This document shows positions 1 through 64,000 of a stretch of 64,000 nt of DNA, piece after piece. The stretch is from Porphyra umbilicalis (Eukaryota > Rhodophyta > Bangiophyceae > Bangiales > Bangiaceae): positions 159,688 to 223,687 of the forward strand of contig KV918868.1 in assembly GCA_002049455.2 (NCBI GenBank). The letters run 5' to 3'. The notes under the pieces were generated by a model. That model was not told where the DNA came from. It ran no database searches and worked only from the letters and a program-made list of their open reading frames with translations. Position 1 is the stretch's first letter; every line of letters starts with the position of its first letter. A program made the translations under genes and the position numbers.

Positions 1-1271
1 CGGATACGCCCTGTATTCGAGACGCGATCGTGCACTTCATTTGGACTTTTTTGTACTTCAGATCAAGTGCGGATCTGACGATAAGCGCCTGATGGCGGCA
101 TTTGCTGTGCTGATGTTCGGAGCCAAGCCCGTGAGTGTCCAAACCAGCCTGGTGTGCACTGCAGCGGAGCAGCACGACACAGGCGCGTGGTCATATTCCA
201 ACGGCACAGAAAGTCCAGGGCGGCCAGGAACGGGGTGTGCTCGCCAGCAGGGCACGCACGAGACAGCTTTTACCCGCGCGCATGCTCGTTCCGCGACCGG
301 CAACTTGTGCTCCTGAGACGGGCGTCACAGCTTGTGCTTCTGTGTGCCAGATCAACAGGAACGTTGCAGTTCGTGCTCGTCCCCTCCTTGAGTAGCACAA
401 CGACCTACTAGTGCCGAACTGCACTATCCGCCGGCACACGCTACAGGTGAAACGGAGCATGACTGCCCACCCCGACAGTTTCGACGCTCTTTCCGACATA
501 TCGTAACGCGGGCACTGCGCAACGGCTTGGACGCTGATTGCGACATATCCCAATGCGGACACTGCACCATGTGGCTGATAGGCACACCCGACGAGGACAC
601 CATTGCGGGGCACCATCGAGCGTCGATGCCGCAGTCGCACTCGCGTCGGAGGCGGACAAGAATTCTGAAAGCACGCACCTGGGAGTCTCGATGCAATGGT
701 CATGCTTTTTCTAAGGGCGAACAGCCACTGTGCCTGCACACAATCTGCTCTCAGCATCGGCATGCGAAGAGCTCCAATCAACTATGCGAACAGAAAAGTC
801 TAAAAATCCGAAATGAGGTATGCAAAAACGAGTGCAGGCCAGTTCAGTGACAACACCGCAAACCTTTGTGACCACAATGCACTTTATGGTACTAGATTGA
901 CATGATTCCGAGATACCTTACCGAACGACGACAAGAACAAGCCAAACGTGTCATTTGCATGAAGGAAGAATACAAACTGGCTATTGCGGGCCTTCCCGTT
1001 CTTGTAGCCATAATGTCACAAGTAGCAGAAGGGTACAAAGAGATTCCGACCCTGTGACAGAGAGGCAAACCAAAACGTAAGATGTAGAGAGGACCGTGCC
1101 CCTGTGTGCCCCCCGTCAAAAATGAAGCAACAAACAGGCTTTGGGAAATCCTACAAGAAGAAGCGGCCCTTCCCAGCACAAGCGCAAGCATGAGATCAAA
1201 GAGAAGCGTCGATCACGCCATCCGGGTCCAACAAATGACCCGCTCACAACACACAGAAGCAAGAGTTCAAG
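1..1271. other. No gene recognised; left flank of helicase gene
   Basis: I see no protein family here on either strand; the short frames overlap each other and lack domain patterns. The only structure noticed is a degenerate tandem pair of about 46 bp around 481-572, sharing GACGCT, CGACATATC and GGGCACTGC-like blocks. The stretch lies downstream of the helicase stop codon and may contain the right-hand end of the recombinase/helicase element, but I found no terminal repeat. Confidence 0.4.
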
Positions 1272-3550
1272 TCAAGCAAAAGCGGTACTATCCGTCTGGG
1301 GCGCACAAACGCCGCAACGACAGCCGTCCACACCTGCGTCCTGCTCACGAGGAGCTCCAAAGAAGTCACAAAGTCGTCGATGGAGGCACCCATCAGCCTC
1401 GAAAAAATCGAGCACCTCGTCAAGAACAGCGATCTGCTGTTTGGCAGAAGTCTTCATTGACCTCTCCAGCAAACGCCCGGCATCTCGCGGATCCTTTTGG
1501 TCGAGGACTGCCAGCGGCTGCACCATCGGGTAGTCATCGCTGTAGTCAATGTCAACGAGGTCAACAGCGGCCAGATCCTCCAGGGCGTCATGAACTGCCG
1601 TCGGTCCTCCTGCTCCAAGCTCCAAGAAGGGAGCCACCGCACAAACGTCGCGAACATCGCGTCGAACGGCCAGGTTGCGAGTCATAGCCGCAAATCCGGG
1701 CTCAAAGTGATCCTTCCACAACGCGTTAGCAAACGTAGACAGCACAGGCCATGGCTGCAGCGTCGATTTGGCGCCTTGGAACGCCGCGATGCGAGCCCGC
1801 TGCGTCCTTCCCGCGAGCGCCAAGCCTGTGCGGCAAAGGGCAGCAAGAATAGCGTTCGTGTCGTCCGCGTCGATGCCAGCCCTGTGGTAGTCCGCCCAAT
1901 GCAGGAACGACGTGGGACCGAGAGGTGTCGTGCGCTCGTAAATCTTGCGCATGAGTGCTACCGTCGTTGACATCGGAAGAGGTGTCGTCTCGATGCTGCG
2001 CCGGGTACTCTCGCTGTCATCTGCATTGTAGAAGCAGACGCAGTACGCGTCTTCACCGTCACGACCGGCACGACCCACTTGCTGGGCGTACTCTGCCACT
2101 GACCTCGCTCCAGCCTAGGACAGACACGAAGTGGAAACGCGCGTGCAGCACACAAAGGAACAAACGTCACTCCAGGACAGAAAGAGGCAACCGCTAATGT
2201 TCCAAATTGTAAGCATGTGTCGTCAGTCTTGTTCTTCAAGCACAAAGACCCAGCTCGAGACAAGACCAATCGACACCAATCGTCCAACAAGAAAAAGAGG
2301 ATTACGTCACAACGCAACTCGAAACAAGTACCAGAGAACTGAAAGAACGTACGAGATGGAGAATGACACGGACATGAGGACAGTCAACGCCAAGACCGAA
2401 GGCAATAGTTGCAATGACGACGACACCACGAGTCGTTAAGAAGAGGTCTTCCACCTCGGCACGGTCGGTCCGCCCCGCATGGTACGCACGAAAAGCAAGT
2501 GCCGCCCCAGTCGCACCGAGCCGCTGCTGCGCCGCGGCAAGCACAAGCTCCTTGCACACATCTTCGGACAGAGCACGGGACGGCACGTAGATGATCGTGT
2601 TGCCCTGCTGGGCGCGTGCCTTGATGGAGAGCCGAAGAGCACGGGCAATGCGCCACTTATACTCCGTCGCCGACGCCACACGCCGCGCAAGCGACACTCG
2701 GCCAAAGGTCAGAGCCGCCGGCCTCTTGACAACATGCAGGAGCAGGTTCTTTCTCAGGAATGGGCCTCGCTGGACTATAGGCGACGACATGCTCATCCGT
2801 CGAATGACCAGCTGCTGGTCGCGGCGCCGCATGGTGGCCGTGAGCCCAAGTCGACGTTGCGCTTGGACAAGCGATGCTCCCATTGCCATCGTCGGCCGCC
2901 ACAGGTACCAATCGTTGTACAGGTGGGCCTCATCAAAGCATAGCAGCGCGATTCCTCGGTCGTTCAAAAGCTTGCGGAAGGAGGGGTCGTGACACAGCAA
3001 CTCCGGAGATATAAACAGGGCGCAAAGCCGCTTCTCCATGATCATGGACTTGCACAGAAGCCGCTCGTCACTCGTGCTTGATGAAGTCAGTGCCATCGCA
3101 GACACGCCTACTTTGTTTAGAGAATCAGCGTGCTGGCGGCTGAGCCCCTTTAGAGGCACCAGCATGACACTTAGAGATCGATCCATCTGATGGAGAAGAT
3201 CAGCAGCCAGGCCGAAAGTGGTCGTCTACCCTAGCATGAGAGAAAGACGTGCATGTCCAGCAATACTGTCGTTAGAACCACAGTACACTCGGCAGATGAA
3301 CTTGAGCAGGTGGCCTTCTGCACAAGGAAAAAAAATGACACGAGGTAAACGTAAAGTAAGACACGAAAGACCATGCGACGGGGCGTACCTTTCCGGATGC
3401 CGTCGCATTCACGGAGATGACCTCTGCGCGGGGGCGATCTTGGTCAAGCAGAGGAAGAAGAGCCTCTAGCTGCCCAGGACGGAAGCTTTCATGACCAAAC
3501 TGGCGCTCGAGGGAGAGAAGGGCAGCTGCTTCGATCTGCGAGCGCTCCAT
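1272..3550 (-). CDS. RecQ-type ATP-dependent DNA helicase, three exons
   Basis: Superfamily 2 helicase of the RecQ type, expected to unwind DNA 3'-5' using ATP. Exons inferred from motifs: 3550-3389, 3225-2353 and 2114-1272, all phase 0, with GTACG-type donors and TAG acceptors; the product is about 625 aa. Residues 18-27 hold the RecQ motif 0 (FG..FRPGQ). The Walker A lysine ends exon 1 and its threonine opens exon 2, which rebuilds ATASGKT at 49-55. DEAH is at 152-155, followed by a W and RP as in RecQ; motif III LTAT is near 182. The second RecA domain ends in QQVGRAGRDG at 356-365. A C-terminal cysteine cluster (C..C...GCRCGVC) fits the RecQ zinc subdomain. No HRDC domain is seen. It starts 339 bp after the recombinase gene on the same strand, so it may be part of one mobile element. 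A host RecQ is the alternative. Confidence 0.85.
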
Positions 3551-3889
3551 GGCTATCGGCGACGAGTCAAGCAGGAAATGTCACGACGATCAGCGTGTGT
3601 CGCCGCATGAACAGAGCCAGAAGACTTGACAACCGCCGGCCGCAGGACGTCGGACCATCGCGTCAAAAAAATGTCATCAGAGCTCTCACGTCGTGAGAAA
3701 AATGGATCCGGTACGCGAATGTATCCGCTGGGTACCATATTTGCAAGTCCTGTGTTCATCAAGCGATTCGTAATCTGGTAACGACACGTCAGGTGTGAGA
3801 GAACGGTTTACAATCACGTGACGTGGAATGAGATCAGCCACGAGATGACGCGCGGAGCCCTGGACCTTTAACACATCAACACCAACAAT
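3551..3889. promoter_or_regulatory. Spacer between recombinase and helicase genes
   Basis: A 339-bp interval between the recombinase stop and the helicase ATG on the minus strand. It carries no supportable ORF. It must hold either the helicase promoter or the 3' end of the recombinase transcript. No clear TATA box or poly(A) signal could be assigned by eye. Confidence 0.35.
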
Positions 3890-5324
3890 TCACAAGTCTA
3901 TGCTCTTGTGCACACACTCGGGGACCTCCCCGCCGTTGATGATGACGTCGGCAAGCGCTGCAGCAGGTGACGTGTAGGTGAACCGCCTCTCGAGCCGGTT
4001 CGATGCTTGCACGTAAGCCCAGTACGCCGACATCGTATGCCAGCCACCGCGGGCCTTGATTTCGGCGTCGGCAACGCCTAGCAGACGATACAGCTGCGCA
4101 CCACCGCGCTTGCATGAGTGAGTACCCAAGAACCGATACGAGTCGACTCCCGCCTCGTCGAGTGCCCGTCGCATGGACTCGAGGAACGCGCTGTCCTTCA
4201 GCCTTGTGTGCGCTGACATTTCCCACGCACCGCAGGGTAGCATCTTGAAGGGGCAGAAGAGAAACCCCTTAGCGTCTCCGCGTAGCATCAGGTACATGGC
4301 CATCGCCAAAACAGGGTCCACTCGTGGGTCTCCCGCCAGTCCTGGCGCCCCTTCAAGGTGATACTGCCGTCCCGACGTCGACGTCTTCGTGCCGTCCAGC
4401 AAATTAATCCGAAAGACCAGATTGCCGCGCACGTCTTCTGTTTGCATGACGTTCTCTCGTCTTCGTGGAGAAACCAACCATGACCGCATGTTCAATACGT
4501 GCAAAGCAGACTCGCTCCCATCACGTCAGACGTGCGGCTCAGAGATACAGCAGGGAACATTGCAATCGGTGCCCAGCACGGCACGAGAGCACGTCCGCCC
4601 GCTCATCAAGACGCCCCACACTCGATCCCGCGTGAACGTACTTAAGTTTTGTGACCTCATCGAACCGCATCATCAGGAAAGTCGCCGTCATCATGGCAGC
4701 GAACTGCGCCAGCCGCTCAGGTGAGATGCTGTCTTGGTCGGAAATAAAGTGATCGTAGTAGGCACATATGTGCCCATACTCCAGCGGGTCCATTGGAAGC
4801 GTGACACGTCCATCACGAGCGAGCTTGACCTTGTGCGCCCGCTTCATGTCGTCAACCGCCTTACTGTCATTCGGGTTACCATTGACGAAAACCTTGCCGT
4901 CAATCTCGCCCGTAGACCAACGCCCAGTTCGGCCGAGCTCGGTGAAAAACAGCGTCATCTGGGCGGAGATGTGCTTGGACGTCGAGATCCCGAGCTCAAA
5001 GTTCTTGGTGCGCACCTTGTAGAACGTTGCAACATGCGCGGCAGTAGTAGCATCGACCTTGGTGGGGGTCACACCCACCTTGGAGCAAAAATCAAGGTAC
5101 TCCTTGCGTGTCCTCTTGTGCACCTTGGAGCTGCTTTGCGACCGGGCCGTCTCGATAGCCGCGGCAGTGGAGGCCACAGGATCATAATCTTTTGCACTCG
5201 GCGCGAGGCTCAGCCACTCAACATTGCGGGCGGTGCTTGACCGACCATCTTGCGATCCGTCCAGGCGGGACGAGCGAGGAACACCACCAGGCGCCGTGGA
5301 CGTCATACTGCCGTTCGAAGACAT
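3890..5324 (-). CDS. Tyrosine recombinase (Crypton/DIRS-like), two exons
   Basis: Integrase of the tyrosine recombinase fold, which cuts and joins DNA through a covalent 3'-phosphotyrosine. Exon 1 is 5324-4642 and exon 2 is 4514-3890; the 127-bp intron has a GTACGT donor and an AG acceptor, and joining gives 435 aa with no stop. Residues about 66-135 look like the helical core-binding domain. The catalytic half shows R220 in MMRFDEVTKL, H360 in THSCKRGGAQ, W386 in GGW and Y395 in WAYVQ. The HxxR position holds K363, with R364 next to it, which is unusual. This layout resembles eukaryotic Crypton or DIRS/Ngaro recombinases; no reverse transcriptase lies nearby, which favours a DNA transposon of Crypton type. 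No GCR1-type DNA-binding domain was recognised. The RecQ gene follows on the same strand. Confidence 0.8.
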
Positions 5325-6228
5325 CGCGCAGGATAGTGCTTGGCACGTGGGAGGGCAGTCGTGGCGGCGAGATGAAGACTTGCCTCTGCGCCCGCGAGGG
5401 ACAGCTTCATCTCAAGCGGGGTCTTGCTCATGGCTTTCGATCGGCCATAAAGTGGATCGCCAGTCTCTTGCATTCGGTAAGGTCGGAACAATCACCAGGA
5501 GCGAATGCGAAGGCGACATCACTTGCATCTACCTGATGAGAGACGGTTTCAAAATACTTACCATATGGTCCGTCCGTGTCCCATGATCATGCAGCTTGTA
5601 ACGAGATGTCGCTCACAGTAGTCTACGACATGATCTGGAGAGAACTGATTTCATCATGTTGCAAGGAAGCGCGAACTAGGTACCAAAACATTCAGCTGGT
5701 AACAAGAGTTTACATACAGCCGTTCTCCCAAAAATCCCTCACTCCAACTGTTGCAAAAGAGTTGCAATTCGGCCTCTACGACGCCGCAGAGGCCGATTTG
5801 GAACTCTTTTGCACCAGTTGGAGTGGGATTTGGAGCGTTGCACGCCATTCGCTGCAGAGTGTATATCCATTTTTCCGCGATTCGTCGGTGTCTCGCAGTC
5901 ATTGTCATAGCAGAAGACTTCTCAGGGGACTGTCTCTGCGCGAGTGGACGGACATTTGGTCAGGATGGGTGCTTTGACCGTCGAGGACAGCAATGGACTC
6001 CAGCGGGGCGTTGCATGCTCACGAAGAAGTGAGGGCGCGAGCAGTGTTCTCAGCGTACGTGACCAAAAAAAAAAAAAGTCTTTATCATGGGCAAGCGCAT
6101 GGATGGTTCGCATGGTCCCTCACAAACACAGAGTCTTCACAAGTTGAAAGCAGACGCACACTGAGTCCCTGAATGATGCATGGCTGGTCTTGAACCATAA
6201 CCTCATCACCGGGTGACCGCTGCTTCCC
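5325..6228. other. Upstream flank of recombinase gene, with hairpin
   Basis: No coding sequence is supported. The stretch contains a long near-perfect hairpin at 5740-5825 (listed separately) and an A-run at about 6065-6077. It separates the recombinase ATG from the start of the first 9.6-kb tandem unit, so one boundary of the recombinase element probably lies here. Confidence 0.4.
5740..5825. repeat. Inverted repeat, 38-bp arms with 10-bp loop
   Basis: Arms 5740-5777 and 5788-5825 are complementary with three mismatches by hand alignment; the loop is ACGACGCCGC. Transcribed in either direction it would fold into a stable stem. Possibilities are the terminal hairpin of a mobile element, a small foldback element, or a small-RNA precursor. 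Confidence 0.8.
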
Positions 6229-6582
6229 CTCATGAAAATTGCCAGGCACAACAGTCGTTTCCCAGAAGTACCGCAAGAAACATAGAACTTGGTTGTGGAG
6301 CATCGAGCTGCACAGAGTGTCCGCCAACAGAATGATATAGGGTGGCAGGAGGTAACATTCAAAAGACTCCAAAAGCCGAAAACGTCGCAGATCGTGTAGG
6401 ATCCCGGCCCCGGGGAGAGCTTGTTTTTAGAGGATGAAAAAGTAGAGGGTGGCAGATCTGATGAGGGCGCAGGCGTATCGGACGACCCAGCATTATCAAC
6501 AATCGAAGGGAGTGCGAAATGGTCGCACAAAGGAGACGGCTGTTCCGTATTTGCTCGCAGCAGCCGTCCGCGAAGAGGGTAC

Positions 6583-6875
6583 GGTGCGTAACGGCTGCTG
6601 CTCGCCGATAGGGAATGATGGGGGAGAGGCAAGGTGAGGTTGGGCGCGATGGACTGTGAGACAAAGGAAGAGCTGGGCCAAACGGGCCAAGAAGTGCCTC
6701 TGCCTGCGTCGAGGGACCTTGATCGAAATTATCGCCTCGAAGCGACTTGCGACGCATTACAGGTCCGGAGCACAAGTATGCCGAGACTGTCGGTATTCAT
6801 CAAATCTTGTTGAAAAACGGCGATTGGGTAACCCAATTACACAATCTGGTACGGATACTTCCACAGATTACCCCC
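6583..6875. repeat. Internal diverged repeat X, uninterrupted copy
   Basis: This stretch resembles 7083-7204 joined to 7983-8167 (roughly two-thirds identity by eye). Shared blocks include GTGCGTAACGG, GGGAATGAT, CAAGAA and CATTACAG. The second copy is split by the hAT-like insertion 7205-7982, so this copy serves as the empty-site reference. Confidence 0.6.
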
Positions 6876-7204
6876 CAGTCTGCCTCGGGAGGGGAGCGGC
6901 CTCGCGTGTGAATCACAAGTGCTAATTGTTGTGTACCACTCTTGATGCGAGCCATCAAGGCCCCAACTGAACTATAGGTTTGGTATCATGGAGCCAGTGC
7001 ACCAAACTGATCTGCATAGTCCCCACTCACTATTACCACAGAACGCTGAGTCGCCTGTTAGAGGAAGCAGATGCATACACACTGTGCGTAACGGCGCCTG
7101 CGTGTCTGAAGGGAATGATTGGGGAGAGGCCCGGTGAAATTGGGCGGGATGGTATGCGAGACAGAAGAAAACCAGGATCGGCTGGGCCTCCAGCGCCAAG
7201 AAGT

Positions 7205-7982
7205 CAGAGATGGCAGGTGATTTATATTTGATTTACATCATGCTGCTTTTGGTGTGTTATTCCGTTTACCCGAATCGTCTCATGATTTAAAACACACGGG
7301 CATTCTCCTGCAACGAGCACGGTGGTGAGTGCCAGCAACCCCCCCGGGCGGTCATGTCGACACGCACGGACGCGTTGGCGGTGGCGTGCGCGCCAATGGA
7401 AAACGCGACAGCGGTGTGGGCAGCGGGGAGGTCGCTGGCGTCGGGCACCGCCTTCGACGCGCCGCCAGCCACGGCGACCGCGAGCGTGGTGAGCAACGCG
7501 GCCATCGTGCCGCTGTCGACGGCGGCAGGCTCGAAAACGCCATCGCGTTCCCTCGTCATCATGGTGCCGAGTGCGTCCCCCACCGCCGTCACGGGCACCC
7601 ACGACACGTTCGCCGCGGCGGCTGCAGCGGCGGCGGTGGCGGCTGTCACGACCGCCACGGCGGTGACCGCCAGGTAGGGCGGCAGCGGACCCCCCCCCCA
7701 CACCCCGTCGCCGTCTCCATCCCCTGCCGCTCGCCTCCCCCCCCTGACTTGGCGACAGCCGCCCAGTCGGTGATGCCCACCGCACGCGACACGAAGGAAA
7801 CACCAGGGTGAGTGGTCCTTATCAGGCCCAATCACGTGGTATTTGTACTTCTATTCCTGACAACGAGCCTAAATGATTGAAATCATGCCCGATGATTTAA
7901 ATCCATAAAACTCCCGTCACGAAAAACAAAGTCAAGGGTTGATTTAAATCCTGGCGCCAGAAATGATTTAATCATACCGCTG
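7205..7982. mobile_element. hAT-like non-autonomous element, copy 1
   Basis: The element is flanked by 8-bp near-duplicates, CAAGAAGT at 7197-7204 and CAAGAAAT at 7983-7990. Its ends begin CAGAG and, on the opposite strand, CAGCG, both fitting the hAT terminal pattern YARNG. The termini are AT-rich, with several TGATTTAAATC-like palindromes at 7890-7975. The core, about 7330-7760, is GC-rich and open on both strands. The minus strand there could encode Ala/Val/Thr-rich hydrophobic segments, so a captured host-gene fragment is possible. No transposase is present. Interruption of repeat X gives independent support for insertion. Confidence 0.55.
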
Positions 7983-8416
7983 CAAGAAATGCCTGTTCGC
8001 ACGTCGATGGCCCATGGTCCGAATGTACGCCTCAAAGTGACTTCCAACACATTACAGATCCGCAACACACGTACACTAAGATTGTCGGTAATCAGAAATC
8101 TTGTTCAGAAACTGCGTTGTTGTAACAATGACACCACATATGGTACGAGTAGTTCCAGAGATTACTCCGACCGTTGTTTGCCGACGAGGACTCGTGCTTT
8201 CTGAAATCAAGACACCGTAACATTCTTCCGTGGGAAGGTCAGTCATCATGGGTCCTCACTGGATTTGTGTTGAAGTGAGTGCTCAGATCAGTAAACTGCT
8301 GCAGGCGTCACCGCGGTGTCCCGGCCCTCCCTCCCTACGTGCTCCATATCTGTGGTCGCGTCGGAAGCGTCTGCTTTCCAACATCAAGTACCTGTCTTGT
8401 TCTTCAACGTGTTGCG

Positions 8417-9337
8417 ATGTCGCCCCCTATCGCATCTCGAGCATTCCCCCTCGTGGGTTCGGACGCCGTACCCGGCGACTCCGTCGTCCTTGATGCCAAT
8501 GACGCCCAAGGATGTGACCCCCAGGGGAAGCTCGTCGTCGGCATTTCGGCGTCGGTCAACCCCATGAATCGCGCCTTTGTGCCCCGCCCACTGCCTGACA
8601 ACATTGACGGCCATCTACGTCTGGCCCGCGCGCTCGTGGCCAACCGGCGGAACAAGAAGATGCCAGCGACGGATCGAGCGCTCTGCAGAACGATCGAGGC
8701 CCGACTCAACAACATCAAAGAGGCGCATCGCCGAGGCGCCGCCAAGGTTGGTCTTGCTGGGGAATTCTTCAAGTCGGCGGCCATTCTGGCCAACTCCACG
8801 ATTGGACGACAGGTATCGGCCACACCGAGCCCCACCCATCAATCAAGAATTGAGGCGCTACCTCGGGCTCAGCCCCCCTTTGGCGCGGGCTCTAACGCGC
8901 TCTCGCGACAGCCCTGCACCTGCTCTGCGGCTTTGCCTCTAAGGGCCTCGCCGCCTGCCATGGAAGTTCGCGACAAGCCCATTGAGATGGATCGACTGCC
9001 ACGGGACTGGGAGCACATGATGGACGTCGTCGAGATGTCCTGCGAGGTCGGTGTCGGGACCACTATGGCCTTGAAGAAGCTTCAAAGCGGCGAGCCCGAT
9101 CGACTAGTGTGGGACAAGAAGCACTCGTTTGGGAGGGCGTCGTCGTCAATGCTCTCGAAGCGCCGCGCCATTGCGAAGGCTGCTATCAAGGCAGGTGGCT
9201 GGGGAGCGCTACGTCTACTTCTTCGTGACGAGCGGGCCAAGCGCACCGGACGTGGAGAGTCGTTTGGATACAACAAGGTGCAGATGTTCTGCTCTGCTAT
9301 GATGCGAGAACATGACGGGTTGCTCTTGTTCTTGTGA
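8417..9337 (+). CDS. Gene A copy 1, unknown function
   Basis: About 306 aa from the ATG at 8417; the frame is open farther upstream but without a better start. I do not recognise a family. The N-terminal half is neutral to basic (RNKKMPATDRALCR, a helix-rich stretch). After a Pro/Ser-rich linker, the C-terminal half has DRLPRDWEHMMDVVEM and a basic helix-rich region (SSSMLSKRRAIAKAAIK...GALRLLLRDERAKR) that could bind nucleic acid. The second copy differs at a dozen or so residues, with conservation best in the C-terminal half, and ends differently because of a one-base difference at the last codons. It lies upstream of gene B on the same strand. An accessory gene of the repeated element is the simplest guess. 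Confidence 0.5.
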   Translation: MSPPIASRAFPLVGSDAVPGDSVVLDANDAQGCDPQGKLVVGISASVNPMNRAFVPRPLPDNIDGHLRLARALVANRRNKKMPATDRALCRTIEARLNNIKEAHRRGAAKVGLAGEFFKSAAILANSTIGRQVSATPSPTHQSRIEALPRAQPPFGAGSNALSRQPCTCSAALPLRASPPAMEVRDKPIEMDRLPRDWEHMMDVVEMSCEVGVGTTMALKKLQSGEPDRLVWDKKHSFGRASSSMLSKRRAIAKAAIKAGGWGALRLLLRDERAKRTGRGESFGYNKVQMFCSAMMREHDGLLLFL

Positions 9338-10209
9338 TCCAATCGCGTCTGCTTCTGCAGTGATGTTAGCGTTCTCTTCTCTTACCGCCTGTGCTCGTTG
9401 GTGTTCTTGGTCTTATAAGATTTGTGCTTTGTGCTCCTGCTCGTATTCCATGACTGTCGAGTACCCTAGTGGCATGCGAGCGTCTGGATGCCACAGACGC
9501 CTACGTTTGCTTGAGAGGTCAGATGTCCTGCCCGATGTCGATGAAATATTGAACCATCTCACAAATGTTATGACTAATACTTGTCACTAGAATGTCACCG
9601 TTACCATATTGCTACGTCCGTAACTAGGTTGTGCGGGCTGCAGACGTGAAAACAAAATCCCGTGACAAAGTGTAAGAGTTCGGTCCTTGTAACATTGCAA
9701 CGTCACTGCTAAACAGTTGTGACGTGAACAAAGGTCGCAACGCATTGCAGGTCCCGACCGCACGCGCACGACGGGCCAAGCACCGAGGTATCCGCGTCGT
9801 GCCCCCCTCGCACGGAATCCGTTCCGTCCGTGTGGCTGTCCCACCCCGCTGTTCTCTCTTCCTCGTGCTTGCGCGGAGCTCCTGCTGAAGGTGGGCTCCC
9901 AGCTCAGGACCTCCATCAACTTGGCTGATCGTCTGATTTCTCGTCATCAGCTGAGGTGCACGCTACGGTCTCAGAGGTTGCTTCTGCAGCGCTTTTTGCT
10001 TTAACGGTACGGCACCACGATTTTCTCGTCACTTGTTGTTCTTGCGTATTGTCCGCCCTGATGAGAGAAGGGGTTGCACTGCTATGGGTTTTAATGAACG
10101 CGTACGTGACCCTTGAACCCATGTATGCTAACCTTTTCACTCCCCCTTCTAGGTGCATCACGCTTTCATGTGCTGAGCTGGTGCTTCCCCCATGTCTCCT
10201 TCCGTGTAG
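9338..10209. other. Intergenic stretch between genes A and B, copy 1
   Basis: No supported gene. Short frames occur on both strands and are shared with copy 2 simply because the DNA is duplicated. A pyrimidine tract followed by TAG lies at 10170-10183, and another TAG immediately precedes the ATG of gene B at 10210, so an upstream intron ending at that ATG cannot be excluded. The copy-2 counterpart is 18927-19820. Confidence 0.35.
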
Positions 10210-13200
10210 ATGGGTGGCAACAACTGGTGCTCTCGAAAGAAGCGCAAGGCCGATCGTACGCGTCAGACGTCCTCGACGACTGGAGGCTCTGCATCCTCTG
10301 CTCCTCCAAAGCGCTCGAAAGAGACTAACGCTAGGGCTGTCGCACCTGGCCGCGCCCCAACCTCCGATGAGGAGGAGTCATCAACCGACAACCCCCGAAA
10401 GACGCCCAAGAGCGGCGACCACGAATCATCAACGCACAAGATGCTCATGGACGCCGTTGCGGCAGCCGTCACGGCGTCTTCACAAGAACTTGACGGTCTT
10501 CAGCGCCGCGTTTCCAAAGAGAAGAAAAGCCTTCAAGAGGCAACTGGTGGGCGAGCCGACGGCCAAGCTGCCACCGACCGCCAAGCTGCTGCCGACCGCC
10601 AAGCCGCAGCCGACCGCCAAGCCGTCCTCCAGCAGCAAGCGGCGGCCGAGAGCGCGGCCGCGGTGGAAAAAGAGCGTCAAAACGCCGCCGACAGGCAAGC
10701 CGCCGCCGAACGTCAAGCCGCCGCCGACCGCCAAGCCGTCCTTGAGAAGCAAGCGGCGGCCGAGAGCGCGGTCGAGGTGGCAAAAGAGCGTCAAGCCGCC
10801 ACCGACCGCCAAGCTGCCGCCGTCCGCCAAGCAGCTGCTGACCGCCAAGCCGCTGCCGACCGCCAAGCCGCCTCCGAACGCCAAGTCGTCCTCGAGCAGC
10901 ATGCCGCGGCCGAGAGCGCCGCAAAGGCGGCCAAAGAGCGACAAGCAGCCGCTGACCGCCAAGCCGTCGCCGACCGCCAAGCAGCCGCTGACCGCCAAGC
11001 CGCCGCCGACCGTCAAGCCGCCGCCGATCGCCAAGGCGCCTCCGACCGCCAAGCCGCCTCCGACCGCCAAGTTGTCCTCGAGCAGCAAGCGGTGGCCGAG
11101 AGCGCCGCCAACGCGGCCAGAGAGCGACAAGCAGCCGCTGACCGCCAAGCCGCCGCCGACCGCCAAGCCGCCACCGACCGCCAAGCCGCCGCCGACCGCC
11201 AAGCCGCCGCCAACGTCCATGCCGCCTTAGACCGCCAAGTCGTCCTCGAGCAGCAAGCAGCGGCAGAGAGTGCCGCCAAGGCGGCTAAAGAGCGACCAGC
11301 CGCCGCCGACCACCAAGCTGCCGCCGACCGCCATGCCGCCGCCGAGCGCCAAGCCGCCGCCAACCGCCAAGCCGTCCTCGAGCAGCAAGCGGCGGCCGAT
11401 AGCGCGGACGAGGCGGCCAAAAAGCGTCAAGCCGCCGCCGACCGCCAAGCTGCCGCCGACCTCCAAGCCGCCGCCGACAGCCAAGCCGCCGCCGCCCGAC
11501 AAGCTGCCGCCGACCGCCAAGCCGCGGCCGAACGCCAAGACGCCGCCAACCGCCAAGACACTGCCGACCGCCACGCGTCCTGCAGCTGCAAGCGGCGGCA
11601 GAGATCGCGGCCGAGGTGGCCAAAGAGCGTCAAGCCGCCGCCGACCACCAAGTCGCCGCCGACCGCCAAGCCGCCCCGACCGCCAAGCCGCCACCGACAG
11701 CCAAGCCGCCGCCGCCCGCCAAGCTGCCGCCGACCGCCAAGCCGCGGCCGAACGCCAAGACGCCGCCGACCGTCAAGCCGCTGCCGACCGCCACGCGGTC
11801 CTGCAGCTGCAAGAGGCGGCAGAGAGCGCGGCCGAGGTGGCCAAAGAGCGCCAAGCCGCCGCCGACCGCCAAGCCACCGCCGACGGCCAGGCCGTCGCGC
11901 CAGCAGACATTGCTACGGCGGCTGGAACGGGGGCTGCGTCGCAGCCGGGCAATGAAGCCCGGGGCACAGCCGGTGCTGCTTTTCAGCTTCCTGCCAATGT
12001 GGCGTGGACCGCGCCTTCGCGTGCACCGGTTCACCGCTCGACTATGAGCGAGGAGTTTGGCGCCGCAGCAAGAAGGGCAGCCGAGACTGTGTGGCTCCGA
12101 TCGCCTCCTGCGCCAGCGCTCTTAAGCGCAGGGACTCCATGGTCTCCCCCTTCCATTGGGGTCCCATCAGAGCCTGCCTTGCTCCCCGGCGGTACTTCTA
12201 CGGCGTCCACTAGGGCATCTCCAACCTCAAATGATCCTTCGTTTGGCCGAGGCTTGGTTTTGGGCTCCACGGCGTCGAGCGCCGCACCGCAGCAGCCGTC
12301 TATTCCAGGTAGGCCCGGTAGCCCCTCCGCGGGCGCCGCTGCAGCTCCTTCTGGGGGAGCACCGGCATCATCTGGAGGAGCTGTTCGGGTACCTCAAGGC
12401 GGTAGCGGTGCGCTACGCGCGCCTGCGAGCGGAGGTGGGGGTGCTGCTGCCTTGACTGGCGCTGCTACTCTACAAGTGCAATTCGAGAGCTGGACACGCC
12501 TGTTTGCCAACTCGGGTGCCACCTTTGATGCCATCCCTCATGGACAGCTCATCTCCGTGCTCGTTAAGGCCGAGGTCTACCCGACGTACCTGATCAACTT
12601 CGCGGCTGGGCGCTCTGTACACACTCCACCGGCGACAAAGAACGGCTTGGAGCCCTGGTTCACTGACGTGCTTCGCAGCGCGCTGCCGGCCGGGCACTAT
12701 GGTGAAGTGACGCGTCTGGGCCCATTCCTTGTCTCCAACCTCCTCACCGTCATCAACCTCCTGTACGCCAAGTTCAACAACGACCTGCCGGACAAGCCGA
12801 TTGCAGATGCCACCGTGGCGCCACTGCTTGGTGCGCTCAACTCCTCGTTGGAGGCGCCCGGCGTGGCCGCGCCTGCGGCGCCCCCGTGCGGCAGCCCGCC
12901 GTCGACGCGCACATCCGAGCCTCTTCGGACAACACAGGTGCAAGGCACTTCGAGCATGCCCGGTGCAGATGCCCCTGCTCTGGCTGAGGGCGGCGTCGCG
13001 CCTGCCCGCCCACCTCGCAAGTCCGTGCGGCAAGGTGCGGGGTCAAAAAAGGCTGCCGCTGTGGACAAGGTGTACCCGAGCAAGCAAGACCCTACTTGGA
13101 GGCGCATGATGATCGCGGCGCGCATCCTTCTCGAGGAGTACGACGCCGAAAAGGACGTTTGGTCGGACATGGACAACATCCGCTCGGACGTGGTAGCCGA

Positions 13201-13695
13201 GACCAAGAAGAGCATCTGCGCGGAGTCATTGCGCATCATGTTGTCTTCCTTCCGATGGGGGGTCACGGCAAACCCGAGAACCGCGTGTACGACAAGCTGC
13301 TTCAAGTCGCCATGAACAAGCCGGGGGTCGACGACAAGGAGAAGGCGCGCGTCTACATCCTCCGACTGTGGCATGTCGCCTGGGCGGATAAGGACTGGAA
13401 AGACAAGGAGGAGGACCGGGAGGTGACAACGACAACCTCCTGGAAGAAGAAGCCGTCTGTTCGAGTGCCGTGGAAGGTGTGGCTCGACGAGCTGCTCGGC
13501 TTTGTGCCGGAGTTGGACCGAATTCGTGCCGAGGAGGGACATGTAGCCACGTCGAGTAGCGCGCCCCCTTCTGGCGGTGTAGCTCCACGGCTGGGCGGGG
13601 GTCCCGCTTCTGTTGCTGAGTCGGCTTTGCATCATACTGGCGGAGAGGGCCCCGGGGGGGACGTCGGTCAAACGGATGAGGCACAGACTCTGTAG
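10210..13695 (+). pseudogene. Gene B copy 1, long coil-repeat protein, frameshifted
   Basis: A protein of about 1,160 codons if indels are ignored; family unknown. Order: a basic Ser/Thr-rich start with KKRK; an acidic patch (SDEEESS); a helix (DAVAAAV); a region of about 440 codons built on (A)AADRQA-type hexamers, spaced by longer VLEQQAAAESA..AAKERQ units and strongly coil-forming; an Ala/Pro/Ser linker; a folded domain from about 12480 (W, then N..A...PPA...L.PWF...VL); and a charged tail with DPTWRRMMIAARILLEEYD and VPWKVWLDELL. One-base losses near 11575, 11675 and 13257 break the frame relative to copy 2. The stop is at 13695. It could be a structural or DNA-binding protein of the repeated element. 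Confidence 0.5.
10549..11905 (+). repeat. Coding minisatellite of gene B copy 1
   Basis: Degenerate 18-bp units around GCCGCCGACCGCCAA encode Ala-Ala-Asp-Arg-Gln-Ala. They group into higher-order blocks of about 100-140 bp, each containing a CTCGAGCAGCA- or TTGAGAAGCA-like segment. Because the units are multiples of three and GC-rich, the other plus frame (PPTAK-type) and minus frames are also open for hundreds of codons. Confidence 0.85.
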
Positions 13696-15101
13696 TGTAG
13701 CTCGGCTGGGGGTTGAGGGTGCGCGAGGTGTTCTTTGTTGGGGATGATACAGGTCCTTTGCCGTATCGAATGCCGTCTTGTCGATACATACGCCCATGCT
13801 GCGCGTCTTGGTGCCGTCGTGTGCAGCGCTGCTTGGGGTTTTCATTGTCTTTGCGCTGGATCCATCTTGTCTCCGTCCTTGGTCGCTTCGTATCATGTGA
13901 GAGTGCGTTGAGGCTACGCCTCGAAGTCGCCATGCTCCCGACTGTGGTGCGCTTGTCCTTGTTTCGTGAATTGTAGTATCACACGGTCACTTGTTTGCGA
14001 TTATCTTGTCACTAGAGGTTGTAATCTCGTGCGTGGTTCTCGACGCTACCTGATTAAACGTAATCTAGTTTGTGATTTTGCTTCTCGTAACAGTAGGGGT
14101 AGTGGTGGTTACAACATCCACGATACCGTACGAGTACACGAACTGTTTGTGGCGATCCGTCCGAGGACCTCCAGTGTCGTGGCTACCGTGGTTTTCCATG
14201 AGCTGGGCGGAAGCGCATCCAAAATATCATTCGTATCGTCACCCTGATCCGCATTCCACTCTGTCAGCGGCAGCTGCCGTGAAAGTTCGACACGGCGGTC
14301 GATCTGTTCTAAATTTTCTTTGGGGCTCGCCACCGCGCCGATGTGCGGCGCGCCCGACACTTCTGCCACCACAGCCATTGGTGTCACCTCTGGGAACACT
14401 GCCACCAGGTCATATTGCATCCCAGACTGCGGGGATTGCGGTCCACACGCCGCTGACTGTGGTTGAGTATTGGCCGCACTCTCCAACGCTGACGCAGCTG
14501 CGACGGCGTTTTCCGCGTCTGCAAACGGTTGAGGAGAAGCCTAGTCGCCGTCGGCGGCAGTAGCGGCGGCCCAGTCGACGGGGATTGCTGCACCGTCGCC
14601 GCCCCCACCGCCGTCACCAAGCACGGATAAAAAATGACTGGTGCACTTCTGGGGCCGCCCAGCCGGTATAACCCAAGCAGGGTGACACAGGGGCCGCCGT
14701 TGCCGCTCCGCGAAACCCCCGCCGAGGTGCTGTGTTCCCGCAGTGCGCTGGGGCCTGTGAGGGGGCGGCAGGCAAAGGTGCGTGCCCGGCCGCCGCCCGC
14801 GCACCCGCCCCCACCGGTGCCGTGGTGCTGACAGAAGTTGTGGCGGACCGACGCGAGGCCGCTCGCTGCACTGCGGCAACCGTCGCCGCACGGGGAGGTG
14901 CAGGCTGCGGCGCCGCCGCCGTCGCCCGACCGTCGGCCGTTGTTGCCAGCAGGGCAACGGCGACCGCGCTAGTAGCCGTCACCGAAAGCACAGGGGTCGC
15001 TTCGCGGGCGACTGTTGTGGCGGGCACCGCGGCCACGCCGAGGCAGCAGTTGTCACACACTGTCGCTTGTGCGTAAAGGCAATGCTGCTGGACACATATC
15101 A
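13696..15101. other. Non-coding part of unit 1, with possible minus-strand exon
   Basis: No family was recognised. On the minus strand, 14542-14109 reads as an ordinary-looking peptide of about 144 aa (ASPQPFADAENAV at its start; LPPSSWKTTVATTLEVLG near its end) immediately after CTAG, which could be a splice acceptor. Upstream on the same strand, 14600-15060 is GC-rich and Ala/Thr/Pro-rich. In the second unit the same frame has a TAA (near 23890), so if this was an exon it is decaying. The copy-2 counterpart is 23276-24681. Confidence 0.3.
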
Positions 15102-15503
15102 ATGCAAATCAGCATGATGGTGTGGGTTTCAGCCCACTCTGACTACATAGGCGTGATCAGGGACGTCCCTTTACCCAGAAGAAATGATAAAGTCAAGCAC
15201 CGCACGACTTTCGTTCTCGGCACCCTACTGTCCCAAGATGTGCTGCCCTTCCCCACCATACAGGCCAAGGACATCCTCCTCGAGTCAGCAGCAGGTCCGA
15301 CCCAACATGAACACCATGTCACAATCCACCGGGGAGCTCAAGTAGGGCAGAGAACAGCCCCTGGTCATGTCGGAGTGCACAGAATTGTACAACAAGGGCT
15401 CCTTCATGCCCATATGACACCCTACCTGCCCTTCACGCGCGCCGCGCGACCGATGTCAGCTTGGAACGAATTTGGTCCGAGTGAATCTTTCAGAATAATC
15501 TAA
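15102..15503 (+). CDS. Small conserved ORF of the tandem unit, copy 1
   Basis: 133 aa from an ATG, unrecognised. It is kept open in both tandem copies with only about three amino-acid differences. Features: HSDYIGVIRDVPLPRR, a His-rich middle (TQHEHHVTIHRG) and no signal peptide or membrane segment. With about 1-2% divergence, an open frame of this length can survive by chance, so a real gene is uncertain. Confidence 0.25.
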   Translation: MQISMMVWVSAHSDYIGVIRDVPLPRRNDKVKHRTTFVLGTLLSQDVLPFPTIQAKDILLESAAGPTQHEHHVTIHRGAQVGQRTAPGHVGVHRIVQQGLLHAHMTPYLPFTRAARPMSAWNEFGPSESFRII

Positions 15504-15838
15504 TATGGTCCAGCGATCAAAAGGTTTCTATTCAATGTCTAGACGATGTGCAGCCTGAGTACAGCACGATACAACCGCAGCTCCTTGCATGGAACTACTA
15601 TTGAGAGGCCTCAGAACGCCTGACATGTGACAGACACGGCTCCCAAGACAGAAACCATGCCACGAGATTTCAATAACATACGTCGAGTGAAAGCTGTCAT
15701 CTGGGCAGTGTCTGATTTTCTGTTGATGGCCGCTCTTCGCTCGGTTAGCCACAACCCCTGGCGCAGGGTCTTTCCATGCGCCCCGTCAATCTGAGACGAG
15801 GGTCACTGCCAGCACGCCGCATTTGTCTCACAGCTCCC

Positions 15839-15839
15839 N
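15839..15839. other. Ambiguous base (N) at the tandem junction
   Basis: The only N noticed in the window sits exactly between the end of unit 1 and the start of unit 2. This suggests a polished join or an unresolved base at the duplication breakpoint. Confidence 0.95.
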
Positions 15840-16811
15840 CTCATGAAAATTGCCAGGCACAACAGTCGTTTCCCAGAAGTACCGCAAGAAACATAGAACT
15901 TGTTGTGGAGCATCGAGCTGCACAGAGTGTCCGCCAACAGAATGATATAGGGTGGCAGGAGGTAACATTCAAAAGACTCCAAAAGCCGAAAACGTCGCAG
16001 ATCGTGTAGGATCCGGCCCCGGGGAGAGCTTGTTTTTAGAGGATGAAAAAGTAGAGGGTGGCAGATCTGATGAGGGCGCAGGCGTATCGGACGACCCAGC
16101 ATTATCAACAATCGAAGGGAGTGCGAAATGGTCGCACAAAGGAGACGGCTGTTCCGTATTTGCTCGCAGCAGCCGTCCGCGAAGAGGGTACGGTGCGTAA
16201 CGGCCTGCTGCTCGCCGATAGGGAATGATGGGGGAGAGCAAGGTGAGGTTGGGCGCGATGGACTGTGAGACAAGGAAGAGCTCGGCCAAACGGGCCAAGA
16301 AGTGCCTCTGCCTGCGTCGAGGGACCTTGATCGAAATTATCGCCTCGAAGCGACTTGCGACGCATTACAGGTCCGAAGCACAAGTATGCCGAGACTGTCG
16401 GTATTCATCAAATCTTGTTGAAAAACGGCGATTGGGTAACCCAATTACACAATCTGGTACGGATACTTCCACAGATTACCCCCAGTCTGCCTCGGGAGGG
16501 GAGCGGCCTCGCGTGTGAATCACAAGTGCTAATTGTTGTGTACCACTCTTGATGCGAGCCATCAAGGCCCCAACTGAACTATAGGTTTGGTATCATGGAG
16601 CCAGTGCACCAAACTGATCTGCGTAGTCCCCACTCACTATTACCACAGAACGCTGAGTCGCCTGTTAGAGGAAGCAGATGCATACACACTGTGCGTAACG
16701 GTGCCTGCGTGTCTGAAGGGAATGATTGGGGAGAGGCCCGATGACATTGGGCGGGATGGTATGCGAGACAGAAGAAAACCAGGATCGGCTGGGCCTCCAG
16801 CGCCAAGAAGT

Positions 16812-17591
16812 CAGAGATGGCAGGTGATTTATATTTGATTTACATCATGCTGCTTTTGATGTGTTATTCCGTTTACCCGAATCGTCTCATGATTTAAAAC
16901 ACACGGGCATTCTCCTGCAACGAGCACGGTGGTGAGTGCCAGCAACCCCCCCGGGCGGTCATGTCGACACGCACGGACGCGTTGGCGGTGGCGTGCGCGC
17001 CAATGGAAAACGCGACAGCGGTGTGGGCAGCGGGGAGGTCGCTGGCGTCGGGCACCGCCTTCGACGCGCCGCCAGCCACGGCGACCGCGAGCGTGGTGAG
17101 CAACGCGGCCATCGTGCCGCTGTCGACGGCGGCAGGCTCGAAAACGCCATCGCGTTCCCTCGTCATCATGGTGCCGAGTGCGTCCCCCACCGCCGTCACG
17201 GGCACCCACGACACGTTCGCCGCGGCGGCTGCAGCGGCGGCGGTGGCGGCTGTCACGACCGCCACGGCGGTGACCGCCAGGTAGGGCGGCAGCGGACCCC
17301 CCCCCCACACCCCGTCGCCGTCTCCATCCCCTGCCGCTCGCCTCCCCCCCCCTGACTTGGCGACAGCCGCCCAGTCGGTGATGCCCACCGCACGCGACAC
17401 GAAGGAAACACCAGGGTGAGTGGTCCTTATCAGGCCCAATCACGTGGTATTTGTACTTCTATTCCTGACAACGAGCCTAAATGATTGAAATCATGCCCGA
17501 TGATTTAAATCCATAAAACTCCCGTCACGAGAAACAAAGTCAAGGGTTGATTTAAATCCTGGCGCCAGAAATGATTTAAATCATACCGCTG
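16812..17591. mobile_element. hAT-like non-autonomous element, copy 2
   Basis: Counterpart of 7205-7982 in the second tandem unit, flanked by CAAGAAGT (16804-16811) and CAAGAAAT (17592-17599). This copy keeps a perfect ATGATTTAAATCAT palindrome near its right end where copy 1 lacks one A. The insertion therefore preceded the 9.6-kb duplication. Confidence 0.55.
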
Positions 17592-18026
17592 CAAGAAATG
17601 CCTGTTCGCACGTCGATGGCCCATGGTCCGAATGTACGCCTCAAAGTGACTTCCAACACATTACAGATCCGCAACACACGTACACTAAGATTGTCGGTAA
17701 TCAAGAAATCTTGTTCAGAAACTGCGTTGTTGTAACAATGACACCACATATGGTACGAGTAGTTCCAGAGATTACTCCGACCGTTGTTTGCCGACGAGGA
17801 CTCGTGCTTTCTGAAATGAAGACACCGTAACATTCTTCCGTGGGAAGGTCAGTCATCATGGGTCCTCACTGGATCTGTGTTGAAGTGAGTGCTCAGATCA
17901 GTAAACTGCTGCAGGCGTCACCGCGGTGTCCCGGCCCTCCCTCCCTACGTGCTGCATATCTGTGGTCGCGTGGGAAGCGTCTGCTTTCCAACATCAAGTA
18001 CCTGTCTTGTTCTTCAACGTGTTGCG

Positions 18027-18926
18027 ATGTCGCCCCCTATCGCATCTCGAGCATTCCCCCTCGTGGGTTCGGACGCCGTACCCGGCGACTCCGTCGTCCT
18101 TGATGCCAATGACGCCCAAGGATGTGACCCCCAGGGGAGGCTCGTCGTCGGCATTTCGGCGTCGGTCAACCCCATGAATCGCGCCTTTGTGCCCCGCCCA
18201 CTGCCTGACAACATTGACGGCCATCGACGTCTGGCCGGCGCGCTCGTGGCCAACCGACGGAACAAGAAGATGCCAGCGACGGATCGAGCGCTCTGCAGAA
18301 CGATCGAAGCCCGACTCAACAACATCAAGGAGGCGCATCGCCGAGGCGCCGCCAAGGTTGGTCTTGCTGGGGAATTCTTCAAGTCGGCGGCCATTCTGGC
18401 CAACTCCACGTTTGGACGACAGGTATCGGCCACACCGAGCCCCACCCATCAATCAAGAATTGAGACGCTACCTCGGGCTCAGCCCCCCTTTGGCGCGGGC
18501 TCTAACGCGCACTCGCGACAGCCCTGCACCTGCTCTGCGGCTTTGCCTCTAAGGGCCTCGCCGCCTGCCATGGAAGTTCGCGACAAGCCCATTGAGATGG
18601 ATCGACTGCCACGGGACTGGGAGCACATGATGGACGTCGTCGAGATGTCCTGCGAGGTCGGTGTCGGGACCACTATGGCCTTGGAGAAGCTTCAAAGCGG
18701 CGAGCCCGATCGACTAGTGTGGGACAAGAAGCACTCGTTTGGGAGGGCGTCGTCGTCAATGCTCTCGAAGCGCCGCGCCATTGCGAAGGCTGCTATCAAG
18801 GCAGGTGGTTGGGGAGCGCTACGTCTACTTCTTCGTGACGAGCGGGCCAAGCGCACCGGACGTGGAGAGTCCTTTGAATACGACAAGGTGCTGATGTTCT
18901 GCTCTGCTATGATGCGAGGGACATGA
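18027..18926 (+). CDS. Gene A copy 2, unknown function
   Basis: Tandem copy of 8417-9337, 299 aa. It differs by scattered substitutions (for example R for L and G for R near residues 65-69, E for K in the ...TMALEKLQSGE stretch). The C-terminus is shorter: GCGAGGGACATGA gives a stop where copy 1 reads GCGAGAACATGACGG. Most of the frame is preserved in both copies, which argues that it is or was a real gene. No domain is recognised. Confidence 0.5.
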   Translation: MSPPIASRAFPLVGSDAVPGDSVVLDANDAQGCDPQGRLVVGISASVNPMNRAFVPRPLPDNIDGHRRLAGALVANRRNKKMPATDRALCRTIEARLNNIKEAHRRGAAKVGLAGEFFKSAAILANSTFGRQVSATPSPTHQSRIETLPRAQPPFGAGSNAHSRQPCTCSAALPLRASPPAMEVRDKPIEMDRLPRDWEHMMDVVEMSCEVGVGTTMALEKLQSGEPDRLVWDKKHSFGRASSSMLSKRRAIAKAAIKAGGWGALRLLLRDERAKRTGRGESFEYDKVLMFCSAMMRGT

Positions 18927-19820
18927 CGGGTTGCTCTTGTTCTTGTGATCCAATCGCGTCTGCTTCTACAGTGATGTTAGCGTTCTCTTCTCTTACCGCC
19001 TGTGCTCGTTGGTGTTCTTGGTCTTATAAGATTTGTGCTTTGTGCTCCTGCTCGTGTTCCATGACTGTGGAGTACCCTAGTGGCATGCGAGCGTCTGGAT
19101 GCCACAGACGCCTACGTTTGCTTGAGAGGTCAGATGTCCTGCCCGATGTCGATGAAATATTGAACCATCTCACAAATGTTGTGACTAATACTTGTCACTA
19201 GAATGTCACAGTTACCATATTGCCAAGTCCGTAACTAGGTTGTGCGGGCTGCAGACGTGAAAACAAAATCCCGTGACAAAGTGTAAGAGTTCGGTCCTTG
19301 TAACATTGCAACGTCACTGCTAAACAGTTGTGACGTGAACAAAGGTCGCAACGCATTGCAGGTCCCGACCGCACGCGCACGACGGGCCAAGCACCGAGGT
19401 ATCCGCGTCGTGCCCCCCTCGCACGGAATCCGTTCCGTCCGTGTGGCTGTCCCACCCCGCTGTTCTCTCTTCCTCGTGCTTGCGTGGAGCTCCTGCTGAA
19501 GGTGGGCTCCGAGCTCAGGACCTCCATCAACTTGGCTGATCGTCTGATTTCTCGTCATCAGCTGAGGTGCACGCTACGGTCTCAGAAGATGCTTCTGCAG
19601 CTCTTTTTGCTTTAACGGTACGGCACCACGATTTTCTCGTCACTTGTTGTTCTTGCGTATTGTCCGCCCTGATGAGAGAAGGGGTTGCACTGCTATGGGT
19701 TTTAATGAACGCGTACGTGACCCTTGAACCCATGTATGCTAACCTTTTCACTCCCCCTTCTAGGTGCATCACGCTTTCATGTGCTGAGCTGGTGCTTCCC
19801 CCATGTCTCCTTCCGTGTAG

Positions 19821-22800
19821 ATGGGTGGCAACAACTGGTGCTCTCGAAAGAAGCGCAAGGCCGATCGTACGCGTCAGACGTCCTCGACGACTGGAGGCTC
19901 TGCATCCGCTGCTCCTCCAAAGCGCTCGAAAGAGACTAACGCTAGGGCTGTCGCACCTGGCCGCGCCCCAACCTCCGATGAGGAGGAGTCATCAACCGAC
20001 AACCCCCGAAAGACGCCCGAGAGCGGCGACCACGAATCATCAACGCACAAGATGCTCATGGACGCCGTTGCGGCAGCCGTCACGGCGTCTTCACAAGAAC
20101 TTGACGGTCTTCAGCGCCGTGTTTCCAAAGAGAAGAAACGCCTTCAAGAGGCAACTGGTGGGCGAGCCGACGGCCAAGCTGCCACCGACCGCCAAGCTGC
20201 TGCCGACCGCCAAGCCGCAGCCGACCGCCAAGCCGTCCTCCAGCAGCAAGCGGCGGCCGAGAGCGCGGCCGCGGTGGAAAAAGAGCGTCAAAACGCCGCC
20301 GACAGGCAAGCCGCCGCCGACCGTCAAGCCGCCGCCGACCGCCAAGCCGTCCTTGAGAAGCAAGCGGCGGCCGAGAGCGCGGTCGAGGTGGCAAAAGAGC
20401 GTCAAGCCACCGCCGACTGCCAAGCTGCCGCCGACCGCCAAGCAGCCGCTGACCGCCAAGCCGCCGCCGACCGTGAAGCCGCCGCCGATCGCCACGCCGC
20501 CTCCGACCGCCAAGCCGCCTCCGACCGCCAAGTCGTCCTTGAGAAGCAAGCGGCGGCCGAGAGCGCGGTCGAGGTCGCAACAGAGCGTCAAGCCGCCACC
20601 GACCGCCAAGCTGCCGCCGACCGCCAAGCAGCCGCTGACCGCCAAGCCGCTGCCGACCGCCAAGCCGCCTCCGAACTCCAAGTCGTCCTCGAGCAGCATG
20701 CGGCGGCCGAGAGAGCCGAAAAGGCGGCTAAAGAGCGACAAGCAGCCGCTGACCGCCAAGCCGTCGCCGACCGCCAAGCAGCCGCTGAGCGCCAAGCCGC
20801 CGCCGACGGTCAAGCCGCCGCCGATCGCCAAGCCGCCACCGACCGCCAAGCCGCCTCCGACCGCCAAGTTGTCCTCGAGCAGCAAGCGGTGGCCGAGAGC
20901 GCCGCCAACGCGGCCAGAGAGCGACAAGCAGCCGCTGATCGCCAAGCCGCCGCCGACCGCCAAGCCGCCGCCGACCGCCAAGCCGCCGCCAACATCCATG
21001 CCGCCTCCGACCGCCAAGTCGTCCTCGAGCAGCAAACAGCGGCAGAGAGTGCCGCAAAGGCGGCTAAAGAGCGACCAGCCGCCGCCGACCACCAAGCTGC
21101 CGCCGACCGCCAAGACGCCACCGACCGCCAAGCCGCCGCCAACCGCCAAGCCGTCCTCGAGCAGCAAGCGGTGGCCGATAGCGCGGACGAGGCGGCCAAA
21201 AAGCGTCAGGCCGCCGCCGACCGCCAAGCCGCCGCCGACCGCCAAGCCGCCGCCGACAGCCAAGCCGCCGCCGCCCGACAAGCAGCCGCCGACCGCCAAG
21301 CCGCGGCCGAACGCCAAGACGCCGCCGACCGCCAAGACGCCGCCGACCGCCAAGCCGCTGCCGACCGCCACGCGGTCCTGCAGCTGCAAGAGGCGGCAGA
21401 GAGCGCGGCCGAGGTGGCCAAAGAGCGCCAAGCCGCCGCCGACCGCCAAGCCGCCGCCGACGGCCATGCCGTCGCGCCAGCAGACATTGCTACGGCGGCT
21501 GGGACGGGGGCTGCGTCGCAGCCGGGCAATGACGCCCGGGGCACAGCCGGTGCTGGTTTTTCAGCTTCCTGCCAATGTGGCGTGGACCGCGCCTTCGCGT
21601 GCACCGGTTCACCGCTCGACTATGAGCGAGGAGTTTGGCGCCGCAGCAAGAAGGGCAGCCGAGACTGTGTGGCTCCGATCGCCTCCTGCGCCAGCGCTCT
21701 TGAGCGCAGGGACTCCATGGTCTCCCCCTTCCATTGGGGTCCCATCAGAGCCTGCCTTGCTCCCCAGCGGTACTTCTACGGCGTCCACTAGGGCATCTCC
21801 AACCTCAAATGATCCTTCGTTTGGCCGAGGCTTGGTCTTGGGCTCCACGGCGTCGAGCGCCGCACCGCAGCAGCCGTCTATTCCAGTTAGGCCCGGTAGC
21901 CCCTCCGCGGGCGCCGCTGCAGCTCCTTCTGGGGGAGCACCGGCATCATCTGGAGGAGCTGTTCGGGTACCTCAAGGCGGTAGCGGTGCGCTACGCGCGC
22001 CTGCGAGCGGAGGGGGGGGTGCTGCTGCCTTGACTGGCGCTGCTACTCTACAAGTGCAATTCGAGAGCTGGACACGCCTGTTTGCCAACTCGGGTGCCAC
22101 CTTTGATGCCATCCCTCATGGACAGCTCATCTCCGTGCTCGTAAAGGCCGAGGTCTACCCGACGTACCTGATCAACTTCGCGGCTGGGCGCTCTGTACAC
22201 ACTCCACTGGCGACAAAGAACGGCTTGGAGCCCTGGTTCACTGACGTGCTTCGCAGCGCGCTGCCGGCCGGGCACTATGGTGAAGTGACGCGTCTGGGCA
22301 CATTCCTTGTCTCCAACCTCCTCACCGTCATCAACCTCCTGTACGCCAAGTTCAACAACGACCTGCCGGACAAGCCGATTGCAGATGCCACCGTGGCGCC
22401 ACTGCTTGGTGCGCTCAACTCCTCGTTGGAGGCGCCCGGCGTGGCCGCGCCTGCGGCGCCCCCGTGCGGCAGCCCGCCGTCGACGCGCACATCCGAGCCT
22501 CTTCTGACAACACAGGTGCAAGGCACCTCGAGCATGCCCGGTGTAGATGCCTCTGCTCTGGCTGAGGGCGGCGTCGCGCCTGCCCGCCCACCTCGCAAGT
22601 CCGTGCGGCAAGGTGCGGGGTCAAAAAAAATCTGCCGCTGTGGACAAGGTGTACCCGAGCAAGCAAGACCCTACTTGGAGGCGCATGATGATCGCGGCGC
22701 GCATCCTTCTCGAGGAGTACGACGCCGAAAAGGACGTTTGGTCGGACGTGGACAAAATCCGCTCGGACGTGGTAGCCGAGACCAAGAAGAGCATCTGCGC

Positions 22801-23275
22801 GGAGTCATTGCGCATCATGTTGTCTTCCTTCCGATGGGGAGGTCACGGCAAACCCGAGAACCGCGTGTACGACAAGCTGCTTCAAGTCGCCATGAACAAG
22901 CCGGGGGTCGACGACAAGGAGAAGGCGCGCGTCTACATCCTCCGACTGTGGCATGTCGCCTGGGCGGATAGGGACTGGAAAGACAAGGAGGAGGACCGGG
23001 AGGTGACAACGACAACCTCCGGGAAGAAGAAGCCGTCTGCTCGAGTGCCGTGGAAGGTGTGGCTCGATGAGCTGCTCGGCTTTGTGCCGGAGTTGGACCG
23101 AATTCGTGCCGAGGAGGGACATGTAGCCACGTCGATTAGCGCGCCCCCTTCTGGCGGTGTGGCTCCACGGCTGGGCGGGGGTCCCGCTTCTGTTGCTGAG
23201 TCGGCTTTGTATCATACTGGCGGAGAGGGCCCCGGGGGGGACGTCGGTCAAACGGATGAGGCACAGACTCTGTAG
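19821..23275 (+). pseudogene. Gene B copy 2, frameshifted at other sites
   Basis: Tandem copy of 10210-13695 with the same start and stop. The coil repeat (20160-21475) is in frame throughout, unlike copy 1. The frame is lost near 21556, where GGTTTTTC replaces GCTTTTC, and near 22623-22632, where eight A plus T replace six A plus GG. It is intact across the positions broken in copy 1. Both copies agree on the downstream domain and the charged tail. Decay after duplication, or homopolymer error in the assembly, would both explain this. Confidence 0.5.
20160..21475 (+). repeat. Coding minisatellite of gene B copy 2
   Basis: Same 18-bp Ala-Asp-Arg-Gln coding units as at 10549-11905, but with a different arrangement and number of higher-order blocks (for example an extra LEKQAAAESAVEVA block). 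This indicates repeat turnover since the duplication. Confidence 0.85.
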
Positions 23276-24681
23276 TGTAGCTCGGCTGGGGGTTGAGGGT
23301 GCGCAAGGTGTTCTTTGTTGGGGATGATACAGGTCCTTTGCCGTATCGAATGCCGTCTTGTCGATACATACGCCCATGCTGCGCGTCTTGGTGCCGTCGT
23401 GTGCAGCGCTGCTTGGGGTTTTCATTGTCTTTGCGCTGGATCCATCTTGTCTCCGTCCTTGGTCGCTTCGTATCATGTGAGAGTGCGTTGAGGCTACGCC
23501 TCGAAGTCGCCATGCTCCCGACTGTGGTGCGCTTGTCCTTTTATCGTGAATTGTAGTATCACACGGTCACTTGTTTGCGATTATCTTGTCACTAGATGTT
23601 GTAATCTCGTGCGTGGTTCTCGACGCTACCTGATTAAACGTAATCTAGTTTGTGATTTTGCTTCTCGTAACAGTAGGGGTAGTGGTGGTTACAACATCCA
23701 CGATACCGTACGAGTACACGAACTGTTTGTGGCGATCCGTCCGAGGACCTCCAGTGTCGTGGCTACCGTGGTTTTCCATAAGCTGGGCGGAAGCGCATCC
23801 AAAATATCATTCATACCATCACCCTGATCCGCATTTCACTCTGTCAGCGGCAGCTGCCGTGAAAGTTCGACACGGCGGTCGATCTGTTCTTAATTTTCTT
23901 TGGGGCTCGCCACCGCGCCGATGTGCGGCGCGCCCGACACTTCTGCCACCACAGCCACTGGTGTCACCTCTGGGAGCACTGCCACCAGGTCATATTGCAT
24001 CCCAGACTGCGGGGATTGCGGTCCACACGCCGCTGACTGTGGTTGAGTATTGGCCGCACTCTCCAACGCTGACGCAGCTGCGACGGCGTTTTCCACGTCT
24101 GCAAACGGTTGAGGAGAAGCCTAGTCGCCGTCGGCGGCAGTAGCGACGGCCCAGTCGACGGGGATTGCTGCACCGTCGCCGCCCCCACCGCCGTCACCAA
24201 GCACGGATAAAAATTGACTGGTGCACTTCTGGGGCCGCCCAGCCGGTATAACCCAAGCAGGGTGACACAGGGGCCGCCGTTGCCGCTCCGCGAAACCCCC
24301 GCCGAGGTACTGTGTTCCCGCAGTGCGCTGGGGCCTGTGAGGGGGCGGCAGGCAAAGGTGCGTGCCCGGCCGCCGCCCGCGCACCCGCCCCCACCGGTGC
24401 CGTCGTGCTGACAGAAGTTGTGGCGGACCGACGCGAGGCCGCTCGCTGCACCGCGGCAACTGTCGCCGCACGGGGAGGTGCAGGCTGCGGCGCCGCCGCC
24501 TTCGCCCGACCGTCGGCCGTTGTTGCCAGCAGGGCAACGGCGACCGCGCCAGTAGCCGTCACCGAAAGCACAGGGGTCGCTTCGCGGGCGACTGTTGTGG
24601 CGGGCACCGCGGCCACGCCGAGGCAGCAGTTGTCACACACTGTCGCTTGTGCGTAAAGGCAATGCTGCTGGACACATATCA

Positions 24682-25083
24682 ATGCAAATCAGCATGATGG
24701 TGTGGGTTTCAGCCCACTCTGACTACATAGGCGTGATCAGGGACGTCCCTTTACCCAGAAGAAATGATAAAGTCAAGCACCGCACGACTTTCTTTCTCGG
24801 CACCCTACTGTCCCAAGATGTGCTGCCCTTCCCCACCATACAGGCCAAGGACATCCTCCGCGAGTCAGCAGCAGGTCCGACCCAACATGAACACCATGTC
24901 ACAATCCACCGGGGAGCTCAAGTAGGGCAGAGAACAGCCCGTGGTCATGTCGGAGTGCACAGAATTGTACAACAAGGGCTCCTTCATGCCCATATGACAC
25001 CCTACCTGCCCTTCACGCGCGCCGCGCGACCGATGTCAGCTTGGAACGAATTTGGTCCGAGTGAATCTTTCAGAATAATCTAA
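24682..25083 (+). CDS. Small conserved ORF of the tandem unit, copy 2
   Basis: Counterpart of 15102-15503 and of equal length. Substitutions include F for V in the KHRTTF stretch, R for L at ...DILRES and R for P at ...QRTARGH. Function unknown. Confidence 0.25.
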   Translation: MQISMMVWVSAHSDYIGVIRDVPLPRRNDKVKHRTTFFLGTLLSQDVLPFPTIQAKDILRESAAGPTQHEHHVTIHRGAQVGQRTARGHVGVHRIVQQGLLHAHMTPYLPFTRAARPMSAWNEFGPSESFRII

Positions 25084-25430
25084 TATGGTCCAGCGATCAA
25101 AAGTTTTCTATTCAATGTCTAGACGATGTGCAGCCCGAGTACAGCACGAAATAACCGCAGCTCCTTGCATGGAACTACTATTGAGAGGCCTCAGAACGCC
25201 TGACATGTGACAGACACGGCTCCTAAGACAGAAACCATGCCACGAGATTTCAATAACATGCGTCGAGTGAAAGCTGTCATCTGGGCAGTGTCTGATTTTC
25301 TGTTGATGGCCGCTCTTCGCTCGGTTAGCCACAACCCCTGGCGCAGGGTCTTTCCATGCGCCCCGTCAATCTGAGACGAGGGTCACTGCCAGCACGCCGC
25401 AGTTGTCTCACAGCTCCCCCGCCCCGACCC

Positions 25431-25646
25431 TTGTATGCGAACAAGTGAGAGCTCATGCGCTGGCACAGTAGGATAAGTACCTGGGCGGGGTACACGCGTG
25501 AGTGGAAAGAGCATAAGAACACCATCGTCGTGCCCGCCGTTGTGGCAGTAGCCAGCCATGGGAGTGTACTTAGGCACCTACTGTGGGCTGCTCCGGTGGA
25601 CCGGACCGTGCTGCGCGCGTGGCAGCGAGAGTCAACTAGGAACTGA
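25431..25646 (+). pseudogene. Possible non-LTR retrotransposon tail fragment
   Basis: After the second tandem unit, one plus frame reads LYANK, a TGA stop, then ELMRWHSRISTWAGYTREWK and KNTIVVPAVVAVASHGS. The order of a tyrosine-containing helix, a W, then a hydrophobic VVPAVV-type strand and a glycine recalls the C-terminal end of LINE-type reverse transcriptase proteins. No catalytic RT motif is nearby. This is a weak similarity read by eye. Confidence 0.2.
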
Positions 25647-25912
25647 TTGCTGGAGTATCCCGGGTGTTGGGTCAAAGCAGTGCCAACACTGGCCAGTCCA
25701 ATTGATGACGTACCTTTCGCTGGCACTGGCCCATCTTGTGGATAGCGTATGCGCCTTCTGTTCCTACCTATAGCGATTCCCATTGCTTTTAGTTGGAAAA
25801 AACACTGCGGCCGGTCTCTAATACTGTACTCTGTTACTTACAATCAGCTCAAAACAAAACGGGAACTCTCTGCTCGCGCCTCTCTCCTTGTGTAGAAGGA
25901 GCTCTTTGGCAG

Positions 25913-26056
25913 ATGACGCGTCGGCCGCGGCCGGGTGGGCGGCCAGGCAGGAAAACACGCAAAACGAGAACGTTTTGCAGTGGCGACGGGCTGTCATTGG
26001 CGAGAAGGGCAGCGACGGCCGCGGTAGCCGAGAATTGGGGCGCGGTGCGGCACTGA
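25913..26056 (+). CDS. Short basic ORF, AT-hook-like start
   Basis: 47 aa beginning MTRRPRPGGRPGRKTRKTR, a strongly basic AT-hook-like stretch, followed by a helix-like LARRAATAAVAENWG. It could be the first exon or a remnant of a DNA-binding protein from a transposon. Too short to assign. Confidence 0.2.
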   Translation: MTRRPRPGGRPGRKTRKTRTFCSGDGLSLARRAATAAVAENWGAVRH

Positions 26057-26059
26057 GAC

Positions 26060-27560
26060 AGAACTGGTGGGGCGGTGGTAGTGGCCAGGTCAGGTCGTCA
26101 GCTCTTTTTCAGGCCATTGGGCGTCCACAATGACGACTCGCCCACAATGCCAATTCGCGACCTCGAGCCCCACCTCGCCGCTCAGCTCCCCCCGACCCCT
26201 CCCCAGACCCCCCCACCAAACCTCCACCCCAGCGCCCCCCCCAGCCCCCCCCCCAGCATCCTCCCCACGCACTCCCCAAATCTCGCCAAACCCCGCCGAC
26301 CCCCTCCACAACCCCCCAGAGAGCCCCCACGATCGCTTGTAGCCCCACGCAAGATCTCTGGTAGCCCACTTATCGTTGTGGGTCCTTTTTTCCGAGATAC
26401 TACGCCGTCTTGGCAGTTGGGACACGACGTGCCGGGATGCTCAGGGTGGCCCACGCTGCCAGCATGACAACACGTCTGCTATCCTGTAAGGCCCTCGAGA
26501 CCAAATGGGCTGCTCGATAGCATGGTCGCTCTTTTTTCCGGCAACGAGCGCTTGCTCGATATCTCAGAGATAGTGGCTCTGTGGCGGAGATGACATTTAC
26601 GCCTGAGTAGCGAGGCGGCCAAGCAGCCCCACCTGTGAGAAATGCAGAGCTGGCGGGACGCCTGTAGAACGAACAGTCATGCTCGGGCGTCACGCGGCTA
26701 TCTCACTTGCAGCAAGATCTATGGCTAGATCTCCGGCGTCCACGGCCATTGTGAAAGCGCGGGGAGGCCGAAGATCGCTGCATCTCCGCTCGAACTCGAG
26801 TAGTTGTCGACAAAGTTCAGGAAAGTACTCCATAAGATGTACGATAACCTATATCGCTTCCAACTAATTCCTGAAGGTTGATCTTAAACACTGTTCGCAA
26901 TCGTTGCGCGTGAGTCCAAGGAAGGGGGTATTGTCGACGCAGTATCCAATGGAGAGTGTTGCGTAGCACCCCAGGCCAGTCTCGACAGCAGAGGACTGAC
27001 AGCATATGGCATCCCCCTTTTTCTGACAGTCTCTTTGAGACGCTCAGAGTCAGCGAAACACGCCTGCAAGACGACCTCTAGGATTGTGACACACCGGCTT
27101 CCACCTTGCTTGAACGACGGTATGACTGCTGACCCCGCAAGTCAGGCCCGTCTCTCGAGGGGCGCAACGCACTTGTCCAAAGTACGGCGCTCAAATCTCA
27201 TCTGACAGCCTCAACAGTCTGGAGATGGCTCAGCTCTGACGCATGACGGCTCCCCGCCAATGCGCTGGAAACGTATGCAGTGTCCTACCGCACTGTACGC
27301 CATGGAGTGCTCGTCTGAAAGAGGTTGCGCTCTTGCTGTGGTACCACTGCCGCCGTATGTTTTGTGTCAAGCCTACGCGGGACGTCGAATAGATGCAGGC
27401 CACGAGTCAGTTGTCAATACTTTGAACTTTGACCAGGCCCTGACTGATGGTATGACACCGATGCGTTTGTATGTCTTAGTCTGGGAGCGCGCGGGACCCC
27501 ACTGTTCTAGAAGGTGCTAGCTGAGTGGCATATTACGCATTCTCGGCTTCCCATTTATTT
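26060..27560. other. Intergenic, with C-rich low-complexity tract
   Basis: No gene is supported. 26160-26330 is almost pure pyrimidine with A and strong C-runs, giving spurious Pro-rich frames on one strand and Gly/Trp-rich frames on the other. The remainder, 26450-27560, has ordinary composition and no recognised similarity. Confidence 0.4.
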
Positions 27561-27599
27561 ACAAACCTGTGATGTACTCTCTCACACCAAGTGGAAAAT

Positions 27600-28940
27600 G
27601 CCGCCGACGCCGCCTACCACCATCCACCACACCCATCCCTCGCGGCCGCGCCGCCTACGCCAGCTGCCGTCCCCGCCCCCCCTCCAGCTGCCATTGCCCC
27701 GCTCCGCCAGCTTCCATAGCTCCCCCCCCGCAGCCGCAGCAGCTCTTCCCTCCCGGCCGTCGCCGCCCCCCACAGCCAGAAGCCGCCGCCACGCCCCCCA
27801 GCCGCTGCCGCCGCCCACCGTCAGCAGTCATCTTGACCCCTAGCGCCAGCTGTCTCTTCAGTGCTTCACCGCGCAATTTCCCCACCCCCTACTACACCCC
27901 CTTGCTGTCATTCTCCGGTAGCTCCCCCTGCCGCAGCGCTGCCTCCGCCAGCCGCAGCTCCGCCCCACGCCAGCCGTCGCTGACTCCCACAGCCATCCCT
28001 TGCTGGTGTCCCCTGCAGCCGCACCGCTCCACCAGCAGTCTCATACCCCCTCTTTCAGCCCGTTCCACTCTTCCCCATCAGCCATCGTGCCCGCCCACCG
28101 CCATCCGCCGCCACCTCTCCCCGCCAGCCGCTTCCGCCGCGGCCGCCGCCCACAAGCAGCGGGCGCCATCACCTACCGCTAGCCGCTGCGGTCCCCCCCT
28201 CTAGCCGCCACCGCCGCCGTCGCATACTACCAGCTGCTGCGACCCCTCCCCGCCAGCTGCTGCTGTTGCCCACGGCCATCTCCCACCAGCCTCCCCTGGC
28301 ACGGCGGCGGCCTCGCCAGCGCCGTCACCCCCCCCTCGCAGGCCACAGCCTCCGCGTACTTCCAGCTGCCACCGTCACTTTTCAAGCACGCTGCTACTGC
28401 TTGCAAGCGCCGTGCACACTCGCCAGCCCCGCCGGCGGCTGGCGCGCGCGGCTCGGTGAAAGGGGAGACCGGTAGGAGATGGCGGTGGGCGACGGCGGCA
28501 GCTGGTGGGAGGGGGTGGCAGCGGCTGCTGGTATGCGACGGCGGCGATGGCGGCTTGTGGGGGGGGACCGCAGCGGCTAGCGGTAGGTGATGGCGGTGGC
28601 TGCCAGTGGGCGCCGGCCGCAGCGGCGGCTGGTAGGCAGGCGCTGCGGCGGCTCGCGGTGGCGGCTGACCGCGGGCGGCGGCGGCGGCGAGTGTAAACTG
28701 CAGCTGTCGTGCGGCGGCGGTTGTAGTGTGCGGCAGCGCTCGGTAGTAAGGGCAGCAGCAGGGGGCGGTTGCAGATCCTGGCGGTCAGCGACGGCAACGG
28801 CCAGGTGTGACAGGCGGCTGGTGGTCTTCAGTGGAAGGTGTGGGTGACGTGGGCAGGCGGGGAAGTGTGGCGGAGGGGTCGGCAGCGATTGGCTGGCGGG
28901 GGTAGCAGCAGCGCTGCGGGATGGGAGATGCACGGCGTGA
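27600..28940. repeat. Pyrimidine-to-purine foldback, centre near 28380
   Basis: The plus strand is C-rich up to about 28440 and then switches to G-rich. The halves are inverted copies: ATCACCTACCGCTAGCCGCT at 28168-28187 recurs as its reverse complement at 28572-28591, and blocks near 28270 and 28450 also pair. Similarity weakens outward. The long Pro/Arg-rich frames inside are a by-product of composition. Probably a foldback transposon or an inverted duplication. Confidence 0.65.
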
Positions 28941-31265
28941 AGGGTGCAGGATTTACCTCATTACTTTTCTTATCTCTGTGTTTGCATTGTAGGCATCCTG
29001 CCACATGACCGACACTTTGTGTGCAGCATACACTGGTACAGAGGCTTCTCCGACCTCTTGACCTTGTCTCTTTGCCGGCGAGATGTAATCAGCAGGTGCC
29101 AGCGTACACCGGGAGGTGTATCTGTGAGCATGGGTGTGGAGTGCTGGTTCAGGAAGTCACTCGTAAAGGAGACTCGTGTGGCGCCTCTGGGAACGTAAGA
29201 ACGCAGACAATGTGCAATGGCCTCCTTGTCGCCATGCCGGTCCCGTTTCTGTAACTCAGTAATGAGCCCTGCATATCAGGAGGCAAACGAAAGCTGTACG
29301 TTTTTCAGCGGACAGATAGCTCTGTGGCGCGAGCTGGCGTGAGCGTTGGCCTTGGTTACTTTTAGAGGACAGAAAAGATATGATGGATTCGTTTACACAC
29401 AAAAAGGCGCACACTGCCACTTCCAGCACACTTCAAAAGTCCAGTAACGGCTATGACGAGAGACAGGTTCTTGTTTTGTTGAGCCCAGAAGTGCTCAACG
29501 CCTCTCTTTCTGGAACCAGATGGCAGCGGAGTAACGTGTACTGATCATGTCATACACATTTTCTCCAAACCTGCTCAGAAGGGGCACTAAGTGTTGCAAG
29601 AGACACGCAGTAGTGTTTTTGGGAGAAGAAGGAACTAGAACTGCTGTAGGCGGGTTGAGAAGTGCAGGAGCGCAATTCACTGAGTTGGTGAGTGTCAGCT
29701 CTGGCACGCGACTCACTGGATTGGCCAGTGTCAGATCCGATCTACCGTTCCCAGCGGATAGAACATACCGTCAGAAAAGGTCCGGTTCGCCCCCGTTCAT
29801 ATTGATTCACGCTCCTTCCCTGCATTCAGCTGTAGCCGTGACGTCAGTCCTTCGTCACCCGTGTCACAGACGTCGATACCCTCCACCTTTCTACAGCTCT
29901 GGCGACTTTCCATCACCGTTCTCAGCCCCGACCCCACGTCTACTCCGGCCAGCCGCCGCAGCCGCCTCCTGTGTCCGCCCTGCAATTCCAGCCGGTCACC
30001 GCCCTGCCAGTCAGCCGCCGCCATTCCTCGCCATCAGAATCCTCCGCCGGCTGCAGCTACGCACACCCACCATCCGCTACCGCACACCCCCGACACCTAA
30101 CGCAGGCCCCCTCCAGCACCAGTCCCTGGACATAGCATCTGCCCTGTTTTTTCAACTGGCAACAAACCTCCACGTGCCAGCTGCCGTCGTCCACCCCCGC
30201 CAATAGGCGCTGCCCCGAAACAAATGGCCCGTAGGCCATACACTGTACCGGCAGATCCTATAGCACCTCCAGTGGCTGCCCATGGCAGAGCTCTTTACAT
30301 GGACATGCCGCTTTCGGAGCTGGTATACGCATCTCAGCACGATGCATCCCTGACGGGGTGAACTGACATGGTATGACCGAAAACGATGGCTGAGTCGTTG
30401 ACAATGCTTGTCATGCGGCGCAGCAATACCGTCAGCAACAAGCTGTATCGCTCTCTGTTGCTTAGGCGTCTATCCTAATGGACATGTCTTCAGCGCTGAG
30501 ATCTGTAGGCAGTTCGTGCATGTGCCGTCGCATGCCCAAGCGACGAAAAGCGCCCGGAACAACCACGAAACACAGCGTATACTGGTTCGCGTTCCGCATT
30601 GCTCGCGGACTCGTATGTGGAAGGAGAGAGTCCAAGCAGCAACCCTTGTTCTTTGCTATCGTTATTCTGACGGATGCAGCCGCGGAGCACACTCATGCCT
30701 TGGTCTGCTTTCCTCCAAGACGTCACCGCGCACAACAGCGTTGCTTTGAATGAATGTTGCTCTTCATTCGTGCTTGCGGAATCAGCCTAATACCAGAAAG
30801 ACATTGGACGGTCTCTGTTCTGAGATGACCAGTTTCTTCCCAAATGACAGCAGGGACTGTAGCTTCTGGCCGAATACTTTGCTTCGGAACTGCCAAAAGC
30901 AGGAAAATGGGATCACCATGCTGCGAGCACGAGACAATGATGAGTCATTTTTATCTCGACTGCAGAAAATATGGTACAGTGCGGTAGTTCATAAACTCGT
31001 GACAGGACCAGAGACAAGGTACGAGATGAAACACATAGTGACACACTTATATTTGTTGCAAGGTCGCTTTTAATTCTCGCACAAGTTAGTAGAAAATGCA
31101 TACCATGCCCGATGCCGCACCAAACATTCCCAATGCGCTGGAGATTGTCTCCCTTCAGTGCTGCCAACATGACCCCCATCTCTTTGAGCTTTCGTGCGAG
31201 GCATTAAGCCTCAAGCCTCGCTTGCGGGCACGTTGTGCTGGCCTGCGACCAACGTGAGCATCACC
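28941..31265. other. Intergenic, no gene recognised; second C-rich block
   Basis: 29800-30210 is another pyrimidine-rich block resembling the left arm of the foldback at 27.6-28.4 kb. A short imperfect duplication (ACTCACTGGATTGG-like, about 40-bp period) lies at 29680-29740. Otherwise nothing beyond short chance frames. Confidence 0.4.
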
Positions 31266-33062
31266 ATGTGGACGCGCAGCGCTCATCGTGCACGTGCCGA
31301 GGCTGTGGCAGGCGGCCATAACATTGTGGACGTTGACCAGCTCCCGGCGCCGCACGATGTTCCTGAGGAAGCTGGCCATGTCATGTTCACGTACGACCGC
31401 GGTCCAGGTGGTCCAGTCGCGGTCACCCGGGCGGACTGGATGAGTCTGGCTGACGACGTGGACACTCGCGACGGCGTGGTCTACGCCATGGCTCGCTACG
31501 TCTGGCAAGAGGAGCTCCCCCCGACGGATTCCGCGGACTGTCTTGTTTTTTGCAGTGTTTGGTACAAGCTGCTGCGCGAGGGAGGGCCGATTCGTGTGAG
31601 CTCCATGACCCAGTCGGAGGATATTTTTTCTTTCTCTACGTGGGTGTTCTTCTTTTGCGAGGCGGGACATTGGTGGATTGCTGTCCTTTTGGGTGTCCAA
31701 CGTCTGGAAAGGGCGTTGGGAGTTCCCGCCGCTGGTGGTGCCACACACACGGGCAAGCCAGCGGCGGTTGTCGCGTTCTTCAACTCCATGCGCGGCCTCC
31801 CAGCGTACTCCCAAGCGCAGTCTGCGATTGTTGGTTGGTTGCACTTTGAGTGGATGCGGCGAGGTCTTGCCGGGGATGACGTGGGTCGACTTGCGCCGGG
31901 ATGAGTTGCTTCTTGTCTTGCGGTTTCGACTCCCACTGTGCCCCAACAGCGCAACCCGCACGACTGTGATCTGTACGCGCTGTCGTTTTTCCGCTCCTTC
32001 TTTTCGTGCTGCCCTGAGGATCGTTCCTTGTTGCTGCGCTCAGGGGTCGTCGGCAAGAGGGCGTGGCACGTGGCCTTCAAACTCCAAACACGCGCCGACC
32101 TGCGCGACGTTTGTGCGGCGCTGATGGAGCGAGAACGTGGCGCTCGTGGTGTTGTGCTGGACCAGAACAAGAAGACGAATCGTACTCGGCACACGATGGG
32201 GGCGGGCGCGGTTTCCCGGCCGCCGTCTGTTACACGCGGTATCCTGATACCTTCTAGTGGCCGTGGCCCGCAGCCGCGCCATGCCTCTGTTGCGGAGCCA
32301 AGGTTGGGCGCGGATGTCGTGGATGTCGGGACGCTGGTGGTGGCACGTCCTGGCGTCCCAGCGCCCATGGGCTCGTCCAAGTCCGGGGATATCCCCAACG
32401 CACCCTCGGTCGCCGCCAGCGCTCATCCAACCGTGGCTACCGCCAAGGCCGGCACGGACATAGACGGTGCTCATGCGACTGATCTTCTCCTCCAAGGCTT
32501 CGCTAAGGAACGTTTCCAAGCAGCTGCGGAGGAGATGATCCCGGTGCCGCCGCTAGAGTTGGATACGCCGACCTCTGGGGTCATTGGTGTGCCGCCGTCT
32601 TCGTCAGACGCCCACAAGCCTTCGCCTGCAGCCAACTTGCTGCTTCCAGCCTGTCGTCTACCACCTGGTACTGTGCTTCGGCAGCGGTCCCACGAGCGGA
32701 AGCGCGCGCGCCTTAGAGAGGCAGACGTCCATTACGTTACTTGGATGGCCGACTTTCGCCGCTGGGGCTTGCCGATGGAGCCGGCAGTCGCCGATACCGT
32801 CTGTACCGTCTTCTCCAAGACGGATGGCCTCACCCCGGCTTTTGTCAACCTCTTCGCCAGCGGTGTAGCCAAGTGGCATCCACCTGCAAGCCAGCTTCGG
32901 CTCGCTCCATGGTTTGCCGCCGCCGTCCTTGAAGCCTCATCCCAGTGCGGGATGTTTGGGGGCCCGGGGGCGTCTCTTATGCTCCTTTCCCAAGTCCACA
33001 CGGTGCTACGCGCTGCGTATCGCTTCCATGGCTGCCCGATGCCTCACGACAGGTCTATTTGA
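31266..33062 (+). CDS. C48 (Ulp1-like) cysteine protease with C-terminal unknown domain
   Basis: The peptide from ATG 31266 has the pattern of ubiquitin-like-protein proteases: an N-terminal W..L helix region, a segment with DCLVFCSVWYKLL, then WVFFFCEAGHWWIAVLL (His of the active site) and VPQQRNPHDCDLYAL (oxyanion Gln and catalytic Cys, near 31940-31970). The Asp of the triad is not evident. An in-frame TGA at 31902-31904 lies between His and Cys; a 42-bp GT-AG intron (about 31864-31905) would remove it, otherwise the gene is broken. After a Pro/Ala/Ser linker (residues about 320-480), the C-terminus (32730-33050) has W, N..AS....PPA...L.PWF...VL, resembling gene B. Such proteases are often carried by transposons, and a MULE follows downstream on the same strand. 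Confidence 0.6.
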
Positions 33063-33870
33063 GCTGATCTCTTATAGCGATGTGTGCGGTTGGCCGGGTG
33101 GCGGCTCGTCAGGATGGAGCGGGAGTATGCTGAGAGTATGTCGTGCATTTCTTTCGGTGAATTTTTGTATGGAGCAAAGGCGGCATGGGTCCCTGCTTGC
33201 GGGTTTTCTGCTTGTGTATGATGTCACTACCACTTTGGTCGATTGCTGTCGCTCCCCTTCATCATTGTATCTCGCGCGCCTCTCCATGAGCGACGCGTTC
33301 ATCAGGTACCTTCTTCTCGCAAAGTGTCTGACAGGCTCTTGGGACGACTGCACCAGGAGTCCCGTCGACGCGGCGTGTTGCGCTGCGCGTGTGATGGTCG
33401 GGACAGATTGCATCCCGGTGTGGGGTATCACCTTTTGGTAGTTTGGCGCACGGCCCTGGCATCTTTGTCCTTAAGGTAAAGCTTATCCGCGGACGCGCGG
33501 CACACCACACCGTGCCATACGGGTGCCTCGTCGCGCGTAGTCCCAAGGAGTCTGGGCTCCGCCGTCAGCCGCCGAGAAGGGCGTACACGGTGCCAGAGAG
33601 CGTCGGTACCCCACCTGTCGTTCGCAAACCTCCTCGACCGTACCGTCTGCAGCGCGATCTGCTGTTTTTTTGTTTGTGTGGCCGCCGCTGCGTACCCTGC
33701 CTAGCCACGCGGAGCGCGCAACAGCGAGGATAATATTGTAAAGGTAAACACCAACAGCAGCAGCGCCAAGAATTGGACAAGCAGCGCGGCGGCGGGAGAG
33801 AAACACATTGGGGGCTGCGTTGGTGCGCTACTATATCCAACCGCCTCACGCAACATAAGAACGAAATCTC
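33063..33870. other. Intergenic between protease gene and tandem arrays
   Basis: No gene is supported. The plus frame 33072-33441 gives a Cys-rich peptide without recognisable pattern. It is likely the 3' flank of the protease gene. Confidence 0.35.
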
Positions 33871-33872
33871 TT

Positions 33873-34165
33873 GCATTGCTGAACTTGTACGAAACGTTGC
33901 TTACCAGATAAGAAGACCGTTTGGTAACCATATCACCGGCTCCTGCTACTATTTAGCGCAGCATTCTGTACAATATTACTTGCCTGGGCTGAAACAGTAC
34001 GAGACGTTGCTGACAAGGCCAAAAGTGCCTCTCGTAACCAAATGACCGACTCCGGCTACTAGTTCGCGCAATGTTATTTACAAGATTACGTGGTTGGACT
34101 GAACAAGTACGAGACGTTGCTGTCAAGGTCAACAGTGCATTTCGTAACCATAGGTCCAAATCCTT
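33873..34165. repeat. 110-bp tandem repeat, three copies
   Basis: The block GTACGARACGTTGCT occurs at 33887, 33997 and 34107, an exact 110-bp spacing, with CCGGCTCCTGCTACTA- and CGTAACCA-like blocks also repeated. Copies are diverged. It abuts the 168-bp array to the right. Confidence 0.8.
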
Positions 34166-34362
34166 CCACCGTTCGCACCTGTTTACGTACAAGATCGACC
34201 TCTTCGATGGCCACGGCAGTAGAGAGTGCATAACAGATCCGATGAAGCCACGAACTGCCAGTTCGCAATCCCCGTGGAGCCCTGCCACAGAAACCCTTTC
34301 GATACAGCCAAGTCGTCGAAACCTGTCTGCAGAGAGCTCTGACGACATAAAACGCACACATA

Positions 34363-35275
34363 AAGTACCGTGCGCTAAGCCTGCCGGCCGAAATATCCAG
34401 CCTGGCCAGGCTGTCACGTACACATGTGCCGGCGACACAAAACAAGGGGCCTGCAGACGCCATCAAAGTGGTCCATGGACGCCAGTTCGAGCGCTGAGAG
34501 CCCTCATACGGCAAAAAGCGTCCCAGAGTAGCGTACCGTACGCTACGCCTGCCGGCCGAAATATCCAGCCTGGCCAGGCTGTCACGTGCACATGTGCCGT
34601 CGACACAAAACAAGGGGCCTGCAGACGTCTTCAAAGTGGTCCATGGACGCCAGTTCGAGCGCTGAGAGCCCTCATACGGCAAAAAGCGTCCCAGAGTAGC
34701 GTACCGTACGCTACGCCTGCCGGCCGAAATATCCACTCTGGCCAGGCTGTCACGTACACATGTGCCGGCGACACAAAACAAGGGGCCTGCAGACGTCTTC
34801 AAAGTGACCATGGACGCCAGTTCGAGCGCTGAGAGCCCTCATACGGCAAAAAGTGTTCCAGAGTAGCGTACCGTACGCTACGCCTGCCGGCCGAAATATC
34901 CACTCTGGCCAGGCTGTCACGTACACATGTGCCGTCGACACAAAACAAGGGGCCTGCAGACGTCTTCAAAGTGACCCATGGACGCCAGTTCGAGCGCTGA
35001 GAGCCCTCATACGGCAAAAAGTGTCCCAGAGTAGCGTACCGTACGCTACGCCTGCCGGCCGAAATATCCACTCTGGCCAGGCTGTCACGTACACATGTGC
35101 CGGCGACACAAAACAAGGGGCCTGCAGACGTCTTCAAAGTGGTCCATAGACGCCAGTTCGAGCGCTGAGAGCCCTCATACGGCAAAAAGCGTCCCAGAGT
35201 AGCGTACCGTACGCTACTCCTGCCGGCCGAAATATCCAGTCTGGCCAGGCTGTCACGTGCACATGTGCCGGCGGC
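34363..35275. repeat. 168-bp tandem array, about 5.5 copies
   Basis: CCTGCCGGCCGAAATATCCA recurs at 34380, 34548, 34716, 34883, 35051 and 35219 (spacing 168, 168, 167, 168, 168). Copies are nearly identical; a diverged further copy continues to about 35440. Since 168 is a multiple of three, both strands stay open over most of the array (a 56-residue period), but I do not regard these as genes. The period is close to nucleosome length, as in many satellites. Confidence 0.9.
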
Positions 35276-35440
35276 AGCAATGACTGGGCGTGCCGACATT
35301 GTCAAAAAGTGCCGTTCAGGCCACCGCAAGCATCTACTCTTGCCCTCATTTCCCTCATGTGGCCACAAGCGGCCCCAAGTATGGTACCACAGCCTACGCC
35401 TTTCGGCCAGAAGTACGCTGGGGCGGCCGAGGATGGACAC

Positions 35441-36678
35441 GCGGAAATCTGCTTTGGGGCCTTGTTTCTACTTCATGATGCCTCGGGTCTCGCCATGGCG
35501 GGTGGGTGTGGGATCCATGCAGGGATTTTCGCATGGCTCGAAATGAAGGCCCTCAGTGGAGTGCATAGCATGCTTGATCGTCGTGCTTCCTGGTCTCATG
35601 TGGTGATTCCCCTGGCTTCTAACCGTTTCCGGAAAGGGTTACTTGAGCGGGGGAAACACAGCATGAGGTCGGGAAGCGGTGCAATCGCGCACCCTCCATT
35701 GGCCTACAAAGCGCACCTGATTACGAGATCCGAGCATAGGGTCGACCTTTGACCCATGCTTGGTCCCTATTCTCCAGCTGTCCCCTTCATGGTGATTGCA
35801 GATGCGGCTTGATGTTGATCGTCTCGATTTCATCATGTATCCGGTTACTATGCAAAAAGCCGACCGCGTCATCGTTCCGATCAAGCTTGCTAATGTGGAG
35901 ACTTACTCGTAGTCTGGAACGGACTTGGAGTCGCGTTTCCCCTACCGCCAAGTCCGATTTCCTCGCAAGGCTAACTGACGTCACCGGCTTGCAGACTGCG
36001 CCCTCGGCGGAACCCAGCACCAGCGTGGGGTTGCGTTAGAAATCGCATACAGTCTTGCTCCATTCCTGTAGGTTCCTTTGTTATCCACCCCTGGATAAGA
36101 ACGAGACAGCTTTGCACTGCCAGGAAGGGCGATTTTGCCATCTTCTGCACGAAAAAAGAGGGCTACTTAGGAGTCTGTCAGGCGACGAAAAGGGTGGACA
36201 GCACTGGAGAAAGGCTGTATCTGGTCCGCATCTTCCGCCGTCGACATTGCGCTGATTGCATGGTGCTCCCACTCTGTACAGGCGCGAGGGGTGGGGTTGT
36301 ATTAGAGAATAGTTGCAGTAAGGCCATTTACATGTACTGATGTAATTGTACGGTCGATTGGCGCGAATCACCTGGGGCGCCATCGGGAGCGCGCCAAAAC
36401 GACCTGCAGCGGCGACTGAAGTGGCGCGAAAAATGGACGGCTGAGACCCGGGCCTTTTGCCTGCGTGAGCCAGTGGTCGGTGCTCCAGTCGGCTGACCCG
36501 GCCTCCGCCGTCCTGCCATACACTACGGTGCCCAGCCCTCGCCAGGCACTCCCCCGCCCCGTCTCCCGTGCGTCTCTCGCTAGCGTATTTTTGTGTCTGT
36601 GTTGCGGCGACCCCTCTTACTCTGTCCTCTAGCGCCTGGCTTGGGGATGGCATCGCCACGCAGCTCTGAATCTGAGGG
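35441..36678. other. Intergenic between satellite and MULE gene
   Basis: Mostly ordinary composition with no recognised gene. It may contain the left end of the MULE element; no terminal inverted repeat was found by eye. Confidence 0.35.
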
Positions 36679-39600
36679 ATGCCCCTCAGGGGAGGCCAGT
36701 GGCGCGGCAGACCCATCATCGGCTGTCCCCGTGAGCCCTTCACTGACGATGTGACGGATCTCTTTGAGAAGGAGCAGTCTGGGCTCTACCGGGTACGTAT
36801 CTTTCTTCGTGCTGAGCACTGTTATATTCTATATGCTGAGAGTACTGGAGCTTATCAAGAGGTGAGGAGGAGGTGAGGTGTACGGACAGACGTTCTTGGA
36901 GCTGATTCTGTTGCATCGTGGCAGTGACGTGGTGCCGCATGCCCTTGAGGCAAGGGCCCGGCCTTAGGCGCTGAGTGTGTACTGACCGGCCCGTACAGTG
37001 ACTCCTTCTCTTCCGTTCTGTGATTTCTGGCATCATTGCTTGCCACAGGTGTCCCGCAAGACCACCGTGGAGACAGTCACGTTTCACAAAGAGACGTCAG
37101 CAGCGACGTATCTGACAACGTCCGTTCGTGGAGCAGCGCACGTGTTCTACCTGTCCAAGAAGGCTTTGTCATCCTTCTGGAGGGACAGCCTGTCGACTTG
37201 GGATACCCCCAAGTTCAACATTGCGTCAGTGTCGGTAGCCATCGGTGGGAGTAGCGTCAAGCACAAGGGCACCATGCGGACATGCCATCCTCCACTTGTG
37301 TGCTCCACGATGAGACCGGCTCTGTCGGGCCTCGTACACACTGAGGTCAACTTTGAGCACCCCGACTGGGTTGCTGCGATGGACAGCACCGTGACAGAGG
37401 GCACTCCCGAGTATGTGGTCGAGAAGAGGTCAATGGTATGTTCTGTGACTGGCTTGGAGCGTCGCCCTGCCACGCGTGCATGCATTCCTCGTATTCCCTC
37501 ACTCGTAATGTTGTTTCAGACCTGCTGACATCTCGTGGCCATGTGTCGGCTTTAGTAACATTTCTTGTCTTCCTTGTGTTTGTAGGCGGCCTTCAAGCTG
37601 TTTGAGGAGGTCATGACATCATGTGCATTCGATGACCCGAGCGGGGCGACGTGCGGCCAGTCGTGGACAGTGGTGCGCCCACAGGACGGGCGCCGGCCCT
37701 TTATCGGGTGCCAGGGGTAGCAGCCAGGCGATCCTCGCACACGAGATGGCGGCCATATGGGCTGCAGTCTGAAGGACGATGTCGACGCGGAATTGCTTGA
37801 GAAGTCCCGGAAGGACGGACTTCCCGAGCCAGAGCTGGTTGCGGCCGGAAATTGCACATACCTCGCGTCAAAGGACCACCGTGACAGGGTGTGCGACCGC
37901 CACGGAGGGGAGGACCCGCCTCTCGTGCGTGCGGGGGTGGGGACCTGCAAGGTGCGTGCCCGGCTGTTGTGGCCCGTGGACCCGCCGGACCCAGCTAGCA
38001 TCCGCGTCATCCTGCTCTTGTTCGGCGAGCACAACCACATTTACCCTGTTTGCAACCAACCAACGTCCGCCATCATGGACGCCATTGAGCACGCTCCCAC
38101 GGCGACAGGTCGCCAGCTGCAGGTACGCGGCCCATGCTGAGCTGTTTGAGATTTCCTCCTGCCTTTCCGTCTCCGTGCTTCTCTGCTTTCCTCTTGTGGT
38201 TGATGGGCTTTGACACTGACTTTGTTTTCACGTCATCACTGGTTTCCTCACCGGCTGCTTCCGTTCTGCTTGTGTTTTCATGGCATATCATCTTTAATTG
38301 TTCCGTTTCACCTGCAGAGGGCGGTGTCGGACGCTTGCGATGGCGCTCGTGCCTGTCCAGGGCACGTGCGGTCGCTACGGGCCGCGGCTCGTGCGTTGGC
38401 AAGCCCGCACGGCCAGGACATTCTCGGTGTCATGGATCTGCGCAGGCGCGCTGACGGCGAGCACACCTACATTCGAGGCGTGGTTGACAACTAAGACTTC
38501 AAGATCATCTTCCTGCAGAATGACGCACAGGCTGAGCTCTCTGGCCGCATGCGCTATGTCATGGTGGACACCACGTTTGACGTGGTCGCACCTGGCGCCG
38601 CCAGAAAAGGCGTCTCCCAGGCCGGCATCGATGCCAGCTCAGCAATAGATTATGACCGGCACCACGTTTCCTTTGTGTACGTCTTACTGTGGCGTACTTT
38701 GTTTCCATATGAGTGATTTTTCTGCTTCTCACTTGGTGTTGCCCCTTGTCAAGTGATGTGGCTACTGACGTTGGCCCTAGTCACCGCCCAATGCTTCCCC
38801 GTTGTGTATGGTTCTCTGTCTTCCCTTCTTTGTCACATAGGGTGTAGGTGTACTCTTTGAACCGCGCCGTCGTGGTACTGCGGGCCATGGTCATTGGCAA
38901 GTGCACGGACATGTACTAGGAGATTTTCTCCTTCTACTTCCGCAGTGCCATGATGCACGGCTTGGACGCGCCCGTCAAAGTACCGCGCACCCCTCCATTT
39001 GGTTCGCCCCCGCCCTCGCCGGTGTCTGCGCCACCGGTTGAGGTCGCCCCGGTTGTGGCTCCTGGCCGACCAAGAGCCAAAACGCCATTCGTTGCAGTTC
39101 TGCTGGACTTTGAAACGGCAGAACACGACGGGGCATTTCGGGCGATGTCAAGAACGTTTGGTGGCTCCCCTGCCGACTTTCATGGACGGTCTATTGGCTG
39201 TCGCGTTCATTTTATCGGCTTTTTGCTGAAAAAGTGCGGGAACGACATCCACCACCCGTTTTTTCGGTCGGTCGTGGCGCTGCGGGACTCGCCCCCAGCG
39301 GGCGGGATGACGGAGGCGGTGGCTTGTCTTAGTGCCCTCAAAGACACTGCCAATGCTGCGGGGGAGACCAAGCAGGCAACAGCTTTGAAGTGGCTGCTGC
39401 ACAACCGGGCTGCCCGCGAGGCCGCCTTCCCGCTATCCTCCTGCGCACTCTCGCGTACCGAGGTGCTCGCGGCGGGGCAGACAACCAACGCCATTGAGTC
39501 GCTCAACCGACAAACGCAGTTAGAGGTCCACCAGCAGGGCTCGCCTGCACTGCTTGGGGCCATCCGCGCGCTCATGGACTTTGACGCCACCACCATGCTT

Positions 39601-40209
39601 GAGGTGCTGCCCAAGGGGCAGGCCTTTAGCGTCGGTGGGTCGTCGGAGCGCGCTCGGCTGGTGCGGAATATGCGGCGACGGCAGCGGAATGCTGTGCCGC
39701 GTGACGGTGCTCCCCCAAAGAACCAAACGCCTAGAAAGATGCGGAAGGTCGTGGGGGGAGCACGTCAAAGACCAGCGACCTCGCCGGCCTCTGTCGCGAC
39801 AGCGGCGGGGGCGGCTGCGGTGACTACGTCGCCGAGCTCCACCCACCCTCTGCTCCCCCCCCTCGCCCCGTTTGATGTGCTTCTGCCGCCGTCCGTGGCC
39901 CTCCCCCTTGGCGCGCCATCACCCGCGACACATGCGGTTCAACCCACTGCACTTGTACATCAGGTTGTCGGCGCCGGCGCGTCGATGGGGGGCGCCGTCA
40001 TCTCCCCGCTGTTCTCCCCTTGGTCGCAGGCGACGCATGATGCCGGCCATCCGGCATTTCAATATGGGCTTGGGTTACCAGCTCACCCCATGGGCTTGAG
40101 CCAGCAGCCCATTTGGTCACTCTTCGCTATTCCGTCGCCGCCACCTGCTGCGAGCGTTAGCTTTTATGGGACCGGGGTTTTTCATGGAGGGTGGTCGCCT
40201 GCTCGTTAA
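36679..40209 (+). pseudogene. MULE (Mutator-like) transposase, five exons, three in-frame stops
   Basis: DDE transposase of the Mutator superfamily. Exons joined in phase 0: 36679-36792 (tentative), 37049-37435, 37586-38122, 38318-38674 and 38848-40209, with GTACGT/GTATGT donors and CAG/TAG acceptors. Exon 3 carries a FLYWCH/GCM-like finger (C....RAR....VILLLFGEHNHIYP). Exon 4 has VMVDTTFDV (first catalytic D). Exon 5 has RAMVIGKCTDMY, then LLDFETAEHDGAFRAM (second D) and GC.VHFIGFLLKKC, and finally TTNAIESLNRQ, typical of MULE C-terminal halves. The tail from about 39700 is basic, then Pro/Ala-rich; no SWIM finger is seen. In-frame TAG 37718, TAA 38492 and TAG 38917 indicate decay, though all splice sites remain. 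Confidence 0.75.
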
Positions 40210-42300
40210 AATCCTTTTTGTGGCCTGTAGCTATCGTAAACACGTTTCTTCTCACCGTTTAGCTCCGATTCCTTTTTTGGCTCCACCAATCAGAGTGCCT
40301 AGCTCCTACACAGAGATCACAGCAGAGCGTGGCTCTATAAATCGGACACTTCGGCTCCAGGAGACAGACGGAGGCGACGACCGAACCAGGACAGCCGCTC
40401 GCAGCGTCCGATTGTGCGCGTCATATGCAGAGCCCGCCGAAGCTTTGGAGGTGGTGGAAAACGTACCTGCTCCCTTTGATAACGCAGGATGCATTTCCCT
40501 ACGCGGAAGTCGCGTTGGTATGGCTCCTTGGCACCGACGCATGCTCGTATGACACAAGATGCCCCCCGGTGGTACGGGTACAACAGAACGTCTCGCAGGT
40601 TGTGAGCACTCCCCAGGACACGCGGTACCACTGAGCAGTTCGTGTACCACCAGCAGTCCTCACCCACATAGATTCATTAAAAGCGATACTCATTCCCCGT
40701 CGCAAAGGAGGTTGGCTCGCGGAGCCGGCATCGACTGGTGTGGCTTGAGAGCGCCTGCACCGGCATCCTTGCCGAGTTTCCATCCATTTTGGCCTCCTTT
40801 CTCACCTTGCCCCCCACCGCTATGATGCTGAGCCCCGCCGTCGATCACAATAGAGTGATACTCGCAAGCTATATGCGCGAGGGCAAATCCGCTCTTACGC
40901 ACAGCGCGGAGCCTGGAGGGATTTTGAAGGTGGTGGGGAAGAGTGGCCGATGCTGGGAGGCTGAGACACACATGCCCGCGATTTACGTTGATGGATAACG
41001 TGTACATCATGGCGGATGATCACAATGCCAAGCGGGCACCGAGTGGTACGACAACAAAGACCGGGGGGCGTACTGCATATAAAGCACGCACCAGGGGCGG
41101 CGTGGATCATTTGAGAAGGGGCGGCAGGGGAGATAGTGAACACAAGCGTAGGAGGCTGAAGAGAGGAACTGGACGGGAAGGCTGACTTGGGCCGTTGCGG
41201 CAGGCCCAGGTCCCGGAACCCGAGCATCATCGCGCAGGCTATAAGACGACACAGTGGTGGAAACAACTGGGTGCATAGAAATGCAATCTGTATGCACTGA
41301 CGAGGTCTGCAAAGACATGTCAGGGCATTGCCACAAGCCGTCGCATTCACGGGGTGAGGCACTCGCGTGTCGTTGGGGTCGGAAAGGTCGCCCGGTGCAG
41401 CCACTCACATGCTTCCCAAAATGGATTACAAAGTGCAATACCAAGCGAAAAGTAGATCCAATTGAGATTCATTAATGTCGAAGTATCACGGGACAAGACG
41501 AGCTTGATGCAGGTGACGGACCGAAGATGGGACCAGCAGAGGGGGCAACGCACGGTCGCATGCAGGGTGAAAGAGCCATGCAGGCCTCAGGATGGTGATT
41601 ACAAAACGTCCAGAGAGCAGAAAAAGGAGGTCTCGTGCAACGCCAGTGTCGAGCAGCAGTGTAGGTGTTCATGGCTCCCCTGACCTGCACCCTGAGGCGA
41701 AGCAGCCGCCGTCTCCAACACTCTCCGCCAGGCTGACGTGCTTCTCTGTCCACTCAGCTCGTGCGCGGCACCACCCAAGTCACCGTGACACCAACACATA
41801 CACCCAGTACTGGACGAGAAAAACCCGTGCATGCCTCCAGTCCTCGCGCCGCCTGCCTGACACCCCCCCCCCCCCCGCCTGTCTCTCCGCCGCCCCCCCC
41901 CCTGCCCCCCCCCCCCCCCCCCTGCACCCCCGTCGAAAACGTCGAAGTCTTGACCGACAACTCCACGGAAGGCTTCGTGTGCACTGTGGCCGCGTGGAAG
42001 TTGGCCTCTGTTGGTTGTTGGCCTCGGCGAGGGTGCACATGCCGGTGCCGATCATCTGCTGCTTGAGGTGCGGAGAAACGAGCAGCACAGGGACACAGGT
42101 GGCAATAAAAGGAAGTGAGACAAGTGCACGATAGGGAGCTGCTCCTTGTTAGAAACAAACTCGTCAAAAAAGTCGTCGGAGCCCCGCATCACATCCTCTC
42201 CCGATGCAAGAAAGGAGGACATCCGCACGTGTACCCCTCAATTCACGCTCGCTCACGTACCGTGCACACAACCTTGCGGGGCTCATTAGACCGAGAAGAG
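40210..42300. other. Intergenic, with long poly-C tracts
   Basis: No gene is supported. 41864-41933 contains several C-runs of 8-18 bases. A short stretch at 42308-42460 on the plus strand reads as an Ala/Val/Lys-rich peptide, but it lacks a start and its extent is unclear. Confidence 0.35.
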
Positions 42301-44397
42301 CAGGGGGGTGCCGGTGGCTGTGGCGGCAGCGCTGACGAAGAAGGCAGCGGTGCCGCCTACGAAAGCGACCGCAGCGAGAGCGGTGTCGGCGGTACACAAC
42401 GCGCCCATCGCAGTTGGCGGTAGGCGAAAGCCACCGCTCGAGGCGAGTCCGGTGGTCAAGAACGCTCAGCTGCTCTGTGCCCGTGCGAGCGCGTCCTCTC
42501 GGAGGAGGAGCGCGTTTGCCCGAGTACGCGCGCGCGTGCGCGCACACTGTTTTCATCATCAGCCTCGTTCAAACTGCGAATGAGTTACCGTGGTCCTTGC
42601 TTGGAGGACTTTGATCGAGCTTGTCAGTCCATATCGCCTATCCCAACCCCACCCCTCCCGCCCATACATCAGATGCCGATGATTGGAGCGTGATTGTATC
42701 TGGGCGAATCTCCTGACACGCCCGTCGAACCGCCACACTCTGATCCTAACGCAACCCCACGTTCATGGCGTACCCGGCCCTCGGCCACCCATCCAACTAG
42801 TTGACAGTAAAGTAACCCTCTCAAGAACGCCCCTCAATCGGGTGTAGAAGTTACTTGTCAGCCGAGGTGTCATACTTCAGTGTGCTGTTCTGTCAACCAT
42901 CCGCCATGTGGAGAGCTGCAAGCCTCGTGTGCGGACCCAGAACTCCTCACCATCAGTTGTGTGGAGGGCGGCACGCCTTGTGCGGGGATCTCGATCCTCA
43001 TTTGTTGACACTGTGAGCCTTACTGGGCGGTCAATGGTCATCTGTTCTTACAGACATAGGCTGGGATCGGATCCTTAGTGGCCGCGTTCTGACTACCCGT
43101 TTCTTCGGGCGATCATCGATTGGTGCAGCGTATGTCGCTCTTCGGAGGGTCAGCCGACGTGGAAGCTCCCCGGGGAACGGCGTCCAGTGGGCTATTGGCC
43201 CTCAATGGTACCACCTGGCCGTGCCCCCCACCCTCCGGCAGCCCTCGAGAACCCCCGCCCCCCCGCACCCCATGCGCCTTTAAGGCGTTCGGACGCGGTA
43301 CAGCTACCGCTGACGGCAACCGCCGTCGTCGCTCATGAAGGAGGGGCCGGGAGTCACGCCGGCGTCAAGGCTTCCTCTACCGCGTACGGATCCTGTCACG
43401 CCCGAGCAGCGCGTCGTTGACACCCCCCTCGCCCGTCTTGTATTCTTAGTTCTCAAGTACGTTCAGTGTCGTGAGGACTAGTAGGACAAGGAGAGTGGTA
43501 TGATGTGTGCGCTGCGTATCGTTTGGTCCGCCGTTCTCCCTCCGTAGATGTGCACCCGTCCAGTGATGTGCTTCTTCTCTCTCTGCCCATGTGGCCTTTG
43601 CCGCCACCTCTTCCCCTGCTGCCACTCTTCTCCTACTGCCTGTTTCCTGCCCACTGCTCTTTTCCCTCCGCTGCCTCCTTTACCAGTGCTTCCCCTTTTA
43701 GCTCTACTGCCCATTGTTCTCCTACTGTACCATGTATTTCTACAGTCTCATTTGATCCTACGGCCCCTGCTACCCCCTTAGTCGTTGCGGACGGCGCGGA
43801 TGCGGACGGCGAGGTGGTGGGGCGCTGCATGTGCTGATTTCCCTGTCCTTTCTTCGTGCTGGCTTTTTATGTGCGGTTCGGGTCGGGTGGCGAGGGGCGG
43901 GGGAAGAGCGCGAGGAGGTAGGAAGAGGGTGTACTACCCCCAGCCAGAGGGCGCTACAGAACCATAAAAGACGCTTCTGTTTTCTGAAACGTATTCAGCT
44001 GGTGCGGCCCTGTACGACAGCTCTCCAGCTGGCATCACGTATCAGACCGCTGATTGAATACGAATCCAGCCCAGGCACGCTCGCAATCGTGGCGCCAAGG
44101 GGGGCCACGTGACTTGTCTCAGCAGGTGCGGTGATGCCCCCAATTGGAGCTGTGAGGGGGGGGAGGGCGGCTCCCGGACATGTCGTTGAACAGTGTCAGA
44201 ACCGTGCTGGCCGCGTACTGTTGCTCTAAAATGCGAATATACCATCTATACTGATAGTGTAGACACTGAGGAAAAGCGGGGTCGAATATGGCCCAGTACA
44301 GCCATTTCAGACGTACTGGCACCAATCTGAAAACCGCCGGGGTAAGTCCCCGAGTAGCGTGGTACGGAATCGCGACGATGGTCGGGCGGACCTAAAT
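42301..44397. other. Intergenic; small Pro-rich frames only
   Basis: Alternating CG/CGTG at 42527-42543 could favour Z-DNA. Plus-strand frames 43120-43338 and 43505-43837 give Pro/Leu/Ser-rich peptides, the second rich in Phe-Ser-Cys; neither matches a family I know. I see nothing firm here. Confidence 0.3.
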
Positions 44398-45204
44398 TAT
44401 TGTGCTTCTCACAAAAACTGGACCGCGGTGCATCAGCTTCCGTTGCAAAATCACTGTGTCATTAGAGAGCGTCGGCAAGTCGGGCGTGGGTATCAAATGT
44501 GGGTAGAATGTGGGTCGCCGACCCACGTCGGATGTACCCACATCTTCCCCACATTTAGCGTCGGCAAGTGTCCAAATAACGGTTGACACGATTTGAGCTC
44601 TCCACATCTACCGCAACGGCACTGCAGCGACCTCTGTGCGAGCAACACCTTCCAATTGACCTCCACCCCCAGCACCATCACCCCTTCCCCCTTGGAGAGA
44701 CGTCCCGGCCGACCATATGACAGAGCGGCGGTCGATGGAGATGGGGGATGTAGTGGGCATAGTGCGAGTTTTGGATGGAGGGGCGCCGGCACTTAAGGGC
44801 GTTGGGGGGGGGGGGGGTGACGGCATCGGGGGGGGTATGGTGCTGGTTGACAAAGGCAGCTTGTACAGTGCAAGATGATGCGCCTTCTCGATACACCCGA
44901 AAATGGAGACACAAGCGCCCGTGGTGGGCGCCAAGCCCGGGCTTAGACGAGCGGTGGTGGCACAACTAGCGCCACGTGTGTGGCCACGTGGTCCTCACCG
45001 ATCGGTATTTGGCGTGGGTCGGATGACCCAGATAGCCACAAATGGGTTCCAAATGTGGGTAACGGCTGCTACGTGGCACGAAACGTGTCCTCGATCCACG
45101 CCGCCGACCCACATTTGACTTGCCGACGCTCTCTATTGGCTCAGGGGGCGGTTCATGATGCTGAAGCGGATGTTGCGGATCCAGTTTTTGTGAGAAGCAC
45201 AATA
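44398..45204. mobile_element. Foldback/MITE-like element of about 0.8 kb
   Basis: Nested inverted repeats: outer arms TATTGTGCTTCTCACAAAAA (44398 onward and, complementary, ending at 45204), and inner arms TAGAGAGCGTCGGCAAGTC at 44463-44481 and 45117-45135. Inside are repeated GTGGGT/ACCCAC motifs, including a GTGGGTCGCCGACCCAC palindrome at 44511-44527. No matching target-site duplication was found. The inner ends would fit hAT YARNG, but the flanks do not repeat. No transposase. Confidence 0.65.
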
Positions 45205-45415
45205 GGCGCTTCTTTCCATAGTCAAGAGACAAACTGGGGACGTCGCCGGACAACGTAGGACGCAAAAAGGCCCGCCCGGGACGGTTTTGGTCAAGTACTC
45301 CCGCAACGTGCACTGGAAAAGGCAACTTATTTTTCAACGTGCGGGTGTGTATAGTACCCTGTACTAAAGTCCAGGGCATATGTGTAAGTTCCGAAGAATC
45401 ATTTAGACTAAAAAC

Positions 45416-45862
45416 ATGCCGCGTCGCGCTTCACTTGACACGTGGCTCAGGTTTTCATGCACTGCATTGGTTCTTATTTTCATGTCCCTGCGGGCGTCCA
45501 CGGGCAGCCGGGCGCGCCCGACCCGTCCGCCCCGGAGCGCGCCGGACCCCCACCCAGGCGACGCCGTGCTTGCGACACTTCCCAGTCACGCACGGCTCGC
45601 CGACAGCCTCACCCCCCCCAGTCCTCCCGCCTCACACCTACGCCCGCCTTCGCTGCCGCTACTGCACAGTCCACGCGCTCCCTGGGGCAAACGCCACGCC
45701 ACTCCCGCCCCCTCATCCATGGTAACTAAGCTTGTGGCCAGCAGCAAGCCTATCGCAGCAGGGGGCGCGGGCGCAGGGGCCGCCGCTGCCGCCGGAAGGG
45801 CTGCCATCGGCAAGCTAGCGGCCTCTTCACCCCCCCCCTCCTCCAGACTCACGGCCCCTTAA
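45416..45862 (+). CDS. Possible small secreted or membrane protein
   Basis: 148 aa from an ATG. The N-terminus (MPRRASLDTWLRFSCTALVL and following hydrophobics) looks like a signal peptide or anchor of about 25 residues. The rest is Pro/Ser/Ala-rich low complexity ending in a Gly/Ala tract. No family recognised; composition alone could produce such a frame. Confidence 0.25.
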   Translation: MPRRASLDTWLRFSCTALVLIFMSLRASTGSRARPTRPPRSAPDPHPGDAVLATLPSHARLADSLTPPSPPASHLRPPSLPLLHSPRAPWGKRHATPAPSSMVTKLVASSKPIAAGGAGAGAAAAAGRAAIGKLAASSPPPSSRLTAP

Positions 45863-46449
45863 CCCCTTCACTATCCCCCGAACGTACCCCCCTGTCCGGT
45901 ATCCTCCCCCCTCGACGTACCGCACGGTCAGCTGCGCGACATCCCGCACAGCCAGTTTCGCCTCCGCGACACCACCACCCCCTCGCACGGGCCACACGCA
46001 CGGCGATGCCTTCTCCTCGTCACAGGCCCGCGCACAGCACCACGCGAACAGCTAGTCACGGCACTCGCGACTGCCCGCTTCAGTCAGTAAATGTCGATTA
46101 CACGCATTAAGGCGCATGAGCGCGACTCATGTTGGCGCGCACAGAAGTCGGCAGTGGAACGAGCGTTGGCGCTCCGCATGAAGGCATCCTCAAGCCTACT
46201 TCATCAGCTTTTTAATGACACACTTTCAGGCCGCTACAACAATAGGCTTGAGAGATAGACGTTCTTCCTTGCACCCCACCGTTGTCATGAACGCCTTTTT
46301 GTGGAATAAATGCCCCGCTGATAACGCTGCAGGCGGTAATTGACGCGACCAGGCATTAAAATGCGTGTCATCGGTGCTGCGGGGAAGGTCTGGTCGACAT
46401 TTGTGGCCGTTGGTCAACATTGGCGGTGGTTGTGGGGGGCAGGTGATGC

Positions 46450-47268
46450 TAGTAGCCGGCCGAGAGGAAGTGCATATCCATGGCATGCCAGATCGGATCA
46501 ATCCGGGCCGGCGTCAAGTTCAACAACGAGGTGAACGCCGTATGACTCGCCAACACCGGCGCGGCGCCCGGGGTGGCTAAAAGAGCCGTGAAAGAGCACG
46601 TGGCGATCAAGGCCAGAACGTGGCGGATGGGGGCCAAGGACGCGAGGCGAGTCCTGAAGTACCCAAGTACGGCCTGTCCCGTGGTGGGCGGCGTTATTCG
46701 GAGCTCGCCCCCTTTTGGCGGGTCCCGCCCGAACGACACCCTCGACAAGTCGGGAAGTGACAGCCAATCAGATTGCGCCGATGAAGGGAGGGCGGGCGCC
46801 ATAGATACGGAGCCGGGCAAGACCCCGTCCGCCAGTGACGCAGGCGACAGCACGTCGCTCGAGTCGTCGGACGTCGGCGCGCCGTTCGCCCCTATGCCGA
46901 CAACCCGGGGGGCGGGGCGGGGGGTGCCAAGCCGGGAGAACGCAGTGCACCTATCGCCTGCTTCGGCCACAGGCGTCAACGTGGCCGGGGGAGCTAGTGG
47001 GCGGTCGAGGAGGGCGGCGCTGGCGGAAGCCTCCATGGAGGCGTCCATGCCGGGTGGTACGGGTGTTTTGCGCTCGCTTGCCGGCTCGCTTTCCGACTCT
47101 TCGACGCGTTTCGATGAGAAACAGAAGACGAAATGCCTCGCTGCGGCCGCACAGGAGGTTACCAAGAGGGTAGAGTTCCATACTGCACTCGTCAAGGAGC
47201 ACCCACAAGATGTTGGCTTCCGCGACATGCTGCGTGATGCTCTGCGAAGCGATGAACCGCCCGAGTGA
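46450..47268 (+). pseudogene. Possible Harbinger partner protein (ORF1-like)
   Basis: Plus-strand frame following a TAG at 46453-46455. It contains SIRAGVKFNNEVNAV, an in-frame TGA at 46543, LANTGAAPGVAKRAVKEHVA, a Ser/Asp-rich acidic linker, and a helical tail (KQKTKCLAAAAQEVTKRVEF ... VGFRDMLRDALRSDEPPE, then stop). Harbinger elements usually encode a second, Myb/SANT-like DNA-binding protein beside the transposase, and the position 650 bp upstream of the transposase on the same strand fits. The Myb pattern itself is not convincing. The minus strand is also open, without domain support. Confidence 0.35.
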
Positions 47269-47917
47269 CAACGCATTTATTATCTCATGTGCGCCCGAAA
47301 GATGCCCTTCTCTTTCATAAAAGCACACACGACGTTTTGCACGGGCGGCGGCGCGTACAGAGGTGGGGGCGGGGGCGGTGGCGGCGGCGGGGGCTGCAGC
47401 CAGGGGCGGGAGCCGCGGCGGGGTTGGGGGCCGCGGCTATGGGCGGCGGCGACGGCGGTGGTGGGGGCGGCGGCAGCAGGGGGGGCAGCGGGCAGCGGCG
47501 GCTGCGGCGCCAGTGACGGGGTCCGCGTCCACGGGCCGCAGCAGCGGCGGCGGCGGGGGCTGCGGCAACAGCGGGCGTGGCAGCCCGAGGGGGGGGCGGG
47601 GGCCAGCTGAGGGTACGGCGGCCAGCGGCGGAGGAAGCGGCCAGCGGCAGGGCGGGGGCGGCAGTTCGTGCACGCCCAGTGACAGTGCAGATCCCCCCCT
47701 CTGAGGCCTGTTCGCAGAAGCTGTGCAGCTGCGTCCATGCATGCACCAATCTGCGACAGAACTAAGCGCAGCATTTCCGCTGCGGAACGTAATTTTTTCA
47801 ATTTGGAACACCAAGTATGTTATGGTGTGCCATCGTCGCCGACAGCACATGGGCACTGGCTGAGAGACGTGGCCACATACCCTGGTCCCTTTCACACCCT
47901 TCAGGTCGTCCACCCAT
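47269..47917. other. Gap between ORF1-like gene and transposase; G-rich
   Basis: 47350-47700 is a (GGC/GGG)-rich low-complexity block that gives Gly/Arg- or Pro-rich frames in every register. No gene is supported. It contains many G-tracts capable of quadruplex formation. Confidence 0.5.
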
Positions 47918-48970
47918 TTGCGCCGCACCATGTTGCCACCCGCGTGGCAAACAGTGACGGCGGCGTTTGCTACCAACGCCGCCGCCGCGATGCATTACCA
48001 ACGGGGTATTTTTTCCCTTCCGGTCCCCTCCTCTCCTCTGCCATCAAGATTCCACTCTGCCACCACCGACCCGGCACCACCGCACTTTTCCACCATTCCC
48101 CTGACGGTGGAAGACATCCAGACTCGCTATCGTGAGCACTATTGTCGAGCCATGCGGATGCCTGTTGATGCTTTTGTGGACCTGGTGGAGAGCTTGCGCC
48201 CGAGGCTGCCTCGCCGTGGACTTTCCCCCGCGTGCCGCACGGCTATTGCCTTGCGGTACCTGGGAGGAGGGAGCCATTTGGACGTTTGCGCCGCCTATGG
48301 AGTTCGTCCTTCGACCATGTACCGGGCGCTCTGGGAGGTTGTTGAAGCTGTTAACACTACCCCCTCGCTTGCGTTGAATTTTGGTCTGGGCAATTGCAAG
48401 AGGCGGCTGGACTACGCCGGGGGATTTCAATCCCGGCGGAACACACCGTTTGGTAATGTTGTTGGCGCTCTGGATGGGGTGGCGATAGAGCAAGAGCAGC
48501 CGTTTGCATCCGATGTTCAGTGCGTTGCGGACTACTATTGCCGCGAAGGCTTTTATGCTCTGAACACATATGCAATCTGTGATTCCGACTATCGTTTCCG
48601 CAGGATGAGCTGTTTGATCCCAGGGTCCAGCCATGACTCCTCGGCCTTTGCTTGCACTGAGCTCGGTCGCGCGCTTCTGGATCCGACCAACGTCCTGACA
48701 CGTGCCATGGCCGAGGATGGGCACTGCATCGTGGCAAACGAGGCTTACGCGGCGAGTGAGGTGTTGGCAGTCCCGTGGCCGGGATGTGGTCGCGGTGACC
48801 GTTGGAAAGATAGCTACAACTTTCACCTATCTTCCTGTCGTATTCACATTGAGCAGGCTTTCGGGATGTTGTCTTGGCGCTGGGGTGTGTTTTGGCGGCC
48901 CCTCCGTGTTCCGTTTTCTAAGTGGCCGAGCCTGGTTCGCGCCTGTTTTCGTCTGCATAATTTCTTCTGA
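47918..48970 (+). CDS. PIF/Harbinger transposase (HARBI1-like, DDE_Tnp_4)
   Basis: 350 aa, intact. Residues about 100-145 form a helix-turn-helix (LGGGSHLDVCAAYGVRPSTM). The nuclease fold shows GALDGVAI (D186), FYALNTYAICDSDYRF, PGSSHDSSAF (D240), IVANEAYAASEVLAVPWPG and RIHIEQAFGMLSWRWGVF (E312), the order of Harbinger DDE transposases. The usual GDxxY of the family reads ANEAY here, a departure from consensus. The protein ends LHNFF, where relatives also end or continue briefly. The start is uncertain; ATGs occur at the beginning and at residue 25. It probably acts with an ORF1-type DNA-binding partner (46.4-47.3 kb). Terminal repeats and the TWA target site were not located. Confidence 0.85.
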   Translation: MRRTMLPPAWQTVTAAFATNAAAAMHYQRGIFSLPVPSSPLPSRFHSATTDPAPPHFSTIPLTVEDIQTRYREHYCRAMRMPVDAFVDLVESLRPRLPRRGLSPACRTAIALRYLGGGSHLDVCAAYGVRPSTMYRALWEVVEAVNTTPSLALNFGLGNCKRRLDYAGGFQSRRNTPFGNVVGALDGVAIEQEQPFASDVQCVADYYCREGFYALNTYAICDSDYRFRRMSCLIPGSSHDSSAFACTELGRALLDPTNVLTRAMAEDGHCIVANEAYAASEVLAVPWPGCGRGDRWKDSYNFHLSSCRIHIEQAFGMLSWRWGVFWRPLRVPFSKWPSLVRACFRLHNFF

Positions 48971-51900
48971 GGACACGAGAGTGCGAGAGATTGCTGTACT
49001 TCACCGTACGGTACTGATTGCGTTGGAGGGGTTGTGTCTCTGGCACCGAACGACACCGTGAGCGCTGACCAGCGCGGGCGGCGTCGTGATCGGGAGCGCT
49101 CCCATGTTCGGGTGAGCATGACGGTGGTAGAACAGTCCTTCTCAGCCACGTAAATACATTCGCTTTTAGCGTCATCGCGGCCCTTCCAGCACTGACACGC
49201 CCTCAGATCCCTGACGCCAGGACGGGCCCGGGGACCATGCACACACATATTGCTGGATGTGAGAGCGATTCTCAGCGTGTCGTTATCTCGTCGAGAAATA
49301 ACGATAGGCTGTCGTCGCTCCTGAGAACGCCTCTCAGCCATCCGGGATGACGATAGGATATGCACGTCCCATTGGCAAGCGATGTAAGCCATCCAATATC
49401 CGCCCCACATTGGGCTCAAAAGTGGCAAATCTCTTTTCATATTTTCATGAGTCCGCATCCGGTTGTCCCACCTCTCTGCTGCCCGGAATCGCTGGTGCCG
49501 ACTCTTTTTCGATGTATTTCCATTCCTTTCAAATGGTTCATCCCTGTTTCTTGCCTTTTCGATTGCGGAATCAGCCTTTTCTGAAGAATGCTGAGCAAAT
49601 ACCTCTACATCGACCCACCTCCCCCCCCCCGCGACCATCCTGGAGTCTTCAACCAACCATTCGGTATCCTCTGCCCCGCGATGATGACAATCGCGACGTC
49701 ACGACTGTCTTCTAAAACCACGACTTTCACGCTCCATTTAGCCGCAGCTCATACCCCTCGACCAGCTCTTCCCCTCAGCCCCTCCTGGCTAATATCTTTC
49801 TGCATGCTTTTCCTGAGTACGCCCTGTTTGTTGTTGCTCAGAGACAGCACCAGCATCAGAAAGTCGTCCCTGCCGAAGGCCAATATTTCTTTTTCACAGA
49901 GCAAGGTCCCACTCATTCAATTTTGCACTGCGACCCCCCCCTTTCTTCGTCGTTGGCTCTGGTATCATCTGGGCACTTTGCGCTCGGTACCTCACCTGAC
50001 GTAGAGAACGGCCGTCGACCGGACGAGACTGGCGTGTCAGCGTCGTCAGTGTTTTTGGGAAACAAGCTATCCATGATCTAGAGGGGCTACTATATAAATT
50101 GTGTACTTCATCTCTTGTCTTCGTTATCAATGAGGACTGATTGCCGGCACTGCTGGAGTGGGCACAAGACGCTTCTTCGGGTGTCGATTCTGGATCGCGT
50201 CCACGTTTATGCCCCTGTCGCCAAGAACAGCGATGACGCTGCTATGACCGGCCTCGTGAGTAACAAAGCGTAAAAATGCTTCATGTCTTTTTTGCCCTCC
50301 GAAGGTCACAGCAGCCAGAACTACCGCGCTCTCCACACTACACCCTACCTGTCTGTAGGCCAGCCTTCTGTGGGGACTTACCTAAACATCCCCTAGGCCC
50401 TCCACAGAGTGTGGACACGCTGTGGCTCGACGCAGGCGCCCACTCTGTGCTCGAGGTGGAAATTTGGGCGGGGCGGACGGGCGAGTATAGGCGGCTTTTG
50501 GCGCGCCTGCTGCCCCCCCCTTCCGCGCTGGCCGTGGCGCCGACGCTGTGGACGACCGGCGCGCCCGCCTTTTCGGCTGCTGACGGCTCCCCGTCGAAGC
50601 GGCGGCCGTCAGCGCCGCCACCGCCACCGCCGACGCGAGGCACCACCGCCGCGGCGGACAGCAGAGGCCGGTGGGATACCGCCGGGGGTCCGCGGCACCC
50701 CGCGACGGCCGCGGAGATGGCAGCGGGGGCCCCCCCCCCGCCAGACGGTAGAGACCTTGCAAGTCACCAGTTATTATCGACATCGGACGGGCATGCCGGC
50801 GGTATGCGGCAGGTGGCGCAAGTCAGCGAAGTTTGGGCGGTGTGAGGGGCTCAAGTGAATTGAAACCCAATATTTGGATTTAGAGGTGTATCTCCGGAGG
50901 GCGAAGTTAGATTCAGTTGCGATCTCGCATGCCTCATTTGCTATGGAGGTATATATGAGGATGAAGCAGTCTTGGTTTCTTTTCGACCTGTGGGCGAGCG
51001 TGGAAAGAGTAATTGATATTTCATGCGACATGACCCCTTGTCAAAAGTTTCTGAATGGCAAAAGAGTGCCAGGATGACGCGAAACGCACGTTTTCAGCAA
51101 ACATATTGACCTTGCAGATACGTATGGCTTAGGATATGTTGTCCGCCTGAGCAGTTGGGGTGTTGGGACGAGAGGAGGAGGGTTGGGGAAAGTGTGATTC
51201 CCATTGGGGAACATTGGAGTTGATACTGATAGTAAGGTGAAGAAACTTAGGGGGGTTCGGGGGGGAATTTCTAAGATTGAGACTTGGGGTACGACGACCG
51301 GCATAACTCTGGCACAAGGTGTCGGAAGAGTGCGAATATATACATGCGTATTGAAAAGGAGGGGAAGAAGGATACACTATGGCCGATGCGTGATTTTGAA
51401 GAGGTGGGGGGGAGCCTTGGTGTCGTAGCGTCGAACGGTCGTTTTGGGGTCCTATCTCTGCAAGTCGAATGCAAAGACGCGCGAAACTATACAGACCTAG
51501 ACTAAAGGGACGGGCCAAGAGGGCGGAGTGTCGAAAGTATGTGGTGCATACCTGGGCGGGGGTGCGGGGTGAATTTAGAGATGAATGTTTGTTTTTGGGC
51601 CATTAGTCAAAATCTTTTGCAACTGTTCATAGCCCTTCCTGTTAGCGCTTCACGTAACCACATGAAAGAAACACATTGAAATGCTGACACGACTGACAGC
51701 GTGGGATAAGAGTGGGTACGATCACCGAGGCTGCGTGTTGGAGAAGAGGTGACGAAGCCTGTCACTTTGATGATGATGGTACACAGAGAGTTCCACGTTG
51801 ACGACAGCGTCATGTTCGACCGCCCACGGCTCATGCCAGTATCGCGTGCACAAATGAAGCGGTGGACGAAAATTCGAATGGGGGTTGCTGTCCTGGAGCC

Positions 51901-52274
51901 TGGTACGCGCAGAACAGATGAGCCTCACGCACAGGAGCTCGGATTACGATGACTAGAAGGATGAGTGGAAAACTATTGCTAAACGATCCAGATGCCCTTG
52001 TCGGACCAATCTTGTTTGCTATCGACGAAAAGCTCATTGTGACTTTTGAATAATTTCGCCGGATATAAAACACATATTCGCCCTTTCATCGCTCCCTGTT
52101 TGGGTGAATTCAAAGAAAAAAATATGTGTGTGCATGGTTCTGGGGCCTGAGGACACGAATGCAGACTGCCACCTCTGAAACTGAGAGCAAGTCTCGTGGT
52201 CTAAGTATATGTGTGCATCACTACACTTTGAGAGCACCCTGTCCTAAAGGCCAGGGAATTGTCGGGGCACTCGC
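48971..52274. other. Intergenic, no recognised gene
   Basis: A short inverted repeat (CGTTATCTCG/CGAGAAATAACG) lies at 49282-49305. 50132-50252 reads as an open stretch ending in a consensus donor (CTC|GTGAGT) and could be a lone exon, but nothing downstream confirms it. 50410-50580 on the plus strand has a non-repetitive peptide (TLWLDAGAHSVLEVEIWAGR) followed by Pro/Ala low complexity; unassigned. Confidence 0.3.
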
Positions 52275-52598
52275 ATGATACGGGTGGAAGCCAGCTCCGC
52301 GGTCAACAAGAAACGGCAACGGTGCCTGGCACCGTCCTGGCTGGCGTGCGTTGCCTCGGTCGCGGCAGGCGAGGCGTGGCGGCGCGCGCATCCCATTGCT
52401 GCACTTCCTCTAGAATTCTTTGCCAGGGGGCTGACGGGAACTGGGAGATTCATTGCCATTCGTGTCGCTGGCGCGGTATTGGTCAATTTGTGGGCATTGT
52501 TGACACCTATCCGAGGCCGCGCGGGCGCGCACCCCACCGTGGCGAGCCCGTCAGAGCACCTGGCGCGGGTGGAGCGCGGGAAAATTGAGTCACGCTGA
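52275..52598 (+). CDS. Hypothetical 107-aa ORF
   Basis: Begins at ATG 52275 with a basic Lys/Arg stretch (NKKRQR), then hydrophobic helices (SWLACVASVAAG; RFIAIRVAGAVLVNLWALLT) that could span a membrane. No family is recognised and the minus strand is open over the same interval, so the direction is uncertain. Confidence 0.2.
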   Translation: MIRVEASSAVNKKRQRCLAPSWLACVASVAAGEAWRRAHPIAALPLEFFARGLTGTGRFIAIRVAGAVLVNLWALLTPIRGRAGAHPTVASPSEHLARVERGKIESR

Positions 52599-53431
52599 AA
52601 TGGCGCCAAAGCGAGGTGTCGCGGATGCTGTGCTAACAGTCCGCACAGGTGGTACGCGGGGGCGGCCGCAGCGAGGACCAAAACCACCCTGGCCGTGCCC
52701 CGCTGTCCGGCCTGCGTGGGCGTGGAGCCACCTGGCTGTCCCGCCCCCGACAGTGCAAGGCCGCGGAGGTGCCTCCCCAAGGGGAACGACAGCTGTTGGT
52801 CATCCTCCACTTGGCGACAGCGGAGCGGTCGGTGGGGGAGGGGGAGCCTGGTCTCGAGAGTGAGGGCGGTGTCAGTGCCTCAGAGCACCACCGCACCCCT
52901 CGATGAGCTCGCGCCTCTTCCAGCCCAAACGCCAAGGACGTGTGCGAGGAGATTTTACTTCTTTACGTCTATTTCGTCTACAAACCACACAAAAAAGGAG
53001 CGTATCGCGAGAAGAAAAAAAAGCAACGCAGTACAGGCACCTCCCGTACGACGAAAAAAGAAGGTGATAGCGACACGCGATGCCAATCATTGACAATCTC
53101 CGAGCAAAAAACGCTACTGCGCTATGAACAAGAACCCAAAGCAGCAGAGAGAACAGGAAGAGCAGCCGAAGCGATCCTGCGCGCCACAGCTTCGATACCC
53201 GAGCACGAAGGTGCGCGCTGCTTCGTCCCCAAATGCCCAAAACCCAAAGTAAGATGGATCGGAAGAGGTAGGACTGGAGGAAGAAGGGCACGCCAGATAG
53301 ATGTCGGGGTGACTGAGGCGCGCAGCCGCTCAACGGCGGCGAGACACAGAAAAAAAAACCAAGGCGGGGGAGGCAAGTGTTGAAAAAACTTGGGCCATAC
53401 CACAGCAGAACGAGGAGCGCGCGACCGCTCT
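52599..53431. other. Intergenic downstream of the MYB gene
   Basis: No supported coding region. A-rich stretches (AAAAAAAAGC near 53017, AAAAAAAAACC near 53350) lie downstream of the MYB stop and could be 3'-end related or chance. Confidence 0.35.
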
Positions 53432-54310
53432 CTAGTCCAGCCTAGCCGCCGCCGGCATGGTGTCTTGACCGACGAGGCACAGGAGCGCCATGCCGCACTG
53501 CGCCGGCACGGAGCACTTGCTGCCAATCACGTCGACGTCCACCTCTGAGGTCGACACCCCCCCCGCCGCCGCCGCCCCGTCCTCCCGCGCCCCTGGCGCC
53601 TCGTCGCCCGACAGCGGCGCCGACAGCAGCGGCGGCACGCTCACGCCCGCCGCCGACAGCAGCGGCTGCATTTCGGGGTGACCGAGGCAGGCGCGCTTGG
53701 CCTCCCGCACGAGCCGCATCGACCACTTTTGGGCGTGCGTCCGTACTTGCGTTTGGTTGCGGGTGGCGACGTGGCCTGCAATGGCCTTGAGGTCCTTGGT
53801 GCCATACAGGGAGAGCGCCTCGACAAACAGCCGGTGCTCAGAGTTTGTCCAGTAGCGCGACTGGCCGGCAATCTTGGGCTTGGGCGCGCGGGGCTTGCGC
53901 ACGCCGGGCGGGCGGGTGCGGGGGAGCCGCCCCGCCGCCGACGTCGCGGCAGTGGCCCACGGCGGCGTCGCCCGCTGCATGACGCACACGGGCGGCTGCC
54001 AACCGGGCGTCGTGGCCGGGGCGACGGCGGGGGAAGACGGCCGCGTCGCCGGCGACGCGGCCGCCGACGTGATGGCCGAGGTCGGGTCGGGGGAGGCGCG
54101 CCGCGGCGGCGACGCGCAGGCGGCCTCGTCGGCCGTGGCGGGCGGCGGCGGCGACGGGTGGCCGCGAATGTCCCACAACCGCACCCCGTCGAGCGGCGGC
54201 AGCGGCTTGGACGGGGCCACATGCTCCACCCCGTACGCCGCCAGGCGGGGGCAATCGTAGCGGTGGGCGTCAAAGGCGCCGAGGTAGGGTGCTCGCGCCA
54301 TGCCCATCAT
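53432..54310 (-). CDS. SHAQKYF-class single-repeat MYB transcription factor
   Basis: 292 aa, single exon, from ATG-ATG at 54310. The frame is open upstream to 54712 but is Arg/Pro-rich there with no ATG, so this start is preferred. Residues 151-197 form a 1R-MYB repeat: SRYWTNSEHRLFVEALSLYG, then AIAGHVATRNQTQVRTHAQKW. The signature reads THAQKW where plants have SHAQKY. The first conserved aromatic is at RYW, and the third-helix Q..THAQK contacts DNA. A basic Pro-rich segment (131-146, RTRPPGVRKPRAPKPK) precedes it and could act as a nuclear signal. The N-terminal 50 residues are non-repetitive (DCPRLAAYGVEHVAPSKPLP) and the rest is Ala/Pro-rich. Plant relatives act in clock, light or sugar responses. 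GC content is high, like the QueA-like gene and unlike the surrounding transposons. Confidence 0.85.
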   Translation of the reverse strand: MMGMARAPYLGAFDAHRYDCPRLAAYGVEHVAPSKPLPPLDGVRLWDIRGHPSPPPPATADEAACASPPRRASPDPTSAITSAAASPATRPSSPAVAPATTPGWQPPVCVMQRATPPWATAATSAAGRLPRTRPPGVRKPRAPKPKIAGQSRYWTNSEHRLFVEALSLYGTKDLKAIAGHVATRNQTQVRTHAQKWSMRLVREAKRACLGHPEMQPLLSAAGVSVPPLLSAPLSGDEAPGAREDGAAAAGGVSTSEVDVDVIGSKCSVPAQCGMALLCLVGQDTMPAAARLD

Positions 54311-57083
54311 GATGTGGTTGATCGGGCGGGCGGGCGTGCGGGTGGGTGGGTGGGGGTGGGGCAAGGCAGCGCCGACGCGGCCGGTCGACGCGGGAGATTG
54401 GCGTGCGCAGTGTCTCCCTGAGCGTGACGTGCGAGAGCGCGGGCGTGCAAGGCACTCCGGGGGTGGAGAGGGGGGAAGAGGAGGACGGGGGTGACTGTGC
54501 GCACGACAGGCGGGGGGTGGCAACAGCGCCGCACAGGGAGCTCGCAGACGTTTCGCGGAGCTCCCTACACGGCCCCAGCACCCCGCCCCGACCTTTTTAT
54601 GCCCACGCGTCACTGACGGCGGCGCACGCCGAGCTCGCCAGACACGTACCCCTCTTGGTACCCCTCTAGCACGCCCCCTCGTTCTGGGCGTCCCCCCCCG
54701 TGCACCTCCCACTGCGGCGCCCGGTCACCGTCCACTGCGGGCGGATGGTTGGTCGCCACCACCCGCCACCGCCTGCCGGCGGTGGCGGGTGCTGCTGGCT
54801 CCCCAGCTCCAACAACGTACCCGTCTGTCAAAAGCGCACGCGCACAGCGCGGCGTGGATTGTTGACGGCGGGGAGTCGACGATGCGCCCCTCTCGGGCGA
54901 GGCGCCTGGCCGCCGCCAACCCGCACCTGACGTGACCACGTATTCCGGGTGCGGCGGCGGCCAATGGGGGGCCGCGGGGGGGCACCCCAGGTTTCCGCGC
55001 ACCACGGCAGCGACGGCGGACCGCGAACGCGTCGTCGGAACCGCAGACAGACACAGCGAAAAGGAAGAGATGGGGACTGCAGCGGGCGCGTCGCCGCGCG
55101 TCTGTCGCGCTGGGGGTTGCTTGGCCAGCCGGGCGTATTTAGGAGCATGCTCCGGTGCTTGCACTGGGCAAAGGCCATCGCGCATCGTCATGTCATGACT
55201 TTTTCCAATCGAGACCTCATCGAGGCCTCATTTGCGATGAGGTTGGCATCGCTCAGGATATGATTTCCTGCAGGGTTTCTCGATGGACATTGTTGGGGTT
55301 TGCGATGGGCTGAATTGGGTGGCCACAAGCGCCCAGACCGTCGACCTATAGGATGCGTGGAAAAGCAGTTACTTTCGCTGAGTTGATTTGAGAAACTCCT
55401 ACGAACTAAACTAAATACAATGGGACGACCACCGTCGTCCCGCCACCTCCTTCGACATCTTGCCGGTCTGTGACTCCTGGCCGAGCTCGAGCTTGGGCGA
55501 ACTGAAGTGGAGTCAATGTGTGGAGCGTGCGCGCGGGCGAATGACGGTTGCATACAGAGTGTTCGAGACAATGACTGTGCTTTCAATGGTTTTTTCGCTC
55601 TCTCATCGACGTGCGACTGTCGCTATGTACACTTCTGCGGTTGATGTCATCGGCCCGACGAGCTGTTGCAGACGCCAAGTCAGATGCCGCCGGGGATGCT
55701 TCTTGCGAAGAAGACGTGGTCACGACGACGGTGAGACGAAGAACTTGTAACGCTAAGTTCATCATCATTCGTGCAAGAATGCTTGGATTTTCTATTGACA
55801 GAACGTTGGTCGACACGTCAAGACACTTCGGAATCAACTGCCCAATCAGGATGGCTGCATCTAGTTTAATGACAGAACAGTCAGACCCTCGAAAGTTGAC
55901 AGGACCTCATCGCGTCGATGACTTCGATGGGATGACCGATGGACAGGAAAAAGCCCATCGACGGTCTTTTTTCGCCCATCGAACGTCCATCGAGAGCTCG
56001 ATGGGTCCGCGATGGGAGAATGTCCAGAGCGGACGATGCAGTGTCATCCACTCGGGGGGGGAGGACAGTGGCGGAAACGGCAGACCGACGAGGTGGCTTC
56101 TCTCCCCATTCTTCCCGTCGCGTCCCAAGGGTTTGTGCCTGCAGGGGCGCGCCGGCTGCCGCAGCGGGGCACCGTGACGCAGTGTCGGAATTCTCCGTTC
56201 TCGTGTGCGCGCCACTGGCGCCCGTGCGCGGACGGGATTCCGCCACCCGGTCCGGCCGCTTGCAGCTCCCGTGGTCACCTGCCGCCCGCGCAGCGTCTGG
56301 ATTCGTGCGTGGGCGCTGCGGCCATCGATGCAATCCCTTCGGCGACCGGTCGCCAGGGGCGGCCGAGCCGCGGCACCTTCGCTTGCACTCTGCGGCGGCT
56401 GCCACCGCGAGCTCGAGCGCGGCGGCGTCTCCTCGCCACCACCCCAGACCCCCACGGTTGTCGGTGTGCGCAATGGCGAAGGGCGACCGGCCAACCATGT
56501 CATCGCAGCTGGATGGCGCTGGTCCTCCCACGGCGCAGACCAATGGGCGAGCCCCGTCATGGCTGGCACGTGCCAAGATGCTGGAGGGCTCAGGCCGCAC
56601 GATCCGCACCCGCCCTCTGCGCGGCTGCCACCCCACGCCGCAACACCAGATCACGGTGCGTGGTGGAGCTCCGAGCTCGCCAATCCGGGCCCATCGCTGT
56701 GTGGCGAGGCGTTGGCGGTGCGCGGCGGCCGACCAACGGGCCATCTTGCCTGTGACTGACAGGCAGCACTGGGAAGTCACGGGGCGTGCCCGCTGTCGCG
56801 GCCCATTGGGGGCCGTCACAGGTGTAAATGGACACCTCGGGCGACATGGATTCACCCTACCAACCGGTCTTTCGCATCTGTCAGCGGCGAGTTTGCCGAC
56901 AGACCCACCAACGCAGCGCCAACCACCAGGGTGTCAACCTCCCCGTGCGTTACACGCACGCACCCTCTCGTCAGTCTGGGCCAGGCACCCGCACATTGCG
57001 GTGCCACGCCACACTTTGCCACCAGCGACCAGCGCAAGCCACGCGGCGCCCAATGAGTCAGGGTTTCACAGAAGCATGCACGC
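54311..57083. other. MYB upstream region and unassigned GC-rich sequence
   Basis: 54311-54720 is presumably promoter and 5' UTR of the MYB gene. 55190-56040 carries a cluster of CGATGG/CCATCG motifs in both orientations. 55939-57126 is open on several frames without domain content; I consider these chance frames of a GC-rich repeat. Confidence 0.35.
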
Positions 57084-57091
57084 GAGCTCAC

Positions 57092-58224
57092 TAGGGTTGC
57101 CCAACTGGTTTATCGTAATTGGTTAAAACTGGTTTACATTGGGTAAAAATCGGACATCGCTTGCAAACTAGTTTGGGATGCAAAATATTGGTTAAACTGG
57201 TTTTTCTAAATACGGAACAGTTGCGGTCACGTGACCGGAATTGTCCCAGTTCTTTGGCGTTAAGTGCGTGACGAGTCCCAACTTGATGACGCGTGCACGA
57301 CCAGATCCGACGACTCGTGTCTTTGTCTCTCACACCGGCCCCGTCGCCGGCGCTTCCCGTGCTGCGAGCCCACCATGGCTCCCGCACACAAGTCGGGCAA
57401 CCACACCCCACACGCCCGCACAGGAAAAGGACCGCCACGCACGCATCACGCCGCCGTGCGGGAAGAGTGAAGGTGCATGTACCTAGCAGCCTCGCGTAGA
57501 TCTGGGAAAGAAAAGAAACAAGGAGGACCAATGCGCATGCCAAAAACACATCATGCACACAGAAGCAAAAGAGAAGGGAGCGCCGCGCAGAGGAGACAGA
57601 TGCTCGTGTCAGACGCGCTGCACACAGACAGCATCACATGTACTGGCAGCTCGAGCGACGTCCACATATCACCTACAAACGTATCACCCACAAACACACG
57701 CGAGCACAATTCCATGTATCATACCATGCGGCTGGACGTGATGATGAGGGATGATGCCACAACCCTATGCGGTGCAGTAGACGGATGCCTACAACAAGTC
57801 AAAGACCAGCGTGGGTACAGCACATGGCACCAATGACCAACCGACGACAGAGCGTTGGGCGGGGGTGCGAGGAGGGAGGTAGACTTGCAACGGGCTCGTT
57901 AGGCGTGGCACCGAGAGCAACAGAGACAACGGAACAGGATAGGGTGGGGGGGGGACGAGTGTGGCGCTTGGGTCGGCGTGGCCTGGGAGAGTGGATTGCC
58001 CATGCCCGGGATGGGCCAACACGGCTGAAATTGCCGTGCGGGCTGTCCGTGCACCTGTCACCTCTTGGGTGGCTGCGACACACTCGCTGCGGAGCCACAG
58101 ACACCCAGTCTCATTTGTGGCTGGTGCTCGCCCTTGTCCAACTAACTAGTTTAAAAACTGGTTATTGGCTACCGAACACATCGGATGAACTGGTTCGGCC
58201 GCGCGAACCAATTGGGCAACCCTA
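57092..58224. mobile_element. hAT non-autonomous element with 8-bp target duplication
   Basis: 1,133 bp bounded by terminal inverted repeats TAGGGTTGCCCAACTGG (left) and, complementary, TAGGGTTGCCCAATTGG (right), flanked by the exact direct repeat GAGCTCAC at 57084-57091 and 58225-58232. The TAGGG end fits hAT YARNG and the 8-bp duplication is diagnostic of hAT. Several AACTGGTTT-like subterminal motifs lie within 120 bp of each end, as expected for transposase binding. No transposase or BED finger is recognised inside. Confidence 0.9.
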
Positions 58225-60298
58225 GAGCTCACATCTACCCCCTCAGGAAGCCCTCTGCAGCGCGCTGCCGTGTCTCGCAAGGACCCCAATCTCGACATGC
58301 CGTCCCGGACGTCGGTTCGATCTCCCTTGTCGGCCGTCGGTGTCACTCTGCGGGGTTGGTGCAATGGACGGCGCAAAGGTGGCGCCTGTCCGGCGGGGCT
58401 GCGTCAGACTCCTGCAAGTGACAGGAGGCGCCGGCACGGGCGGTTCGCCCAATCAGCAGCTGATCCAGGGCGGACACGTCGAGGCGCGGACACGGCCTCA
58501 CGCGCCCCCCCCTCCGCGAAGAAATCCCTTGTGACTGGCTGCTGCTGAAACGTACGTCATTGTGGGAGAGTCCGGGGCCGAGGAGCAACCACACTGTGAC
58601 CGGCCGCATAGCCAACGGCCCTGCTCCCTGCGAGGTCCGTTGGGGGCTGACGACATGTGGAGGCCAGTCGTGCACAGCGATCAAGGCGCCTGGTCCGGTG
58701 CGGCCGCACGCCATTTTCTGACGGGTATCGTGGGGAGGTACTCGCCCCGCGTCCAGCCGCTCACTGCGTGAGGTCCTCAACAACAAGGAGAGCATCTCCT
58801 TGACGCGAGTCCGCTCGGACCCGATCCAGCCACCTCTGCAAAGACGCGGACCGTATGACGTGTCTGGTTTTTTTTTTGCTCTCGAGACGTTGCACAGGTG
58901 CCCGGCGTCGCTAGCCGTGACAGGACTAGCGGCAACCGCTTGGCGGATTCGTATCATGCCCTGATGGCGGTCTGTTGGACGATTCCGGTCCACCCACTGA
59001 TGCTGGCAGGGCTGTTGGCTGGTCGGCCGCGCGTGCGCTGTGCGTCGCTGCCAGTCACGTCCGACACCGATACTCCCACTGTGCGCTTGTCGTGGATGCC
59101 GGGGTGAGGTTGGACCGCTCACACTGGAACATGCGGCGACTGGGAGCGCGCGCACGACAAGGCCGCCTAGCTCAACAGTGTTTGCCGCGGGTCCCCCGCC
59201 CGCGTGCAACGGAAGCAACGGCCACGGCCGCCGCTCGTCCGGCGCGTTGCGGCGATCCGCAGACACCCAGAATCCCAGAGAGGCAGTGTGTGGGCTTGGG
59301 ATAGGATGTTCCCGCCCCCCGCTTTCACATGGCGGGGAGGCGTTGGTGGCGCATGGCGGGCTGAAACAGCGGGCGCGAAAGACAGTGGCCACGATGCAAT
59401 GACGGGCAGGCCGCGCCCGAGTACGCCCTGCTGGCGTACGACCGGTATGTCCGTCTGCAAAGGAAACTGTGTGTGACCAAGATGGCGCCTGCGCTATGGG
59501 CCCGATCGGTGCACGACACGTGCCGCCGCGTCATGTCACTGCACAAAGCTGCTCGGTGCTGCCGGATCAGCGCGCGTGGCGGCTGCACTGACCATCTGTC
59601 AGGCGAGCTGCCCTATCGCCACGCCGTCTGTGGCGGGTCGAGCGGGATGGAGGCGTGGGAGACGACGCCGCCGCTGCTGTCGCAAGAGGCAGCTGCGTTT
59701 CCCTGCCACGCCTTTCGTAGTTGGAACGGCGCATGCTTACTGGCCGCAGTAGGCTTCATTGTGGAAGCCTGCTGGCAGTGGTACGGCCAACACCCCCGTT
59801 GCTTTCTTGCACGCCATAGCACTGCCGCTCTCGCTGCTCGCCTTCCGGCTCTCCAAGGCAGTCGTTCTTCCCTGGCTTTGTCGACACCATGGCAGCAACC
59901 AAGCGCCTCCTCTGTGCACGGTGACAGAGTGCCTCTACTTTTTTTTGCTGTGCTGTGCACGTGGGGTAGTCCTTTCTACACACTGTGGGAGTTTCCATGT
60001 AACAAAAAAGCAAAACACATGATGGCCGACGGCAGACGGGCACGCAGTGCCTCGCCGTTGCTGCCGTATCCTCCACGCATGGACGACAGCCGTACGGCTC
60101 CTCCACGCGCGCGCAGTGGGAGGCGACGCGGCCGAGCGCATTTGCAGGATCCTCGGCGGGGAACATGGTGCCTTCGTGGAGGTCCAACAGCTGCCTACGA
60201 CGACCAGTAAAGAGGGAAAGAACAGGGCGCCCCAAGAACATTGGAACTCGCACGACCGCCACCAACAAAAAGTCAGACACGCAAAGTGAAAGCGCGGC
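58225..60298. other. No gene recognised between hAT element and GC-rich island
   Basis: The longest frame (58343-59392, minus) has no hydrophobic core or motif and is rich in Arg/Pro/Ser, typical of antisense or non-coding GC-rich DNA. The hAT element is inserted in this same kind of sequence, which continues on its left. Confidence 0.4.
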
Positions 60299-60670
60299 AT
60301 GGGCAGTCAGGAAGCAAAGAATACATCGAGACGGCGGCAAAGAAGGCCGGGCAGGCAGGGGAAGTGCACGGCCACGGCAGACGCTGCGCGCCCTCACAAG
60401 AGCACCACCGCAGCCAACAGCGCCGACATGGCAATGGCACCGACGGCAGCCCACGCAACGTCAGCCACTCCCCCCGCTTCGGCGGTCAGCACCGGCGCCG
60501 TCGACGCCGAAAGTGGGTGCGGCAGCGTGGCCACCGTCGCCGCTGCCGCTGCAGCCACCGGCCACACCGCCGTGTGCCCTCTCGCCCCTCCCACCGCCCA
60601 GCCACTCGCCCGCCGCTCCCAGCGGCGGCGGCGGCAGCGGCGGCGGCGGCGGCGGCTCGGCCACCCTCGC

Positions 60671-61435
60671 CTAGACGCAGAGAGTCGACGCTTCGGCGGC
60701 TGCTTCCGCTGCCGTCTGCCCTTGACGGTGAAGGTTCTTGCCCTTGGGCCGCCGGCCCACACGGCGCTTTGGCAGAGCCGCGACGCCGCCCCCGCTGACG
60801 CCGCACTCGCGGCGCTGGCCACGCGACGGCACCTCTTCCGACCATTCTGGGTCCTCGCCGGTCGCCGGCGTCGACGGTGCGAGCGACGACACCGACGCAG
60901 AGGCGGACCGTAGCAGCGGCGGCGCCAGCCGCGACGGCCCGCCGTCGCCCACGTCGCCATCGCCGCTGCGGCCGCCGACATCCGTGTCCGAGGCGACAAC
61001 CCGCACAACGGTGCGGGCGCGGCCGCCACCGCCGGTCAAAGGCATCAAGCCGCTATGGCGGACGCCACCGCCACCGCCGCCCGCGCGGCGCCGCGCCTCG
61101 CCGCCGCCCCCGACGCCGTCCTCCCCCCTCGTCTGACGAGCCGTCCCCCATGTCTGACGCGTCACCGTCAGACCCTGACGCGCGGCCGCGGCGGCACCAA
61201 ACTTGCGGGGAGCGGCGGTGGCGGCACCGCCGTTGCTGACGCTACCGCCGTCGCTACCGCCGTCGCCGCCGCCGCACCGGCGCACCACGGGGGCCACACA
61301 GGGCGGCGTCGCCCCGTCGCTGACGCGCTCGGCGCACGTCGCCGCTGCTCCCGCCGACAATGCCGCCGACGACGCGGACGACGAGGCGTTGACCGACGCG
61401 GCGGTGGCGGTGGGCGCCGCCACCTCGGCCGCCAA
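60671..61435 (-). CDS. Candidate GC-rich gene, function unknown, strand uncertain
   Basis: 254-aa minus-strand frame beginning Ala/Ser-rich (MAAEVAAPTATAASVNASSS), with Gly-rich runs, an acidic patch (GEDPEWSEEVPSRGQRRE) and a basic AT-hook-like end (KRRVGRRPKGKNLHRQGQ) before a short Ala/Glu helix. The plus strand is equally open in part (60738-61136, with DDTDAEADRSSGGAS), and the two frames share the same wobble positions, so composition cannot decide. One of them is probably a host gene of the GC-rich island. Confidence 0.3.
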   Translation of the reverse strand: MAAEVAAPTATAASVNASSSASSAALSAGAAATCAERVSDGATPPCVAPVVRRCGGGDGGSDGGSVSNGGAATAAPRKFGAAAAARQGLTVTRQTWGTARQTRGEDGVGGGGEARRRAGGGGGGVRHSGLMPLTGGGGRARTVVRVVASDTDVGGRSGDGDVGDGGPSRLAPPLLRSASASVSSLAPSTPATGEDPEWSEEVPSRGQRRECGVSGGGVAALPKRRVGRRPKGKNLHRQGQTAAEAAAEASTLCV

Positions 61436-62815
61436 TTGCCGCGTCGGCCAAGCCGGTAGCGTCTGCGGCGCACGCGGGCGCGGCCGCCTCGTGGAGGTCC
61501 GCCGCGGACGTGACTCGCTCCCCCTCGGAGCTGAGCTCCCACGTCAACGGGGGGACTCGTCGCAGGCCGAGGCCGCGCAGACTCATCGGCAGGGACGCCG
61601 TACAGATGAGCGACGCAGCCGACAGACACTGAGGAGGCGGTGGAGCCTGTCGGGGGAACTGGGGAGGACGGGCGCGTGCGACAAGGGGGGGGGGGGGTAT
61701 CCGCCACCGTCACTGGCAGGTGGCCGGGCGCAGCCAGCGGGCCCGCCACAGCTGCCGCTGCCGCCGCCGCCGCCGTTGCAGCCGTCCCCGACCCCGACGG
61801 CCGGCAGATTGTCGACGCGCCGGCGGCGCGATCGGGGGAGGCGGGTCCGACCACGCCGAGCGGCGCGATGCCCGAGAGGGGTCACAGACCGGCGCCCACA
61901 GCTCGATGGGCCCTCCCCCGCCTCCACGTCTGACGCTTTGGAAAAAATAAGCGTCCTCCTCCGAGCGACTGCACCCCCGCCGCCGCAGCTGCGGCGGCAG
62001 ACGACGGTCGGTGGGCCGACCGCCGCCCGGCCGCCGCCGCACGCAGCCACGACACCATGGCGCCGGCAACCGCCGCCGCGTGCACCGCCGCCGCCGCAGC
62101 GGCGGCGCCGCCCGACGCCGCCGCCGCCGCCGGCGGCAGGGGCGCCACACGCGCCACGGCCGCGCCCGCCGCAGCCCCCCCGCCCGCGCCCGCACGGGCG
62201 CCCCGCGCCGAGGCGGGGCGCCGCGGCGCCCGCGCGCGCGCGCCGGTCGTGTCAAGGCGCCGAGGCGGTGCGCCGCCAGCATCGCAGGGAGAGCCCGACG
62301 GGGCGCGTCCGCGTCCCCCCCCCCGCCCCCCCCGTCGGGCGCCACGCACGACGCGGCAGGGGCGCCCGGGGCGGCGCCGCCGACGGCCACCCCGGTGCGC
62401 GGCGCACCCGCCACGGCGGCGGGGGCGGCCGCCGACGGCACGGGCGCTGCGTGGGGGCCCGGCGGCCGCCGACGGCACGGGCGCTGCGTGGGGGCCCGCC
62501 CGAGCCGGCGCGCGCCCGCAGCCCGCGGCGCGCCCGCCGGCGCGCACCCGCCCCGGCGCTGGCGGCACGGGCCCGCCGCGCGACGGCCGCAACACCCACC
62601 GATGCGCGCCAAGCGGCGCGCGCCGAGGCCCGCGCGGGCGCCCCCCACACACCCCACCCCCCGCGTCATCCGTGGGCGCCCCCGGTGCACACGCGCGCTC
62701 GTGCTCGAGGGAGGCGGGGAAGAAAACGGGCGCGCCGCGCATCGCGCCGGCGGCGGCGGGCGGGGGCGGCGGGCACCCGCCTCGCGCGCGCGCGGGCGGT
62801 CGGCACGGGCGCCTA
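61436..62815. other. Extremely GC-rich low-complexity stretch
   Basis: All frames are Ala/Pro/Arg/Gly-rich. A plus frame from ATG 62057 runs without a stop into the QueA-like gene and could be its long Ala-rich leader, perhaps organelle-targeting. An exact 36-bp duplication lies at 62425-62496 and encodes AAADGTGAAWGP twice in that frame. Confidence 0.4.
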
Positions 62816-64000
62816 AAGGACGACCGCCTCCCCCCCCGAGCGCATTGCGAGGCGCACCGCGGCGGGCGCGCGGGGCGCCTCCAAGCCCCGCGTCGGGGAT
62901 CTCGGCAACGACGTTGCCGCAGCGGGCGCCGTCGACAGCGTCGACGGGCGGCATGCCCCGCTTGCACACATGGTCGACCTGCCGCCGCGGCGGACGACGC
63001 TCGTCGTCAATGATTCGGCCGCGCGCGTGCGGGTCGTCAAGCGCGCGACGGGGGGGGGGGGGGGGAGCTCCTCTTCTTGTCCCCCGGGCGGGGGGGGACG
63101 GGGACCCGGCGGCGGCGCTCGCCACGCCGCTGCCAGCGGGGGAGTTTCCAGTCCCGTTGGGGGGGAAAGGCGGGGGGGGGGGCGCCCCCAGCGGCGGCAG
63201 CGGCGGCAACGGCGGCACCGACGCGCCGCCGTGCGCGCGGGCGTGCACGCGCCGCGGCCGCCACGTGCGGGGTGGGGCCGCGCTCCCCACCCCGCGCGGG
63301 CGCCCCCGCGCGCGCGCCGCGTCGCGCGGCGGCGGCGCCACCGACAGCGTCGTGTCGTTGGGGTGGGTGTCCGCCCGGCTTGCCGGGGCGGCGGGGGCCG
63401 CCCCCCCCCCACCCCCCCCCGCCGTCGCACGGCGTCGCCGTCGACGCTGTCGGCGCGACGGCGCTGCCGCCCAACCATCCGCCGCGCGGCGACGCCCGCC
63501 GACGCGGTCTCGACGACCAAACGGGTTTTTGCGGCGGGTGCCGGCCCCGTCGCCGCCCCGACCGCCGCCCTCCACCAGACGCCGCGGCTGCTGCTCGGGC
63601 GCCTCGCGGCGGCGCGACGGGACGGTGCCGTGCCGCCCCCTCACCCCTGCACGTGGGGGCGGGCACGGTTGCGCCTCGGACCGCCGCCGCCGACGCGGCG
63701 GGCACCGCGATGCGGCACGGGGGGCGGTGCGGGGTGCCCCTCGCGACGGCGGACGCCGTGGCGGCGGCCGCCGCCCGGGGGGACCCACCCGTCGCCGTCG
63801 GCACGACGGCGGTGCGGACGCGCGAGTCGCTCGACGGGCGCGGCGGGCGGCTGCTGCTGGGGGGGGGGGCGCACCCGCCGCCGCCGCCGCCAGACGGCGG
63901 GTCGCCCGAGGGGGTTTTGGACCCGTGGGAGGCGCACGCGCTCCCCGACGCGGCCGACGCGCGGCGGGCGGCGGGCGGTGGCGGCGGCGGTGCCGCCGCC
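62816..64000 (+). CDS. queA-like: QueA-like S-adenosylmethionine:tRNA ribosyltransferase-isomerase (partial)
   Basis: QueA transfers and isomerises the ribosyl group of SAM onto 7-aminomethyl-7-deazaguanine in tRNA to make epoxyqueuosine. Landmarks appear in family order on the plus strand: LPPERIA after the C-run at 62831, TTLVVNDSAARVRVV near 62990, ELLFLSPG after the G-run near 63065, LPPNHPPRGD near 63465, QTVFA-like residues near 63520, VAAPTAALHQTPRLLLGRLA at 63549, LHVGAGTVAP at 63650 and VAVGTTAVRTRESL at 63791. The C-terminal third is beyond the window edge. The reading frame changes between blocks, each time at a C- or G-run (or GGGTTTTT) that is a base too long, so either homopolymer errors or a pseudogene. 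Low-complexity Gly/Pro/Arg loops separate the blocks. Eukaryotes normally salvage queuine, so a nuclear QueA would be notable. Confidence 0.7.

Follow-up and report, generated by a model that had tools for sequence, protein, structure and literature searches.

The tyrosine recombinase (YR) and the RecQ helicase encoded in the window (the whole 64,000-nucleotide stretch of Porphyra umbilicalis DNA analysed here, on contig C108) quite probably belong to the core gene set of large YR DNA transposons, a family with sizes of 27-44 kb in which the two ends would join to form a circle that is reinserted at a short core sequence. The YR transposon family is real, recently mobile and large, and it has retained RecQ as a core gene. 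We observed that the genes co-occur, that copies share their termini, that they were inserted independently of one another and that one paralogous empty site holds a single core.

The preliminary description had reported two minus-strand genes, 339 bp apart, with intact frames after splicing at consensus sites, and our analysis agrees with it. The YR gene (5324-3890, minus strand) has two exons (5324-4642 and 4460-3890) separated by a GT..AG intron (4641-4461), and the splicing predicted from the sequence gives an open frame of 417 amino acids. The RecQ gene (3550-1272, minus strand) has three exons (3550-3389, 3225-2353 and 2114-1272); both of its predicted introns are GT..AG and the spliced frame is open over 625 amino acids. 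Exon positions correspond in the other YR/RecQ copies that we read, even where identity falls to 53-58% for YR exon 1 and to 36-44% for the RecQ exons. When YR exon 2 and RecQ exon 3 were folded singly, the mean pLDDT was 38.6 for each.

In a profile search, the window YR matched the PHROG_1 integrase profile over residues 88-379 (E 1.2e-5). It was the only one of the four aligned YR copies to match at E<=1, and the three misses count against the assignment. The similarity to Cre found by phmmer was weak (E 0.034, residues 151-379). The Pfam scan of YR gave nothing relevant, the best being an irrelevant match at E 0.24. It included no match to DUF3504, the Crypton-derived domain, or to DUF3435, the Starship captain domain; a DUF3504 match is expected for CryptonA and not for every Crypton group. 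A profile built from the four copies matched none of the PDB chains at E<=1, and a search of prokaryote genomes with YR, which relied on exact matches of short peptides, found no relative. Residues R220, K253, H342, W368 and Y377 are invariant in all four copies, with their roles assigned by eye. The protein carries the R-H-R-Y set of tyrosine recombinases, with the caveat that its motif reads HSxKR: the HxxR position holds K, and R stands one residue later.

The assignment of the helicase is based on the Walker A, DEAH and QxxGRxGRDG motifs and the zinc-binding region of the RecQ family, all of which we found. The best match to TIGR00614 had an E value of 4.5e-50, under the curated cut-off, and all three aligned members match this model. 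Pfam gave DEAD (5.8e-16) and Helicase_C (4.4e-10), with RecQ_Zn_bind narrowly below its cut-off (1.3e-4), and the E. coli RecQ structure 1oyw was matched at E 5.7e-35. The three aligned copies are identical in motifs I, II and VI. The zinc region of E. coli RecQ comes directly after the helicase core, whereas here the RecQ_Zn_bind match covers residues 556-615 and motif VI residues 360-365, a gap of well over 100 residues. The zinc regions of the two proteins could be aligned at a non-significant score only (-2.1).

We searched the window's own genome (83.8 Mb, 665 contigs) for further copies of both genes. Because these searches score the best candidates only, every locus count is a minimum, and a RecQ gene beside a distant YR may escape when it is more diverged. 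At least 53 YR loci have an exon-2 match after two split loci were merged; distant loci with an exon-1 match alone (e.g. C152 and C134) were left out of this count. The loci with an exon-2 match divide into 27 close loci (at least 48% identity, counting damaged copies) and 26 distant loci (29-39%). In the close clade, a RecQ match on the same strand lies within 4 kb downstream at 22 or more of the 27 loci and within 15 kb at no fewer than 24, whereas in the distant clade a RecQ match was found within 4 kb at one or more of the 26 loci and within 15 kb at two or more. RecQ was only found 12-13 kb away at two close loci, C119 and C10 (the C10 match is weak), and no RecQ match was found at three others, C387, C29 and C2.

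The pairing of YR and RecQ is not due to chance. A nearby RecQ is expected by chance at about 0.001 per locus, a figure that ignores the descent of copies from each other, and the deep subfamilies are better evidence for the pairing than this figure. Compared with the window, YR exon 1 of C46, C77, C1, C411 and C110 is 52-58% identical, and RecQ exon 2 is 38-42% identical. The preliminary description had allowed that other copies of the recombinase might never carry a RecQ, which is contradicted by the at least 22 of 27 close loci that do so within 4 kb; RecQ is also multi-copy, not single-copy, in this genome. The earlier idea stands that the pair is a recurrent mobile system, but a compact Crypton with an added helicase was not what we found; the element is instead 27-44 kb long and has at least two further conserved genes.

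YR and RecQ are both under purifying selection between subfamilies. In five such pairs, in which dS is saturated, dN/dS was 0.04-0.16 for YR and 0.13-0.27 for RecQ, and the closer pair C108/C84 gave 0.24 and 0.21, respectively. The very recent pairs C108/C41 and C77/C411 differ by few changes and gave ratios of 0.5-3.4 (for RecQ in C108/C41, pN exceeds pS, also with few changes), consistent with new copies drifting neutrally. We find it rather doubtful that RecQ is passenger cargo, selfish or host-protective, that rides with the recombinase and has no part in movement. Such a role would agree with the distant YR relatives, which mostly have no nearby RecQ match (at least one in 26 within 4 kb), and with C387, which keeps its YR (85% DNA identity) while the RecQ region is gone. 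However, the YR of C387 carries stops and therefore provides no evidence of an active element without RecQ, and RecQ has stayed next to YR and on its strand in subfamilies that differ so far that RecQ identity is only 38-42%.

The preliminary description had proposed that an alignment of copies would define the element ends, and this alignment gave sharp termini, unrelated flanks and five complete copies of 27-44 kb. The element of the window, placed on the minus strand by the orientation of YR and RecQ, occupies positions 1..35977, and its 3' end lies 194 bp to the left of the window at C108:159493, which makes 36,172 bp between the points where the shared ends give way to divergence. The YR gene starts about 30.7 kb from the element 5' end. 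The interval 1272..5324 is only a part of the element. By their junction positions, the complete copies are C108:159493-195664 (36.2 kb), C41:208804-244951 (36.1 kb), C84:119538-163092 (43.6 kb), C177:104891-131827 (26.9 kb) and C383:10141-51354 (41.2 kb). Where the C108 and C41 elements were compared, they agree at about 98%; for window positions 8000-23000 the comparison went through repeat copies and gene matches only. Since these two are nearly identical and have the same 9.6-kb tandem duplication but differ in their flanks on both sides, the whole unit has moved. A 5' end placed at L065:5399 was rejected because other copies continue beyond it.

Eight 3' ends were located, in two subfamilies, the C77/C411 subfamily not among them. 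Seven of the eight (C108, C41, C84, C75b, C177, C383 and C429) read TCTAACCCCCAG followed at the junction by NTA, where the unrelated flanks start with TTA, ATA or GTA. The eighth, in the decayed C387, breaks off 7 bp before the motif, and at C75a a 3' end was looked for and not found. All seven 5' ends (C108, C41, C84, C383, C177, C75a and the C77 5' fragment) are NAGTTA, reading AGTTA[C/G/T]CCTTGCG, and the sequence preceding them is unrelated between copies. The 6-bp core CAGTTA, or a one-letter variant, is thus present at both ends of the five complete copies; in the window element the 5' core lies at 35972..35977 on the minus strand (TAACTG on the plus strand), and the 3' core lies outside the window at C108:159490-159495. 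These are terminal direct repeats within the 4-6 bp of Cryptons, with no further target duplication. Compared over all junctions, the target core reads [C/T/G]AG[T/A/G]TA. Strand exchange inside the 6-bp core would be expected to leave the element letters fixed and one letter variable on each side, a pattern not expected from free target-site duplication. Terminal inverted repeats were rejected as a strong signature, as the shuffle test gave a weak signal only (the score of group A was reached in 56 of 2000 shuffles and that of group B in 224 of 2000).

An empty site was searched for with the joined flanks of C84, C108 and C41. The 3' flank of C84 is a high-copy repeat, and 35 of the 41 matches to its joined flanks run across the join, two others being the junctions of C84 itself. 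We read six copies of this repeat directly, and they have a single core, CACGCC-CAGTTA-AGACACC, whereas C84 reads CACGCC-CAGTTA-[element]-CAGTTA-AGACACC. This paralogous empty site with one CAGTTA fits site-specific integration by a YR; the overlap to the left of the core is only 6-8 bp because the repeat starts there. For C108 and C41, no uninterrupted site was found with the flanks joined, and no match went more than about 6 bases beyond the core; in both copies a different repeat abuts the core on each side. The possibility that C234 is the allele without the C108 insertion was rejected, as its left side matches window 57092-58010 and not the left flank.

These termini also bear on whether a host block was spread by segmental or subtelomeric duplication, as in the telomere-linked RecQ families of fungi (PMC4522978), instead of by transposition. 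C108 and C41 do share about 36 kb at 98%, as a duplicated block would. However, the similarity breaks at the same core at both ends in two diverged subfamilies with unrelated flanks, the five complete copies are internal to contigs (a position relative to the contig, not to the telomere), and the empty site of C84 also speaks against duplication of a host block. We consider this explanation highly improbable.

Transposition by the recombinase would proceed as follows. From what is generally known of YR enzymes, the element would be circularised end to end and the circle recombined with a target core. Here, the YR would most likely join the ends ...CCCCCAG and AGTTA[C/G/T]CC..., excising a circle whose CAGTTA core would then recombine with a NAGNTA site elsewhere, and insertion would leave one core per end and no other duplication. 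The circular intermediate is inferred by analogy, as it has been proposed for Cryptons. RecQ enzymes unwind branched DNA and act on recombination intermediates, and for this reason we propose RecQ as the transposition partner of YR. It might unwind or resolve branched DNA during excision, reintegration or replication of the large circle, a role to which we give even weight for and against.

The remainder of the element contains further genes and repeats. A frame for an Ulp1/C48-like peptidase (31188..33059, plus strand) is interrupted by one TGA at 31902-31904 and has relatives on YR/RecQ contigs; with the TGA read through it matched Pfam PF02902 at E 0.0014, under the cut-off, which makes the assignment modest. 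Two copies of a tandem duplication, 6225..15838 (9.6 kb) and 15835..25418, are 96% identical. The conserved piece of a gene that we call gene Y lies in the second copy (22547..23272, plus strand), is multi-copy on YR/RecQ contigs and has no Pfam match. In the first copy of the duplication, this piece is found near 12988-13692. Just upstream of the second-copy piece there is a repeat-rich frame of ADRQAA units (19821..21788, plus strand), coiled-coil-looking by eye. The frame and the piece probably form one gene Y, here with its pieces in different frames; the piece is embedded in open frames of some 980-1140 amino acids in C84, C177 and one C41 copy. The peptidase ORF showed weak C-terminal similarity to the ORF at 19540-22968 (25% over 100 residues, E 5e-4 in a single comparison). 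The duplication also contains an open frame of 345 amino acids (17889..18923, plus strand; first copy 8279-9334), and the stretch 8002-9309 is common to C84 at 75-80% DNA identity. Near the element 5' end there is a 168-bp tandem array of 5.4 copies (34365..35273).

The order C48-like peptidase, gene Y, YR, RecQ was counted from the match tables in at least 13 of the 27 close YR loci (C108, C41, C84, C177, C119, C70, C75a, C355, C383, C429, C46, C77 and C1). For four of the remaining 14 (C275, C48, C110 and C411), the start of the contig is no more than 10 kb away in the direction in which the missing genes would lie. In C46/C77/C1 the strand of the C48 gene relative to YR is not the one seen in the C108/C75 groups, and C48-like matches also occur without a YR, e.g. 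on C145, C323 and C166.

Such a gene set could also belong to an endogenous virus, for example a polinton-like virus (PLV), that integrates by a YR and uses RecQ and the protease as replication and maturation genes. Ulp1-like proteases are found in polinton-like viruses, which counts for this origin. The element size of 27-44 kb also overlaps the 14-40 kb of cryptophyte PLVs, many of which have a YR (PMC12220804). However, among the element ORFs scanned against Pfam, which are a part of the frames, so that intron-split or divergent genes may escape, there was no credible capsid, packaging ATPase or DNA polymerase. The nearest match was Taq-exonuc at E 0.037, below the cut-off, in a tandem-repeat ORF (34038-34829). 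The element genes have predicted introns, the RecQ and YR queries found no relative among viral contigs by the method that relies on exact matches of short peptides, and the main text of the PLV paper does not contain the word RecQ. We regard a viral origin as unlikely.

For the transposon, we tentatively suggest a separate superfamily of giant eukaryotic YR elements, analogous to Starships yet distinct from them. Its core would have four genes (C48-like peptidase, gene Y, YR and RecQ), with RecQ as an obligate partner that might allow tens of kb to be excised, replicated as a circle or reintegrated. Large cargo-carrying YR elements are best known from fungi. A conserved YR-RecQ-peptidase element would make it testable how such a recombinase moves tens of kb and whether a dedicated helicase is needed, and with defined ends, a core and one empty site, plasmid assays are feasible at once. 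Among the matches listed in open-access full text there was no YR element with RecQ. We read the YR-RecQ element as a new variant of YR transposon, set against the open-access literature only.

Among known systems, Academ DNA transposons have a DDE-type transposase, not a YR, and terminal inverted repeats. They are a precedent for a eukaryotic transposon encoding a RecQ helicase, which is named for them by Bao and Jurka (2013, PMC3627910). YR-encoding PLVs resemble the element in their occurrence in protist genomes, their size and YR integration without target-site duplication (PMC12220804). They differ from it in that the ORFs scanned here include no capsid or polymerase, introns are predicted and RecQ is absent from the main text of that paper. 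Cryptons (CryptonF, S, A and I) have terminal direct repeats of 4-6 bp in fungal and stramenopile groups, and a C48 (Ulp1) peptidase is present in some oomycete CryptonF/S as well (Kojima and Jurka 2011, PMC3212892); the word helicase is absent from the main text of that paper. The element shares with Cryptons the YR, the lack of a reverse transcriptase, the short terminal direct repeats and, with the oomycete groups, the peptidase, but differs in its 27-44 kb, in RecQ and gene Y and in having no DUF3504 match. Like the element, Starships are very large, are mobilised by a YR and end in short direct repeats; their captain is the first (terminal 5') gene and has DUF3435. Neither captain feature is found here, as YR lies at 5324, the element 5' end at 35977 and DUF3435 is not matched; to our knowledge, RecQ is not a core gene of Starships. 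The fungal Starships are described in PMC12134995. The element resembles Cryptons in its mechanism and Starships in its size, and has the Pfam domains of neither.

In the part of the element's RecQ helicase gene at window 1272-2114, the zinc-binding match does not follow motif VI closely, and the gap between the two is well over 100 residues. The same wide spacing was found in the diverged copies on contigs C46 and C77. A decayed copy on another contig (C387:11500-19500, L054) has kept the tyrosine recombinase (YR) gene, and its RecQ region is gone between window positions 151 and 3722.

Within the element, we observed a tandem duplication of 9.6 kb (window 6225-25418), and the copy on contig C41 has the same duplication. 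Two high-copy repeats are nested in the element, at window 7310-7983 and 24067-26407. Matches to the C48-like peptidase gene of the element are also present on contigs C145, C323, C166 and C32, none of which has a match to the YR or RecQ of this element family. It is possible that these are fragments, or that other elements use the same peptidase.

The complete elements on C108 (the contig of the window), C41 and C84 are flanked by high-copy repeats, and these repeats themselves end at a CAG[T/A]TA core or close to one. On the 5' side of the C41 element, the flank resembles an inverted repeat (~75 bp) belonging to an element of 1.2-1.3 kb. Such flanking repeats may reflect a shared target motif, non-autonomous relatives of the element or tandem accretion.

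At the contig end (window 62001-64000), G+C content reaches 84.5%, which is far higher than in most of the window. Closer to the element, a high-copy repeat of 172 bp (window 36049-36220) is missing at the corresponding place in contig C234 and is therefore probably a recent small insertion. In C234 (79109-84846), sequence similar to window 57092-58010 is fused directly to sequence resembling window 36002 onwards (97%). It looks as if the 22-kb segment at window 36009-58010 were tandem, circularised or rearranged in C234.
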